Assembly: GCF_050947875.1 (NCBI RefSeq)
Contig: NC_134569.1
Span: forward strand, 189,840,067 to 189,904,066
Direction: 5' to 3'
DNA from: Dermacentor variabilis
Lineage: Eukaryota > Arthropoda > Arachnida > Ixodida > Ixodidae
Length of the DNA stretch: 64,000 nucleotides
Shown here: positions 1 through 64,000 of the stretch, piece by piece
How positions within the stretch are numbered: position 1 is the first letter of the stretch
Layout of the letters: each line of letters starts with the position of its first letter
Made by a program: the position numbers and the translations under genes
Notes under the pieces: model-generated
Database searches by the model: none
Told to the model about the DNA's origin: nothing
The model's input: only the letters and a program-made list of their open reading frames with translations

Positions 1-1573
1 CACATTACATTATATACGTGCTATCTTGCTTCCTTAACCCTTTTAATGCCCTTTTATTTCTGAGTGCTCCTGCGCTCCTTTTGGTCTTTTTCATGTGTGA
101 TACAGCAGCTATTTCATGCTGCAGCTTAATCTCTGTCATCATCTTCTTCCAATTCAGAACTTTGACAGGTGATCGAATTAAGGAACTTTTTTCAAAGTGC
201 TGATGCCACACAGACTTGGCGTGGTGTCTCTGTCAATTATCAGCTCATGTTGATCTTCTTTCAGTGCATATAGGTTCAGCAGGCAATTCATGCTACGTAG
301 CAGGTGGTTCTTTGTTGTCGCTTCTCAGAATTCGTCAACAGTTTGTAGATTCCTTAGCCAATCAATCTGCAACTGCACCGCCCACATTCACTCTTTGTGG
401 CTTCCCTGCCAAGGCTCAGTGCCAGAACACAGGCACGTGCTCCACCTACTGTCAGGAGTTAACTTACAAATTTTGTGTATTTAAATTAACTCTGCAGATA
501 GGACAGTGGATACACTTTCTTGTGAATACAAGCAAAGCGACCAATAATGGTGTATATGCTGAATTGATCACAGCCGCACAGCATCTGCTTTAGAATGTCG
601 CGCTGCGCAAGACATAAAAGTGTTAACACTTTTATGTGCATGTCAATGGTAACTGTGATGAATATTATATGTAGGTTTAATTATTGTTTCCATATGCTCC
701 ATGCACTAAGAAGCAACCTGGAACAATAGAGAAGGAACCGAAATGCTTTTCAAGGCAAAGATGCAGCTAATAGTTGCTAAACCTTCACTCAAAAGTCAAA
801 GAACAATAGCTGACTAGAGACACATGAAATCTGTTTCGTTCATCATGTAATAACGTATAAGGAAACACCCGTATTCTTTCAGTATCACTGTAGGTTGTTT
901 CTTAGTTCATGGAACAAATGGAAGTGATCATTGTACTTGACAGGAACTTTTTAAGGGATACCATCGGTCACCACAGCCTATACATCATTATTCATAGCGT
1001 TCTTTTTCACTCAGAACAAGGTAGGGCACTATGCTTTTGCATATAACAAATAACTGATGAGAGTACATAACCTTCGCGAAATGGGAGTGACAACGGACAT
1101 GACTGCTTCTCTTAATTTGCATGCACAAACTCGCTTTCGTAGTGTTCCGATTTTTCCCAAATTTTGCCATCAATATTGAACATAACCGCACGTGAGAGAG
1201 AAAATACACTTGGCTATCTGTTTAGCATGTAGCGAAGTATGCACAGGATGAATTCGTAAAGAAGCTTACTTACTGTTATAAGACACATTAAAAGATAACC
1301 AAAAATGTCGCCTCTTGTTGAAAAGCTGGGTTTATCTTTCTTGTGCTGTGGGCTTGTGTAAACAATCAAATTTATTTTGTTTCAGTGAAGGACGTTCTGC
1401 AAATAAAGCATGAGAAGTGAAAGCATAAAAATATTTTTTTTCAGACTTTCAGAGCTGGCACATCCTGGAATTGGTAAGCTGCGTTTTCTTTGTGTCAGTT
1501 AAAATTTTCAGTACTCGTATGAATTGTCTATTAGTTCAGGTCAGCATAAGGGGTAGCTTGCTGAATAACCTGC
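1..1573. other. AT-rich sequence, nothing recognised
   Basis: Only short ORFs on both strands, without protein motifs, splice pattern or repeat structure that I can recognise. No tRNA-like or LTR-like sequence seen. Confidence 0.5.
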
Positions 1574-2234
1574 GGGTCATTCCACGCCAAATCAACCAGC
1601 GTTTTTTTTTACCATCACAGGTATAGCTGCAAAAATTTCCACACGTTTGTTGGAGTTCAATACCAATCCTTCATGTTTATTTTTCCTTGCCAAAAATTTT
1701 GTGGAATTTTGACAATTTGTTTTTCCTGCCATGTTGAGCTAGACGGCATCAATCAACATTTTTTCTCAAAGACACACTGCATGATCCATTCCTTCAAATT
1801 GCTTTTATGGCAACCCACAGTTGCAATATGACTGCAAATATTGCCAATTTTATAAATATTTCAATACTTCGATTGGTTCTCGCACTAGCAAAAGCGTGTA
1901 AAATTGCAAAGTTTGAGTTTTTTTCTCGGAACGTAGCAAAACCTGGAAGTCACATATAAAATATGTGCTGGTAGCCCAGTTAACATAGTACAGCTGAAAA
2001 ATATTTGACGTAGTAGTTCTGAGGAAACCCGCAAGGTGGAGAGAAGTAATGAATAAAGGGAAAGTCGGACATCCACCCGTTCGTAGCAATTGCTACAAAG
2101 GAAACCCATACGGGTTCCTCGAAAGGAAAGCCTCTTAGTTGAAGAAAAGTTAGTCCTGGTCCGGGACTCGAAACCGGGACCACCGCCTTTCCGGGGCAGC
2201 CGCACTACCATCTGAGCTAACGAGGCGGCTAGCA
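1574..2234 (-). mobile_element. SINE-like element with tRNA-like head, left arm of an inverted pair
   Basis: Read on the minus strand, the unit begins with a tRNA-like head (2228-2155), runs through a body containing the self-complementary GTAGCAATTGCTAC, and ends at 1574 with a terminal block that reads GGGTCATTCCACGCC on the plus strand. Almost the whole length is repeated in opposite orientation at 2307-2885, and the 3' portion is present again at 4618-5044. The shared 3' terminus and a 5'-truncated third copy fit retrotransposition from an RNA polymerase III promoter. The body is long for a SINE (about 650 bp), so a composite of a SINE and another repeat is possible. Confidence 0.65.
2155..2228 (-). 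repeat. tRNA-like promoter head (SINE, left copy)
   Basis: On the minus strand there is an A-box-like block (TTAGCTCAGATGG) and a B-box-like block (GGTTTCGAGTCC) at tRNA spacing, with a good T-arm. The acceptor stem is imperfect, so this is a SINE head rather than a working tRNA gene. Confidence 0.7.
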
Positions 2235-2306
2235 GATGGCAGGGCGAAGTCGAATTTGTCGACAACACGAAGCAAAGGCAAGAGTTTGACACGTCATCTG
2301 CTAGAC

Positions 2307-2379
2307 GCCTGGTTAGCTCAGACGGTAGAGCGTCTGCCCCGGAAAGGCGGTGGTCCCGGGTTCGGGTCCCGGACCAGGA
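2307..2379 (+). repeat. tRNA-like promoter head (SINE, right copy)
   Basis: It folds as a tRNA. The acceptor pairs GCCTGGT with ACCAGGA (first pair mismatched), the D-arm has GCTC/GAGC, the anticodon arm is CTGCC/GGCGG with a GGA anticodon in a seven-base loop, and the T-arm is CCGGG/CCCGG with loop TTCGGGT. The A box TAGCTCAGACGG and B box GGTTCGGGTCC are present. Position 33 is C instead of U and the sequence runs on into repeat body, so it is a tRNA-derived SINE promoter. Confidence 0.75.
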
Positions 2380-2885
2380 CGAATTTTTCTTCAACTATGA
2401 GGCTTTCCTTTCGAGGAACCCGTATGGGTTTCCTTTGTAGCAATTGCTACGAACGGGTGGATGTCCGACTTTCCCTTTATTCATTACTTCTCTCCACCTT
2501 GCGGGTTTCCTCAGAACTACTACGTCAAATATTTTTCAGCTGTACTATGTAACTGGGCTACCAGTACATATTTTATATGTGACTTCCAGGTTTTTCTACG
2601 TTCCGAGAAAAAAAACTCTAACTTTGCAATTTTACACGCGTTTGCTAGTGCGAGAACCAATCGAAGTATTCAAATATTTATAAAATTGGCAATATTTGCA
2701 GTCACATTGCAACTTTGGGTTGCCATAAACGCAATTTGAAGGAGTGGATCATGCAGTGTGTCTTTGACAAAATATGTTGATTGATGCCGTCTAGCTCAAC
2801 TTGGCAGGAAAAACAAATCGTGAAAATTCTACAAAATTTTTGGCAAGGAAAAATAAACATGAAGGATTGGTATTGAACTCCAACA
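2307..2885 (+). mobile_element. SINE-like element with tRNA-like head, right arm of an inverted pair
   Basis: This is the inverted partner of 1574-2234. It matches that arm through the tRNA-like head, the GTAGCAATTGCTAC palindrome and the AT-rich tail region. It stops short at about 2885 and lacks the terminal GTTGATTTGG-type block kept by the other two copies. The two heads face each other across a spacer of about 78 bp, so a read-through transcript would form a very long hairpin. Confidence 0.65.
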
Positions 2886-2984
2886 AACAGTAAACAGTGG
2901 TGTGGCCTCAGGTAGGCGAACTTAGAAAAGCCGCACTTCAGGTCTGTGTTACTTTTCTTCCATTACTCGTGCGCTTCCTTAACG

Positions 2985-3490
2985 TTCATTAGCAGCAATC
3001 TTTTTTAGCTTGCCTCGGACGACGTCTTTCTTGCCTGGAAGACAGACGGTTGTATGTTCATCCTCATAGAACTTTATTACTCTTCTTATTGTTCTGTCGT
3101 CTGGCGGTCTACTTAACTTTGATGTAGGAGGGCCCAAAATTCCTCCCTGTTACCTCATTTTCATAGCAATGCGAACTTGACTTTCCGATGCACCAAAGTA
3201 CCCAGCAACTCTTTTTCGGGACCGTGAACGAGGCGCCAATTCCAGAAGAGAAATTTTATTCCACTGTTTTCTTTCTCGTACGAATTGATCTCTCACCTCT
3301 TCAAGAATATTTTTATAGTGTTCCGCAAGGGCGCTGGTTGGTGCCATTTCGTAGGCTTCGCCTTGCACTTGAGCATCCTTACCATCATCATTGGGCAAGG
3401 TGCCAGCTGCGACAGCCGCTTCTTCCTCATGGCGCTTCCGTTTTCTGCTCGAGATCCTTCCAGTCGCATCTCATGGTGCAGCTCAGTTTG
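2985..3490 (-). pseudogene. Broken ORF of unknown repeat-associated family
   Basis: A minus-strand reading frame (about 3398 to 3150) contains a helix-turn-helix-like stretch (APRSRSRKRVAGYFGASE). After its stop, the same strand continues with a conserved-looking block near 3105-3020 (KFYEDEHTTVCLPGKKDVV). I have an impression of similar blocks in uncharacterised repeat-associated proteins of invertebrates but cannot name the family. The in-frame stop between the two blocks suggests decay. It could also be a short two-exon host gene fragment. Confidence 0.35.
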
Positions 3491-4617
3491 TTGAAGTGGA
3501 TGCATTCCCTAGAAATGTAGACTCGCGTATTGTTTCACAATCTGCCAAGCTCTTATTCGCTGCGTCTAACTGTGACCGCATTTAGAAACACCTGACTTTA
3601 CATTGTGGACAGTCTTTCACCAGGAACCAGCCCCAAGAGAGACTGCTGTAGCGAGGCCGAGAGATATGACCCACATACCCCGACGGTAGGACCAATGGTC
3701 GGAGGAAGGGTCTGAGCACATCTTTGACGCACATAGTGTCATGAACTTCTTAATATAGACGTAATAATGGTGTGCGCATACTGTTTCTAAACTGTCCTTG
3801 TCGCACGCAATACCAGAAGACTAAGTTCACGTTCATCTAGGCTGTCAGTTCTAATTAAGAAGGTGTTTTTCACTTTTGTCGTCTTTAACAGTCTTTGGGT
3901 GCCAGTGAGCAGGGCAACAGGTGTTCATCTGAAAATATAAAATAAATTAACCGCTTTCAGGGCGACATTTTATTTAGAATGCTTTGCGTGAAGGATGCGA
4001 GCGCTCTTTCTGCGTTTAATGTATACTTATGTGTCAATATTTCAATTTATGAATGTATCAAACATACCTTTCAAATGTGCAGGGATCTCTGGAGAGGTTA
4101 ACCGGTCGTGAATTTCCATGTGCAATTGGAGGATGGTTCAGCTGGCACACACCAAGCACAAGCCGCATTGCACTGAAGAGTGCGTCTCTTTGCAATGAAA
4201 TGCAGATGATCACACCGTCTCCCTTTCGTCTGCGTTGCAGACGATGCTAGCTTTGTCGTCTGGATCCCAGGCCAGCAAACCTATAGGCCGCTGAGCACCG
4301 CAATCAGTGCTCTACCAAGCATGACTCGCGTTGGAAAAAGGCCGGTGCTGACACAAAAATTCAAAAAAATCATTTCTTGCATTTAAAAAATAGTACCTTT
4401 TTATAAGTTCCCACATGCATAGCAGACAAGTAGGGCTATCTACCTTTGTGTAACTTCCCACATGCACAGTAGACCAGCAGGGCTATGTAATGATGTTGTG
4501 CATATATTTTTAGGCCGACCACAAAGCACCTTTTTTTTACCTTGAATATGGAGCTTTTTGCAAAAACAAATGGAACTTTACAATGTTTTTCCGTGCGAAC
4601 TCCTAAATCTTCGATAC

Positions 4618-5044
4618 TTCAGATATTTTTCAGCTGTACTATGTTAGCTGGGCTACCAGTATGTATTTCATATGTGACTTCCAGGTTTTTCTACGTTCCG
4701 AGAAAAAACTCAAACTTTGCAATTTTACACGCTTTTGCTAGTGCGAGAACCAATCGAAGTATTCAAATATTTATAAAACTGGCAATATTTGCAGTCACAT
4801 TGCATCTTTTGGTTTCCATAAACGCAATTCTAAGGAGTGGATCATACAGTGTGTCTTTGAGAAAAAATGTTCATTGATTCCGTCTAGCTCAGCTTGGCAG
4901 GAATAACAAATTGTCCTCAAAATTCAAAAAAAAATTTGCAAGGAGAAATAAACATGGAGGATGAGTTTTGAACTCCAACAATGTGGACATTTTTTCAGGT
5001 ATATCTGTGATGGTCGAAAAAAACGCTGGTTGATTTGGTGTGGA
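4618..5044 (+). mobile_element. 5'-truncated third copy of the SINE-like family
   Basis: It matches 2535-2885 and the reverse complement of 1574-2010. It lacks the tRNA-like head but keeps the 3' terminal block (GCTGGTTGATTTGGTGTGG). Loss of the 5' end with a conserved 3' end is the usual outcome of target-primed reverse transcription. Confidence 0.7.
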
Positions 5045-7129
5045 ATAACCCCTGCATCAAAAACAAGTTGCAATATTATCGCTTAGGTCTTTGCAATTAT
5101 ACTGCCCGTACTTTGGTATCATTGTGTAGAGGAGAGAAGCCATTACTCAATCATTCATCTGTCACGTACAAGGCCGCCCTTTCCCTGTAACCCCTGATTT
5201 CCTGCACTTCTAGGAGATACTGGCTGTATAACGCTAATAGAATCTTCAAAGTCTGTCACTATCATTTTTACAAGCGATTTGCAGCTCCACAAAATGGTAG
5301 TGCGGTTGCATGACTGGAGTACTGTCAGAATATGTCAGAAAGTTTTTCAGCTGCAACTCATAAAATGGCAGCATAACTTCTTATTTGTAGCTTCACCAGA
5401 AGCCTCCTGTTGTTTCCGCTTGGCCAGAAAGTGTCGTTTTTTTTTTCGGCAACATATCGTGGCAGTAATTCTCCGCCTTCTTGCACATACTTTTGAGCTT
5501 GTTTCTCAGTGCCATGACCCATGAGTCCTGTGAAGAATTTGAAACATATCACTACTGTTAAAAGCACTTAGAAGTTCATTGGTACTGCCTGTATACACGT
5601 AGAAGTATGTACATAATTGCGATTTGTTTTATGCATCAAACTTAATTCATTATTAACAGAATTTTGTATACATCTATTTTGTATAAAGTTCGCGACATCA
5701 ATGCCATAAACATGCAGTAGGTGTAACGATATGCATAAAGATAAGGGGGCATCTCTAGCTTCAGCGGAAGATAATTTTGACGTATATAATACTGTAGAAC
5801 GCCCCTAGGGCATCAAAACAAAGATGGCAGCATGCATCATAAAGCTGGTAAAAGCACAAAAAGTGAACCACTTTTTGCATTTACAATGACCTACTGCCAA
5901 GAAAACTTATACCAATCTGGCTGTGTACAATCCCATTGCTACAGCTTATGGCACAGTTGTGAAATGGTGCAGCTGATTTCAATGCAATGAAACAGGTCAC
6001 ATCGACAAAGAATCGAGTGGCCAACCGTCGCTTCATGGAAAATCATGTTTATACGTAATTTGATGCTGTATTGGTTGCTGACGGGCAGATAGCTGTTGAA
6101 GAAATAGTGCAGCAGGTTAGTGTGATGGTGAGCTCAGATTAAACTCCCAGATAAGCCACATCACTTACCTCTTTTTCTGCATGACCATACTCCTTGAAAA
6201 ACTTTATCGACACTCCTTGTAACAGCTTATCTGTAGCAAAACAGAAGTTTTGGATGAGATAAAGCACATACATCATTATTAGCACAAAGCAATACACCAG
6301 ACAATATAAAGTTTATCCCATTTATCATCTCCAAATGACCCAAAGAATTAATAGCCATAATACAACATGGCAGCTCAGATTTGCGCATACATGGCGCAGT
6401 TCAATTTGCCATATGAGGTACAAATTATATTTCTTAGAAATATAAATACGGTGAATGGCAATGGACGTATGACACTTACCAGGCCATTTCTGCTGCCAAC
6501 TCTGTCAAGCAACGTGTGGGTACGAACTGGCAAGCCTCTCAGAAGCTACACTGTAGAACTCTCTAGAATGGCATCTGTACATGAGGTGAAATTATCATAG
6601 AATTAATACATGAAGAATTTTGTATTTTTTATAAACAAAACTAGTGCAAAATATAATTTGCTAGTTTTTAGTGAAATTGCTAATTTTAAGTTCTCAAAGA
6701 CCAAAATATTTTCAATCTTTGTACTTCCAGTTTACGCACGAGTTCTGTGTAGTTGCGTCAGCTGTACAAAGCGAGAGATCCCACCAGAGCAAACAGCAAC
6801 GTGGCGTAGATACTACAGCCACCACAGGGTGCTCCAACGAGTCCCGTGCCAGCGCACTGCTCTGACAACCACGTGTCTGGATTGGCCTCTGTGAATAATA
6901 TACAGCTCCAGACGCAAGTGCCCCTCTTGCGTCGAGAGTGCGCCGCGCACGACTGAACCAAAGTAGCGTCACAAAAAATACAAGAAAATTCCCAAATTTT
7001 GTGAGGGGCCTTGTTAGCCCCCTGTGTAGCTTTCAGCATGCTAGTCGGCACGAAAGGAGAGACTAAACTGTGCATCAGTGCAAAAATTATCGCTAACTAG
7101 TTGAAGCATACAAGAAATTTTGTGGCGTG
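5045..7129. other. Unassigned non-coding sequence
   Basis: AT-rich with many short ORFs, none with recognisable motifs. 6750-7000 is more GC-rich but shows no supported gene. Confidence 0.4.
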
Positions 7130-7133
7130 ATAT

Positions 7134-7552
7134 TGACACGTATACTTATCTTTATCGTGCGACCACGTTTCGCCGCCTAACAAATGTTATCGCACAGCGC
7201 GGCACGCGCCAGCATCTATCCGAAGTTTCTGGAAAGTTATCGATGCTTCCATCCGATGTCTGTTTTCGCCGAACCTTATGATATCTGATTTCATCGCCTG
7301 ACGCGAATGGTGTAGAACATTGTGGAAGGCACGCGGGTCCCAACGATTAGTCTGGAACATTCGATGATTGATGTATAAACGCCGACGCGCTTGACCCGTT
7401 GATCAGATTTTCGACGATCGCCGACTGTGTTCGCCGCTATCCTTGTGTTTTAAGCGTAGCCTGTCTTTGTGGGCACAGGTTCGCCCAATAAAGGCTAGTT
7501 TTGTCTTTCACAGTATTGCTACTGTGTTCTTTAACGTCACTACCACGTGACA
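7134..7552 (+). mobile_element. Solo LTR, Ty3/gypsy type
   Basis: A 419-bp unit begins TGACACG and ends CACGTGACA (TG...CA termini). It is flanked by the 4-bp direct repeat ATAT (7130-7133 and 7553-7556). Inside are a TATA-like GTATAAAC near 7371 and an AATAAA signal near 7488, in the U3-R-U5 order of an LTR. No internal retroelement sequence adjoins it, so it is a solo LTR left by LTR-LTR recombination. The 4-bp duplication is short and low-complexity, so the exact edges are less certain than the identity. Confidence 0.75.
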
Positions 7553-7556
7553 ATAT

Positions 7557-9700
7557 TTCTAAGCTGACATACTTTACAGTGACGTCAGTCTACGATTAGT
7601 TAGAAAAGTGTTTTAGGGCCCTTTGAGCACCAATTTGGAATTTTTATTTCGCTTTGATATCTGCAATTGATGCTGCAATCCATAGTTAGAAGCCCTTAGA
7701 AAAACTTGGTGTCAATCGGTGTTGATACGATCCCAACCAGGTAAAGTGGGTACCATCGCAGGATTGTCATGTTGCTCTTGTCAAGTTGCTACGTCAGTGG
7801 CTCCCTCCTCTCCGTGGCCTGCTGGTTGCCGGTGTCAGGTCAGGATGTGGCAGGGGCCATAGGGTGACATTTCCTCGTAGAGGAGGGAAATTACCTCGTC
7901 AAGGGAAAGCAAGCCTAAACGTTTCCCAGGCTTATGATCGAATTCTAGGATGATCATAACAGTCTAACAGCTCACTAATACTTTCATACAGATTCTGCTT
8001 GCTTTGAAGCGATTCTGCGTTCTGACGCTGCAGCAAGCAGGAAAGCAGGTAGCGTATTCTGTGCAACTATTTCTTAACATCTCATGGCAACGGTGAACAC
8101 TTATGGTTACGCGTTGCCATGGTTAGCGTTATGGTTAGGTTGAGTCATTGAATAGTCGAAATACCAAATTAAAGCTGAAAGCAATAGAAGCATAATGGAG
8201 TGTTCACCAAGCTATGTTGAAGCAAGCTGCAAACAGCTTGTTCATAATGGCACATTGTACGGCTCAATTAATTGGAACTTTTCTACGAAAGACTACTTCG
8301 CAATGGTCGAAAGAGGGTAGTACAAAATCTAACGGTATTTTCGACTGGTCGCCTCCAACCGCCAGCCAGATTCGGGCAGATCCGGTGTTCCCCGAGCTCA
8401 GAGGTAGAGGACAAGCGCGCAAGCCGAACGTGCGACTGGCTCTACGAGGGGGAAAGGGCAGATGCGAAACCACGTAACTACTGGCAACGTCGGATGTTTC
8501 GCCCGTGGTTTTGCGTATCCAAAGCTCCCGACGCTGCCGAGAAAGGCGGACGCGCCGGCGGGATGAGCGTTGGCCGAGACGCCAGCATGCAGAGGCCTAG
8601 GTTGCCTAGGTTATAGTGGGTCGTCGCCAACAGCAGCGACGTGGCGCTACGATGACGTTTCAATCTTGACGACTGCTCCGACAACAGGGCTCGGAGCGCC
8701 TGAGAACGCTCGAAGATGGAAGAGAGCAATCGAAAAGAACCAGCCGAATGCAGGGCGCGCAACCTCTTTCAATTAGCCGAAGACAACGCCACTCGCGAGA
8801 GCGCTCAGAAACGACCAGCCGAAGATGGCATTAGTAGTCCTTCTCCTTCTCCACCGGCACAGGCTGTACATGCTGCACCTGCTCGGCACATTCTGTAACA
8901 GTACTGCAAGACAATATACAGAGTGCATTATATATCGCAGTAACAAAAAAAAGTAATAACGAAAGCTAAGATCACGAAATGCGTGGTTTTTCTCTTTCAG
9001 TACTCATAATTTACCTAGACTAAGCCATTTCCATGCTGCCTCTGTATTGAACGCGCTGCGAGAGAGACCTATATTCATTTTTTCAAACAGCAAATATGAG
9101 GCAAGGCTATATAGCTTAATGAAGGAAGTGTCAAGTCAGTAAACTGACTGTTTTAACTCTGCACTCCCCACCACATCCAGGTCAAAGTCTTTATAGTGGG
9201 TGTTCATTATACATGTACCTATGAAACATACTTCGAACTTGAACCCACATTTCCAGTTCGAACAAGGCTAAAACTAGGCTGAACTTATATAGCAAGCACA
9301 TATAGTCAGATAGCTACATGGCCAATATATGGAAAAGCATTAGACAAGTGTGAAGGCTTTGTGACTGTATTCATACGCTGAATACTCTGTCACTAATGCT
9401 GTTAAAGCAGAATACTACTATCCAATAACCTATTATTTCCCATTACTATATTTACTATATTATTTTCCGTTAACATGCTTTAAATGCAAACCATTGAAAC
9501 TGCTATGATGTATAATTTCCTTTCCGTTCTTGGATTTTTCATGCTTCTTGCTAACATTTATTTTTCAATTGATTTTTTAAGAAACGTTTTCACTGGACGC
9601 TTGGCAACCCAGTGTAGAAGCCAGATAAGGTACATAAAATTTCTGTATTTTCTTTCAATTTCTTCATAAAGTAAATATGCTATGAAGCCTGGATTCTTTC
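7557..9700. other. Unassigned; GC-rich block at 8340-8880
   Basis: 8340-8880 is notably CpG-rich compared with its surroundings. It contains an ATG ORF at 8716-8898 (60 residues, polar, proline/serine-rich end) that could be a first exon, but nothing identifies it. The remainder is AT-rich without recognisable features. Confidence 0.25.
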
Positions 9701-9859
9701 AGTAAAAATAAATTCATTTTATACATTCATGGGGGCAACCACTTGAAGATATACATGCCTTCAGACACAAAACTGGGTGCACGTGAACGCAGCAAGCAGA
9801 TATGCTGGTTCCGTTTAAAAAAAAAACTATGTAGATCCCAATTGCACTGGGAATCGAAG

Positions 9860-10268
9860 CTATGCGAAGCATTTTGTAGGTAGCTGGCTATAGCATCGAA
9901 CCTGCTGCGGCGTGCCGCGAACAGCTCTGACTCTCTCGATGACTTCGAGCACACGCTCATTGTGGAGTTCAGACATGCTGAAGGTCAGAAAGAATGTGGG
10001 CTTGCCTAGGTGCTCGATCATGTTAAATATCCCCCTTTCTCTGCTCCAAGTAGTGCCCTTGTGGTACACGATCATCGAGCTGCTTAAGTATACCTCTGAG
10101 GAACGCAATGACCGAGTTGATGAATTTATCGATGAAGCTGAGGTCTTCCAAGAGCTTCTTTGTGAGCATCAGGAGTTGATTGGCGTGCATAGGGCGGAAA
10201 ACTTGCTGTTGATTTGCTGTTCGTACGGAGGCAGCCACCATCTGGTGTTCCGCAGTCAACATGCCCAT
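9860..10268 (-). pseudogene. Helitron-like replicase relic (N-terminal region)
   Basis: Two overlapping minus-strand frames join across a frameshift near 10040. The first gives QLLMLTKKLLEDLSFIDKFI and the second FNMIEHLGKPTFFLTFSMSE. An LGxPTFFLTxS-type block following a helical segment is typical of the conserved N-terminal region upstream of the Rep/helicase part in Helitron-like proteins. Neither the Rep catalytic motifs nor the helicase are visible here, so it is at best a small decayed fragment. Confidence 0.4.
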
Positions 10269-10574
10269 ATCTTCTTACGCACGTCATCTGGCTCGGCGCA
10301 GGTGATAAATGAGAATCAGAGACGAGAGTCGGATAATGGAGCTCGAATTACAACAATGCCCCGACCACACCGGCAGCGAGAACATGAGCTCATACCCAAC
10401 AGATTAAGTTGTTTGACACCGCCAGCACCGCCGAAATAGAAGCGAAACAGGCAGGTGGCCGCACTCAATGTGCCCGAAGTTCCAAAGACTGCTTCACATT
10501 TAAAAAAAAGATGTGTAGCAATGCAGGCCACGCCTACAATCTACTTCACTATGTGCTCTGCCTACTTTAATGTG

Positions 10575-10850
10575 GGATCATCATTATCATAATCAGCCTG
10601 GTTATGACCATTGCAGGGCAAAGGCCTCTCCCATACTTCTCCAACTACCCCGGTCATGTACTAATTGTGGCCATGTTGTCCCTGCAAACTTTCTAATCTC
10701 ATCCGTCCACGTAACTTTCTGCCGCCCCCTGCTACGCTTCCCTTCCCTTGGAATCCAATCCGTAACCCTTAATGACCATCGGTTATCTTCCCTCCTCATT
10801 ACATGTCCTGCCCATACCTCCCCCCCCCCATTTTCTTTTTCTTGAGTTCA
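10575..10850 (-). mobile_element. RTE-like LINE 3' end fragment
   Basis: The minus-strand frame 10799-10602 encodes a typical C-terminal tail of RTE-type ORF2 proteins (WIPREGKRSRGRQKVTWTDE, then FAGTTWPQLVHDRG and SMGEAFALQW). The same tail recurs at 37010-37130. Everything 5' of this is missing. Confidence 0.65.
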
Positions 10851-10919
10851 ACTTAGATGTCACTAACATGCGCAAGATTGAGTAAAGTTCAATACAAACA
10901 GGATGTGTATGCTTTTGTA

Positions 10920-11800
10920 AAGACATTCAAGTTTCTACAAGAGTTACAGAGTCTGTGAATAGTATTGTTCTGTCAAGTTTTAATTTCTTGATATGTTTTA
11001 CTACAGACAGAACTGCATAGGCTTCAGCAGAAAAGATACTTGTTATGTGGTTGAGTACGTCAGATTTAGAAAAAGGGACCAACAGCAGCGTAAGATAGGG
11101 CAGCATGTGATATTGACGCATCTGTGTAGAACTCGGAGGACGAGTACTTCGATTGAAGTTCATGGAAATGTATTGCGATTTCGAGCTCAGAAGCGTGCTT
11201 TGTGACCGCTACAAAGGATACATCACATTCTATCACCTGCCACTCCCAGGGCGGTAATAGCTTAGCTGGAGGCATTAGGCGATGTTCGAGAATTGGGACA
11301 TCCCTTTCTTCGCGACGCGTAAGTTCTCCCACACGCAGTGAGAAAGGTAATCTCATAGAGACTCTATTACGAAAAAGTGTTGCACCCGTCAAGTCGTTAA
11401 CGGTTGTGGAACACAGATCTTCTTGATTAGAGTACACTTTGAGAAAATAGGTGAGGTACGTTGTCTGAAAATGGAGCGACCACTGATCTGACTTTACATA
11501 TTGGCTTTCTATAGTGCTTGTTCTAAATGCGCCTGGTCAGACGGATACCCACATGGTGGACAGGATCTAGCATCTTTAGCACGCTCGGAGCAGCAGAGTG
11601 ATATACCACAGCACCATAGTATAATGGTGATCGAATTAAGCTCCTGTAAAGATTCAATAAACACTTATCGTCGCTACTCCATATTACGTGGAATAGGATT
11701 TTAAGTAATTTGATTGTTTTTAGACTGTCTGCTTTATTATATTTTATATGGGGAATGAAAATAAGCCTGGAGTCAAGTATAACACCTAGAAATTTCATTC
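10920..11800 (-). mobile_element. I/Jockey-like LINE fragment: RT C-terminus plus RNase H
   Basis: Three consecutive minus-strand frames carry pieces of one ORF2. 11798-11523 is the end of the reverse transcriptase (KFLGVILDSRLIFIPHIK and SLIRSPLYYGAVVYHSAAP). 11437-11066 then 11163-10927 are an RNase H domain with FYTDAS, an E in SIFSAEAYAV and LFTDS, i.e. the three acidic positions in order. Frame changes between the pieces show it is dead. The RNase H after the RT points to the I or Jockey-related groups rather than CR1 or RTE. Confidence 0.65.
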
Positions 11801-12170
11801 CATTTCATTTTATTACCTTAAAGACCCCATTCGGGGTATTAAATAAGGGGTGGTTAACATGTATACACAAAAAAGGCACGTGTTACGATGAAAACTTGGA
11901 GTTGATGACTGGTGCGCTGCGCCACGCGCGAAGATGATGGCGTCATGTAATATGGGCGGCTTAGTGAGCTGTAAAAAAATATGATAAAGAGAGAGCGTGG
12001 CGATACCACGACGAAAAGCAAGAGATGTCAAGCTAGATTCTGCCTTGAAGAGTGAAATGCTGATGTTATATGAATAATGGATGAATCGAGTCGCACGATT
12101 CTGAACTGACTCGAACACATTTATGACATATGTTGATGAGGGTGCCAGATGGCGGCGGCATATTCCAGCT
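11800..12170 (-). mobile_element. CR1/L2-like LINE 3' fragment
   Basis: Minus-strand frames carry AAAIWHPHQ near 12150 and, after a frameshift, FESVQNRATRFIHYSYNIS, the usual region after the RT palm in CR1/L2 ORF2 proteins. It ends near 11800 with a short TGAAA-rich tail, directly abutting the I-like fragment, so the two were nested or adjacent insertions. Confidence 0.55.
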
Positions 12171-12341
12171 GTTACGTTTTGCTCCTGTCTGGGCTGCGAG
12201 AAGGCAAACGGTATATAGACCAGAACACGATAGCCTCGTACCCAGACTAACCGAACGCGTACTCTCGCACCCGGGTTGCCCGGTCGACCGGCGCCATTTT
12301 GTACTAGGCTGCCAAAGTGTGTTCGCCGGCAACCGGCACAC

Positions 12342-14020
12342 ATGGCAAGCGTCGGCTCTAGGACACCAAAGTGCGGAAATGTGCCCGTTCACGCGGATCC
12401 AAAGTACAAGAAGTCATCTGGGCATCATTGCGTCGTGTTTGGATGCCAAAACAACCAGCGCAAAAGGAGCGGGTTGCTTAGCGCTGTTTGCGAAGAGCAC
12501 AACACACGTAGGGAATCGTCCCAGTGCGGTGTTTTCAGCCTGCACCGATTTCCATCCGCAACGAAGAATGCCAAGCTGCGCAACCGGTGGATAGCTGCAG
12601 TGAATAGGAAGAACTACCAACCCAATGAAAATGCACGAGTGAGTATTCGAACTCTGTATATTTTGGTTCCACGTTCAACTTTGCGCCCTACGAACGTAAT
12701 ATGTGTAACACGCACGTTTGCTCCGAGCACTTTCTGGACACAAGCCTAGAGAGCAGAATCCCGTGCCGGTGCTTCGCCTTAGCGATAACAAAAAGACAAG
12801 CCTGTTCGTGTTTTCAGTCATGCAGAGCTCCCGATGGTTAAGCGGAACACTTGAGTTTGCGGTTAGCGATACTTGCAGCTAGTGCACGGCATGACCATTA
12901 AGCGCGAACGACAAGTTGTAGGCAATAGAATGTTGCCCTGCTGGTGAGCGTTATTGCTATGAAAGTAAACCGAAGTCTGCTCGTCACGTAGCATGCGTCC
13001 ACAAAAATGTAAATGACGTCTGCTCGTCGCCGAAAGTGTCCGTGCAGCGCGCCTGTCTTTACGAGCCGGTGTTGCAGGTGTTATTCGTAACGACTTCATT
13101 TGAGCTTCCTGAGCTCTAAACTGCGTGCGGGCTGTTATGCGGGGTAAGGCGCAAGATTTTTCCGTTCATATAGCGAGGAAAATAAGGTGGTTAGTTATTG
13201 TTGTATTTTGTAACAAAATTTTGCTCGTTCTCGCCAGTTATTTTTTTTACTGTTTTCTTTTCTAAGGGAGCGCCAACAATCCGATATGGCCTCGCACAGG
13301 CGAAACAGGTCTGATACCAGGTAGCTGCAGTTGGTGGGGCTAATTTAAAGCAGGTGCGGTTGTTGTATTGTACAAAGGGGTCCCTGATGATTCAGCTTTA
13401 AGTAGGGATGGTAATTTTATGTACCCTGTCATGGTTTTTGCAGCAGCTGTACAACACTTGCATCTGTCATGCTCACCCTGTTGTACGGGCTTTGACTGCA
13501 CATGTAGTTCAGCATTATAATTACTGTAGTTCCTCATTTTCCATTGAGTGCAGGTTTAGCTTCGTATGCTGCTTGTTCGAGTGCTGTAGGCTTGTGTTCT
13601 GAATGTTGTACTCTTAAGTGGTTGCACGATACAATTGGCCTGGTGTATTTTTCATTTTGTAAGGACTTTATATCTTCGCAACAGTGATGGCATGGGAAAT
13701 AACTACAGCCGTTCTTACTATAACATATACTTTGTTTTCAATGTACAGGTGGTGAAGGGCAGGCGTCTGCTAATCAGGCAGTCTATAAGCCCAGTCATAC
13801 GACCTCGCCAGTTGGTTGACAAACGCGGCCAACCCAGTAGGTGACCATGACAAACAAGACCAAACTGAAAGTGCAGAGGACAATGTTCTGCGTGCTTTCT
13901 TAATATATGGCACCAACACAGTGCTGTATATTCACAGGTTACGTGCCAAAAATGCGGAGATATTACAGCTCACACGTGCTCTAGAATATAGCGCGCGGTT
14001 CGTACAAACGTAATAGCGTA
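12342..14020 (+). pseudogene. Degenerate THAP-domain gene
   Basis: An ATG at 12342 opens a frame with a THAP-like start (HHCVVFGCQNNQ, later FSLHRFP and NRWIAAVNRKNYQP) ending at a GTGAGT donor at 12639. The expected continuation VCSEHF lies at about 12714, but the base pair before it is AC, not AG. Immediately after CSEHF the frame must shift to read GHKPREQNPVPVLRL. Further candidate exons are 13268-13308 (GAPTIRYGLAQAKQ after a good acceptor) and about 13840-13990 (HRLRAKNAEILQLTRALE, a coiled-coil segment often found after THAP domains). The C2CH zinc ligands are present only across the broken junction. It is likely the 5' half of a THAP-DDE transposase gene whose 3' end may be at 16416. 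Confidence 0.55.
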
Positions 14021-15033
14021 CTTGTCCGATGTATTCGCTTCTGCAACCTGCACAGCACTCAGTGTGGCCATTGCGGACTTGCGTGAGGTCTTGAAGTTTG
14101 ATTGGATCGAGACAGCGAAAATGACAGGTTAGAAAAAACGCGACACACGCCTTCCGCCCAGTTGAAAAGCCCAAGTTTCGCTTTTGCGCCTGGTCGCATC
14201 TCCCGGCGTGCCAGCCCAGACCTGCTACTTCGCGGCGCTTCGGGTAGATGGCGCGACCAGCGCTCATTAATATGGCGGCGCGCTTTGAATTCACGGTGTT
14301 CTGGTGTATACTGGTGCAGTAATCGGCGTTTCTCACAGGAGATGAAGCGTACGCTTCCGTCCTTTGATATTGGTATCTGAACTTCACTGAAGAAGTCGCA
14401 AATATACTGTGAAAATTGTGGCCTCTGAATCAGATCAGCCCACGAAACATTTTTGAATTGCTAACGCGCTCAGCTTTTTCCTTCGAAACGCTATAGGCTC
14501 ATGTCAACATTTGGCCGATGCTGTTTCTGTGACAAGGTTGTCACTGGTGTTGTACAGGTCACGGGCCGCTTTTTTCGTCGCGACGATAGATTGGAATATT
14601 TAAAAGCACTCCCGTGGTGATGAGACGCTGTTACAATTAGTAAAAAAAAACACTATTGAATAAATATCACTACGTCCAGCCACGAACTTTTGACGCTGAA
14701 TTCAGCCTGCAACACGAGTTAGAACTTGGCCGTTCTTGTAACTCTCGTTGTATGGAACACGCGCACCGTGTTCAAAGAATTTCAAGTTTCTATACATTTG
14801 TTTGCAGACTAGGCTGTTAATGCTAATTTTGAGGTACTTCAAACGTATCACTGCTTTCAAGATAGTCCTCTCTGATATCCTTTGAGTGCTATGACGGAAA
14901 AAATAACTTAAACGTGTTCTCTATATGAGCAAGTCATCAATGCTTATTTTAAGTAGCACTGCGAAAGGAAACCTGTTGTGATTTAGTAACATAGTACATA
15001 AAATTCATAAAGCTTCATCCACAGGATCTTCTG
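14021..15033. other. Unassigned intron-like or intergenic sequence
   Basis: 14060-14390 is moderately GC-rich with overlapping ORFs on both strands and no recognisable domain. 14400-15030 is AT-rich with nothing seen. Confidence 0.35.
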
Positions 15034-15046
15034 CACATACAGCACA

Positions 15047-15286
15047 TAATAATAATAATAATTGGGGTTTTACGTGCCAAAACCACTTTCTGATTATGAG
15101 GCACGCCGTAGTGGAGGACTCCGGAAATTTTGACCACCGGGGGTTCTTTAACGTGCACCTAAATCTAAGTACACGGGTGTTTTCGCATTTCCCCCCATCG
15201 AAATGCGGCCGCCGTGGCCGGGATTCGATCCCGCGACCTCGTGCTCAGCAGCCCAACACCATAGCCACTGAGCAACCACGGCGGGT
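15047..15286 (-). mobile_element. Ruka: Ruka-type tRNA-derived SINE
   Basis: Full-length copy in reverse orientation. The head (about 15286-15210) has the acceptor pair GCCGTGG/CCACGGC and a B box GGATCGAATCCC. The body carries the GCATTTCGATGGGGG-type and CACGTAAAACCCC-type blocks and the tail is (ATT)n. Flanks are 13-bp target-site duplications with one mismatch (15034-15046 and 15287-15299). Family identity is from memory of the ixodid SINE Ruka. Confidence 0.85.
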
Positions 15287-15300
15287 CACATATAGCACAG

Positions 15301-15323
15301 CTATATATATATATATATATATA
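15301..15323. repeat. (TA)n microsatellite
   Basis: Pure TA run beside the Ruka copy. Confidence 0.9.
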
Positions 15324-15382
15324 CTCTGACTGACTGGTCAGAGTACATATGAGTACATAGAGTACATATGACTGACTGTACT

Positions 15383-15416
15383 CTGACGAAGGCTGGTCCA
15401 CCAGCCGAAAACGTTA
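15383..15416 (+). ncRNA. Hammerhead-like motif
   Basis: CTGACGA (15383-15389), a perfect 6-bp stem GGCTGG/CCAGCC with a four-base loop, then GAAA, in the order of a hammerhead ribozyme core. One extra A lies between CTGACGA and the stem, and I cannot define stems I and III or the cleavage site. The same arrangement is seen in the Penelope relic at 22262-22297, so it may be a Penelope LTR piece. Confidence 0.4.
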
Positions 15417-15462
15417 AGTAAGAAAAAGAATTCTCCCAAAAAGTTCGTCGTCTCTTTCCTGC

Positions 15463-15514
<52 letters not shown>
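15463..15514. repeat. (TA)n microsatellite
   Basis: About 52 bp of TA. Confidence 0.9.
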
Positions 15515-15516
<2 letters not shown>

Positions 15517-15808
15517 GTTTTTGTTTTTATTGAATCATTTGTTATTCTTGGTTGGTGATATGTCACCTACTCGGTGACGTTTTTTGTTGTCACCTGACAA
15601 TTCTTTCGAATTTCATTTCTTGTGCGTATACACAAACGATGTGTTTGCAAACGTCATCTGCTTAGACAAGTATCAGCTGTTCTTGAGAACGATTGACTCG
15701 CATTCTGTTCGCGCATTTTCTTCGCTTTTTTATGCAAACACTTCTTCATCTAGTTGATATGCACATGTATATAGACTGTACTTACGTTATACGTTGTATT
15801 GTGATGAA

Positions 15809-15859
15809 GGCTGTACCCCTGCCGGAACGTCAATAAATCGCCTCATACGCGCGTCTATT

Positions 15860-15940
<81 letters not shown>

Positions 15941-15960
15941 TTTCCGACAGGGGTACAGCC
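15809..15960. repeat. (TA)n tract bracketed by inverted 18-mers
   Basis: GGCTGTACCCCTGCCGGA at 15809-15826 is matched by its reverse complement at 15943-15960 with one difference. The core is 76 bp of TA (about 15864-15939). The left arm is preceded by GTGATGA and followed by ACGTC, resembling a decayed form of the hammerhead-like motif at 15383. Confidence 0.75.
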
Positions 15961-16415
15961 CCTTGCTGAGCCAGGTCCAGTCAACTCACCAGAAGGCAGG
16001 CGAGTATTGCAGAATCCTTTCAGGGGTGTATATGATAGGTAACACCTTTCTCCATAATAACATACTATATTTTCGTAAAGCTATGCAACACACCTGAAGT
16101 GTGTTACAGTGAGTATCTGGAATGCATAAGCACCGCGTTCCTTTGTTATGTGCTGCTGCGCCCAGAGCACACAGATGGTGTCGCTTATATAGCGCCAGAT
16201 TGTTACAGCTCCGTTGAATGGTCGGTAATGAAATATGGCTGGGCAGAACGAATGCAAATCTAGGAATGTGCTACATCGTTTGCAGGAAATGGAATGTATT
16301 TGTAGACATTCAATGTAGATCTGTGCTAACTACACAGAAGCAAAGCTTTGGAACAATATAATGTTCAGTGTGTATTCGGAAACTGACTAATTGCGTTGTA
16401 TTGTCATTCTATCAG

Positions 16416-16671
16416 GTACAACAAGGCGCACATCAAGACCCGAAACTCCATAGAAAGGGCCTATGGAGCGTGGAAAAGGCGCTTTCCCTGCTTAGACATG
16501 AAGCTGCAGCACAAGCCTCGTAATGCAGCTCGCATAATAACAGCTTGCGCTGCCCTTCACAACCGTGGCCCTCCTACGAAGAGAACCCGAGCCACTCGGA
16601 CTCCACGTTCCCACCAGCCGATGCAGACGTACAGGAACAAATACTTACCAAGAGCACCTGCCAACTGTTAA
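16416..16671 (+). pseudogene. PIF/Harbinger-type transposase, C-terminal exon
   Basis: After an acceptor (TTCTATCAG, AG at 16414-16415) the frame reads YNKAHIKTRNSIERAYGAWK, then RRFPCLDMKL and ITACAALHN. This is the C-terminal DDE_Tnp_4 block of HARBI1-like transposases, with the E of IERAYG as the third acidic residue. It runs to a stop at 16671. The first two acidic blocks are not found upstream. A THAP exon series lies 2.4-4 kb upstream on the same strand, and THAP plus DDE_Tnp_4 is a known combination, so the two may be ends of one broken gene. Confidence 0.65.
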
Positions 16672-16929
16672 TGGTGTGGGGGACAATATACCTGGCATGC
16701 GTGCACGGCAACGTCTTATCCAGAGAAGTTTCTCCTAAAGATTGTTGTTTAAAATCCACCTCAGTCGTTCTGAATAATAGGTGTGTGTGAACAGAGAATT
16801 TTGAGACGAATCGGAATGGAAATCGTCCAGAATCGAATCGAGTAGTTGTGGAATAATGAACAGGCATTAGCAGCATTAATATAAAACAATGCTTACATCA
16901 TAGTATACTCGGGAAGGTTCTGTCATTAA

Positions 16930-16955
16930 ATAGCACATTATGAAGTATTGTTTAT
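16930..16955 (-). terminator. Candidate polyadenylation signal for the Myb/SANT gene
   Basis: Minus-strand AATAAA (plus-strand TTTATT, about 16946-16951) lies some 470 bp downstream of the Myb/SANT stop codon and is the first strong signal seen there. Confidence 0.35.
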
Positions 16956-17417
16956 TAAAAGCACAAACGGAGCATCAGGAGCAGACCAGTAGTTTCTTTG
17001 TATGCGCAGAACTCTTTAGAGTGTGCGAATGGTCACTGCATAGCCTGTAATGTATGGCTACCTAAGCGACGTTGCCTGAACCACTACGCGAGTTCTCATG
17101 TTTTTTTGTCTATACTATGCCCGAGGGGGAAAACTTACCGTGATTTTGCTCCAATTCTGTTTAATTGGGCGCAGCTGACGTTTTGAAATATTCACACACC
17201 CCTGCTGAATACTTGGGTAATGGATTTAGGGTTCTATGTGTCGTGTGGCGTCTGTATGACACACGAAATGTAAAAACACCATGTGTGTTAAAAACTCCGT
17301 TACTGATTAGGCATGCAGCTTCAGGGCGTCATGCAGCTTTTATTTATGGTATTCAATTTTGAGAGGTCAACTTGCTTCTGAACATTCAATATTTCTATTT
17401 TGAGCTTTTGCGCTTAG

Positions 17418-19696
17418 TTACTTTTTTTGCATATTGTCTACGTGTTCTTGCATGGGACGCATTCGCAAATTGTGCTTATCCCTGAGCAAACCAATCCTCA
17501 CTTCATTTTCTGAAGCCAACGCTTTCTCGAGTAGTGCCATCCTGCCTCTGGGTGGCCTCTGGCTTGTAGCTGCTCTGGCTAGTTGTTCGGACTCATTCTC
17601 CTTGTTTGAGGCAAGAAGCTCTGGCGCAGCTGCATTGTCATCGCCAAAGGGGGAACCCGTAGCGTTGGTGAAGTCATCACCCATTGACGGGTCGTTTCGT
17701 AGATGGCCAGGGCTCCTGTGCTCCTCTGAAATGATCATTAATTGAAAATGATGCTCATCATGCAGCGCACTTTGCATCACTGAATGTAAATGCCACAACA
17801 AATTGCTTTCGACATATTCAGCTGATGGTTTTGAAAAAGCCTAAATGCCTTCTGAAGACATATGTAACTTCTGTGCACCGTACAACAAACAGGCTGGAGG
17901 TACCAATTGCACAGACATGTATAAAGCAACATCAAAGCCTCGGAAAACGCGATAAACTGGGAAGTGGTTCCGCCCACTTTCATCACAGCAGATTGCTTTC
18001 ACGTTTCATACCACAAAAGCTTTGCAATGTGTTTCATGAAATAGTACTATGCCATAATTATCATATGCTGGTTCGACTTCTCCTGTTATCATTGGCTGCA
18101 GGAGCCGAAAAACAGGCTCACTGTCAACTGGGGGGAGATAGATTGCGCCATCTGAGTCCTTCTCATTTGGTATTGTGGTGGCCATGAGGCCTACCACAGC
18201 CCCAACCAAAGCCGACAGCGGTGTCATGCCTGCTGCAGCAGGTCCTCCTCCTAAAGAAATGCGTAACAGTTGTAACATTCTATGAAGTACATTTAAAGTG
18301 CTTTCAGTGGGCCCGTACACAGTGCGCATTGAATCAAAATGTTCAACATATTTGATTTCAAGCAGGTTGCTCATACTGCTGTGACCCACTCTTTTTTTCT
18401 CACGTCCTTTCTAGTATTGCATGCAAGGTGTATTAGAGTATTACATTGTGCCACATTTCATGTTCCGTAATCTTTGCATAAATGTGTGAATATTTTCCTA
18501 GTACGTGCATTTTTGCAACCTGCATTGCCTTTTAGCGTATGTTTAGAGGACCATGTGCTATTGCATAAAATGTCACTGCTGTATTGTGGATGCAATACAC
18601 AATGCTCATTCAGGCTGTTCTGACTCTCGCCGAAAAAGTGTGCAGCAAACTTCTATGCACTGTTTACAAACAAGTAGGCGGGCTGTTTTAGTAATAGGGT
18701 ACTTCAGGAGTTAGAAAATGTGATTCAGTGCCAAATTTTGTGAACTGGATCTTATGTGTGTCTGATCATACTGAAATAAAGTAACCTGAGCGTGCCAAAC
18801 TACTGCTAAGCTGTGTTTACCACCATACAATTGTGTCGGGGTACCATTAAAAAGACATTACTCTTCAGAGCAGTAGAATCAGCATAATATGCTGTTTGAA
18901 CAACTCGCTTGTTGTATAACTATTTCTAGCCTAATGCCTGCGTTTATCAAACCTAAGCTGTGTCCGCTCATGTGTGTTACCCAACGCCCCATGTGACCCC
19001 CATCGTGTTTCAGCATATGCACCGCGCGAGAAGTGCTTGCGCATCATGTTCATCACTTTGACGAAAAAGCTTTTATACCGTGCAACATTTCGGCCAGCTG
19101 CAAATATCAACTCTACATGAAGCACACGTGTAAGCAGTGCAGTACAAACGCGCGAAAAAATGGCATTGTCATTTAGCGTGACAACGTCGAAACGCGGAGA
19201 CTTAAATAACACGAACACACAGTACGATGCACTGTTCGTGCCATTTATGCGTAGCAGTGTGCTGTCGTTTTCCCAGTCAATGACGCGAGTCTCGGCAAGC
19301 ATGAAATCACCGAAGTCAATATACTGTCGACACCACACACACACAGTTTGACAACACGATTCCGCTATCCTACACAATGTTGCTAGTCTTCTGCGTTCCG
19401 TCATCAATAAAAGATCGCTTACCTGTCTTGTGAATATTTCTTTTTTCTTCAGTATTCTCCTCTTTCCATTTCTGTTTCATGTTTCCCCAACATTTCTTTA
19501 GCTGCTTGACACCATGCTGTGCGTTGTACACCACAGCGAGCTTCTTCCACGCCGCGGTTTTAGCGCTCAGTGATGCCACGTCCGACATCTTATATTCTAG
19601 AACTTTTTTATGATTGTTAACTAAGCTCAAAAGAAGCGCCTTTTCCTCGGATGTGAAGCGCGGTGCCAGTTTTCTCGAGCCAGACGGTGCTGTCAT
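17418..19696 (-). CDS. Myb/SANT-like DNA-binding protein
   Basis: Exon 1 (19696-19423) encodes a Myb/SANT-like domain: FTSEEKALLLSLVNNHKKVL, then AKTAAWKKLAVVYNAQ and VKQLKKCWGNMKQKWK, with regularly spaced tryptophans and helices as in the Myb_DNA-bind_5 family. It ends at a GTAAGC donor in phase 1. Exon 2 starts at 18250 after TTTCTTTAG and completes the codon as KTGGGP, a common continuation in this family, then DSDGAIYLPPVDSEPVFRLL. Exon 3 starts near 17727 after ATCATTTCAG and ends with a charged coiled-coil tail (MALLEKALASENEVRIGLLR) and stop at about 17418. The donor of exon 2 is not clear: a GC donor near 18066 would keep phase but is weak. No stop codons were seen in the three exons. 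Such proteins are the DNA-binding partner of Harbinger transposases, and a Harbinger C-terminus lies convergently next to it. Confidence 0.65.
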
Positions 19697-19949
19697 CTCC
19701 TACGACGCCATTTTAAAGTGACCGTCGAGCGGCAGTGAATCGACTTGGATGGTTGTGGCTATTTTCGTGCGGTGTCTTTTTTATTTCTTTCTTTTTTCTG
19801 CCAATGCCTGTCTGCAAACCGGCACCTAGCTTAACCTTTCAGGAAATCGTCGGTTCTACAGATATGAGATATTATTGTCATTTAATCTGGTAACCTTGCT
19901 CCCAGACACACCGCGACGTAGCTTGGGCTTGACTTGACGAAGGAAGGCA

Positions 19950-20715
19950 GCACGAACGTTTATAAAACTTGATGGCTGCCTTCAGCGCACTCAAGTCGGG
20001 GGTAGTCTTGAGCCGGACTTGTTCAAGTCGAGGCGCAGCTTCAAGTTAAGGCGCATTTCTGAATACGGGGGTAAGTCTCGGCGTTGTGTCGCAACAAACT
20101 GGCGACGAGGATGGGATGCTGCAAGATGCACTGATGATGACTACGTCGGGTGCTACACATGGCAAGTTGCCGGAGTTCGACCCGGACACCGGGCACTTCG
20201 AAGTCTACCTCGAGCGACTCGAGTGCTTCAACGCCGCCAACGGCATTGCAGAAGAAAAGAAGCTGCGTCTTCTTGACTACATAGTGAACATATACTGGTT
20301 TCCAGCAAGTACGGACGCGAGCAGAAGTAAGTAGCAACGGACAGGACAACGCTGGACAACGCTGGTCAGGACAACCGGCGTTCTCCTGTCCGTTTCTACT
20401 TGTGCTCGCGTGCGTACTTGCTGGAAACCATTATGCGTTCACCATGCACCACCTGGCCCAGCAAACTACCCTACTAAACCTCTTGACTACAATTGGCGAA
20501 AAGGCTTACGGAACGCTCAGGAGTTTGCTTCTTCCAAAGACGCCCACCAAGGTGACATTCGAGGACACCGTTAGGGCACTGGAAAAGCACTACAATCCCA
20601 AGAGTTCCGTGGTGACGGAAGGGTATCGCTTCCGCAGACGAAAACAAGAGAATCCTGAAAGCGTGACGGATTTCACCGTGGGCATCGAGAAATTGGCAGC
20701 AACGTGCGCGGTCGG
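19950..20715 (+). mobile_element. Ty3/gypsy-like retroelement fragment: LTR end, primer site and gag
   Basis: A TATAAA near 19960 and an LTR-like 3' end (GTGTCGCAACA, about 20096) are followed by ACTGGCGACGAGGATGG, the usual primer-binding-site neighbourhood of arthropod gypsy elements. The gag frame then runs PEFDPDTGHFEVYLERLECF and NAANGIAEEKKLRLL, is interrupted at 20281-20480, and resumes with IGEKAYGTLRSLLLPKTPT, VRALEKHYNPK and ESVTDFTVGIEKLAATC up to about 20715, where the element is cut off. No protease, RT or integrase is present. Confidence 0.7.
20281..20480. mobile_element. Foldback insertion inside gypsy gag
   Basis: A 200-bp insert lies between two copies of the 10-bp sequence TCTTGACTAC (20271-20280 and 20481-20490), and removing it restores the gag frame. 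Most of it is an imperfect palindrome: TGGTTTCCAGCAAGTACG (from about 20297) pairs with CGTACTTGCTGGAAACCA (to about 20431), with arms of about 65-70 bp. A 37-bp non-palindromic stretch precedes the right repeat. A 10-bp duplication suggests a Mutator-like MITE, but the ends are not clean inverted repeats. Confidence 0.65.
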
Positions 20716-20929
20716 CCAACGCCTTTGGTTAGAGCCACTCGTAAAATAGGTGGGAAGGAGTGTTACATCGAACGCGCGGCAGCGTTGCATCCAACGCAGC
20801 GCGAGAGTGTGCCCCGACTGTGATTGGGGGACTTGAGTGTTTGTTCTGCGCATGTGAGATGATAGTTTTCTTCGTTGCTGCGACGCGGCCTGCAGGCCAG
20901 ATGGAACAAAGACGTTTCACAAGTAAGTC

Positions 20930-21360
20930 TTGGCGCCTTGTTGCAACACTTATTTTGCCCTGAAATAGAGGTTGTTGCAGTTCTTTTAACTTGCAGTAAA
21001 GGTTGTTGCAATTTTTTTACCTGCAAGAAACGTTTCAGTTTTCTTAACCCGCGCAAAAGGATGTTGCAGTAGATTTTTTTCAGTCTGCATTGCATATTAT
21101 TTTAAATGTGCAGCGAAGGTTATGTATAGTTGAAACGTGCAGCAGATGTCACTGCAGTGTATCGTTTTTTTTATCTGCAGCAAAGGTTATTTTGTATAGT
21201 TCAAACGTGCAGTAAATATCATTGCAGGGCATTTTTTAAGCCTGCATCGAAAGTGGTTCTGTATAGTTTAACGTGCAGCAAATGTCATTACAGTGTAGCT
21301 TTGTTTAAATCTGCAGAGAAGGTTGTTGTGTACAGTTTAAATGTGCAGCAAAAGTTGCCT
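20930..21360 (+). repeat. Diverged minisatellite
   Basis: At least seven imperfect units built around TGCAG(T/C)AAAGGTTGTT and GTATAGTTTAAACGTGCAG-type blocks separated by T-rich runs, with unit lengths of roughly 45-90 bp. Confidence 0.7.
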
Positions 21361-22199
21361 TGTTTGTCTATATTCGAAAAACATTCCGTTTCAGATGAGG
21401 GCGCTTGAGAACTTGGACTGTGCACTAGTTTTTTGTGTCGCGACTTCCGTAATACTTTTGGGAGTTCGTTTTTGCGTATTGTTGCGACTTTGTTCGGCTA
21501 TGTGTGTATGTCGGTGCAGAAGAGAAGCAGGCACCTCTTAATGTCTCCCATACACGTAATAGAAGATGACTCTCCCTTCTCTTTTTTTACTTCACAGTAA
21601 AGGCAACTTTCTTCTATACCGGGTAGTTACAATTTAACTTCTAAGATGACACTCATATCGGGCATTTTTTTGTAAGCATCATTCAGGATATCGGCTTGCC
21701 CGCGTTGTAGTCCCAATTAAAAGAGGCTTTTTCGGACTACGCGCCAGTCTGTGCGGTGGTCACTTTGGCTCGGTGAGGAACTCTGACACCGTGTCCCATT
21801 CACAGTTAGGCCACTACTTGTGCATAAGTGAGCCAACACACTTCATAGGAAGGATTGGAAGTTGTTATTGCGCGCTAAAGACAGGGATAAGAAAGAAGCG
21901 CATGACATGTGCACGTGTGTTGTTTCTTTCTTCTACGCAGTTTATTCTCGTGCATAAATAATATGCACAATTCATGAGGATGGCACTGTGAACAACCTTG
22001 TGCCGCCATGGGGTCATTCATTGAAAGAAGAACACGGTTTCATTGAGACGGGTAGCTAATGTAAAATATGTTTTCGTGCCAAAAATATTGCACCAGACTA
22101 GAGAACATAGCAAACTGTAGTCGCAGCCTGATGCTCCGGCGAGAAAACAGTGCATTGTATTGCTTGACGGTGACGTGATATCACCAATAATGACCAATA

Positions 22200-22775
22200 A
22201 ATTCACAGTGGCTTCAACATGTTATCACTGGCTTTACTCAACAATAAATGTAACAAAAACATAGACGTTTCGCCACCTATGCGAATGGCATCGTCAGTAC
22301 GCAAATGGCAACAAATGAGAAAATACACCCTATTTATATATGATACTGCCGTACACATCCGGCAAGGGGCCGCGGTTAGAATTGCATGCAGGTTGATTGC
22401 AACGGATAAACCATGATTCCACAAATTTTCTTGGTCGCCATCGGCGTTCCCGTGCTAACGTGGTTACATTATCAAAATCAAACGTGTGTCCTTTTGTTAA
22501 ACAATGATCCACCAGTTCCGTCTTTCCACGTGTGGCATGGGTAGCTTTCGTAACGTCCCTTACGTGTTCCTTGAATCTAGTGCCACGTCGCCGCCCCGTG
22601 TTGCCAATGTAGCTGGCGCCACAGTCCGAGCAGTCAACCTTGTAGAGCCAGTGATTACGTGTTGAAGTACGAGTTCCCCTGGCTTCTGGAACATTTTTTC
22701 ACAGTGGCTTTCGACAGCATTCGTTTCGCTTTCTTTTCCCAACTGTGACAGAAACGAAAATAAACGTGACAAACA
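22200..22775 (-). mobile_element. Penelope-like element, 3' portion with GIY-YIG endonuclease
   Basis: The minus-strand frame from about 22650 to the stop at 22330 reads LYKVDCSDCGASYIGNTGRR, then RFKEHVRDV, LVDHCLTKGHTFDFDN and RKFVESWFI. This is the GIY-YIG endonuclease of Penelope-like elements (YK..C.dCgasYIG..gR, R.kEH, then the conserved E in FVESW). A relic of the preceding linker lies at 22772-22655 in another frame. Downstream comes an LTR-like region with a hammerhead-like motif. The RT domain is missing, so the copy is 5'-truncated and abuts the Harbinger pseudogene. Confidence 0.75.
22262..22297 (-). ncRNA. Hammerhead-like motif in Penelope LTR
   Basis: On the minus strand: CTGACGA, a hairpin GCCA...TGGC, then GAAACGTCT. 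This is the order of a hammerhead core, and Penelope-like elements are known to carry hammerhead motifs in their LTR-like ends. As at 15383, one extra base lies before the stem. Confidence 0.45.
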
Positions 22776-22889
22776 GTTTCAGCATTAAACTAGCTGCTGC
22801 CGACGAGGTCGCAGCAGGCGGCGGCGTACCTTCCGGAGGTGGTCAGCATGCACGCCCCGTGCTCCTTGAAAAAGGTTCACCACGCGGTT

Positions 22890-24800
22890 GCGACGCTACT
22901 GGCCCCACAGGTACAGCTCCCGCGGTGGTGGCACCCGCATGGGTGGTCGTGGCGGGTCGACACCTGCAGTCTGCTGGACAGCTGGCGGCATCTTACTGTC
23001 GTCAACGTCCTCTTCGGAAGCAGGCTCACGTGCCGCCAAGGCAATGTTGCAGAGAGCTGTGCAAGCAGCAGTGATAGTCGCTGCTCGATCGGGTTTGTAG
23101 AGCAGGGTCCCGTAACGCTGCAAGGAGCGGAACCTGTTCTTTACGACCCCGATGGACCTCTCCGCGACATTAAGCATAGCGGTTGCTCCTTGTTGCAGGT
23201 GCCCTCGGGGTGCTGCCAGTTGGATGCTGGGGCACTGGTGTCAAGAGCCACGGCTCCAAGGGATATCGAAAGCATATCTAGCATCAGCAAACGTCCTTGT
23301 CTGCTGGCACTAAATATGCTTTCCAAATCAGTTTATTGAGACACCCAACAAATGACAATGCTGAAATTCATTCCGAGGGATAGCCGGAGTCTCCTGCGCA
23401 AGGGCATGGTGACAGCTTTAGCGATATCTAGTTTATGGTGGCACACATTTGCAGCACTTACCAAGCAAATATTCACCAGGGCGCAGTTCTGCTTCTGTGT
23501 AGCCACGGAGATGGTTACTACGCCACAGCCATGAATCGTGACAGGACCCCGACAAACAGAGGTTGATGTCCTGGATCCAGAGGTCTGCATCGCATGTCCG
23601 CAGATTAAAAATTTGTGCAAATAGTTGTCGTACAAGTCCTTTAAAACACTTTGTTCAATGAACTTCTTTCAATCTCTGCACACTGTGACAGACTGTTCGA
23701 ATACTGCTATGAACAAATCTCAGACATGGAAAGATTGTAGTTAAGGTTTAAACACGCGGACTTGTTTTCGTCAGGGCATTGTCAAAGGTTAGCCCGCCTG
23801 TTCAATTCTCGGACGTCACAAATTGCTGGCGCCCACGCGTTTACCCACATTACTGCTATATGTTTCAGCTAATGTTCCACAACACCCACGACGGGCGCTA
23901 CATGTATTCCAACACGTAGCGCCCACAATTAAACGTGTGCACATTGAACGAGGACGCAGGACAGCGATTACTATGGCACAATCCAGGAGCGGTATTTTGA
24001 GTCCATTGACATCGTGAATCGAGCTTCAGGGAGACTCGGCGATCGAGCAACGGCAATTTCATACGGTCTGAAGCCCGCTCAACCGCAGCGCAACATTTCG
24101 TCAGTGTTCCATCGCGATGTACCCTCAAGAGGAATCAATTCCTGTCGTGGATAGATTCAGAATACCGCTCATACTAGATTCTATAGAAGTCAGAGTGAAA
24201 TAGGAAATTTGTGCGATACAAAAAAATTGACTATGGATACAATGCAAGAATAATACGATCATGATGTTCATGGCATAGAAATCCTTCATCGACATATAGC
24301 TCTTTGTATCCCTGGAGCTCAGGTCAGACTTTGGGGCTGCTTTATGGCGATGAGTGTACCGTCGACGCAGCCGAGCACACCGGGGATGAGTCCTAGCCGC
24401 GCAAACACTGCCTTTACCCTGGCCTTCGCGGCTGTGGTCTGGGGGAAGACCACCCACCGATTTTGCCCACGAACGACAGTTATGGCGTTTGCCACTTCCT
24501 GGATAGTGTCGCTGAGGGACTACTGCGAGAGCCCAATGAATTATTCGCTGCCAACACCCTTCTGGAAACTTCCCGTTGTGAAAAACCTCCGTGCGCGCAA
24601 CACCTTTTGTTCAATCGGAATTCCACTGGCTTGCTGGCACCCGATGATGGCGTCGAGTTCACCGCACAACCAACGCACCGTTTCTTTTGAGGAACGAAAG
24701 CGACGCCGGAATTCGCTTTCTGTCATTCATTCAAACGCATTTCGCAGCTCCAGCCGCTCTCCTTCCTCCTCAAGCAACGCCAGCGCTATTTTCTGGAATT
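22890..24800 (-). pseudogene. HARBI1-like (PIF/Harbinger) transposase pseudogene
   Basis: Minus-strand pieces appear in the expected order. 24726-24541 is the N-terminal helical region (ESEFRRRFRSSKETVRWLCG). 24500-24340 ends at the first catalytic block (LGCVDGTLIAIK). 24330-24250 gives MSMKDFYAMNIMI and a GTATT donor. 23600-23466 has WIQDINLCLSGSCHDSWLWR with the second acidic region, then a GTAAGT donor. 23290-23170 has GDSGYPLEPWLLTPV. 23177-22990 has the third block (ERSIGVVKNRFRSLQRYGTL). It contains stops (after LRNAFE, after GVGSE and in LSQ*SLSD) and two frameshifts (after AIKQP, and between RSNRYA and NVAERS), so it cannot encode a working nuclease. Confidence 0.8.
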
Positions 24801-24809
24801 AAACTATCT

Positions 24810-26165
24810 ATTGGATTCGAACGTGCCATTTCGCAGCTACAGCCGCCGGTTGGATCCAATCAAATCCACCAGACGCGCCATGCGAAGCCGGTCTCGTAAG
24901 GAGCTTAGGATCGCTCCAAACTTCCCAACTCCCGTGGGGTTCGGCGCCTAGCAGACGACGTGGTCGGCTGCATGATGATCGGCAGGAGCGCGTTGTAATT
25001 TTGACGTCACCAAAAACGTGGCCGCGCCCCGCGGCTGGCGACGTTGGCCAATCGCGCGCGCCGTTAACCGACCGAACGCGCTGAACAACGATCTCCAATC
25101 GCACCCCAGCTCTTTGAGATGGTGATTGGTAAGTTTGGCAACAGCTAGAAATGTGATGGATGGCTTCCTAGTTGGTTTACGTATTTCATATTAAATGTTT
25201 TCAGTATATTTCATGGTATGTTAATTAAGGGGTGGTTTACGATAATTAATCTCATTTGCTTGCTCAACCTGGAATTTGATGTCCAGTGTCAGTACTCATA
25301 AGAACTTCACTAAATGATAAGAGCAAATGTGTGTCTACGTCGAAGGGCGCAGATTGTTGTGAAAAAGAGAAACAAAGACGCATAGTATACTGCCAATGCA
25401 AACAATTTATTCTCTAAGTGTGGCAGCAGCAGTTACAAAACAACTTGCACATTTGCCCAGCGAAAGCGTAACAGACAGTATCAACAAAGAACAAAAGGTG
25501 AAAAGTTGTCACACAGGAGAGGAGGCAGGGAAAATAAACAGCTGTACATACGAAAAGGATATAGTACAAAATGAAGATAGCATTTTTGAACAGCTCATCT
25601 TACGTCTCTTCCACGGTTATTTCATGCAGTGCACCCTCAACCTCTATTATTTACGCGTTTCTGTTGAATCATGTTTTGTTGAAGCATGTTTTGGTGTTGG
25701 TCGCTTATCCCATCTCCAACAGAGGACTAATGTTATAGAAATTCAAATGGCGTGCTTCATGATCAAATCATGGTGTTTGCGCGTAAAACCTCAGAATTCA
25801 ATGTCAAAAATGGTTCTGATTGCCAGCAACTGTCTTTATTTTCTGGTCGTGCTCAATTCACATCAGGTTGAGAACGACAAAAACAGAGTAGGATATGCTC
25901 CTGTGACCAAAGTAACAAAATTTACGAAGAGCGCCAGTGTAGCACTGCCAATCACAATTCACTCAGGTGTGAGCAACCGAGGGCCACCATGTGGCATTAA
26001 AGTTCGCGTCACCACAACTTATGCGCGAGTCCTGCTGCTTGCAAGCTGAATGGACGCTATTCATACAATGCTTTCGGCTGTACCTTACCGCTACCAATGA
26101 AGAAGCCCTGCCTGATAAACAAAAGCTAGCCCTACAACTCAATTTAGCCACAGCACTGGTGATTG
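24810..26165. other. Unassigned, possible 3' UTR material
   Basis: 24830-25120 is GC-rich. At 25396-25410 the minus strand has AATAAA, which may mark the 3' end of a minus-strand transcript coming from beyond 25.4 kb. No motif was found in the long plus-strand ORF here. Confidence 0.25.
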
Positions 26166-26169
26166 TTAC

Positions 26170-28360
26170 ATACGTAATGAAGTGTTGGACAGCCGAAGCG
26201 CAAGCAAAATCGCCAATGCGGCGCACGAGACAGTGCTCAACATGAACCAGTTCTCTTCTCTGAGGACCTTTCTGGATCCACAGCCCACATCCAATAAACC
26301 TCTCGTCAAGTGCTGGGGGGTGCTGAGGTATTCACAATGCCTGCATCCTGGAACTCCGATTCCGCACGGCGCAGTCGACCATGCCAGCCGATACTGCCCA
26401 GCAGACGTCGCCACCACCAGCTATCCTTTTCTCCGGCGCAGTTTGCCAGAGACCCCGCTGTATTCAGTGGCAAAGAAAACCACAATGTCTGCGTCTGGCT
26501 CACATGGTACGAGAGACGGCGAGAACGCACAATTGATGGGATGATACCACGAAGATGAACATTCTCATCTTTTACCTCTTGGATGTGGCAAACTTGTGGT
26601 ATAAGAACCACGAAACAAATTTTCAGACCTGGCGTGCTTTCAAAGCGTCCTTCTTGGATGTTTTCTGCTGCCCTGTCGTTCAGTAGCTGTGAGCTGAACG
26701 TGTACGCGCTCAGACGCAACATCCTGGTGAGACATGTACTTGATATATCGAGGACGTCGTCAACCTGTGCAGGTGTGTCGATGCTTCACTGACAGATGCT
26801 GCTAGGATTCAGCATATAATTAAGGGCATTGACGATGGCGTCTTTCAGATGTGCTCCGTTAAGCAATTCAGAAGGAGATTGCCGATTGCCATCCAGCAAC
26901 AGCCTGTCGCCGCGTTCTTGAGATATGCTGAAGCAGCTACATGGCAGCAGCCGCCAGCCTACTTGCCATTTCGTCCAGCGTCGCCAACGACTATCCCTTC
27001 TACACATGTTCCTTGGCATGTTCCCATAGTCGCGACAGCCCCTTCTCCATGTATTGGCGTCATCCTATCGTCGTCGCGAATTCTTGCCGTATGTGCATTG
27101 GACATGTGTAATGATTGGCCGATCTGGTCTGCATGTGGCGGCCCCGGCCATATCGCCAGGCACTGCGGCCATCGCATGCAACTGTTTCGGGATACTTCAA
27201 CATACTACGTTGACTGGCCCTGTTCGTAATACGACTCTTCGGACCCGCAATCCAGTATGTCGCTGAGTGGCCATCCAAGTCCAGTTGCGCAACTTTGCCG
27301 GTCTTTGTCTTATATGCATTGTCGTTCTGCCTCTGGAGAAAGGTGAAACTGAGTGCCGCAGTTCCAGAAGCAACAGTTGCACCGCTGTTGAAATGCCGTA
27401 GTTCTCACATTTTTCGCGTCGAAAGTTTTCGGAAGTTTTTGTGGACGGCGCCCGTGCATGTGCTCATGCGCTGCCATTTCTTATTTGCGCAACGCTCTGC
27501 AGTAAACGCCTAAAAGTGATGTCTCTTAGTGCACTTTGACTGCGCACAACAAACGGCCTCACTGAACGGTTTAATCTTTGGGCGACATGCTTGCGACATT
27601 CACGACCCACGTCCAGTAAACATCTTTTTACATACAAACCTAGATATCAGTGCTAGATTTCAATACAAATAGCGATGTCATCCTTCAAAAGTTGCTTCAA
27701 CGAACTAGCACCTGGTTCTCGCATTTGCTATTTACGCCTAAAACACTGGTATGCAAGTCGCAACCGATATTTCTCCATTCTTCCAATTTTACGGTCGCCA
27801 ACTGTGTATTACCATAGAGACCTTCCTGTTATACAACCCTGATGCCTCCGAGTATGCGCCCATTTCCGAAGCTGCCCGATGTGCCGAAGAATGTTTTCAA
27901 CTGGCCAAGCGTTTGACTACGACCGACCAGCAGCAGCACCACAAATAGATCCAGGACGACCACCCTTGCGCCACTCCTTTCCTTCCTGGAACACTCGTAT
28001 CATTGTATGTACCACTGGTCTGTGTTGCGAACTGCTCCCAAAGTATGATGGGCCCTACCACATGGTCGACCGTACATCTCCTGTTAACTACGTCATCGAG
28101 CCTCTTACGGCACTTGCTGATCTCCGCCGCCGTGGACGCAATATCGTACACGTAGAGTGCCTCAAGTCCTACTTGGACCCCCCTGTGCCCACCTCTTAGA
28201 TCGCCAGGATGGCTCCTGCTTATTCCAGACAGACAATGGTAATAAAGACGAGGAAGCCGAAGCGCGAGCAGGATCGCCAGCGCAGCGCGCGAGACTGCGC
28301 TCGACTTGAAACAGTGCTCATCACTGCAAACCATTCTGGATTCACGACCCACGTCCAGTA
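26170..28360 (+). mobile_element. Degenerate Ty3/gypsy element with internal deletion
   Basis: LTR-related sequence occurs at both ends (26195-26305 and 28235-28365; shared GCCGAAGCGC, GACAGTGCTCA-type and CCCACGTCCAGTAAAC-type blocks). Gag follows the left one in several frames: RDPAVFSGKENHN and WLTWYERR (about 26450), DVANLWYKNHETNFQTWRAF (about 26590), ARIQHIIKGIDDGVF (about 26810) and a zinc knuckle remnant WSACGGPGHIARHC (about 27135) that lacks one cysteine. Protease, RT and most of integrase are gone. 27760-28199 is the integrase C-terminus (DASEYAPISEAARCAEECFQ and VDRTSPVNYVIEPL). Confidence 0.75.
27598..27709 (+). repeat. Duplicated LTR-flank junction, copy A
   Basis: Nearly identical to 28340-28450. 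It contains the LTR 3' end (ATTCACGACCCACGTCC...AACATC) followed by the same non-LTR flank (TTTTTACATACAAACCTAG and onward). Confidence 0.8.
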
Positions 28361-28450
28361 AACATCTTTTTACATACAAACCTAGATATCAGTGCTAGAT
28401 TTCAATACAAATAGCGATGTCATCCTTCTAAAGTTGCTTAAACGAATAGC
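28340..28450 (+). repeat. Duplicated LTR-flank junction, copy B
   Basis: Partner of 27598-27709, lying at the true 3' end of the gypsy remnant. The two differ at only a few positions. Confidence 0.8.
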
Positions 28451-30554
28451 GTGATGAAGGTAACAGAACTAACGATGGACTACACAAAATGCGGATGCTG
28501 CACGAAGTATTTAAACCACCTCAAGAAGAGACAGACAACAGATATAGCATTCGGGAGCAACTGGCTACGCAACTTCATAAAACTAACAAACTGCGAAAAA
28601 AGGGGCAGGTTCGAATTACGTGACTACCGCAATCGGACATAGCTACAATTACTGCTAGAATGTCGTCGTAGTGCAGGTCGAAAATGGGCATTTTCGATGA
28701 CAGATGACGTGCGTTCAATGTGTTCACTGTCCTTAAGCGTGCTAAGACAGACGCTCAACGGGTCAGCTATAGGGTCTCCATAGATTTTGAGTTCTTAATG
28801 CCATTTGGCCCCAGGCACATCATCCCTAACACTTTGGCTCAGCACATGGCCAGGTTTTGGTTTCGTCATTTTTCCAGCTGTTCTTGGTCGGACGGCACAA
28901 ATGCGTACCGAACCTCTCGTTCGGCGAGGTCGGCGCCTTGCCAATCTTGTTGGTTGTACCCTAAATTTGTTGCCGTGCCTGATAGGCTTTCCCATGGCCT
29001 TTAGTCTCAACATGTATGCAAACACAGCGCTTCTGGTATTCAACTTTAACAGGTCTTCTGTTATGAACTAGATAACAGCAGCCTATTGAGGAATGCAGTC
29101 ACCAAGTCCATGGGCGCGCTGGTATGCTGCATTGAATGCAGCACACTTTCTTTGTGGTCCTGCAAAAAGTGAGGTAAATTAACATGTTTGATCTTGAAAG
29201 TCCTTTAAGCCAACTTGAGATGTTTTTTTTTTGCTTTGAAGGGACGCGTGTTAAAGCCAGGACACTTACAGATGCGTTAAAATAAAAGGCTATCAAAATA
29301 CACTCCTTTGATAAGTCGTTCATGATATGTTCTAGCTTGAGGACATTTGAACAGAGTGCATTTACTATAAAGGTACACGATATGCCTAGATATTGGATAT
29401 AAGCAACTAAAAATATATATTAAGCACCTAAAAAGGCACCTAAAGGTGTTTGTTAGGTGCTCTAGGGGCCACAATATGCAGTACAAGCTGTTTGCACACA
29501 CGTAAGCGAATCCATTCTAAGCTCTCTCGCAGTGCCGCTTGCATTCCTGGCATGCTTCACTGCATGGCATATATGCTTCACCGCATGAAACCTTAGTGTT
29601 GCGACGAAGCGGAATCAAAAAGACAGATTATTGCACATTGAAACACTTTCATTTTTATTGCAAATATATTATTTCAAAAATTCGAATACTGGCACAGCCC
29701 TACATTTCATACAGTAAATCTATGTCTCATATCTATCTTAATGAAAGCACACAAGCCTTCACTTAGGGCAGGAACCAGTATTGTGCAACTCTTCATAATC
29801 TCTGCACTTGGTTGGATTTATTATAGGCTACCACATGGACTAATAGAATGTTGCAGCAAACCTATAATTTGATACAGTTCCTGATGCAATAGAGCTATAA
29901 TAGGGTAATAGAGCTATAAGGGCTGCACTTTTACTGCTTACAATGCATGAAGTGCCACTTGCTTGCACAGAAGTAATATAGTTGCAGAAATGCTGAGCAG
30001 TTCATTGAAAGTGCCGAAATTCGTGTGTCACCGTCCTAAAACATTATGACAACCTTATCAAGGTTTGTATTCAGGCTCGAGATGGCGCCTATGCTTGCTC
30101 AGGAGAAATTTCCAGCGTAAGAATGTGGCGTCCATGTCTCCAGTTTTCAATCATATCTTGGGTGAAGCAAAACCGGACAGACGCTGGTGCCTGGTGTCCC
30201 CAAATTATATTTTCGGCCGAGCCCGCTCAATCAGGCAGAATCCGGCTTCTGCCGATTCCACTTATCGTGCATGGTGAGCGTGCTAGGCGTGTCCTCGTTC
30301 TCTTTTGTGACCGGACCATTATGGCACGTAGTTGTGTGCTAGAATATCATGCCAATACACTGTGCATGCATTTCGTTGTGTGTGACAGCTTCATCCACTC
30401 CGAAGTCCTTAGTTATAGCTGGTGCGACCACCCGGCATTCTTAAAACTTCCCTACTGTTTGGTGATGATAGCCGACTTCAAAATGTGCAGAGGCGCCAGC
30501 GATGTTGACCTAGTAGTCCTCAGTTTTCCAAATATGGACAGGGCCCAGTTCCAC
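28451..30554. other. Unassigned sequence upstream of the large transposon
   Basis: Short ORFs only. No domain, tRNA-like or LTR-like feature recognised. Confidence 0.4.
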
Positions 30555-30587
30555 TTAAAGGGACACTAAAGGTTACCAGAAAGTCAA
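30555..30587 (+). repeat. Left TTAA target site and 29-bp terminal inverted repeat
   Basis: TTAA at 30555-30558, then the inverted repeat 30559-30587 (AGGGACACTAAAGGTTACCA followed by GAAAGTCAA). It is identical over 29/29 bases to the reverse complement of 45292-45320. Confidence 0.95.
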
Positions 30588-31027
30588 GTTAAAGTGGTAG
30601 AGCAATGTTCTAGAACGTCTAAGGCGTCAATATAATCGCGAACAGAGCTTTAGTAACCGAGAAATTGAGGTAAATGCATGACACGATTTGAGACCCCCCA
30701 GCGACATTCCGGTACTAACCCGATGACGAAAGGACTCCCCATAACTTATGTTACTAATACTCAACTACTCGTATTAAAAATATCGTTTCATTCGATTATA
30801 AGATGGAAGAAAATGCTACTTGTCTACGTCTACTCGATTCTAAGAAAAAATAACATTTTGACGTTACCCTTCAGTAGTATGGGTGGTCGAAAGGTTTCGT
30901 TTTCGCTCGACTCTGCGCGCACGACTCTGCGCCCCGCACGCTTCGGAGTTTCAGTAGTTTCGTTATCGCGTCGTGCTGTGCGGGTTCTGCTGGCTCGTGA
31001 AACTTTCATTTGGAACAAGCAGCGAGA

Positions 31028-34000
31028 ATGCCACGTCCATGTGATGGCGTGGGATGCCCGAACGGTTCGCGGAACTTGGCCAAGGGCAGTCGCAGCGGCG
31101 AATCCAACGTTACTTATCACTGTGTGCCAAGGAGTGAACCTCTCCGTTCGAAGTGGTTAAGTGCCGTACCTCTGCTACAACTCGTTGGCAAAGAGCCGAA
31201 AAATCGCGTAGTGTGCTCGCTGCACTTTCGTCCAGAGGATTACGAGTTTAACGCCGACTTACTGAAGTCGTCTGGAGTGCCTATCAGAGCAATGCTTTCC
31301 CGTAGCGCTGTTCCGTCGGTCTTGCCTGCATTCTCCGAAGCGCAAGAACAACTGCAGGACGAAGACGGGGCGGTGAGTGCGGCATTTTGTTTCCACGAAG
31401 GAAAAGCTAGAAATGTGCGAATATGTACAGCCATGACATAAAGTTGCTTGTATTTTCAGGCTGAACGTAGCGAATCGCAAGCCAGCGCTTCGACAGTCGA
31501 CACCTCCTACAAAAGCGACGTACAGGTACGCAAAATGCGCGAAAACTGGCTATTACTGGCGCTCTCGCTCGATGACTGCACTGACAGAAGTCACTGCACA
31601 AACTGGTTGCACCTGACGTGTTCGTTATTTTCTAGGCGACTCGTGACGCGGGGACAGATGCAAGCCTCTCGTCGAGCACTGCCGAACAAAGTTGCAGTAG
31701 CGTTGGAAATACGAAATCTGTACAAGTTCGTCTGCCCGGCACGAGCATTGGTGAGTTTGCTTCTGGTAATGTTGGCATCAGCACTTAAATTCAAGGAATG
31801 TTCATTTTGATCACAGGTAGTCTCATTTCCATTTACAGTAATATTTAAAGCAATCCTCACCTACAATGGTCAGTTGAATAGCTTTTTTCCAACGTGACTT
31901 TTATTGCAGGAGTTCAAGTTAACACAACAATGAAGGAAACAAAGGAAAAGGGAACGCAGGTTTGCAGGAGAAGGAAGCCCGTGACATCAACACCTGTGAA
32001 GAGGCGTTGTAGTGCTCGAAGAGCTGATGGAGCCAAACGACGGCGACAAACATCTAGACAGGAGGCCAGCTTTCTCGCCTCACCTGATGCATCACCGGTA
32101 GCTTGCAAAGCTGACAGGCATGACACGACATATGAGCCAGACAACTCGACTTGTACCTTGGATGCAACATTAGCTGATGAGTGAGCAGGACTCATATTTT
32201 ACTACATAGGAAGCCATGCTCAAAAATAGTGACATGCAATGATAAAGACATGGAGTAGCAACTCCCGACACTAATTCCGTTTCTTAGAACCATTCCCCTT
32301 TGCAAAAAAGAGCTCAAATGCCATAAGTCTTGGAGCTTGACTTTGGACAGTGTTTTTTTGCAACTTTAATCAACACAAATTAGAGAGCATGGTTCAAGAT
32401 TACCGTTAGAATTTATAAGGAAAAAAAAACCCTCACAATCTGGATGAAACTTTCACAAAATTATTTCTAGCGCTTTCTATTATGAGTGTCATCACAAGAA
32501 GTGTTTCCTGGCGTGATTGGTGCAGCATAACTTATGGAACAGTACCTCCCAGATATAGTGAGGCAATTTATTAATCATGGTGTAAACAGTGTATATTGTC
32601 AAATGCATATATTTGTGAAACCTGACAGTGAGCACTTCCTTTTCCAGAAGCGACGAAGATGCGCATGCAAACCGGAAGGACTACTTCCTTGTCCACAGCA
32701 CCTGCCTAGTCCCCCTTCTGAGTCAGTGCCGCACTTGTTTGTCAGCTTCATGCACAGTGAAGCTGTTTTACACTGGCACACGCATTACAGCAGAAACTGA
32801 ATGTCCACACGCACATGTGCATACGTGGTCCAGCCAGCCACTTGTTGGAACCAAGCCGAGGGGCAACATCGACCTGGCAACGGCTCTGCTTTTTTCCGGC
32901 TCAAGTCCTACTAGTGCTCTCAGGATGATGCGGCTGATGGGTGTGCAAGTCATGAGCGACCAGGCTTTCTTCAATTACCAGAAGGCATACCTTCTTCCTT
33001 CAGTGACCATGGTAATTGCACAGCTTCCACTTTTCATAATGCCAACCTGCAGTACCTCTGGCACCATTCAAATATGCTCAAAAGGCACTTTATTTCGAAC
33101 CTGAGTATTAGTTCTGTGCTTACTTTCACCAAGAGAGAGAGAGAGAGAAATTTATTTACAGAAAGGTAGAGAGGTCGGCCTGAGCTATAACTTGCTCTGG
33201 CCTGCTACTCTACACTGGGGAGAAGGGACGGGAAGGGAAAGGGCTGATGATGGTATAAGGAAGAGATGCGTATAGACAAATTCACAGAGTTGTGGCATCT
33301 CTAAAGCCGTGCGTCCAGCTCAGTGGCTTGGAGAAAAGCTATAGCGGCACTTGTTACCACGGCTGCGCTGTTTGCATTAGGCCACGGACCTAAAAGAAAC
33401 TCGTCTGATAGCGGTCTCTTATGGATCGCTGCAATGGAAGAGACAAGTTGCTGTCGTTCTTGCGTGTACGCAGGACACACGCAAAATATATGTTCAAGTG
33501 TTTCTGGCACCGCGCAGTATTCAGTTTGGGCTAGTATCACTGGCACCTATCGTATGTCTATAACAGTTGGTGAATGCGACACCAACGCGAATCCGGTGCA
33601 CCATGCTCGTGTGGCTTTTTTTGAACTTGTGAGGCATACGAAATTTCATTTCTTGGTCCCATTTGTGTAATCGCTTGTGTCGTCGATCTGGTTGGGTCCA
33701 GTGTTTTAACGTACGGTTGCGTATTACTTTCACCAATGTGAACATACATTATTATGATGTTGTGCAGTTCATTGCATCAGTAATGAAAGAACAGTAAATT
33801 GGGTTGCCATTTTCATTTTATTCAGAACCTCTACATCGCTGACATTACAGCTTTTACAGACTTCGGCATTCCACGCCAAGGGAACCAACATCAATTTTTT
33901 CCCTTTCTTTTATTGCTGCCAGGAATGTAACTGAAAAAAATTGTAAGTGTTGATTGTTGCAGGAAAGTATTTCCTTCAGCCAAAGGATATATTTTTTTCA

Positions 34001-37000
34001 TAAGGCTATTCCGTGAAAACTGGTCCTCCTAGTACTGTGTAAGCTAATGTAATGCATTGGTGGCTCAGATGAGTATGGCTGAAGAATGTAACTTCGTAAC
34101 GTCAGAAATTCAGCAAGTTTGTCCTGCATAATTGAAAATCTAACTGCACTACTTGGGACAAGAACAAAAATCAATGAGTAGGCGAGGACAGGCACTGCCT
34201 TTCTGATGGGTCTCTGTATTATACATGTGCTACACATGTGCATGCCGTATGCTAGAAACAAAGAATTGAAGAAGTGCAGCATAGATAGAACACCAATGAA
34301 AACATGACAAGCTTATGTTTCTGGTTGTTAGGCGGAAAGGGTAACTTGCAAGTATGACAAGGTATTACTAACACCCTACATGCATCTTGTTTCCTGCCTT
34401 AAAGAAATATCGAACAGCATGTAGGAGTGCAAATAGTTACCTTCCTCCATCCCGCATAAACACTATATTTCCAATGCAACATAAAAGAAAATGCAAATGT
34501 GTTGCCAAGCAGCAGATGCATTGTTTAAATGACTCTCTGCATGAGCACAATAACAATGATGAACTAGGCATTTTAGTGAATCGTTGTCATGCCTGTGGGG
34601 TGCAATCTTTGAAGAAGCCCAGATAGTGTGGGAAGGCACACTGTGAATGAGCAATCCACCTATCTCATTACTGCAGAAATAAATGCTGTGTTCGACGATC
34701 ATGGGCACGCTGTGCAGGCAATAGCAAGTCATGTTTTCACTGGTGCTTAATTTATCTGTGCTGCACTTCATTATTCCTTTGTTTTTAGTGTACAATGCAT
34801 TTACACTCTCGTTTGTAATAGACCGTCTCAATGTAATGTCAAAGGATGGCCTTCTCTGCTTGTCGACTTATGGTAATGTGCAGCACAAACGATGAGGACA
34901 ACAAACTGTGCGGAATGATCCCTGATATAACTACATTTAATTCCCAGAAAACGCCTGTTGGAATACAAACAAAAAGTTAGTAAACCCAGCTATTACACAA
35001 GAAGTAAATCCAGCTATTACAGAAGATGCACAAAAAGACAGATGGAAACAAACCGCAAGGACAACACGGATTTAAAGATATGAATAACTTATGCGTGGAC
35101 ACCAGGTACATGAAAATGTGAGAGACTAGTTGAAAATCACATGCTCAAAAACTATGCACCTGACCAGTCCTTGTGCGACAAGGTTACTTTGGATTGTAAA
35201 ACTGATATTGATGTCTGGCTGACACGCATGATTCCTCTTTTCTTTATGTTGCATGCCTCTGCCAGCTTGTGGGTCCTCTGATTTCCGTGCTGCAAAATCA
35301 CATCAACATCACTAAAAATTCGCATGTGAACTAGTCGAGGCATAGCACATACATAAAAGAGGGATCGCGTGCATCAGGCAGACATCGGTATCACATTTAG
35401 AAAGCAAGTAACCTTGCATAGTTTTTGACAAGCAATGATTTTTAACTAGTGTGTCACTTTTTAATGTACCTGATAAGTTTTGTTGCATTTATAAGTCTGT
35501 GTTATCCTCAAGGTTTGTATCTCTTCCTACTGTCGTTATCATCGTGTCATAGCTGGGTTCGTGTATCTTCTTTTCTATTAAAACAAGCAATTTCTGTGAA
35601 TAAAGTGCAGTTGAAGCTCAGTGCTCATCCTGCGCAGTTCTTTGTCCTCATCGTACGACCTGCCCGTTACCATGAATGCAACCAACTTGCCCAATGTTCC
35701 ATTCTTTCAAGCATCTATTTATGTCCTCGTCCCCAGTCACATTTTGAATCACTCTGAAGCACACTCATTAGGACATTCTTGCTAACTAGTTGGTTCACAC
35801 TTGAAGGAAGGTTAAAACTGCATGAAAAAACTAGGGGAAGCAAAGGAATACACAAGTCTGCATTCGTGATGTATTGTGTGTTCCTTCTACTTGTATTTGT
35901 TTTTTTGCGCAGTTTTAACCTTCCCATGCTCATTAACAGCGTGAATTCTTTTAGCAAATCTCTCTGTCCCCTGTGCCACTTTTGTGCTTGAACTTTACTC
36001 GTGAATTCCTTACAGGTCTTGGATGACCATCAGAAAACTTTGCTGACAGAGCTCAGCGATACCAGCCTGCAGCTTTGCGGGGATGGGCGATGTGATTCCC
36101 CTGGCCACAGCGCCAAGTTCCTCTCGTACTCCTTCCTGTGCCCTGAAAAGAGAAAAATCATACACACAGAGCAAGTTCAAGTGAAGGAGGTAAGTCAAGC
36201 AAGGAGCAGTTCAGATGCTTTCATGATAGGTCTTATTATACAAGCAATATTTACCCCAGCCAACTAAAATATGGCATGCAACGTTGACACGCAATCCGAG
36301 CCGTTCAGTGGCATATCGCAGTAAAGAGGTGGTCCTTCTTTCGAGATTTCTAAACTGGGTATTGCTACGATTATATTTTTCAGGCTGTGTAATAATACCG
36401 GAAATACCAAGGTCTGAATAAGAAACACCAATGTATGAAAGCCTCTAACCCTACAGCTAGAAAAGAACTAGCAGAACTTTCCAAGTTAATCAACAAGCGA
36501 AAGACAGCTGACATAAGGAAGTGTAATATGGATAGAATTGAAGATGCTCTCAAGAACGGAGGAAGCCTAAAAGCAGTGAAGAAGAAACTAGGAATAGGCA
36601 AGAATAAGATGTATGCGTTAAGAGACAAAGCCGGCAATATCATTACTAATATGGATGAGATAGTTCAAGTGGCTGAGGAGTTCTATAGATATTTATACAG
36701 TACCAGTGGTACCCACGATGATAATGGAAGAGAGAATAGTCTAGAGTAATTTGAAATCCCACAAGTAACGCCGGAAGAAGTAAAGAAAGCCTTGGGAGCT
36801 ATGCAAAGGGGGAAGGCAGCTGGGGAGGATCAGGTAACAGCGGATTTGTTGAAGGTTGGTGGGCAGATTGTTCTACAAAAACTGGCCACCCTGTATACGC
36901 AATGCCTCATGACCTCAAGTGTACCAGAATCTTGAAAGGACGCCAACATAATCTTAATCCATAAGAAAGGGGACTCCAAAGACTCCAAAGCAGGGGACAG

Positions 37001-39769
37001 CAGAAAGTTAGGTGGGCAGATGGGATTAAGAAGTTTGCAGGGACAACATGGCCACAATTAGTACATGACCGGGGTGGTTGAAGTATAGGAGAGGCCTTTT
37101 CCCTGCAGTGGGCATAGCCAGGCTGATGATGATATCAATACCAGCGGTGCTTTCTGTGCATTCCTGTTTTGCAGAGTGACAAGTGCAGGCAAGTGCCCAG
37201 ATGGAAAAAGAGGGCCTCGTAAGAGGTCTCAAATTTCTTTCTGAGCAAGGCATGTCTGTGAGCTCATTTACTACGGACCGCCACTCGGGAATTAAGAAGC
37301 ACATGCGGCTGCAACGTCCGGAGATCAATCATCACTTCGATGTGTGGCATGTTGCAAAGGGTACGAAGAAATTCATGTTGTTCGCCTGCAACAGATGGCC
37401 TGTGTGTAACCTAGTGCACTTACTGAATGGACATGCAATTGTATAATGGATTGTTCAGTGGATACGTATGCTAAGACAAGGAAATTCATACAATCACGAT
37501 TATGCCACTGCTGTGATGGTTATTGCAACATGGTCATGTTTGTCGTAATATGCTCATTATACTGCTTTCGTCACCCCATCGTGATCATGATACTTTCATT
37601 GTACTGCCTTCATCATTCCATCGGCATCATTATTCATAATTTCATCGTCCATGTCTCATGAGTGTCGTCATAGACTTGTCATGCGATCATGATCATGGCT
37701 AACCCTGGTGATGAAACAAATTTCAGTACGAAGCATAAATTCTTTAGCATGTCAAATTTTACCAGAAAAGGATTTCGGATAAGGAGGAACGATTGTGCTT
37801 GGCCCATTTGTCTGCGTTGTTCTTTACACTATATTAAAATTTCCTGAAACTGAACTAGTCCATAAATAAATACTACTACATGCCTGTTGTGTGCGCATTG
37901 TTCGTTCAGCTCCTACAGGAAGTTGATTTGGGATTTTGAAGGAGTGTTATGGCTTTTATCACGGTAGGCTATTCACTGCCCTCCTGGCTCCTCTGCTCAT
38001 ACCTCTTTAGTATTCAAGCTGTATCAGCCTTCGTTAGATTCTTAGGCAGATGATTCCTTTAATGAGTTTGCTTGCAACCTTGGTTTGTACAATGCCTACC
38101 AGTGCTGCTATATCTTTACGAGGCTTATGGTACGCAAAGTGCAGATCCACCTGATATGGAGCAATAGTGTATTGTGCTGTTGCCTTGTTGCAGGCATCAG
38201 GAAAAAGCTGACTGCAGCTTCACGGAGGGCTGGATGCAGTGCCATTACGGAATGGACACAAGCCATCACCAACCACCTGTACTGGTGTGCATGCGCTTGC
38301 GGTGGCAACGGGGACATGCTGGTGGCGGCATGGAGTAGCATGCTGAACCACATTAAGAGCGGACATGAAGGACATGGTGGCCTGTACCCCCGCTGTCCTC
38401 ACGGACAATCCCGCCGCATGCAATGGCTCACTGCTGGTAGGCATAAATAACCAAAGAGCACCAAGATAAAGTGCATAAAAGAGCTGTATTTATAATTCCC
38501 TTTCTTGTCAGACTCTCCAGCCTACAAGCAAATTGAGCGCATTGTGGCAGCACCACTGTTGCTGAAAGACATCCGCCAGTTGTCACCATCTGTTCAGACA
38601 TACAGCCTGGAGTCCTTCCACAGTGTTCTAAATGGTTTTGCCCCAAAGTCGACTGCATTCACATATGAAGGCCCGGTGAGTTTGCATAAGCTGATGTTCT
38701 AGCAATGAAACTACAGTGGATTATTAATGCTGAGACAAAATAATTTTCTAGCACACTGATTGCTGCGCTCCACTTCAACGAGAACTCCCAGCGAGAGCAA
38801 GCAAGGAGCTGTGATGGTGCAGAACAGTGGCGCATAAAGTCCTCCAAGGTCAGGCAAAGTACCTCGACAGCATGTGCACTCAAGGAAGCTCCCACATTTG
38901 GCAAGTCAATTTGAAAATACTTGCTGTGCTATGCTTTGCCTATTATTGCAATATGTTATGCAGCAATGTTTGTAAAAAAGGGAATGTTTTAGTCCTCCTG
39001 TACTGTCTACCAAAAGCATCGCTATCTTTTGCAATGGAGAGTGAAGTCACTGCGACAGCTGTTTTTAAGACATTTTCTGAACCTTCATGACAGCCTGTCC
39101 ACTGAAGACATTTTGCCAGATCAGTGGAATTTTGCTCAAGATTGCCATGTACTGCCAAAAGCTATACATCATAGAGATGTCTCACTGAAAGGGTGCAATG
39201 ACAGACACTCCACGATGCAGAACGTGGAACATTTGAATGGCCAATGCCTCCGGAGCGACGATGAAGTCAAAGAGGTGAAACGCTTCCTCAACGGGCTGGC
39301 GGCGGAGGTCTATGACATTGGGGTCCAGAAATTGGAGCAGTCTACAAGAATACGTAGAAAAAAGATGGCGATTATATAGAAAAATAGAGAAAAGTTTCAC
39401 TTTTCCAATGATGTTAATTTTTATGAGATTAAACAATGTCGTCTCTTTGTGAAATTGATGGTAACCTTATTTCTGGATCAACTCTAGTATATGGAGTGTT
39501 TGTATATGTCATAGGACATCCCCCCTTTTAGGTGTGTGCAGGTATGAAAGGGAAGAAATGCAATAATCTGTTGAACTTTTCTTTTTTCAGACTATGTGAA
39601 AGACCTGCACAAGAAAGTGATGGAGCTGTGCGCACAGTATGAAACATTCTCCAAAGCACTTGCACAAGTGGAGGAAAGTGTTCCAGCTGCATTCTCATCT
39701 CGGGATGACCAAAGAGTGCCCAAGAGAGACCTTGTAGCTGCACAAAAAGCACGGTTCCTCAAGTTCTGA
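31028..39769 (+). CDS. THAP-domain transposase-like protein (Kolobok type), 11 exons, one 1-base break
   Basis: Exons: 31028-31372, 31460-31525, 31636-31750, 31910-32180, 32648-33011, 36016-36189, 37189-37360, 38194-38436, 38512-38675, 38752-38900, 39591-39769; about 746 residues. The THAP zinc finger is residues 1-98 (C5, C10, W43, C63, H66, AVPSV at 94-98). Then come a low-complexity basic linker, a Cys-rich conserved region (exon 5: SQCRTC, then WSSQPLVGTKPRGNIDLATA), and a transposase-like core. The core has D410 in CGDGRCDSPG, D475 in FTTDRH and E617 in SLESFHSVL (D/D/E candidates), plus HHFDVWHVAK and NHLYWCACACGG. The C-terminus is in exon 11. Donors are GT except intron 10 (GC). All junctions keep phase except exon 9 to 10, where one extra base shifts the frame, so this copy may be inactive. 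The start was chosen at the ATG directly before the first THAP cysteine. Confidence 0.85.
33127..33760 (-). mobile_element. I-like LINE 3' fragment in transposase intron 5
   Basis: Minus-strand frames contain RIRVGVAFTNCYRHTIG and then, after a frame change, LEHIFCVCPAYTQERQQL and AIAFLQATELDARL with a stop. This is the C-terminal zinc-knuckle-like end (C..C...H....C) of I-clade ORF2 proteins. The 3' end is marked by a GA-rich run and AATTTATTTACAG-type tail on the plus strand. Confidence 0.6.
36430..37130 (+). mobile_element. RTE-like LINE fragment in transposase intron 6
   Basis: The frame 36435-36749 gives LGIGKNKMYALRDKAGNIIT and VAEEFYRYLYSTSGTHDD, then after a stop come EEVKKALGAMQRGKAAGEDQ and NIILIHKKGDSK (RT fingers region). 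Near 36980 it jumps to the extreme C-terminus (GTTWPQLVHDRGG-type) and the 3' tail, so the middle of the RT has been deleted. Confidence 0.7.
38990..39420 (+). mobile_element. Mariner-like transposase relic in the GC-AG intron
   Basis: SDDEVKEVKRFLNGLAAEVY and DIGVQKLEQ, then after a frame change YKNT and EKDGDYIEK, resemble the C-terminal end of mariner transposases (...LxxRYxKCxxxxGDYxEK). The catalytic part is not recognisable. Confidence 0.45.
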
Positions 39770-40418
39770 TGTGGTGCAGAGATCGGCCATCACACATTTT
39801 CTTGACTCTTCCCTGACCGTTAACAATGTGCTCATTTTCAAAGTGATCATTTAATTCCAAAAAGCACTAGCCGCAACCCATACGATACAAAAATGTTAAC
39901 TTATATGCTAGTTAGACGGGCAAATTTAGCTTCACATTGAGCGAGTGCACCGTTAGTGTGGTTGTAAGAAATGACTTTGTTGTGTCGCTTTAGAAAACAA
40001 TGCCAAAACAAAGGGACCAAAACAATGCCAAAACCAAAAACAAAGGAAACGGCCAGACAGAAGAGAACATTATTTCCTGTTCTGATGCAACGTGTAAACA
40101 ATATGTCAAATTGCTTGATTTCCTAAGGCCTGGTAAGAAAAGAGTTAAACATGCACACATGATTCTTCCTACTCTGCCATATCGCTGGCATTCTAGTCAT
40201 CACTAACTTTTCCATTATGTCTTCAGTGACGAAACACATCATCAACAAGAATACAGAATGTTTTACTGCTCAGCACTTTAGCTTTAAAAAACTGACAACC
40301 TTGTGACTAGTGATACCTGCTGACAGGTAAGCAGAACATTTTTCGATATCTGATGAGGAACTCAAATGTGCACGGCGATTTATCAATGACACCGCTGCTT
40401 CCACAATTTTCTTTCCCT

Positions 40419-43400
40419 CTAAGACTCGGGGTACTTGAACCCTGTGGGCGTTTCTGTGGGGAACGTCACCCGAATTTTCGCGACAGCACACGATGGCAAC
40501 ACAAAACGTTCGCCTTTTCGAAGCCGCCCCCACAGCCAGCGCACAAATTGCCTGTATGCTGTGTACCGGTACCTTCTGTAAAGAAAAAAAACAATTATTA
40601 CACACTTGCATTTAGAAACATTGCGTGAATTGAAGGCACTTCACTTGGTTGGATGGATTGATGCTGTGAGTAGCCTCTGTGGAAGAGGCTGCAGGCTATG
40701 GCCCCCAAGCATGTTTGTATTGATATTATTAAGACAATTTTTTGTGGCCTCAGTTAAACTTGCATCCCATGTTAAATAAGTGCCCACCAGGCACTGAAAG
40801 TAAACAAGCACAGTTGTAGATCTATTCGTCAACCAGCTGGACTATAGTGGCTTTACTTCACAAGCCTAGCTGGGGGTGCTCTCTCCCTACAATTATTTTT
40901 TTTACATAAAACTGCTCCATGTTCAATGTAATACATTTATAATGTCTTTTTAAGCAGCTAGTTCCCTGCTCATATATTACCTTACATAATGTGCCATAAC
41001 TTTACTTCAACATTAGGTAGCAGTCGACAGCCAGTGTACAAATCCAATGTGATATCAGTTTTTCATTGTTTGTATGTTTACTATAACATGAATGTGTTGC
41101 TCACAGATGTATTAGGAGGTTCCTGTTGGTGTCAGTGAATCCATCCATGTCAACCATGTGTATTAGTAATTTTTTAAAAACACGAACTACCTATTCTTCT
41201 ACCCATCCACTACATCTTGTTGCCACCCATTTTGCCACTTTCAACCCAAAGATATTTTGTACGCATTAACCTTGACCTCTTTTGCTACATTACTTTATGA
41301 ATGAGCATACTCAACTATCCATTTGTATTTTTATTTTGTATATCTAGCATTGTAACTGTCATTCTGGATCAATAGTCCTTGTAAATAAATACAGACTTAT
41401 CTGCTGTTTGTTGGATTCCTTCTTAATTCCTAAGCATCCTGAACTGCTTCCATCACTGCATGAATAAACAAAGTGTTTTGCCAAACAGCTGTTTTAACAT
41501 CTATTAGCTTTGCTGTTGGGATATGTCATGCAGTATGTGTACATCAAGAGGCTTAGTGGCACAATGTCACAATGAGAAGGCTGGCTAAAAAGAAAATAGA
41601 AAAATGATGCCTACAGACAAACCGACTAAGTATTCCTGAGTGAACGTTTGACAATTCCAAAGTGTGTGATGAGGCCGCTATGGCAAATAATGTTAATAAA
41701 ACAGTATGCATGACCATTATAAATGAGACAATGCTTTGATGTGCAGCTGTTTCTTAACCAATGCTGAAATTAGGTGCACCAGAGGAGTAACAATGTGGGT
41801 GTAACAACTGTATGCAATATGAATTGCATTAAAAGCATCGAAAACATATTTGGATTCATTTGGAAGATCAACTTTACAACAAAAAACTATACACGTCTCC
41901 CCGATGGTACCTGCGGCCTCCTGGATGAGCATCAGCTTGATCAAACTATATGTATGCCAGGCACATAACCGGAATTTTCTTTTTCCGTAGGGGGGGGGGG
42001 GGGAGTGGGGGGCAACCCCCAAGGTTTCTATGCAAAATCGGGGGCGGGTCGACTTTTACTAGTACAAACTTAAAAATTTTCCATCGCTCACTATAAAGGC
42101 GCGTCGCAAACCCACAAAATGGAAAAGAAACAAGGTGCATCTGACAAGTACGCCTGTGGTATACACCTCTGCTTTAATTGGCAAGCAAACAAGGAACCAC
42201 ATCACATTGACTCACGCAGGAAAGAGGCACAGAAAGGGCACTGCCAAGAACAAGCAAAATGAAGATTTCTAGTAGTGTTTTTCTATGTTGCTCTGGATGA
42301 ATTATAGTGAAAGATGTGTTTGCAGAACAATCGCAGTTCTTTTAGGTCCCTCGTTTCCTGCTCTACCAAGTGAAGTACTAAGGCCCTTGGAGTTTCATAC
42401 AATAATTACTAGATAGAACTCTGGCGGTAGTGTCTAAGGGAGCTGCAATAGGAGCAGTTGAGCCAGCATGGCAATTATGGGAAGTACACGGATTTGCCTA
42501 AACTTCATTCTTTCGGCTTCATACGGCTTTGCAAACTCATCATTTTCAACAATGTACCGCACAGTAAATAATTAAACAAACAAACATTATTAAAATTGTC
42601 CGACCGCAGGACTCAAACACAGGACCGCTAGGCATAGACGTCCGATACTGAAATCATTATGCTGCGGTCGCCTGCGTCGACACGTGACAACGCCCTTATG
42701 AATTTATTGCGGGCACGCCAGTACTTTGAGATGGTAGGCGCGTTTCGATTTGGCCACCTCGACAAGCTGAACCGTTGCAATTAGCAGTGATTGTTTGCGT
42801 TTGTAGCGTCTTCTGCACTTGGAAAAGTATACATTGCTTTGAAATTTATGACAATGAATGCATACAAGGCGTGGTAAACAAATCCACAAGCACGAAGATC
42901 AGACAAATACGTGTACTTCCCATCATTTCCATGGTGGCTCAACAATTGAAGCACCAGAGTTACTTATTGTTCGAAACTCTATGTCAAAACCGTCTCGTAG
43001 TGTTATTTGGGAAGTTGTGTAATGATGCGTGGCCGCTAGTCCCATACAACCGTGTGGAGCACAGGACACTATGGTTCTAGACATACTGCGCCCACCGTGG
43101 AAAGTTATTATTATGGGGTTTTTATGTGCCAAATCCACTTTCTGATTATGAGGCACGCCGTGGAAGGTTAGAAAAGCGCCCACATAGGCACAGCAAATAA
43201 GTGCCTACATTGGGCGGCTTGACTGATAACTGCAGAAGCGCAATTCAAAACACACGGAATCATTCTCCACTTCCGGCGGCGTTTTCTCTACTTCCTTTTT
43301 AAATAAAAAGATTTTCATCCATAAATATTTTCATAAACAACGGCTTAATTTTTCCATTTTTGCAACTCTTGTTTCCCGTTGCCACTTTTCCACGAAAAAT

Positions 43401-44958
43401 ACTCTACATTTAAGGGAAAAACCAGACGAGGTAACGGGTGACATTCATATTGCTTATGGGTTCAAGAGTTATTGCAAGGTTTGATTCAAATTTTGAAATT
43501 TTTAGGGATGACTAGGAAATGTAGATCGTTGAAAATATATCAATGGGGCCTTTCTAATGGCAGCACCTTCAGATTTCGAAACAAACATCGAAATAATGAG
43601 AAAGGCGAAAACATTCCGCCATTCTTTAGGTGGGAGAATATCAGTCTATTTCACGCCCTCAGTTCAGTGACATTTACCTTTCCCTTGACCTGATCAGGGA
43701 TCGCTTCTATGCCTTGGCCATAACAATACTGTAACAGCAGCCCAGTGTTGACCACGGAATAGCTGGCAAGTCTCAAGATTGATTTGGCGGTGCTTTAGGC
43801 GTGGCCGGGAGGAGAAAGGGGGGCACCCCCCCCCCCCCGGTCCCCTCCTTGGGTACGTGCCTGATGTATGCTCTCCTGCCCTACACACACCTAGAGATTT
43901 GATGTGCACAAAATTTTCATTTCTGATGCCAACAATTGTCGACTGGAAGTCTTGACCTTGCTGTGTTTGCAAACTAATTCTGTTAACATACTGAAAGGAA
44001 TACTTCATGTTCTCTGTTTGTCCCTTCCAAAACAACCCGAGTAGGCGAACAGCATTTAAAAAAGTTGACGTGTTTGCTTGTTTAATAAGCTATGTGTTTT
44101 AGCGATGCACGTTTAATTCATTGGTCCAAAGAAAGCTGTGCAAGAACAAGAACTTACTTGTGCATTTCATCGTCCATGGTGTGCCCCCATGAACGAAGTT
44201 CCAGGTAGGCCACACGGAGCACGGCAATGTTCAGACACAGAATACTGAAGTCTGGATGTTCCGTGATGCAACCCTGCGGTTGCGCGAGACTTACGGGTGC
44301 ACCCATCTCGCGACAGCACAGACATTCGTGCTCAAGGAAGTTCGCGAGCACCTGGCAGTGTCCACATTCGCACCTGTAATGTGTAATGTAAAAGTAACAG
44401 TAATGCACGAACCAGAAGCCGGTACAGATTACACACGCAATTCGCAATGTTGCGTCCGGCACTGTTGACAGCTCGACTCATAGGTCCATCCAACACGAAG
44501 CTACAGGCACCGTGCTTGTTTAGGGCTTGGCCCTGAAATGCTTTCAATTGTTAAAACACGAAAATGACACGCCGCGTCATAGCTGGCCGCGAAGGAGAAA
44601 ACGAGCAGGTTTCGATTAGATTAACCTGCGCATTGCGAATTGCAGGTAAAGTTTCTAAGCGACCGATGCAGCACGTAATAACAAGCATCTGTACGTACCA
44701 GTCCGTGCTTGAGAGTCGCGACGGCATGTCCAGACTGTCTTCTTCGCCCGAGGTCGCATCGCTGCTCCCCTCGATGCTTTCCTGCTCCGGAGAGCCGGTG
44801 TCGAGGGCGCCGTCGTAGTACGCAACGACGCCGGCAGCGCGAGCCCTCAGCAGCAGGTCGCGCTCGTCAGTGCTCAAATCGCTGAAGTTGAGCCCAGCAT
44901 CGCGAGCCAATGTGTCGTTGTCAGGGTCCATCGCGACAAGCGTCGAAGTTTGCGTCAT
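40419..44958 (-). CDS. P2X7-receptor intracellular (ballast) domain protein, 3 exons, 210 aa
   Basis: Exons: 44958-44699, 44373-44158, 40575-40419. Junction phases agree and the frame is open to a TAG at 40419-40421. The acidic N-terminus (residues 1-80) has no recognised domain. The P2RX7_C domain spans about 86-203: WCECGHC (87-93), HECLCC (102-107), QGCITEHPDF (120-129), CLN (133-135), then in exon 3 RYRYTAYRQFVRWLWGRL and LPSCAVAKIRVTFP. In P2X7 these Cys/His residues bind zinc and the domain binds guanine nucleotides. Here no transmembrane or ligand-binding part exists, so it is a soluble stand-alone domain. Donors GTACGT and GTAAGT and acceptors ATTACAG and TTTACAG are canonical. It lies inside the inverted-repeat element, convergent with the transposase gene. 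Its function in the element is unknown. Confidence 0.9.
40580..42590. other. Part of the large second intron of the P2X7-C gene
   Basis: AT-rich sequence without recognisable coding. It includes a G-run at about 41989-42002 within a G-rich stretch that could form a quadruplex. Plus-strand AATAAA motifs at about 41387, 41462 and 41696 could serve the convergent transposase transcript but are far from its stop. Confidence 0.4.
42595..42690 (-). repeat. Relic of a different tRNA-derived SINE
   Basis: On the minus strand GACCGCA pairs with TGCGGTC as an acceptor-like stem, with a decayed B box (GTGTTTGAGTCC) at tRNA spacing, followed by a T-rich (TTTG)n tail near 42570. It differs from Ruka and from the family at 1.6-5 kb. 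Confidence 0.5.
43108..43168 (-). mobile_element. Ruka: 5'-truncated Ruka fragment
   Basis: Only the 3' tail of Ruka is present (TTTCTGATTATGAGGCACGC block and (ATT)n). The flanks CCGTGGAAAGTTA and CCGTGGAAGGTTA form a 13-bp duplication with one mismatch. Confidence 0.75.
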
Positions 44959-45291
44959 ATAATGAAGTACCAGCTTATTGTCGCGCGTTTCTCGTTCCGC
45001 TAGCCATCATACTGCTTTCGCTCTGCTGTTGGCTCTGTCTTGGCTCCGTTTCTGGACGCGCGTTTGCGTTTTGCGCAGAAAAGCCGTAGCGCCGTCTGCG
45101 GACGCCGTTCTACTCACCGACGGCGCAACGTCACTATGAGACCGTGATGTCAGTACTCCTGGATCGGAGGGCGGGCGATTTAAACTGCGCTAGAGGTACG
45201 CGGACGCTTCAGAACGCATTTTCTCTTAAGTCTCTCCTTGGCACGAAACAAGCGTTTCGAGGTTTCTGGGGTGGTATTTCAACAGTCCACG

Positions 45292-45324
45292 TTGACTTTC
45301 TGGTAACCTTTAGTGTCCCTTTAA
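45292..45324 (-). repeat. Right 29-bp terminal inverted repeat and TTAA target site
   Basis: 45292-45320 is the exact reverse complement of 30559-30587. TTAA follows at 45321-45324. Confidence 0.95.
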
Positions 45325-45539
45325 TGTGTTCGGTGTGTTTTCTGCCTATGATCAAGCAGGAGTTTGTGCATATGTGCTCAGGAATGTGCTTGAGGGCACC
45401 GCATAGAAAAGGGTGCAGCGCAATCACTTAAGGAAGACGTTCACAATGTTCTGAACTGACTGCAGTACGGTGTGTCAGCTTGTCCGACTAAGTGCCCATC
45501 AGGATCCTAGCTGAGGACACATCACATGTTCTAGAATAT

Positions 45540-45612
45540 CATCATCAACGGCCTGTATTATATCCACTGCAAGACAAAGGCCTCTCCTATCACTTTCCAG
45601 TGTATTCTATCT
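45540..45612 (-). mobile_element. RTE-like LINE 3' tail fragment
   Basis: The stretch with ATCATCATCA, GCCTGTA and TATCCACTGCAAGACAAAGG resembles the RTE 3' tail at 10575-10625 (ATTGCAGGGCAAAGGCC). Confidence 0.5.
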
Positions 45613-46640
45613 TCCCCCAAATGAGCCCAGTAGTCATTGCGTCCGAACGATTGAAGTTCATCTCTCCATTCACTTTTGTCTTCCAGTCTTATATCTACTT
45701 AGAAATGCTTCGCTAAATTATAAAACAGAGCTACAAGTGAGGACCTTTCTCAGTTATATAATCCTCTTGCAAGCAAGTACAAGATACACATTGTGATACA
45801 CTTTTGCACGCTAGAGCGTGGCTGCCCTAACATGCTCCACACACTAAAGACGGTGTGAAAGAACATCATTGTCAAGATTCATTGCCGGTTTTTCGTAATT
45901 TTCATAATCATAAATAATGGTGCCTTCTATACCTATACAACAGAAAAGAATTTGTATGCTAAAATTCGAAATGGCCTCTATAGGCATGCACAATAGAAAA
46001 TTGGCAAGTCATTGGAACCATCAAACCTGCTAAATTTCTTCATAACCAAAAATTTATGATCTGCCTTTGATTTGAAGAAATAGAGATATAACCCAGTGTC
46101 TGGCCATGAATGCCAGCTTAATGATATTCTTCAAAAGTTGTAGGCATTTTACTGTATGCCAAAATATTAGTTGTTTTTTGTTAAAAAGCCGCATGAGGTT
46201 GCCACTGTTCCCCCTCCTACAGCCTAAGCTGTTAAAGTGAATGCCTTTCTTTGTATGTGTTACCCATCATTGATGTTCGGGCACCAACTGGAGCTGACCA
46301 TGTTGAATAAGCTGAAAGGTGGAAAAGTTGTATGCAGCCTTAATCGGATATATTAAAATGTTATTCACATTTCTAGATATACTTAGTATACTAAACAGCT
46401 CTATACTGCTACACTTAAGCAGTGAGGCAGAAGCACTGAGGCAGAAGGAGGTAAGGGCCATGCATTGGATGCCAAAAGAAAAACTGTAGTGTATAGAAAA
46501 AAATTTAACTTTCAAATCAATACTAAGATGAATTGGATCAAGACAAGTCGTGTAATGCATAGTACTATAAGTGGTGGTATAATTGTGAGGCGGACGCATC
46601 TTTCCCATGCGGAGAGGGTAAATCAAACCTGTTCAGAATT
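45613..46640. other. Unassigned AT-rich sequence
   Basis: No coding or repeat structure recognised. Confidence 0.4.
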
Positions 46641-49600
46641 GAGGCCGTCAAACTTTATAGAGGGAACTGCTATCAAAACCTCGTACCAGATGTATTTGGC
46701 CCAAGTCAGCCATCACATCTTGTACCTCTGGCTCTGTGGAGATTATCTGCGTCTCCTGTCCTACTTCGAGTATAGTGTATGGTCCTGCTTCGCGTACAGA
46801 TGAGGGTGCCAATTCGGGGTCATGTGCAGTCAACGGCACGAAAAAGCCTGCTGCTGGACAACGCTCTCCGAGGGCAAGCTGGCCAACCTCTGTGCGATCT
46901 GCAACTGTGAGCTCGGGGCTGTTCGGGAAAGCACCACCAAAGGCTTGTTGCACATCTGCCTGGTGCTTACAGAAAGCACCCTGGCTCGCTGCCCTGCAGC
47001 TGCATAGCCCTATGTGTACCCATACCTATGTCCCAGTTCCAGAAGAATTAGGAACATGGTAGCGATTTTGTTCTACTTCTACAATTTATTTTTTTTTGGG
47101 GGGGAGGGGATTCCGGCATTTTTTGCAGAAGGTGCTCCTAGCCAATCCGGGGGGTTGGTTCCTGATTGTGTTTGTGGCGCAGCAGCCGCATTTCGAAGTA
47201 TTTCTCCCAATTAGTAATTAATAATTCAGTTAAAGCTACTGCATTGTAGGCTTTTGTTCTGTTTAGGATGATCTTTAGAATACGGACAGAAGCCTCCGAG
47301 TAGTTATTTGTGTTTTGTCCTCTTCTAGAAGAGCACCCACTCACATTGGCGGAAAAGAAACATGTTCGCTTTCTGAACATAGGGCATATGAGGCTGGGAC
47401 CGAAGCTCTGCAATGGCTGTCTCAAGCTCGTGCTCCTCCTTTGCATAGAGAATCTGAAACACAAGTTCAAGCATGCATTTCTGTGTTAGCATTTTGTTTT
47501 CACCATATATCTCATCTGCTATTTGCATTTTTCTGGTAAACCAGAGCACTGCAGCTATTGAAAATTATAACCTTTCCAGAAAAGACTTCCACGAGTAAAA
47601 AGTACAGTATCATGATTTTCTTCGTTTCATTGAATGTGTCAGTGATAGCAGGAACTTAACTTTCAGCATGAGTTCTCTTCGGCTACATATTTTTTTTTAT
47701 TATAGAATCACTTGTATGCTGTGTTCCTTTTATTATTTTATTTTGTCATTGCTAAAATATTTCCTAATTTAATGCTAATTTGCCACTACTTGCATAGGCC
47801 TTTTGGAAAAGGCAGTAAAATGGGTTGCGCTTTGTTGGTTATCAATTATCAAAAAAGACATTTAAGTGGTGATAATTTCGCTTGAAAATAAGTTATTAGA
47901 AGATACTGGAAACTCGATATCCAATTCTTAGTGCGGGTTTGTTCTGTGCCTATCGGCATGGGTCATGTGCGCTCACTGCTTTGTCCCTCCAAGTATGCTC
48001 TGTTTCTGCCTTTAGATGGGAATATTCCTAAAATATAGTACTTTTTCTAGTAATGTGTGTTTGTGAGTGCGTGTGTGTGACATTCGCTTCTGTGCTATGT
48101 GTTCTGATTCATGCTAGCCCAAGAAAAGTCATAGCCAAAATTTTCTGGCTGCTCTTATTAATCTTAATTGAAAGCCGTTGCCTTAAAAGTGCGTAGAGAT
48201 GGTACGGCATGCGCGGAAGCATGAAAATAATAATTTTTGCCACTTTCTTGCTCTAATTATGAATAGATTACTTGGTGTGGAGGGACAGGATTGCTGCACT
48301 GTTTTGGTATTTTATTTGTATAAAATATGCAGCAAACAAGAACAAATTTAAAAATAACAAGGGTATGAATACACTGGGAAGATTGCTGAGTTTAGAGTGA
48401 CACAAGAGGCCTTCGCTGGAATGCGAAGGCTTGTTTTTGAAAATATTTTACGTTCTTACCTCAGACAGCGCTCCCATGAATGTACAAATTACGTAACTGT
48501 GAGAGACGTGACAGAGCACTACAAGCATGAAAAATTTGGATTAGCGTGCTGGGTGGCATGAGGGTCCTCCCGTGGTCTGTTTTTGTCGACTGCACATTAT
48601 GGTGAAACAGTGCCGACAGGTCGTCTTGTCCTGTCCAGTTTTTAAAACGTCCCGTCGTCTGCACTGCTTCGGCATAATGCTGTGCTGGTTGTGTTTTGAT
48701 ATTATGGTAGGGTCTACATTGTAATCGGAGTGAGAGAGTAAACAAGGTCGTTCACGTTACCTCTGGGATGATGCACGCAATTAGGTCAGCTCAATTATTC
48801 CAACAGTAACAAAGACATTTAACTTATTCTTCATTTCTTTCGCAGGCAAGTTGAAGTGTGAGGTACATGAACGGCGTGTTACTTTTTTACAAGTTTAGCT
48901 GCAAAGAACTCATCCTATTTCAATAAAGAAGCGCTAATAGATTGAACCCCAGCCACAAAATAATGCATAGCATGCGATCACATGGCAAAATGGGCCTCTG
49001 CACCTTATAGCGGCGCACACTTGCTCCCGACACCAATATTTCAGCATGTGCATCCTTCCACAACTGCAAACATGAATATTTTTGGTGTTTTTGTCACGGG
49101 CGCTCGAAGTATGCCAGTTTTTGTGGGAGCTGTCGCTTATCTCTTAGAATTCCCGCAAGTTACACGGCTTAAGGAATAAAATGAAGTTTGCGCTGTTCAC
49201 GGTGTTTGCACTCTATCACTAATGTGACAGCACATATCATGTGTGCTTCGTAACAAGTGCGCAGGGGTTCTTCCTTACTTTCATTTCTTTCTTACCTAGC
49301 TTCATTTGTTGTCCCCTTTCCGCCTATGTGCTTTTTCACGCCTTGGAACATGCTAGAGAATTCGTAGTGTAGAACAGACTAACCAAATATTGTAGTTTCT
49401 AAACGCACTGTGCATGCACATTGTTTAATATCAATGCCTAGTCGCGTGACCCTGTCGTAACACTTGGTGTTCTATTGGCCTATGGTGCATTTCTGTGCAT
49501 CATAATGTTACACTGCATAGCACTCCGCAACGTGCAAAGTACTGCACACATTGTAAGGTGCAGAGTACTTGAAACAGGAATCCTTGTTACGTAGGCATCG

Positions 49601-50679
49601 TAGGGCAGCTGTTCGATAAAGGTTCTGCCGCCAACATATTCGTAATGTGAAGAGTTCTCACAAGTGCCGATAATGGTCTCGTTGTTTGCTATAGCTGCTT
49701 ATTAATTATTGTGCCGTATTTAATATGCCATGTTTAGTGAGCAAACTAAAGCATCCTGAAATCCAAGCGTTACGAGCCAATGTACACCTACCAGTCTAAG
49801 ATGAAAATAGAGCACAAAAAATATTTAAGCTGACAAAAACTTTGAGACTTTATAAATACATAACTGCAGTAGTTCACACTTTCATTCCAGAGGTTTTGAT
49901 GACACTGCGTTAAGTCTTCTTAAATATTTTAATGCCTTGCTGCATAGAGGGCCTCTGAAATTGTTCGAACAAATTTTCTAGACGCATAGGGTTCAGCTAC
50001 GGTACATCATTTGCATCACAACTTGCCGGAAGCGCCTAATACTTAGATAGCTACGGACGATTACAAGTTGCCCTTCTCTATAGCCATGCATTTTCACCCC
50101 AACTCGTCGCCGAGTGATTGGAGCGACGTTTCCCCTTCACTGGCTCTGTGTCACGATGGCACGTCGTGTCGTCCATTTCCGGTTGTCAAGGAGGAGGCGA
50201 ATGAAGCCTCTCCAAACTCTCAGCCAGCCGCTTGGCAGCATTCTATCGCAGCGCCAAGCGTGTTCAGTATTCCGTTAACCACAGGCGGGATAGGCATTTC
50301 GACGGATGGGTGGAAGCATAAACTCCAGCTGACAAACCAGCTATAGCGTAGACGTATGTGAGCGGCCAGACCGGTCTGCATGGTCCAGCCACCTGGTGGC
50401 TCAGAGCTTAGCCAAACAAAGAGGTAATGTTGCTCTAGCCAAGTGTAAAATATTTTAAACATTCACAAAAGCAATACATTCACGATTACGCTCCTGAAGA
50501 AAGTTTACGCCAGGAGTAAAGTAGAATAGACTTCGTTACATCTACTGTGCTTGGTGGAGCTTTTGCAAGCAGGCGGCTGCACCATGCAGACCTTTCACCT
50601 TTGCGCTTCTGCTCATCCTGTAAAACGGCAGGGTCAAACGCCCGTGTTCAGTCCGCTTGCGCTTGAGTTTACCCAAATA

Positions 50680-50850
50680 ATGGACGCTTGAAACACTGTG
50701 TGGCAGTAATCCTTAGGCGTAAAGTGACGGCCGCAAACGCACAAATCCTGGCGGCGATCGCATAGCGACAGCCTGATGCGATGTAGCCACTCCGCTCGTC
50801 TGCTACCTCGTAGAGGGACGCCAGGTCGCACCTTAAATATTACCAGTCGC
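50680..50850 (-). pseudogene. Isolated THAP-like exon
   Basis: After a possible acceptor (ATATTTAAG) the minus strand reads KVRPGVPLRGSRRAEWLHRI and LCDRRQDLCVCGRHFTPKDY. The W and the C..HF block fit the second half of a THAP finger. The N-terminal CxxxxC half is not found nearby. It lies in the opposite-strand clutter of the MULE region. Confidence 0.45.
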
Positions 50851-53659
50851 AAGGTTTGCGGTTCCCAACATGAGAAGGGCGACCAACGGTGCTTGCCAAA
50901 ATAAAGATCGAGATCAACACTGACCGCGCAGCTAGAAATTAACACGGAGCACGTTCGAACAAGAGCAGACACTTCCTTTCTGCCGGAAGTGCTTAAGTGT
51001 AGTGAGAAATTGTCCTGGTGCATTCTCTTTCTGTTACCTTATTTTTATAGAAACAATATAACTAGCATTCCAACTATGGCGAACAACATTTGTTCACCAC
51101 AAAGGTCGAAAAATTATCGATGACGCGCCCTGGGCAGCCTATCGGAGAGCTGACCTACTGGCGTCAATAGGACAACTTGCGACATATGCTCAGGGGAGGA
51201 TGAAAATTCAGCCGAGTGACGTGCTGCGATTGGTAGCGATGTACGTTTTTTATAACCTTATAATAAATTACAGGCTTTGCGCGGAGCACTTAGATGCGTC
51301 AATTGACGGTCAGAAGGACTTACCTTAACAACTCAGTACGTTTGTACAAAATCAGCAAAATCGTTTCAGGGTACCTTTAATACTTATCGTAATTTACGCA
51401 ATAAATATTATAATTATCTGAAGCATTACTCTACCTTCTTTAGAGCTGCCATCAGCTGATGTCTTTCTCCTTTCGCTATGCTGTTCTGTGCTTACTTGAA
51501 CCAGCGCCACTCTGCTTGCAAAACATGAAAATGGCATGCCTGGCGGAGTGCCCCACATCACGCAGGGCTTCTTTTTCCGCTCTGGCATTGTCCGACATGA
51601 ACGCGCAGGGTTTTTCCTGCGCATGGGAAAAATACCATCTGTTAGTAGTGTTATGCAGCACTTTATTTTGTATATTATGACCTATTATGCTGCAACAGCT
51701 CATTGGTCACCTTGGAGTGCAAGTCATAATGGGCACATATCGGCAAAAAGCATGCATGCACTAGAGCGGTTATTTTTCATTCGTAAGCACGCTCTGTAAG
51801 CACAGAATCGTTGCTTGCGCTAAACAAAGGCACCTTTGAAAAGAGTGCCGCCACCCTCCTTTACCCTCTAAGAAAATGATGTTAAGATCATTCTAGCCCA
51901 CAAAAGAAGACAGGCCATGAGTGAAGGGAGTCAGAGGCTTTAAGGAAAGACAACAAAGTAAATGTGAAGACAGAAATGTATCTGGAAATTATCCTGCCAG
52001 TATGCCACATTACCCTGACGTGAGTGCGTACCTTTTTAACGTTTCTAATTGGTATGTTAGCTCGTTTCTAGCTAGCAACATATGTAGGAACATTATCATG
52101 TAACAATGTTCTACTTCGCACTTCGTCAACTACCCTTCTAGTTATTTATTTACGTGTTTCACCTTGGTACATGTTGTGTCATGCTTTATTTATGGCCTAT
52201 TAAAACTTTGCTCCCACTGTACTTGCACACCGTAAACTCAAGGTCATCAGTATAATTCAAGCAATATGTCATTGCTGCCCTGATAGATGAATTACTAAGT
52301 GTCTTTATGAACCTGTTCGATGTAAAGAAACATGTTGTGTAGTGTAGGCTGCAGTTTCCATATTTTTGCTTTACAATGCTAATTCATAGCTGAACAGTGA
52401 ATAAAATTCAGCCAGATTATTCATATAAAATATTCCTTTAGAGCCTGCCTCTGCACCCCTCCTATCCCTTTTCTTTCATTTATTTGTTTGAAAAAATCTG
52501 GTTCGTGAGGGGGAAAATAAACTGACAAATACTTTGTATTGAATATTGTGCCACTTCGTGGCTACAGTGACAGCATGGTGTCAGTTTCTATAGCTTTTTC
52601 GCCTTTGTGGAATAAGATGAGGTGAAGTTATTCGCCCGTTACCCTTTAGGTACCTTGACAGGCAGTGTAGCCCTTTAAGATCAAACAGGTCAATAAATTG
52701 AAGAAAACTAAAAATAAAAACGGAATTGCAAGACTACGTCGCTGCTCCCTCAGGTCTTTTAAGGTGCACCATGTGCTAATAATTTGGTACTTGGTATTCG
52801 AAAAGGTCCTTAAAAGCATTCTAGCTTAACTCAATGTCATAAGTAATGATGTCATTATATGTGTTTTGGCCTAACTATCTCTGCCGTTCTCATAACAGGC
52901 GCAGATAATGTACCCGAGTCAGTGCCCTTTGTGCCCCCCCCCCCTTCCCCCACTACAATGAGCAAGTTCTGCCCCTGCTGTGTGCCCAGTCCGGTTGTCG
53001 CACTATGTTCCCTTTCGATGTTTGTTGGAGCTTTCGGACGTCTTGGCCTTGTGGTGTTACGACTGTTCTGCTTTTAGAAGTTGCACATATACCAAAGCAT
53101 TTGAACTGCTGTTCCATGTTAGTCTCACGTGTTTTCGTTGAAGTACAATGCCGAGGCAGTTGTCACCTTGCTCTATTCAAAGGTACCTAATTGGCTATTC
53201 ATACAGCTGCTTGCCGAGTGATGACTACCAGGTTTTGAACGCAGTGCCTAAATTTCACTAAAACTGAGATTTCAATTTCACAGTTGCATTGGATTTGCTT
53301 TGACATTGTTAGGAATAAAATGCTTTAAATAAAATACAAAAAGGGTTGTTGCCAAAGCATTTGGGATAGTTCTCGAGAAGCTCAAAGGCAAGCCGATAGG
53401 CTTCTCTGCTCTGACTGCGGTGTATAAGCACAGCTACAGGAACTGCGCCTGCTTTGGTTGCTGTCAGAAGTATTGTAGCCGTATTCCCATCCATATCGCA
53501 CGATGAAGTCGAATCTACAAGAAATATGTTCTGCGCAGATTCCAGGGACTAGACACGGCGCATGATAGACGTTACGACTAGCGCTGCCCAGCCACTATCT
53601 GATGTTTGGCAAGCGCCTTACGTAAGCTCCTGCATATTTGCCACAAAAGGTGCAAAGTT

Positions 53660-53680
53660 AACGGGGGGGGGGGGGGGGGA
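53660..53680 (+). repeat. G-run
   Basis: A nearly uninterrupted run of about 17 G. C-runs of similar kind occur near 43828 and 52926. Confidence 0.8.
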
Positions 53681-54979
53681 CTAAGTTGCATTGATAGAAG
53701 CAGAACATACAAGTTATGATGCTTATTTTTTATCATAGGGAACTGGCTGAAAGGATTTCTGCTACTTTTTTGTTTCATTAGTTAGCGGTCAAGCGTTTTT
53801 TCTGTCTTCTTTTTTTGCAGCCTCAATTCTTCCAGTAAAGAAGACATTAAATGCTCGTGTTTATCATATGCTGGCTAGATGTACATGAACAAAATTCTCG
53901 AGCAGTGTTTTACCGCAATATTTGGGTGAATCATATTCTACAATAGCGTTATGTGGTCCACTACGCGCAAATGCATCAGCGTGACCAATAGATGGTACCG
54001 AAATCGTCAACGCCGCAAAGGGTAAGAACACGTGCAAAAATGCTCGGATTGACGCCGCATTTGTGAGGACGGTTTCTGTAAACAAGGTAAATTAATGGGT
54101 TTGAAAGGAACATTATGTAAATTACGGTCTGGGTGGCAATGGAACCCCGGGCTTCTGGGATGCGAGACAAGCGCTCTTCCCCGACGCCACCGCGGCTCCA
54201 CGGTTCTGGCTGTGTAAAGTGTGCATAGTGCGTGCGTGATTGCATACGTGACGTGGCAGCGACTAAAGATGTTTCACCAAGGGGACTACACTGCTTTTGA
54301 AATCCTAGACGTAAGCAGTCTCAAGTTTGCCTGCCAAAGTTTTATATCTTTTATTGCATTAGGAGCAGTTCAGCATTTTTATTACTGCTAAGAAATCACC
54401 TTCATGAGGAAGCTTACCTCCAGCTGCATATTCATCCACTTTCTCCGGTAGCTTTGCCACAGGATTCCCTGCTGGTCCGTATTTAGCCTTTCTCCACTCT
54501 TGATGCCAAATGTAAACACTTCCTGTCGGAGAAGTTCATGATGCAGGATTGTCTCTGCCGGTGTCATGCTCTCCTAAAAGTACTCGGAGAAGCCACTTCT
54601 TGCTTCAGGGCTTGCCCGTAGTAGACGGAGGGCATCAACAGACTCAGTGCTGTGGTTGTGCTTCTCGCTCAACTTAAACACAGCAGGCGATGGTACCGCC
54701 TTGCGCAAGAATTCATGACTTTTTGGCGCCTTTATTCACTTTCTTATTTTAATGTCAACTCTTGTCGGACAGTCACTATTGCGTCCTGCTGCAGTCTTGT
54801 TGCGCTTACTGTACTGGCAATGGCATGCCTTGTAATAGTAATAGACCATCCTGCAGGTGAAATGTAATTGCACACATATGGTGGAAACATTAAAATACTC
54901 TCCACCACAAACCTGGTGCGTGGTGAAATTGTAGAGAACATAAAATGCGTCACATTTAACCAGTCTCACATAAGCTTAT

Positions 54980-56150
54980 TACTCGAAGTGAATTCAATAT
55001 TATTTGCTTCATTTCTAAGAATGGAAAATGGTGGCAACAAAGCATAGCTTAGTGGAGTTTGCCATACGGTTTAGCTGGTGCTGGACCATATAATCTGTTG
55101 CTTTCGATTACAAAGGCACTAAACAAGTTTGGTCCAAAACAAGAAGAATTCTTGACATCTATAAAAAGCTGTCGTGAGCAGACGAACCACATTTTCCCAC
55201 TCATTGAAGAGGGAACCTCCAATTAAGATTCCTCACTTCCTCCAGAGACTTTGGAACCCCATACTTCTTCTCATGCTTCCTGAGACACTAGAAGAGAGCC
55301 TGTGCTTAGAGAAGAGCGGTGTGTTTGTGGCATGGTTCTTTCGAATCAGTAATTGTCATGTATCTCCAGTGTTACACTAGTCGCATAAAAAAATTCAAGT
55401 GAAAAACATTCTTTTGAAGACACTTTACAGCCACCAATTGATAGCACAAATTCCCTCCTCGCTCTTGTGCGGGGCCTTGAAGTGTTGATGTTCCACTTTG
55501 AAACCAGCACTTCTATTCATAGTTACAGCCACATTATCGTGGTATTGTGCTCATATGCATACGCAGTATTTATTGTAATTGAACACCAGTGCTTGCTCGT
55601 GCAAACATATCGATTTAATGTTCGCTTGACATGGCACTGTAGTTGATAATTACCTACAATGTCGTGATGTGTTGCAATACATATATGACGTCTTACCATA
55701 TTGGCCTTTAGTTTTATATAAAACCATATAGCATATGAACGCAGTATATGTAGTGTACATATTCCAAAATTGAAGCAAAATGCAAGAGTGTCATAGCTAC
55801 TTTCATCATGCTGTGTATAATGTGCACACTTGTATAAAAGTAACTGGGACATATCTGCATTTTGCCCCACATATTATCTATGCATATCTGAAAAGTAGTG
55901 CTAATTAAAGAACTTGATGGAAACAAAGCTCTACATCTACAACAGGCCACGATTATTTCAACGTAGTACGAGCCGTGATGTCGTGAATTAAATATATTTA
56001 TTTTGTGTTTGCAAAGGTGCTAAATGTTAGGTGCGATGTTTTAAGTAACGCGTGTCTGACACTGTAGGCATTGCAGATGCACATACCATAGTTTTATCTC
56101 GCCAGTCATTTACCTCGGAATACTATTGTGCACGAATACACAACATTTAG
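54980..56150. other. Unassigned AT-rich sequence
   Basis: Short ORFs only; probably intron of the MULE relic. Confidence 0.35.
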
Positions 56151-56168
56151 CATAAAAAAAAATATTGT

Positions 56169-56415
56169 GGAACCGCCGTGGTTGCTCAGTGGCTATGGTG
56201 TCGGGCTTCTGAGCACGAGGTCGCGGCATCGAATACCGGCCACGGCGGCCGCATTTCGATGGGGGCGAAATGCGAAAACACCCGTGTACTTAGATTTAGG
56301 TGCACGTTAAAGAACCCCGGGTGGTCGAAATTTCGGGAGCCCTCCACTACGGCGTGCCTCATAATCAGAAAGTGGTTTTGGCACGTAAAACCCCATAATT
56401 ATGTATATATATTAT
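56169..56415 (+). mobile_element. Ruka: Ruka-type tRNA-derived SINE
   Basis: Full-length copy: tRNA-like head with A and B boxes, the CGATGGGGGCGAAATGCG block, and a CACGTAAAACCCC end with an AT-rich tail. It is flanked by a perfect 12-bp duplication AAAAAATATTGT (56157-56168, 56416-56427). Confidence 0.9.
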
Positions 56416-57299
56416 AAAAAATATTGTCCCGTTTACTACACAATACATACCACAATTGCATGAGCGCTAAGCTACTATAGTAAAACGTGGCAGAAATAGG
56501 GAGATTTTGTCGTGTACTTTTTAATTTTTCATTTTCAACAACTCTTACTCTCCCATGAGAATAAAAGTTTGTCCTGTGTACTGCACAATAGGTAGCGCAT
56601 TTTTCTGCATTCAGTGCATGAACAATGAACTAGTCAGTAAAAAATTACGAATATATGGTAATTATGTATGTTAAAGTAAATGATTTAGGCATTTTTTCAT
56701 ATTTCTTTTTGTCTTGTAGACCATATGCGAAATTCCGTAAGCAGGGGAAGTCCCGCATGGCTAACGTTCCCTAACCAAGCTGGCCGTGTTCCAGCTAGTG
56801 CCATTGCTAAAATTGAGAGACGCGTTTTCAAAGATGGTGCGTGGGAGGGAAGGCAGCAGAAATGATGACACCTTGATTTACGATTCTAACCCGACGGCCA
56901 CCATCGCGTACGTGGTTAGGTTAAACTAGGTGTACGGAACTCGCACGTGCGGAATTTCGCATATCGCCCATATAGCTTCCCTTAAAAAATGTTTCGAAAG
57001 CTATTATAGCAGTTTCATTTTTGTACAGCACTGTTTTGCCAGACTGATACGATGGTAATCACTTTGTGCAGTTCGTTTGGTAATATTTCATAATCAATGA
57101 CGTGTTTGTCGCCGCCATGCACTGCTGCATCCATTCTTCCGCAAAATTTGGATCTGCGATGTTCATTCGCAGGACTCTCACATCGGATGTCGACGCAGTC
57201 GGTGTTGCCGAAATTGTGACAGGAAGCTGATCCGGGCACCGGAAAGTTATCAGTGCAGCCCATATCGCACGCGATTTCCTCGGCCCCAACCTCTAATTG

Positions 57300-58520
57300 G
57301 TCACCAGATAGTTTGCACGACGTTGTCCACATGCGCCTTTCCTGCACCAATCTCGAACAAATCTTCACCGAAAACTCCAAAATAGATGCTTGAGGGCATT
57401 GCGGTCGCAGCTTAGCGCATTCGCTGGAACAACTTGGGAGTCTGGCCTTGACAGGTGGATGAACAGCGCCGGCGGCGCGCGCGCGCGCTTATTTATTCTC
57501 CCCTAACAGGTGACATGAGCGTACGTCTACTGTTGAGCTAAATTGAAACCAAAAAAATAAAGAAGCGACAGAAGCACGCGGCTGAGAAGGCGCATCGCTT
57601 GTCGTGCACTTTGTTTTCTTCCATCTTGGCAGTATTATTTTATTGAAAAGACGGCAATGATTTTGGTTTCGCAACTGACTGTTCGCGAATATTTTAAAGT
57701 TTGGGTTACGTTTTCGCCACACTTTGCGGTTGCGGGTGGTACCTTGTTGATAGTGCCACTTGTTGATGTGTTACGTTGTTTCGGGTGCAGATACGCCCGC
57801 CTTGGCCCCTCCTACTCTACAGTTACGTGTTCTGTGAAGGTTTTGTGGCTTACAAGCGGGTGAAAGAAATGGGCTGACACGCAGAACAGTAGCGTTCCTA
57901 ATAGAACCGGCTCTGTTTCGCTAACCGGTGGTGAATATTTGCAGCACACACCACTGATCCCCGCAAGCTAGATTTGACAGACATTTACTATCGCCACCAC
58001 ACCAAAAAAAGCTGGGCGCAACGCGATAAGGAGGAATCGTTTTGGTAGAATCAAGGGAGGTTCCCACCACGTCTGCGACGAGGCAGTTTCCATTACTTGT
58101 TAATTCCTGTCACCAGATGCCACTGTAAAATGTTTCAAACGTGACGTCCATCGGTAGCATTCTGCGTGATTCGCATGGCAAGTCACCATGGTTTTTGTTC
58201 CCGGAAAGGTAAATGAAGTTTCTTTTTTGCAATGACTGCTTATATTGCGGTAGGATTTAGGAGCCCCGTCATGTTTTTGTTGCCGTGCATCAAATTTGTT
58301 GAATACACGTCTCTCATTCGAGCTCCCCTGTATCAGGCATGGTTGAGTCATGGCCTAATGGTTCCAACTTCCTTGATCGCTCTCCCTATTGTTTGCTTAT
58401 TGTCCGTACGTAACATGGTGTTGAGAGCAATGTACCAAGAAAAACACGACCAAAGAGGTTGCTTGTTATGCCTGAGCGCAGGGAGGAAAGAGTCGATCTT
58501 TTCACCTGCTGCGGCTCTTT
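57300..58520. other. Unassigned
   Basis: No recognisable coding sequence. Short CG-rich dinucleotide run near 57475-57488. Confidence 0.35.
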
Positions 58521-58645
58521 TATTTTTTTATTTATTTATACATACTGCAGCCCGTTAGGGCTATGACAGGAGTGGGTGTACATGCGAGGAAAACTGATTA
58601 TGATATGCAGAAACAAGAACATAGAAATATAAAGATGTGAAGGAA

Positions 58646-60517
58646 CTATACATCAGCAATAGCATTTAAAAATTGAGAAATGGGTAACAAACGAACTTCG
58701 GCAGGTAACAAATTCCACTGTTCAATCATGCGGGGAAAAAAACTGTATTTGAAAGTGTTAGTGCGTGGATGGAGTGGTCTGATATTAGAGGCATGATAAG
58801 CTCTAGTTGAAGTCGGGCAAGCTGGCATTAAAATGGAGGGATCTGATAGGTGACAAAGAGAGTTCTTATAAGAATAGAAAATCTTCAGAGATTCTATGTG
58901 CCGCCGCCTAGAAAGAAACTGGAGGTTTAATTCCGTAAGAGCAGCTGATGGTGAAAAGTCTCGGTCGAAGCGACGGTAAACAAAACGAATAGCCTTCCTC
59001 TGGACAGACTCAATACAATTAATTTCACATTGTTTATGTGGATTCCATACGGAGGAAGCATATTCTAAAATTGGGCGAATCAGTGTTTTATATGCTACTG
59101 ATTTAGTGTCCCTCGGAGCAGCAGACAACGTCCGGCGAATGTAACCAAGTTTTTTTAACGCTTTACTACAAATGTAATCTATATGTTTAGACCAAGACAA
59201 AGTGGGTGTAAAAATGACGCATAAATATTTGTATTGAAAAACTCGTGTTAGTGGTACACCGTGGCATATATAATCATAACATACGGGCATGTGTCTGTGA
59301 GTAAAAGACATTACAACAGTTTTATCAAAATTTATGCTCATTTTCCAAGTAGCACAACAGTCACAAAATGAAACAAAGGAATCTTTAAGGCGCTGATGAT
59401 CAGCTAGTGAATCAACTGGGCTGTACATAACACAATCATCTGCATAGACGCGTATTTTTGAAGTAACATGGTCTGGAAGGTCGTTAATAAACAATAAGAA
59501 TAGTAGAGGGCCAAGCACGGATCCCTGTGGGACTCCTGAGGTGACGTCGACTAAAGACGAATCCGCAGAATCATAGCATACGAATTGGGAACGCAAAGAA
59601 AGGAAACTGGAAATCCAAGACACTAACTGAGGGTTATTTAGAATATTATGGAGTTTCAAAAGCAATTTAGAATGTAGTACTGTGTCAAAAGCTTTCCTAA
59701 AGTCAATGAAAATGGTGTCAATCTGATTACCTAAGTCGATGTAATGGGAAAGGTCATGAGTGAACTCCGTAAGTTGTGTTACAGTACTAAAACCGCGCCT
59801 GAAGCCGTGCTGAAAGCTGCTTAATAGGTTATTATTTTCAAGGAACAGTATTATATGCTTATATATTATGTGTTGTAGTATTTTACATGAGGTTGCAGTT
59901 AAAGAAATAGGCCTATAGTTAGATAAAAGCTGCCTGTCACCAGATTTATATAAAGGTAGTACTTTAGCTATTTTCCAGGAAGAAGGCACAACGCCACTAT
60001 TAAGCGACTTCTGACATATAATAAACAGATATTTAGATGTCCATAGCGAGAATCGTACTAAAAAGGAATTCGGAATTCCATCAGGGCCGGCTGGTTTTTT
60101 TGTATCTAAGTTTAGTATGAGATTCAAAACACCTTCTAGCCTAATGTTGATATCATCAATTGCATATGAATAGCTAGTTGCAAATATTGAACGACTGGAA
60201 TCATCTGAGGCGAATACTGACTGAAAATATGTATTAAATGCTTCTGAAATCTCTAATGGATCGTTAACAACACTGTTGTTGATATTAAAAGATGTGGAAG
60301 AAGAAGAGCCAGGAGATATGAAAGACCAGAATTTACGGGGGTTAGACTTGAGCAGTTTCGGCAACTGAACAGGATAGAAGAAATTTTTGGCCGAGGTAGT
60401 TTTTTTCTGAAGTTCATTTTTTACCTGAGCGTACAAAACGCATGCCTCAGGATTATTCGAGCGTTTAGTGCGAAGTCTACCAGCACGTCGCGATAAGTGC
60501 AGCAGTTCTCGGTTCAT
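58646..60517 (-). CDS. CR1-like LINE ORF2, reverse transcriptase part
   Basis: Open for 623 codons. RT blocks in order: PAGPDGIPNSFL, YRPISLTATSCKILQHI, FQHGFRRGFSTVTQL, FIDFRKAFDTVLHSKLL (first catalytic D), GVPQGSVLGPLLFLLFINDL, RVYADDCVMY (catalytic YADD), then the thumb region with SVWNPHKQCEINCIESVQRK. YKYLCVIFTP has C where most relatives have G. The frame is the 3' part of ORF2; the upstream part is separated by the Ruka insertion, so the apparent ATG is not the original start. Confidence 0.85.
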   Translation of the reverse strand: MNRELLHLSRRAGRLRTKRSNNPEACVLYAQVKNELQKKTTSAKNFFYPVQLPKLLKSNPRKFWSFISPGSSSSTSFNINNSVVNDPLEISEAFNTYFQSVFASDDSSRSIFATSYSYAIDDINIRLEGVLNLILNLDTKKPAGPDGIPNSFLVRFSLWTSKYLFIICQKSLNSGVVPSSWKIAKVLPLYKSGDRQLLSNYRPISLTATSCKILQHIIYKHIILFLENNNLLSSFQHGFRRGFSTVTQLTEFTHDLSHYIDLGNQIDTIFIDFRKAFDTVLHSKLLLKLHNILNNPQLVSWISSFLSLRSQFVCYDSADSSLVDVTSGVPQGSVLGPLLFLLFINDLPDHVTSKIRVYADDCVMYSPVDSLADHQRLKDSFVSFCDCCATWKMSINFDKTVVMSFTHRHMPVCYDYICHGVPLTRVFQYKYLCVIFTPTLSWSKHIDYICSKALKKLGYIRRTLSAAPRDTKSVAYKTLIRPILEYASSVWNPHKQCEINCIESVQRKAIRFVYRRFDRDFSPSAALTELNLQFLSRRRHIESLKIFYSYKNSLCHLSDPSILMPACPTSTRAYHASNIRPLHPRTNTFKYSFFPRMIEQWNLLPAEVRLLPISQFLNAIADV

Positions 60518-60640
60518 CCAGGGAAGGTTAATGTTTTTTTTTCTTAGTTTTCAAAGGAACGAATCGATATATACATGATTTGACTATGCTTTCAAAGCAC
60601 GCCACGAGCGCATCAACGTCACTAGATAGTCCAAGTGCCA

Positions 60641-60873
60641 CCCGCCGTGGTTGCTCAGTGGCTATGGTGTTGGGCTGCTGAGCACGAGGTCGCGGGATCG
60701 AATCCCGGCCACGGCGGCCGCATTTCGATGGGGGCGAAATGCGAAAACACCCGTGTGCTTAGATTTAGGTGCACGTTAAAGAACCCCAGGTGGTCAAAAT
60801 TTCCGGAGTCCTCCACTACGGCGTGCCTCATAATCAGAAAGTGGTTTTGGCACGTAAAACCCCAAATATTATT
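60641..60873 (+). mobile_element. Ruka: Ruka SINE inserted in LINE ORF2
   Basis: Full-length, opposite in orientation to the LINE, with a perfect 13-bp target-site duplication AGTCCAAGTGCCA (60628-60640 and 60874-60886). Removing it rejoins the endonuclease and RT regions. Confidence 0.95.
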
Positions 60874-60889
60874 AGTCCAAGTGCCAAAA

Positions 60890-61578
60890 ATGCGTCGAAA
60901 TTATTGGATAGTTCATCTGTGATACGGACGTCATCAGCTCTGGAAAAAGTCTCGAAACGTGGACAGCGTAAAACTTTGGTTATGGATTGGCCGGTTTACA
61001 GATAGAAAAACAGCGTTGTGATCGGAGATACCATCAATTATTTCGTACTTGTAACCCGTCTTGGCAGAATCAGTGCTGAGAAAAATCAAATCCAGTACTG
61101 AGTCACCACGGGTGGGACTGTGAACGACCTGCTTTAAGCCAAGAGATAACGATAATTCAACAAATTTCCTGTTTAATGCGTTACCATGATCAAAAAATGA
61201 GAGAGACGTCCAGTCGATTCCGGGAGCATTAAAATCCCCCTATAAGACGAAATTTGAGGAAACTAAATTATCCTGCAGTAAAAGTTGGTCCAGGTTGTCA
61301 AGAGTTTCCAACGAACTATTAGGGGGAGGATAGAAAATGCATACGTTTAAGAATTGTTTAGCGTAGTAAAGTCTACAGCAGACTGATTCTATGTCTAGCG
61401 GAGAGAAGAGGACCTTGAATTTGAAATCTGAGCGAAAAAGCAATGCAACACCACCACCTCTTTGATTATGACGATCATTTCGCACGGTGACGTAACCTGG
61501 TGGTGTAAACTCCGAGTCATGAATACCTTCATGTAACCAAGTTTCGGTGATACCAATAATGTCAGGTGAATAGGACAA
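60890..61578 (-). pseudogene. CR1-like LINE ORF2, APE endonuclease part
   Basis: Contains DIIGITETWL, QRGGGVALLF, GDFNAPGIDW and GISDHNAVFLS, the APE-type endonuclease motifs with the metal-binding E and catalytic D/H. A TAG at 61240-61242 interrupts the frame just before GDFN. Confidence 0.8.
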
Positions 61579-61669
61579 AACAAGCGCAAGAAAAAGGGGA
61601 AATTTATTAGCTATTCCTTCTAGCGTTGATGTTCATAATGGTAAGGTCTCTTTGGGTTGTAGAAGAAGT

Positions 61670-63157
61670 TCAAGCTGTTGCTGACTGTGATGCGGGACAT
61701 GTTGTCTTAGAAAAGTTGCGACGATTAGAGATTTTTACAAGAGAGTTGGTGGAATCGCACCAGTTATACCGAATGTTGTCAATGAAAATATGGTCAAACC
61801 TATTCTTAACAGAATACCCATTGTTGCGATGCTGACTGGACGCCTCCCATAGTTTCTTCCGAATTCCACGAACTCTGGGTGAAAAGTCATCAGAAAGCCT
61901 AAGTCCGGAATCCGTAAGCTTAAAACCATTCTTCAGCAAAGTAAGCTTATCATTAAAATCAAGCATTTTCAAAATTACCGGGCGTGGATGATGGTTTTCA
62001 CGAGCTCTTCCCAAACGATGGAGGCGTTCGATGCGAGGACATTGAATACGAAGACTCTGTTGAAATAATTCAGATATTTTGGAAAGAAGGGAATCGTGAG
62101 TTTCATCAACAGTTTCTAATAAACCATGTAAAATAATGTTGTTCCGCATAGACCAATTTTCTAGATCTTCATTCTTTCCAGTCAACTCAGAGACTGAACG
62201 CTTCAGTGCGCTTATTTCGTTATGTAATTGACCATTTTCAGGCCGTGAAGCAGGGTTGGCCAATGCCTTTTCAACAGCGGAAATGCGCAATTCAAGTGCC
62301 TCGAAGCGCATACCAACAGAACTTCTTATCTCCGCAATGTCGCGAGCCATGTTCTTATTGTTAGTCAATATTTCAGTCAAAAGTTGTACAAGCACAGGAT
62401 TATCGGAGTTCGACAATGCTTCCTCAACCACCAGCTCTCCAGTAGGATTAGAAGCCCTCGGCGAATTAGCACAGCCGCTTGAATGGCCCAAAGAAGCGCC
62501 ACCCTTTTTAATAGATTTAGTCGACCGGGTTCCCGTAGTGGGTCCAGGGTTAAGCTCGATATCACCCCTCAAGAGAAGGCGGTTGAGGGCCGTCAACATA
62601 ACAGAGCATACATCATGAAAAAAAAGTGGCTGTGGGCAGCACAGCAACAGCAAAAAACGATCGTCGGACTTTAAACAATGAGCATTTTTGCGGTAACATA
62701 CCAGCATAAGCAAGAAACAGTTTTTAGGCGGCATTCCGTAGCTGTTGCCAAGATGCCCACTGATGAGGGGAACCGCACACAGGGCTTTTAAACCCCTGCC
62801 TGATGGTGTCGCTGAGCTGGGAGGGTTGCTGATTGGTTTGTCAGGAATGGCAACGTTGAGGGCGGTGTCTAGCGGCAGAGATGAGCGGATCGATGGCCCG
62901 CACCCATGACACACGTGGGCGATAGTGCAGACCTGCGCAGCTTCCTCGATCTCAGCCACGTGCAGTTGCACCGGTGATGGTGCAGTCAGCCGCGTGAAGG
63001 CAGCAGCAGGGACGACGGTTCCGAGGAAAAGACTGGCAAACTGCATAAGCAAGAAACAGTTTTTAGGCGGCATTCCGTAGCTGTTGCCAAGCTGCCCACT
63101 CACTTGATTTTGATGTAAGGCCAAATCGACAACGGAAGACAGGTAACTTGTAAGCAT
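61670..63157 (-). CDS. LINE ORF1 protein with 2A-like motif
   Basis: 495 codons open. The first 180 or so residues come largely from repeated 5' sequence, so the native start may be the Met at residue 151 or 187. GDIELNPGP lies at 198-206 (62566-62540). After it come a coiled-coil segment (AEIRSSVGMRFEALELRISA to about residue 340), then an RRM/CTD-like nucleic-acid-binding part (SMRNNIILHGLLET, RIERLHRLGRARENHHPRPV and KKLWEASSQHRNNGYSV) as in ORF1 proteins of L1- and CR1-type LINEs. Confidence 0.8.
   Translation of the reverse strand: MLTSYLSSVVDLALHQNQVSGQLGNSYGMPPKNCFLLMQFASLFLGTVVPAAAFTRLTAPSPVQLHVAEIEEAAQVCTIAHVCHGCGPSIRSSLPLDTALNVAIPDKPISNPPSSATPSGRGLKALCAVPLISGHLGNSYGMPPKNCFLLMLVCYRKNAHCLKSDDRFLLLLCCPQPLFFHDVCSVMLTALNRLLLRGDIELNPGPTTGTRSTKSIKKGGASLGHSSGCANSPRASNPTGELVVEEALSNSDNPVLVQLLTEILTNNKNMARDIAEIRSSVGMRFEALELRISAVEKALANPASRPENGQLHNEISALKRSVSELTGKNEDLENWSMRNNIILHGLLETVDETHDSLLSKISELFQQSLRIQCPRIERLHRLGRARENHHPRPVILKMLDFNDKLTLLKNGFKLTDSGLRLSDDFSPRVRGIRKKLWEASSQHRNNGYSVKNRFDHIFIDNIRYNWCDSTNSLVKISNRRNFSKTTCPASQSATA
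62540..62566 (-). other. 2A ribosome-skipping motif
   Basis: Encodes GDIELNPGP, matching the D(V/I)ExNPGP consensus, preceded by a hydrophobic/leucine-rich stretch (MLTALNRLLLR) as in active 2A sequences. Predicted separation is between G205 and P206 of the long ORF. Confidence 0.85.
62703..63100 (-). repeat. Direct repeats in LINE 5' region
   Basis: About 58 bp is repeated at 62703-62760 and 63043-63100 with very few differences (GCATAAGCAAGAAACAGTTT start, CTGTTGCCAAG end). Spacing is 340 bp, like tandem 5'-UTR promoter monomers. Confidence 0.8.
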
Positions 63158-63339
63158 CAGTCGAAAAAGAAAAAAAAGGGAAATTCCACTAGGAAGATAA
63201 AAATAACGGCGTTGGGAACTGGCTATAGGGTGTGTTCCGATAAGGACATACTTAGGGGAGTCCCGGCTATTCTTCTTCAGCGAAAATTTTCGTGTAAGCT
63301 GGGCAAGTGCCTCTGTAGAAAATAATCAACCTTTGTTTT

Positions 63340-64000
63340 GCGAGACTCGGTGCGGATTTTGAGAAAGTCTAATCGCGGGCCCGCAGGGGCGTCTGTGTCA
63401 GCACGCGTTTGGTGTGTTGCGGCGCCACGTACCCGAGCACACGAGGGTTGGCCCCTCCCGCGCCTAGCCGGAAGTGGCTTTGCCGTGTCCGGGGAAAAGG
63501 GGATCCCTGGGGTTCAGCTGACGCTGAATGTTTGGACCTTTGTGGCCCCTCCGCGGAGGCAATACAGCCCTTTGGCCTCTGCTTCACGTAGACGGCACCT
63601 CCGGACTGACCCTCCCGGGAGAAATCGGCAGTGACCTTTTCCTGCCTTCTTCCACCACACGCTTTTTCTTTACCGTCTTCTTTCAGACTTGTCCTGTCTT
63701 GCATCTTCTATTCACTTCAAAGTTTCGTTGGTGGCAAGGGTTAACCTAGTGTGGCGAACCTAACTTGGTTATGTCGTATTACGTTATTGTATGGCTGTAC
63801 AGCTGGCGTGGGCAGGACTTGTTCGCATGTTCTTGTCCCGTCCCTCGCTGGGCTGCCTCGTGGGCTGCTGGCACGGTGGCTGAACAACACAACTTATCTA
63901 TGGCTCCTCCTTTCACCCAAGAGAATCGCCCCTCTTATAGAAGAGGGCGAACCGAAGCAAGTGATTTTCTAGAAAAGAAGGTAGCCTTCCCAAAATACCA
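63340..64000 (+). mobile_element. 5' end of another LINE, cut by window edge
   Basis: A GC-rich leader (63370-63660), which I recall as a common tick repeat, is followed by an ATG at 63900. That ATG opens MAPPFTQENRPSYRRGRTEA, a plausible gag-like ORF1 start, which stays open to the end of the window. Family not determined. Confidence 0.4.

Follow-up and report, generated by a model that had tools for sequence, protein, structure and literature searches.

In the 64,000-nt window of the Dermacentor variabilis genome that we analysed, positions 30555–45324 hold a complete Kolobok transposon of 14,770 bp, in which a transposase gene and a second, convergent gene, KolX, lie inside inverted ends (Table 1). 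The two outermost arms (30555–30587 and 45292–45324; 33 nt including the TTAA, 29 nt inside it) are 100% reverse-complementary, which confirms the perfect 29-bp inverted ends bordered by TTAA of the original prediction. Its two convergent spliced genes are there too: the start codons lie 473 bp (transposase) and 366 bp (KolX) from the outer TTAA edge, that is, the predicted 469 and 362 bp once the TTAA is excluded. Inside the TTAA the element starts with AG and ends with CT, giving the 5′-RR…YY-3′ form, and inward of the 33-nt arms the similarity between left and right ends is at background level. The perfect match between the two ends is not general: in the full-length copies C, J and K described below, 4 of 31 positions distinguish the right end from the left. 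Elsewhere in the window the 33-nt arm is matched at 21 positions at most, which leaves neither end a second partner there, and direct repeats longer than 24 nt are absent between 28000 and 48000.

Table 1. Positions of the element's parts, numbered within the window
Feature	Position	Strand	Basis or remark
TTAA target-site duplication, transposase side	30555..30558	.	
29-bp terminal inverted repeat, transposase side; starts AG (5′-RR)	30559..30587	+	
Left segment of 1.05-kb MITE (element 1-505)	30555..31059	+	End, 5′ region, first 32 bases of transposase CDS
Transposase exon 1, THAP domain	31028..31372	+	Pfam PF05485, E 1.8e-10; tblastn with P0017
Transposase exon 2	31460..31525	+	Splice model
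Transposase exon 3	31636..31750	+	Splice model, tblastn
Transposase exon 4	31910..32180	+	Splice model, tblastn
Transposase exon 5	32648..33011	+	Splice model, tblastn
Transposase exon 6, first catalytic Asp, GDGRCDSPGHSAK	36016..36189	+	
Older repeat in transposase intron 6	36396..37134	.	LINE-like frame by eye; part repeated at 10585-10733
Transposase exon 7, second catalytic Asp TDRH, DxWH motif	37175..37360	+	1 base shorter than copy K
Transposase exon 8, H2CH zinc finger	38194..38436	+	
Transposase exon 9, catalytic Glu LESFHS	38512..38675	+	8 bases shorter than copy K, frame broken
Transposase exon 10, HFNEN motif, GC donor	38752..38900	+	
Transposase exon 11 with stop codon	39591..39769	+	
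KolX exon 3, end of ballast domain and stop	40419..40575	-	Splice model, tblastn
KolX exon 2, ballast domain, zinc-binding cysteines	44158..44373	-	Splice model, Pfam, tblastn
KolX exon 1, start codon and N-terminal region	44699..44958	-	Splice model, tblastn
Right segment of 1.05-kb MITE (element 14214-14770)	44768..45324	-	KolX start and right end
29-bp terminal inverted repeat, KolX side	45292..45320	-	
TTAA target-site duplication, KolX side	45321..45324	.	

The window copy carries repeats in transposase introns 6 and 10 and in the large KolX intron. Their labels, "LINE-like" and "mariner-like", were assigned by eye and are presumptive; a Pfam search of eight intron and flank reading frames gave nothing above the cut-off. 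The older repeat in intron 6 lies inside the end-to-end alignment with copy K and is therefore carried as part of the unit.

The transposase gene

The transposase gene (31028–39769, + strand, 11 exons) was modelled from splice signals, and the model is supported by tblastn with P0017, the D. albipictus homolog, which is 93% identical to the window transposase across 88% of the part searched. Intron 10 is GC-AG, and every other intron is GT-AG. Apart from the THAP domain at the N-terminus, Pfam gives only a weak MULE match, and a profile of 14 transposase relatives matches THAP structures in a PDB profile search; the piggyBac superfamily was rejected on these results, since no piggyBac-type transposase appears. 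D410, D480, E622, D501-x-W-H504 and H560/H565/C575/H577 (P0017 numbering) are invariant across 14 sequences, and the DDE triad, the C/DxxH signature and the H2CH zinc finger before the Glu are all present in the window exons. By eye, the window translation has only two cysteines in the stretch from the first Asp to the second, and thus lacks a second (CCHC) finger.

On a resemblance between the Kolobok insertion domain and the GTP domain of the P element the two structure searches disagree: Foldseek with the transposase model returned a P element row (6p5a, E 5.5e-3), and P element rows are absent among the 50 matches listed by VIA-align for the same model. Integrase rows were read as common folds rather than as signs of kinship. 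ISCth4 we take to be a member of the IS256 family.

Small deletions in exons 7 and 9 disrupt the window transposase frame under canonical splicing, leaving 6 internal stops; the break in exon 7 could be escaped only through a cryptic acceptor before 37189. Because a full transposase is not encodable as read, the window copy would move only with enzyme from another copy.

The KolX gene

KolX (44958–40419, - strand, 3 exons) encodes 210 amino acids in a frame that is open in the window copy. Residues 77–200 of the 210 form the P2X7 receptor tail, or ballast, domain P2RX7_C (PF20478, E 5.9e-22). Among solved P2X7 receptor structures the best match is rat P2X7 (E 6.2e-10), and the predicted fold agrees; non-P2X7 structure rows were taken as common folds rather than kinship. 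This domain is the only one present, and the P2X channel part with its two transmembrane segments is missing, on which ground we rejected a P2X7 receptor gene as the identity of KolX. Seven cysteines are kept in 58–60 of 60 chosen homologs from several animal phyla. Of five residues listed for guanine-nucleotide binding in rat P2X7, KolX keeps R546 and R578 but lacks H547, R574 and K583.

The Pfam matches of the two gene products include no nuclease family, and scans of viral contigs, for which KolX, its alignment, that of the transposase and the end sequence served as queries, turned up no relatives.

Copies of the unit in the genome

We searched the 2.48-Gb D. variabilis assembly with KolX and scored the best 150 of 2,948 candidates, which gave at least 12 loci with exons 1 and 2 together. 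Eleven were examined, namely the window (copy A) and ten others; C3:211480561 and the single-exon C7:90039067 and C4:227197932 were left out. At all 11 loci, transposase sequence lies convergent to KolX on the opposite strand, in fragments only at locus I, a count conditioned on KolX, through which the loci were found.

With up to 6 mismatches allowed in stretches of about 20 kb, five loci (A, B, C, J and K) have both ends, TTAA-flanked, five have one end, and the badly decayed locus I has none. B, C, J and K are thus the further loci with both ends, TTAA and both genes to which the original prediction had looked for support, and all 11 loci answer its question of whether P2RX7_C genes neighbour this transposase. 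It would have counted genes without these termini against itself, and the counts of loci with both ends, one end or none are the outcome of the check on that point.

Copies A and B, the latter lying 36.95 kb downstream, are segmental duplicates of one another: their 500-bp flanks are 99.8 and 100% alike. A, C, J and K, by contrast, have mutually unlike flanks around elements that are 95–99% alike, and so are four independent full-length insertions. Copy K (14,811 bp) aligns with the window copy from end to end at 95.4% identity, and in it the reading frames of transposase and KolX are both open. Since K matches A end to end at another site, the mobile unit is about 14.8 kb long, intron repeats included; C and J, at 17.1 and 17.7 kb, contain extra inserts of their own.

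Copy K also has an exact empty site. It interrupts a satellite whose tandem units are about 981 bp long. A query made of its two flanks with a single TTAA between them agrees with every one of the 40 places scored (of 611 candidates) at 98–99% over 122/124 nt, including the repeat units that adjoin K on both sides; no gap appears at the joint in the four that were aligned over their full length. This is direct evidence for insertion of the complete two-gene unit into a TTAA, with duplication of that TTAA. The empty site foreseen in the original prediction is therefore found for K, in the same genome, and not for the window copy, for which the search of the assembly returned the flanks of A and B alone.

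Tick KolX proteins carry a host-gene annotation, "P2X purinoceptor 7-like". The D. variabilis protein of LOC142564187 (P0002, 164 aa) matches the KolX of J and K over its first 159 residues (87/87 and 72/72), and a Rhipicephalus zambeziensis UniRef entry (P0159) with a P2RX7_C domain is already named "Kolobok-2 xt".

Deletion derivatives

A 31-bp end pattern with at most 3 mismatches matches the genome 3,074 times (1541 + 1533), and its reversed control 0 times. We read 14 of these loci, of which 11 are units of 1.03–1.27 kb with both ends (MITEs); L004 and L005, whose 3-kb loci show no inverted end, were left out of the comparison, and from L034 no pair was obtained. TTAA stands on both sides in 10 of the 11, and TTCA on both sides of L030; L006 and L007 share their flanks and are thus one insertion. 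In 10 of the 11, element positions 1–505 are joined to 14214–14770, the 1.05-kb type, and L002 has another deletion (737/14254). The junction of the common type, again with at most 3 mismatches, occurs 1,392 times in the genome (692 + 700; control 0), and mean identity among the ten MITEs other than L002 is 95.4% (45 pairs).

The transposase and KolX both have their starts retained in these MITEs. The frame opened by the KolX start runs for 94 codons in 6 of the 11, for 80 in L030, for 126 in L008 (from an earlier start) and for 55 in L002, and none was found in L003 and L031. Its dN/dS is 0.64 (36 pairs, few differences; without L002, which has the other deletion, L007, the duplicate of L006, and L003, with fewer than 50 codons), the same as the 0.65 for residues 1–62 in full elements, and so gives no evidence of selection on the MITE frame.

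Selection and association of the two genes

Across element copies (without B, the duplicate of A, and with decayed copies included), dN/dS in KolX, from 45 pairs per exon, comes to 0.36 in exon 2 and 0.59 in exon 1, and in the transposase, from 28 pairs per exon, to 0.34 in exon 5 and 0.17 in exon 8; the comparison of A with K yields 0.19 to 0.30, with 0.19 for the KolX ballast exon, and the deepest pairs (two comparisons) give 0.30 and 0.64 for KolX exons 2 and 1 and 0.60 and 0.21 for transposase exons 5 and 8, all values that, with small counts, non-independent pairs and decayed copies, speak for some constraint on both genes and no more.

Between tick species KolX identity drops more slowly than that of the transposase; in D. 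silvarum KolX is 86% identical and the best transposase 65%. On these comparisons, KolX may in some cases survive in ticks where a close transposase is missing. With a crude pairing of the two proteins, their distances are uncorrelated over 10 tick pairs (rho 0.03, a value reached in 877 of 2000 shuffles; rho 0.12, 571 of 2000, minus one doubtful pair), and over all 15 pairs, equally crudely paired, rho is 0.25 (46 of 2000 shuffles as high). Among the matches listed for 22 species, 15 of 48 KolX proteins are on apparently the same contig as a listed transposase, which is weak evidence for linkage since these contigs are mostly whole chromosomes. Linkage is suggestive only in Acanthaster planci (a 2.18 Mb scaffold) and in Ylistrum balloti, where adjacent locus numbers belong to a transposase (LOC132563537) and a KolX (LOC132563538).

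Classification and comparison with known systems

The original prediction had assigned the element to Kolobok on THAP and TTAA, and the TTAA duplication (A, B, C, J and K), the 5′-RR ends, the THAP domain and the DDE signature with its H2CH finger all support this. A second gene, KolX, with the ballast domain, together with the lack of the CCHC finger of KolobokP/E/D/5, is what distinguishes Kol0, and judged by gene content and motifs the element is a member of that lineage. Kojima and Bao (2022, PMC9587614) describe Kol0 as a DDD/E transposase plus KolX, a protein with the P2X7 ballast fold, so that the original prediction's view of a Kolobok with such a gene as undescribed is not supported. 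The P2X7 tail, in their proposal, derives from KolX, and they name P2X7 and Nanor as domesticated members of the KolX family; other Kolobok lineages have other accessory proteins or the transposase alone (PMC9587614).

The tick element shares with Kol0, as described there, the two genes, the ballast fold, the TTAA duplication and the 5′-RR ends, and differs in its many introns, its 14.8 kb, the exact empty site and the MITEs with a KolX start; the hosts named there include vertebrates, annelids, cnidarians and sponges, whereas ours is a tick (PMC9587614). KolobokP, of the same superfamily, likewise has a transposase and an accessory gene on opposite strands, but neither its long terminal direct repeats (about 450 or 660 bp) nor its His-Me nuclease (PMC9587614) was found here. 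The XKol elements of Xenopus also have AG ends, TTAA on both sides (ATAA on one side in 1 of 10), long units and associated MITEs (T2), and their full-length copies span 6.8–13.9 kb (PMC6004289), so that our 14.8 kb lies just above that range and is not exceptional. That paper treats the transposase, with "P2X" absent from its main text, and takes XKol transposases from single long frames, unlike the 11 exons of the tick gene.

P2X7, Nanor and other ballast proteins (PMC7016195 and PMC9859053) have the same domain with seven cysteines kept, and KolX differs from the receptor in having no channel. The P element transposase shares the THAP domain and the RNase H fold; it needs GTP, makes an 8-bp duplication and has a built-in GTP-binding insertion (PMC7776569), where Kolobok has TTAA and a separate protein of ballast fold.

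A ballast-type protein was already noted in the tick Ixodes scapularis (PMC7016195), and a "Kolobok-5 tv protein" transcript is named in Ixodes ricinus (PMC7890033). In the literature searched, outside Repbase and most subscription journals, we found no description of a tick Kolobok with KolX, and one confined to databases is possible; neither an intact tick element with its empty site nor MITEs carrying a truncated KolX start were found within the same scope.

Interpretation

We read positions 30555–45324 as one complete 14.8-kb copy of a Kol0 element, with a transposase predicted to cut and paste it at TTAA and KolX as its likely helper, a reading to which we give a probability of about 0.9. 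That the two genes move together, as originally predicted, is supported by what is directly observed: the anatomy, the 11 of 11 convergent pairs, the TTAA-flanked unit at four independent, unrelated sites, the empty site and open frames of K, and the 1,392 junction matches. The THAP domain would recognise the element ends, the D-D-E RNase H fold would cut them and join them to TTAA, and the transposase of intact copies would presumably also move the MITEs in trans. KolX, a zinc-stabilised ballast fold possibly holding a guanine nucleotide, would assist the transposase complex; we assign it this role because it accompanies the transposase at the loci examined and is under constraint.

Several observations weigh against this reading as a whole. 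The window copy has neither an empty site nor an intact transposase, five of the 11 loci have one end and one has none, KolX diverges more slowly than the transposase with no distance correlation in ticks, and dN/dS of about 0.6 is found in some exons.

KolX could instead be a passenger, the transposase moving the element alone and KolX having an unrelated role for the element or the host, or none. Kolobok lineages with other accessory proteins or only a transposase (PMC9587614) and the weak constraint on KolX exon 1 (dN/dS 0.59) make this worth weighing, yet we consider it rather unlikely, given transposase sequence beside KolX at every locus examined (all found by KolX), the low dN/dS of the ballast exon both among copies and between A and K, and cysteines kept across animal phyla. 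It is highly improbable that KolX is a host or domesticated gene that Kolobok picked up or landed beside: despite the receptor-like annotation in ticks and the domesticated relatives proposed in PMC9587614, the gene lies inside the inverted ends with its start close to one of them, is multi-copy, moves with the element, and lends the start of its first exon to the MITEs.

The repeat fragments in the introns at first led us to favour nested insertion as the explanation of the length, with LINE-like, mariner-like and other fragments having entered the window copy later; the private inserts of C and J speak for it too. This explanation is now very unlikely, and was dropped, because K aligns elsewhere at nearly equal length, so that the fragments were present in a shared ancestor and travel with the unit. 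That the two ends are separate MITE copies facing each other around two ordinary genes, the refutation envisaged in the original prediction, was looked for and not found. Ends so common in 2.48 Gb must have chance neighbours, but the window offers no separate partner for either end, the unit recurs at unrelated sites, the MITEs read are themselves deletions of it, and the exact empty site of K refutes the idea, which we hold to be next to impossible.

A more specific and quite doubtful extension of the helper reading is that KolX is a guanine-nucleotide subunit which, as a separate protein, would bring GTP or GDP to the paired ends, a task that falls to an internal domain in the P element transposase, and that KolX truncated in MITEs would damp the system. 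The residue evidence on a guanine-nucleotide role is mixed, with two of the five rat P2X7 residues kept.

The D. variabilis genome offers material for testing what KolX does: a young two-gene element with both frames open, an exact empty site, defined ends compact enough for use in an assay, and deletion derivatives in large number. The Kolobok/KolX family also misleads annotation, as the protein of LOC142564187 exemplifies. The job of the P2X7 receptor tail domain is given as unknown in PMC9859053; if the cofactor reading of KolX is true, the P2X7 ballast domain would be a re-used transposition cofactor.

Copies and deletion derivatives of the Kolobok element

The whole element recurs as copy B (loci L009 and L010), 36.95 kb downstream of copy A, the one in the window; the two are 99.9% identical and share their flanks. 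Copy B therefore reflects either a segmental duplication or a duplicate in the assembly, rather than a second insertion. In the transposase gene, intron 10 has a GC donor (window 38900), common to all four of the copies compared (A, B, J, and K). The satellite in which copy K lies is dispersed over several chromosomes, with an array on contig C65.

The MITEs, deletion derivatives that keep both ends and both gene starts, include eight 1.05-kb loci (L001, L006–L008, L029, L030, L032, and L033) in which the start of KolX, the gene for the P2X7 ballast domain protein, stands in an open frame; this frame terminates in about 30 new codons, which come from the opposite side of the deletion. A pattern search allowing up to 3 mismatches gave 1,392 genome matches to the deletion junction.

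Other features of the window

The stronger THAP match outside the element is likely what is left of another THAP transposon or gene. Upstream of the reverse transcriptase frame, the LINE-type element has more long frames. The tRNA-like match may be part of a repeat, because it overlaps similar open frames on the two strands.

Features in the window and in the genome assembly (G000)
Feature	Location	Strand	Evidence
tRNA-like match	window 2307–2380	+	39.9 bits
THAP-domain fragment	window 12234–12746	+	PF05485, E 2.3e-6
THAP-like frame, weak	window 50637–51038	−	E 8.3e-4, under Pfam cut-off
LINE-type retrotransposon	window 58649–63325	−	634-aa reverse transcriptase frame, RVT_1 E 1.4e-30
Copy B	G000:C2:189907575–189922339		
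Satellite, period ~981 bp	G000:C2:245088227–245106385; G000:C65:3261119–3297820		

Possible KolX-domain chimeras in other animals

A predicted protein of the fish Corythoichthys intestinalis (P0186) carries THAP and P2RX7_C in a single chain, and is either a gene-prediction fusion spanning an element of the Kol0 lineage (transposase plus KolX) or a real fusion. In Ixodes scapularis, a 381-aa protein (P0138) has a retropepsin-like stretch (DTGA motif, judged by eye) after its KolX domain, and is possibly a chimera with a retroelement.
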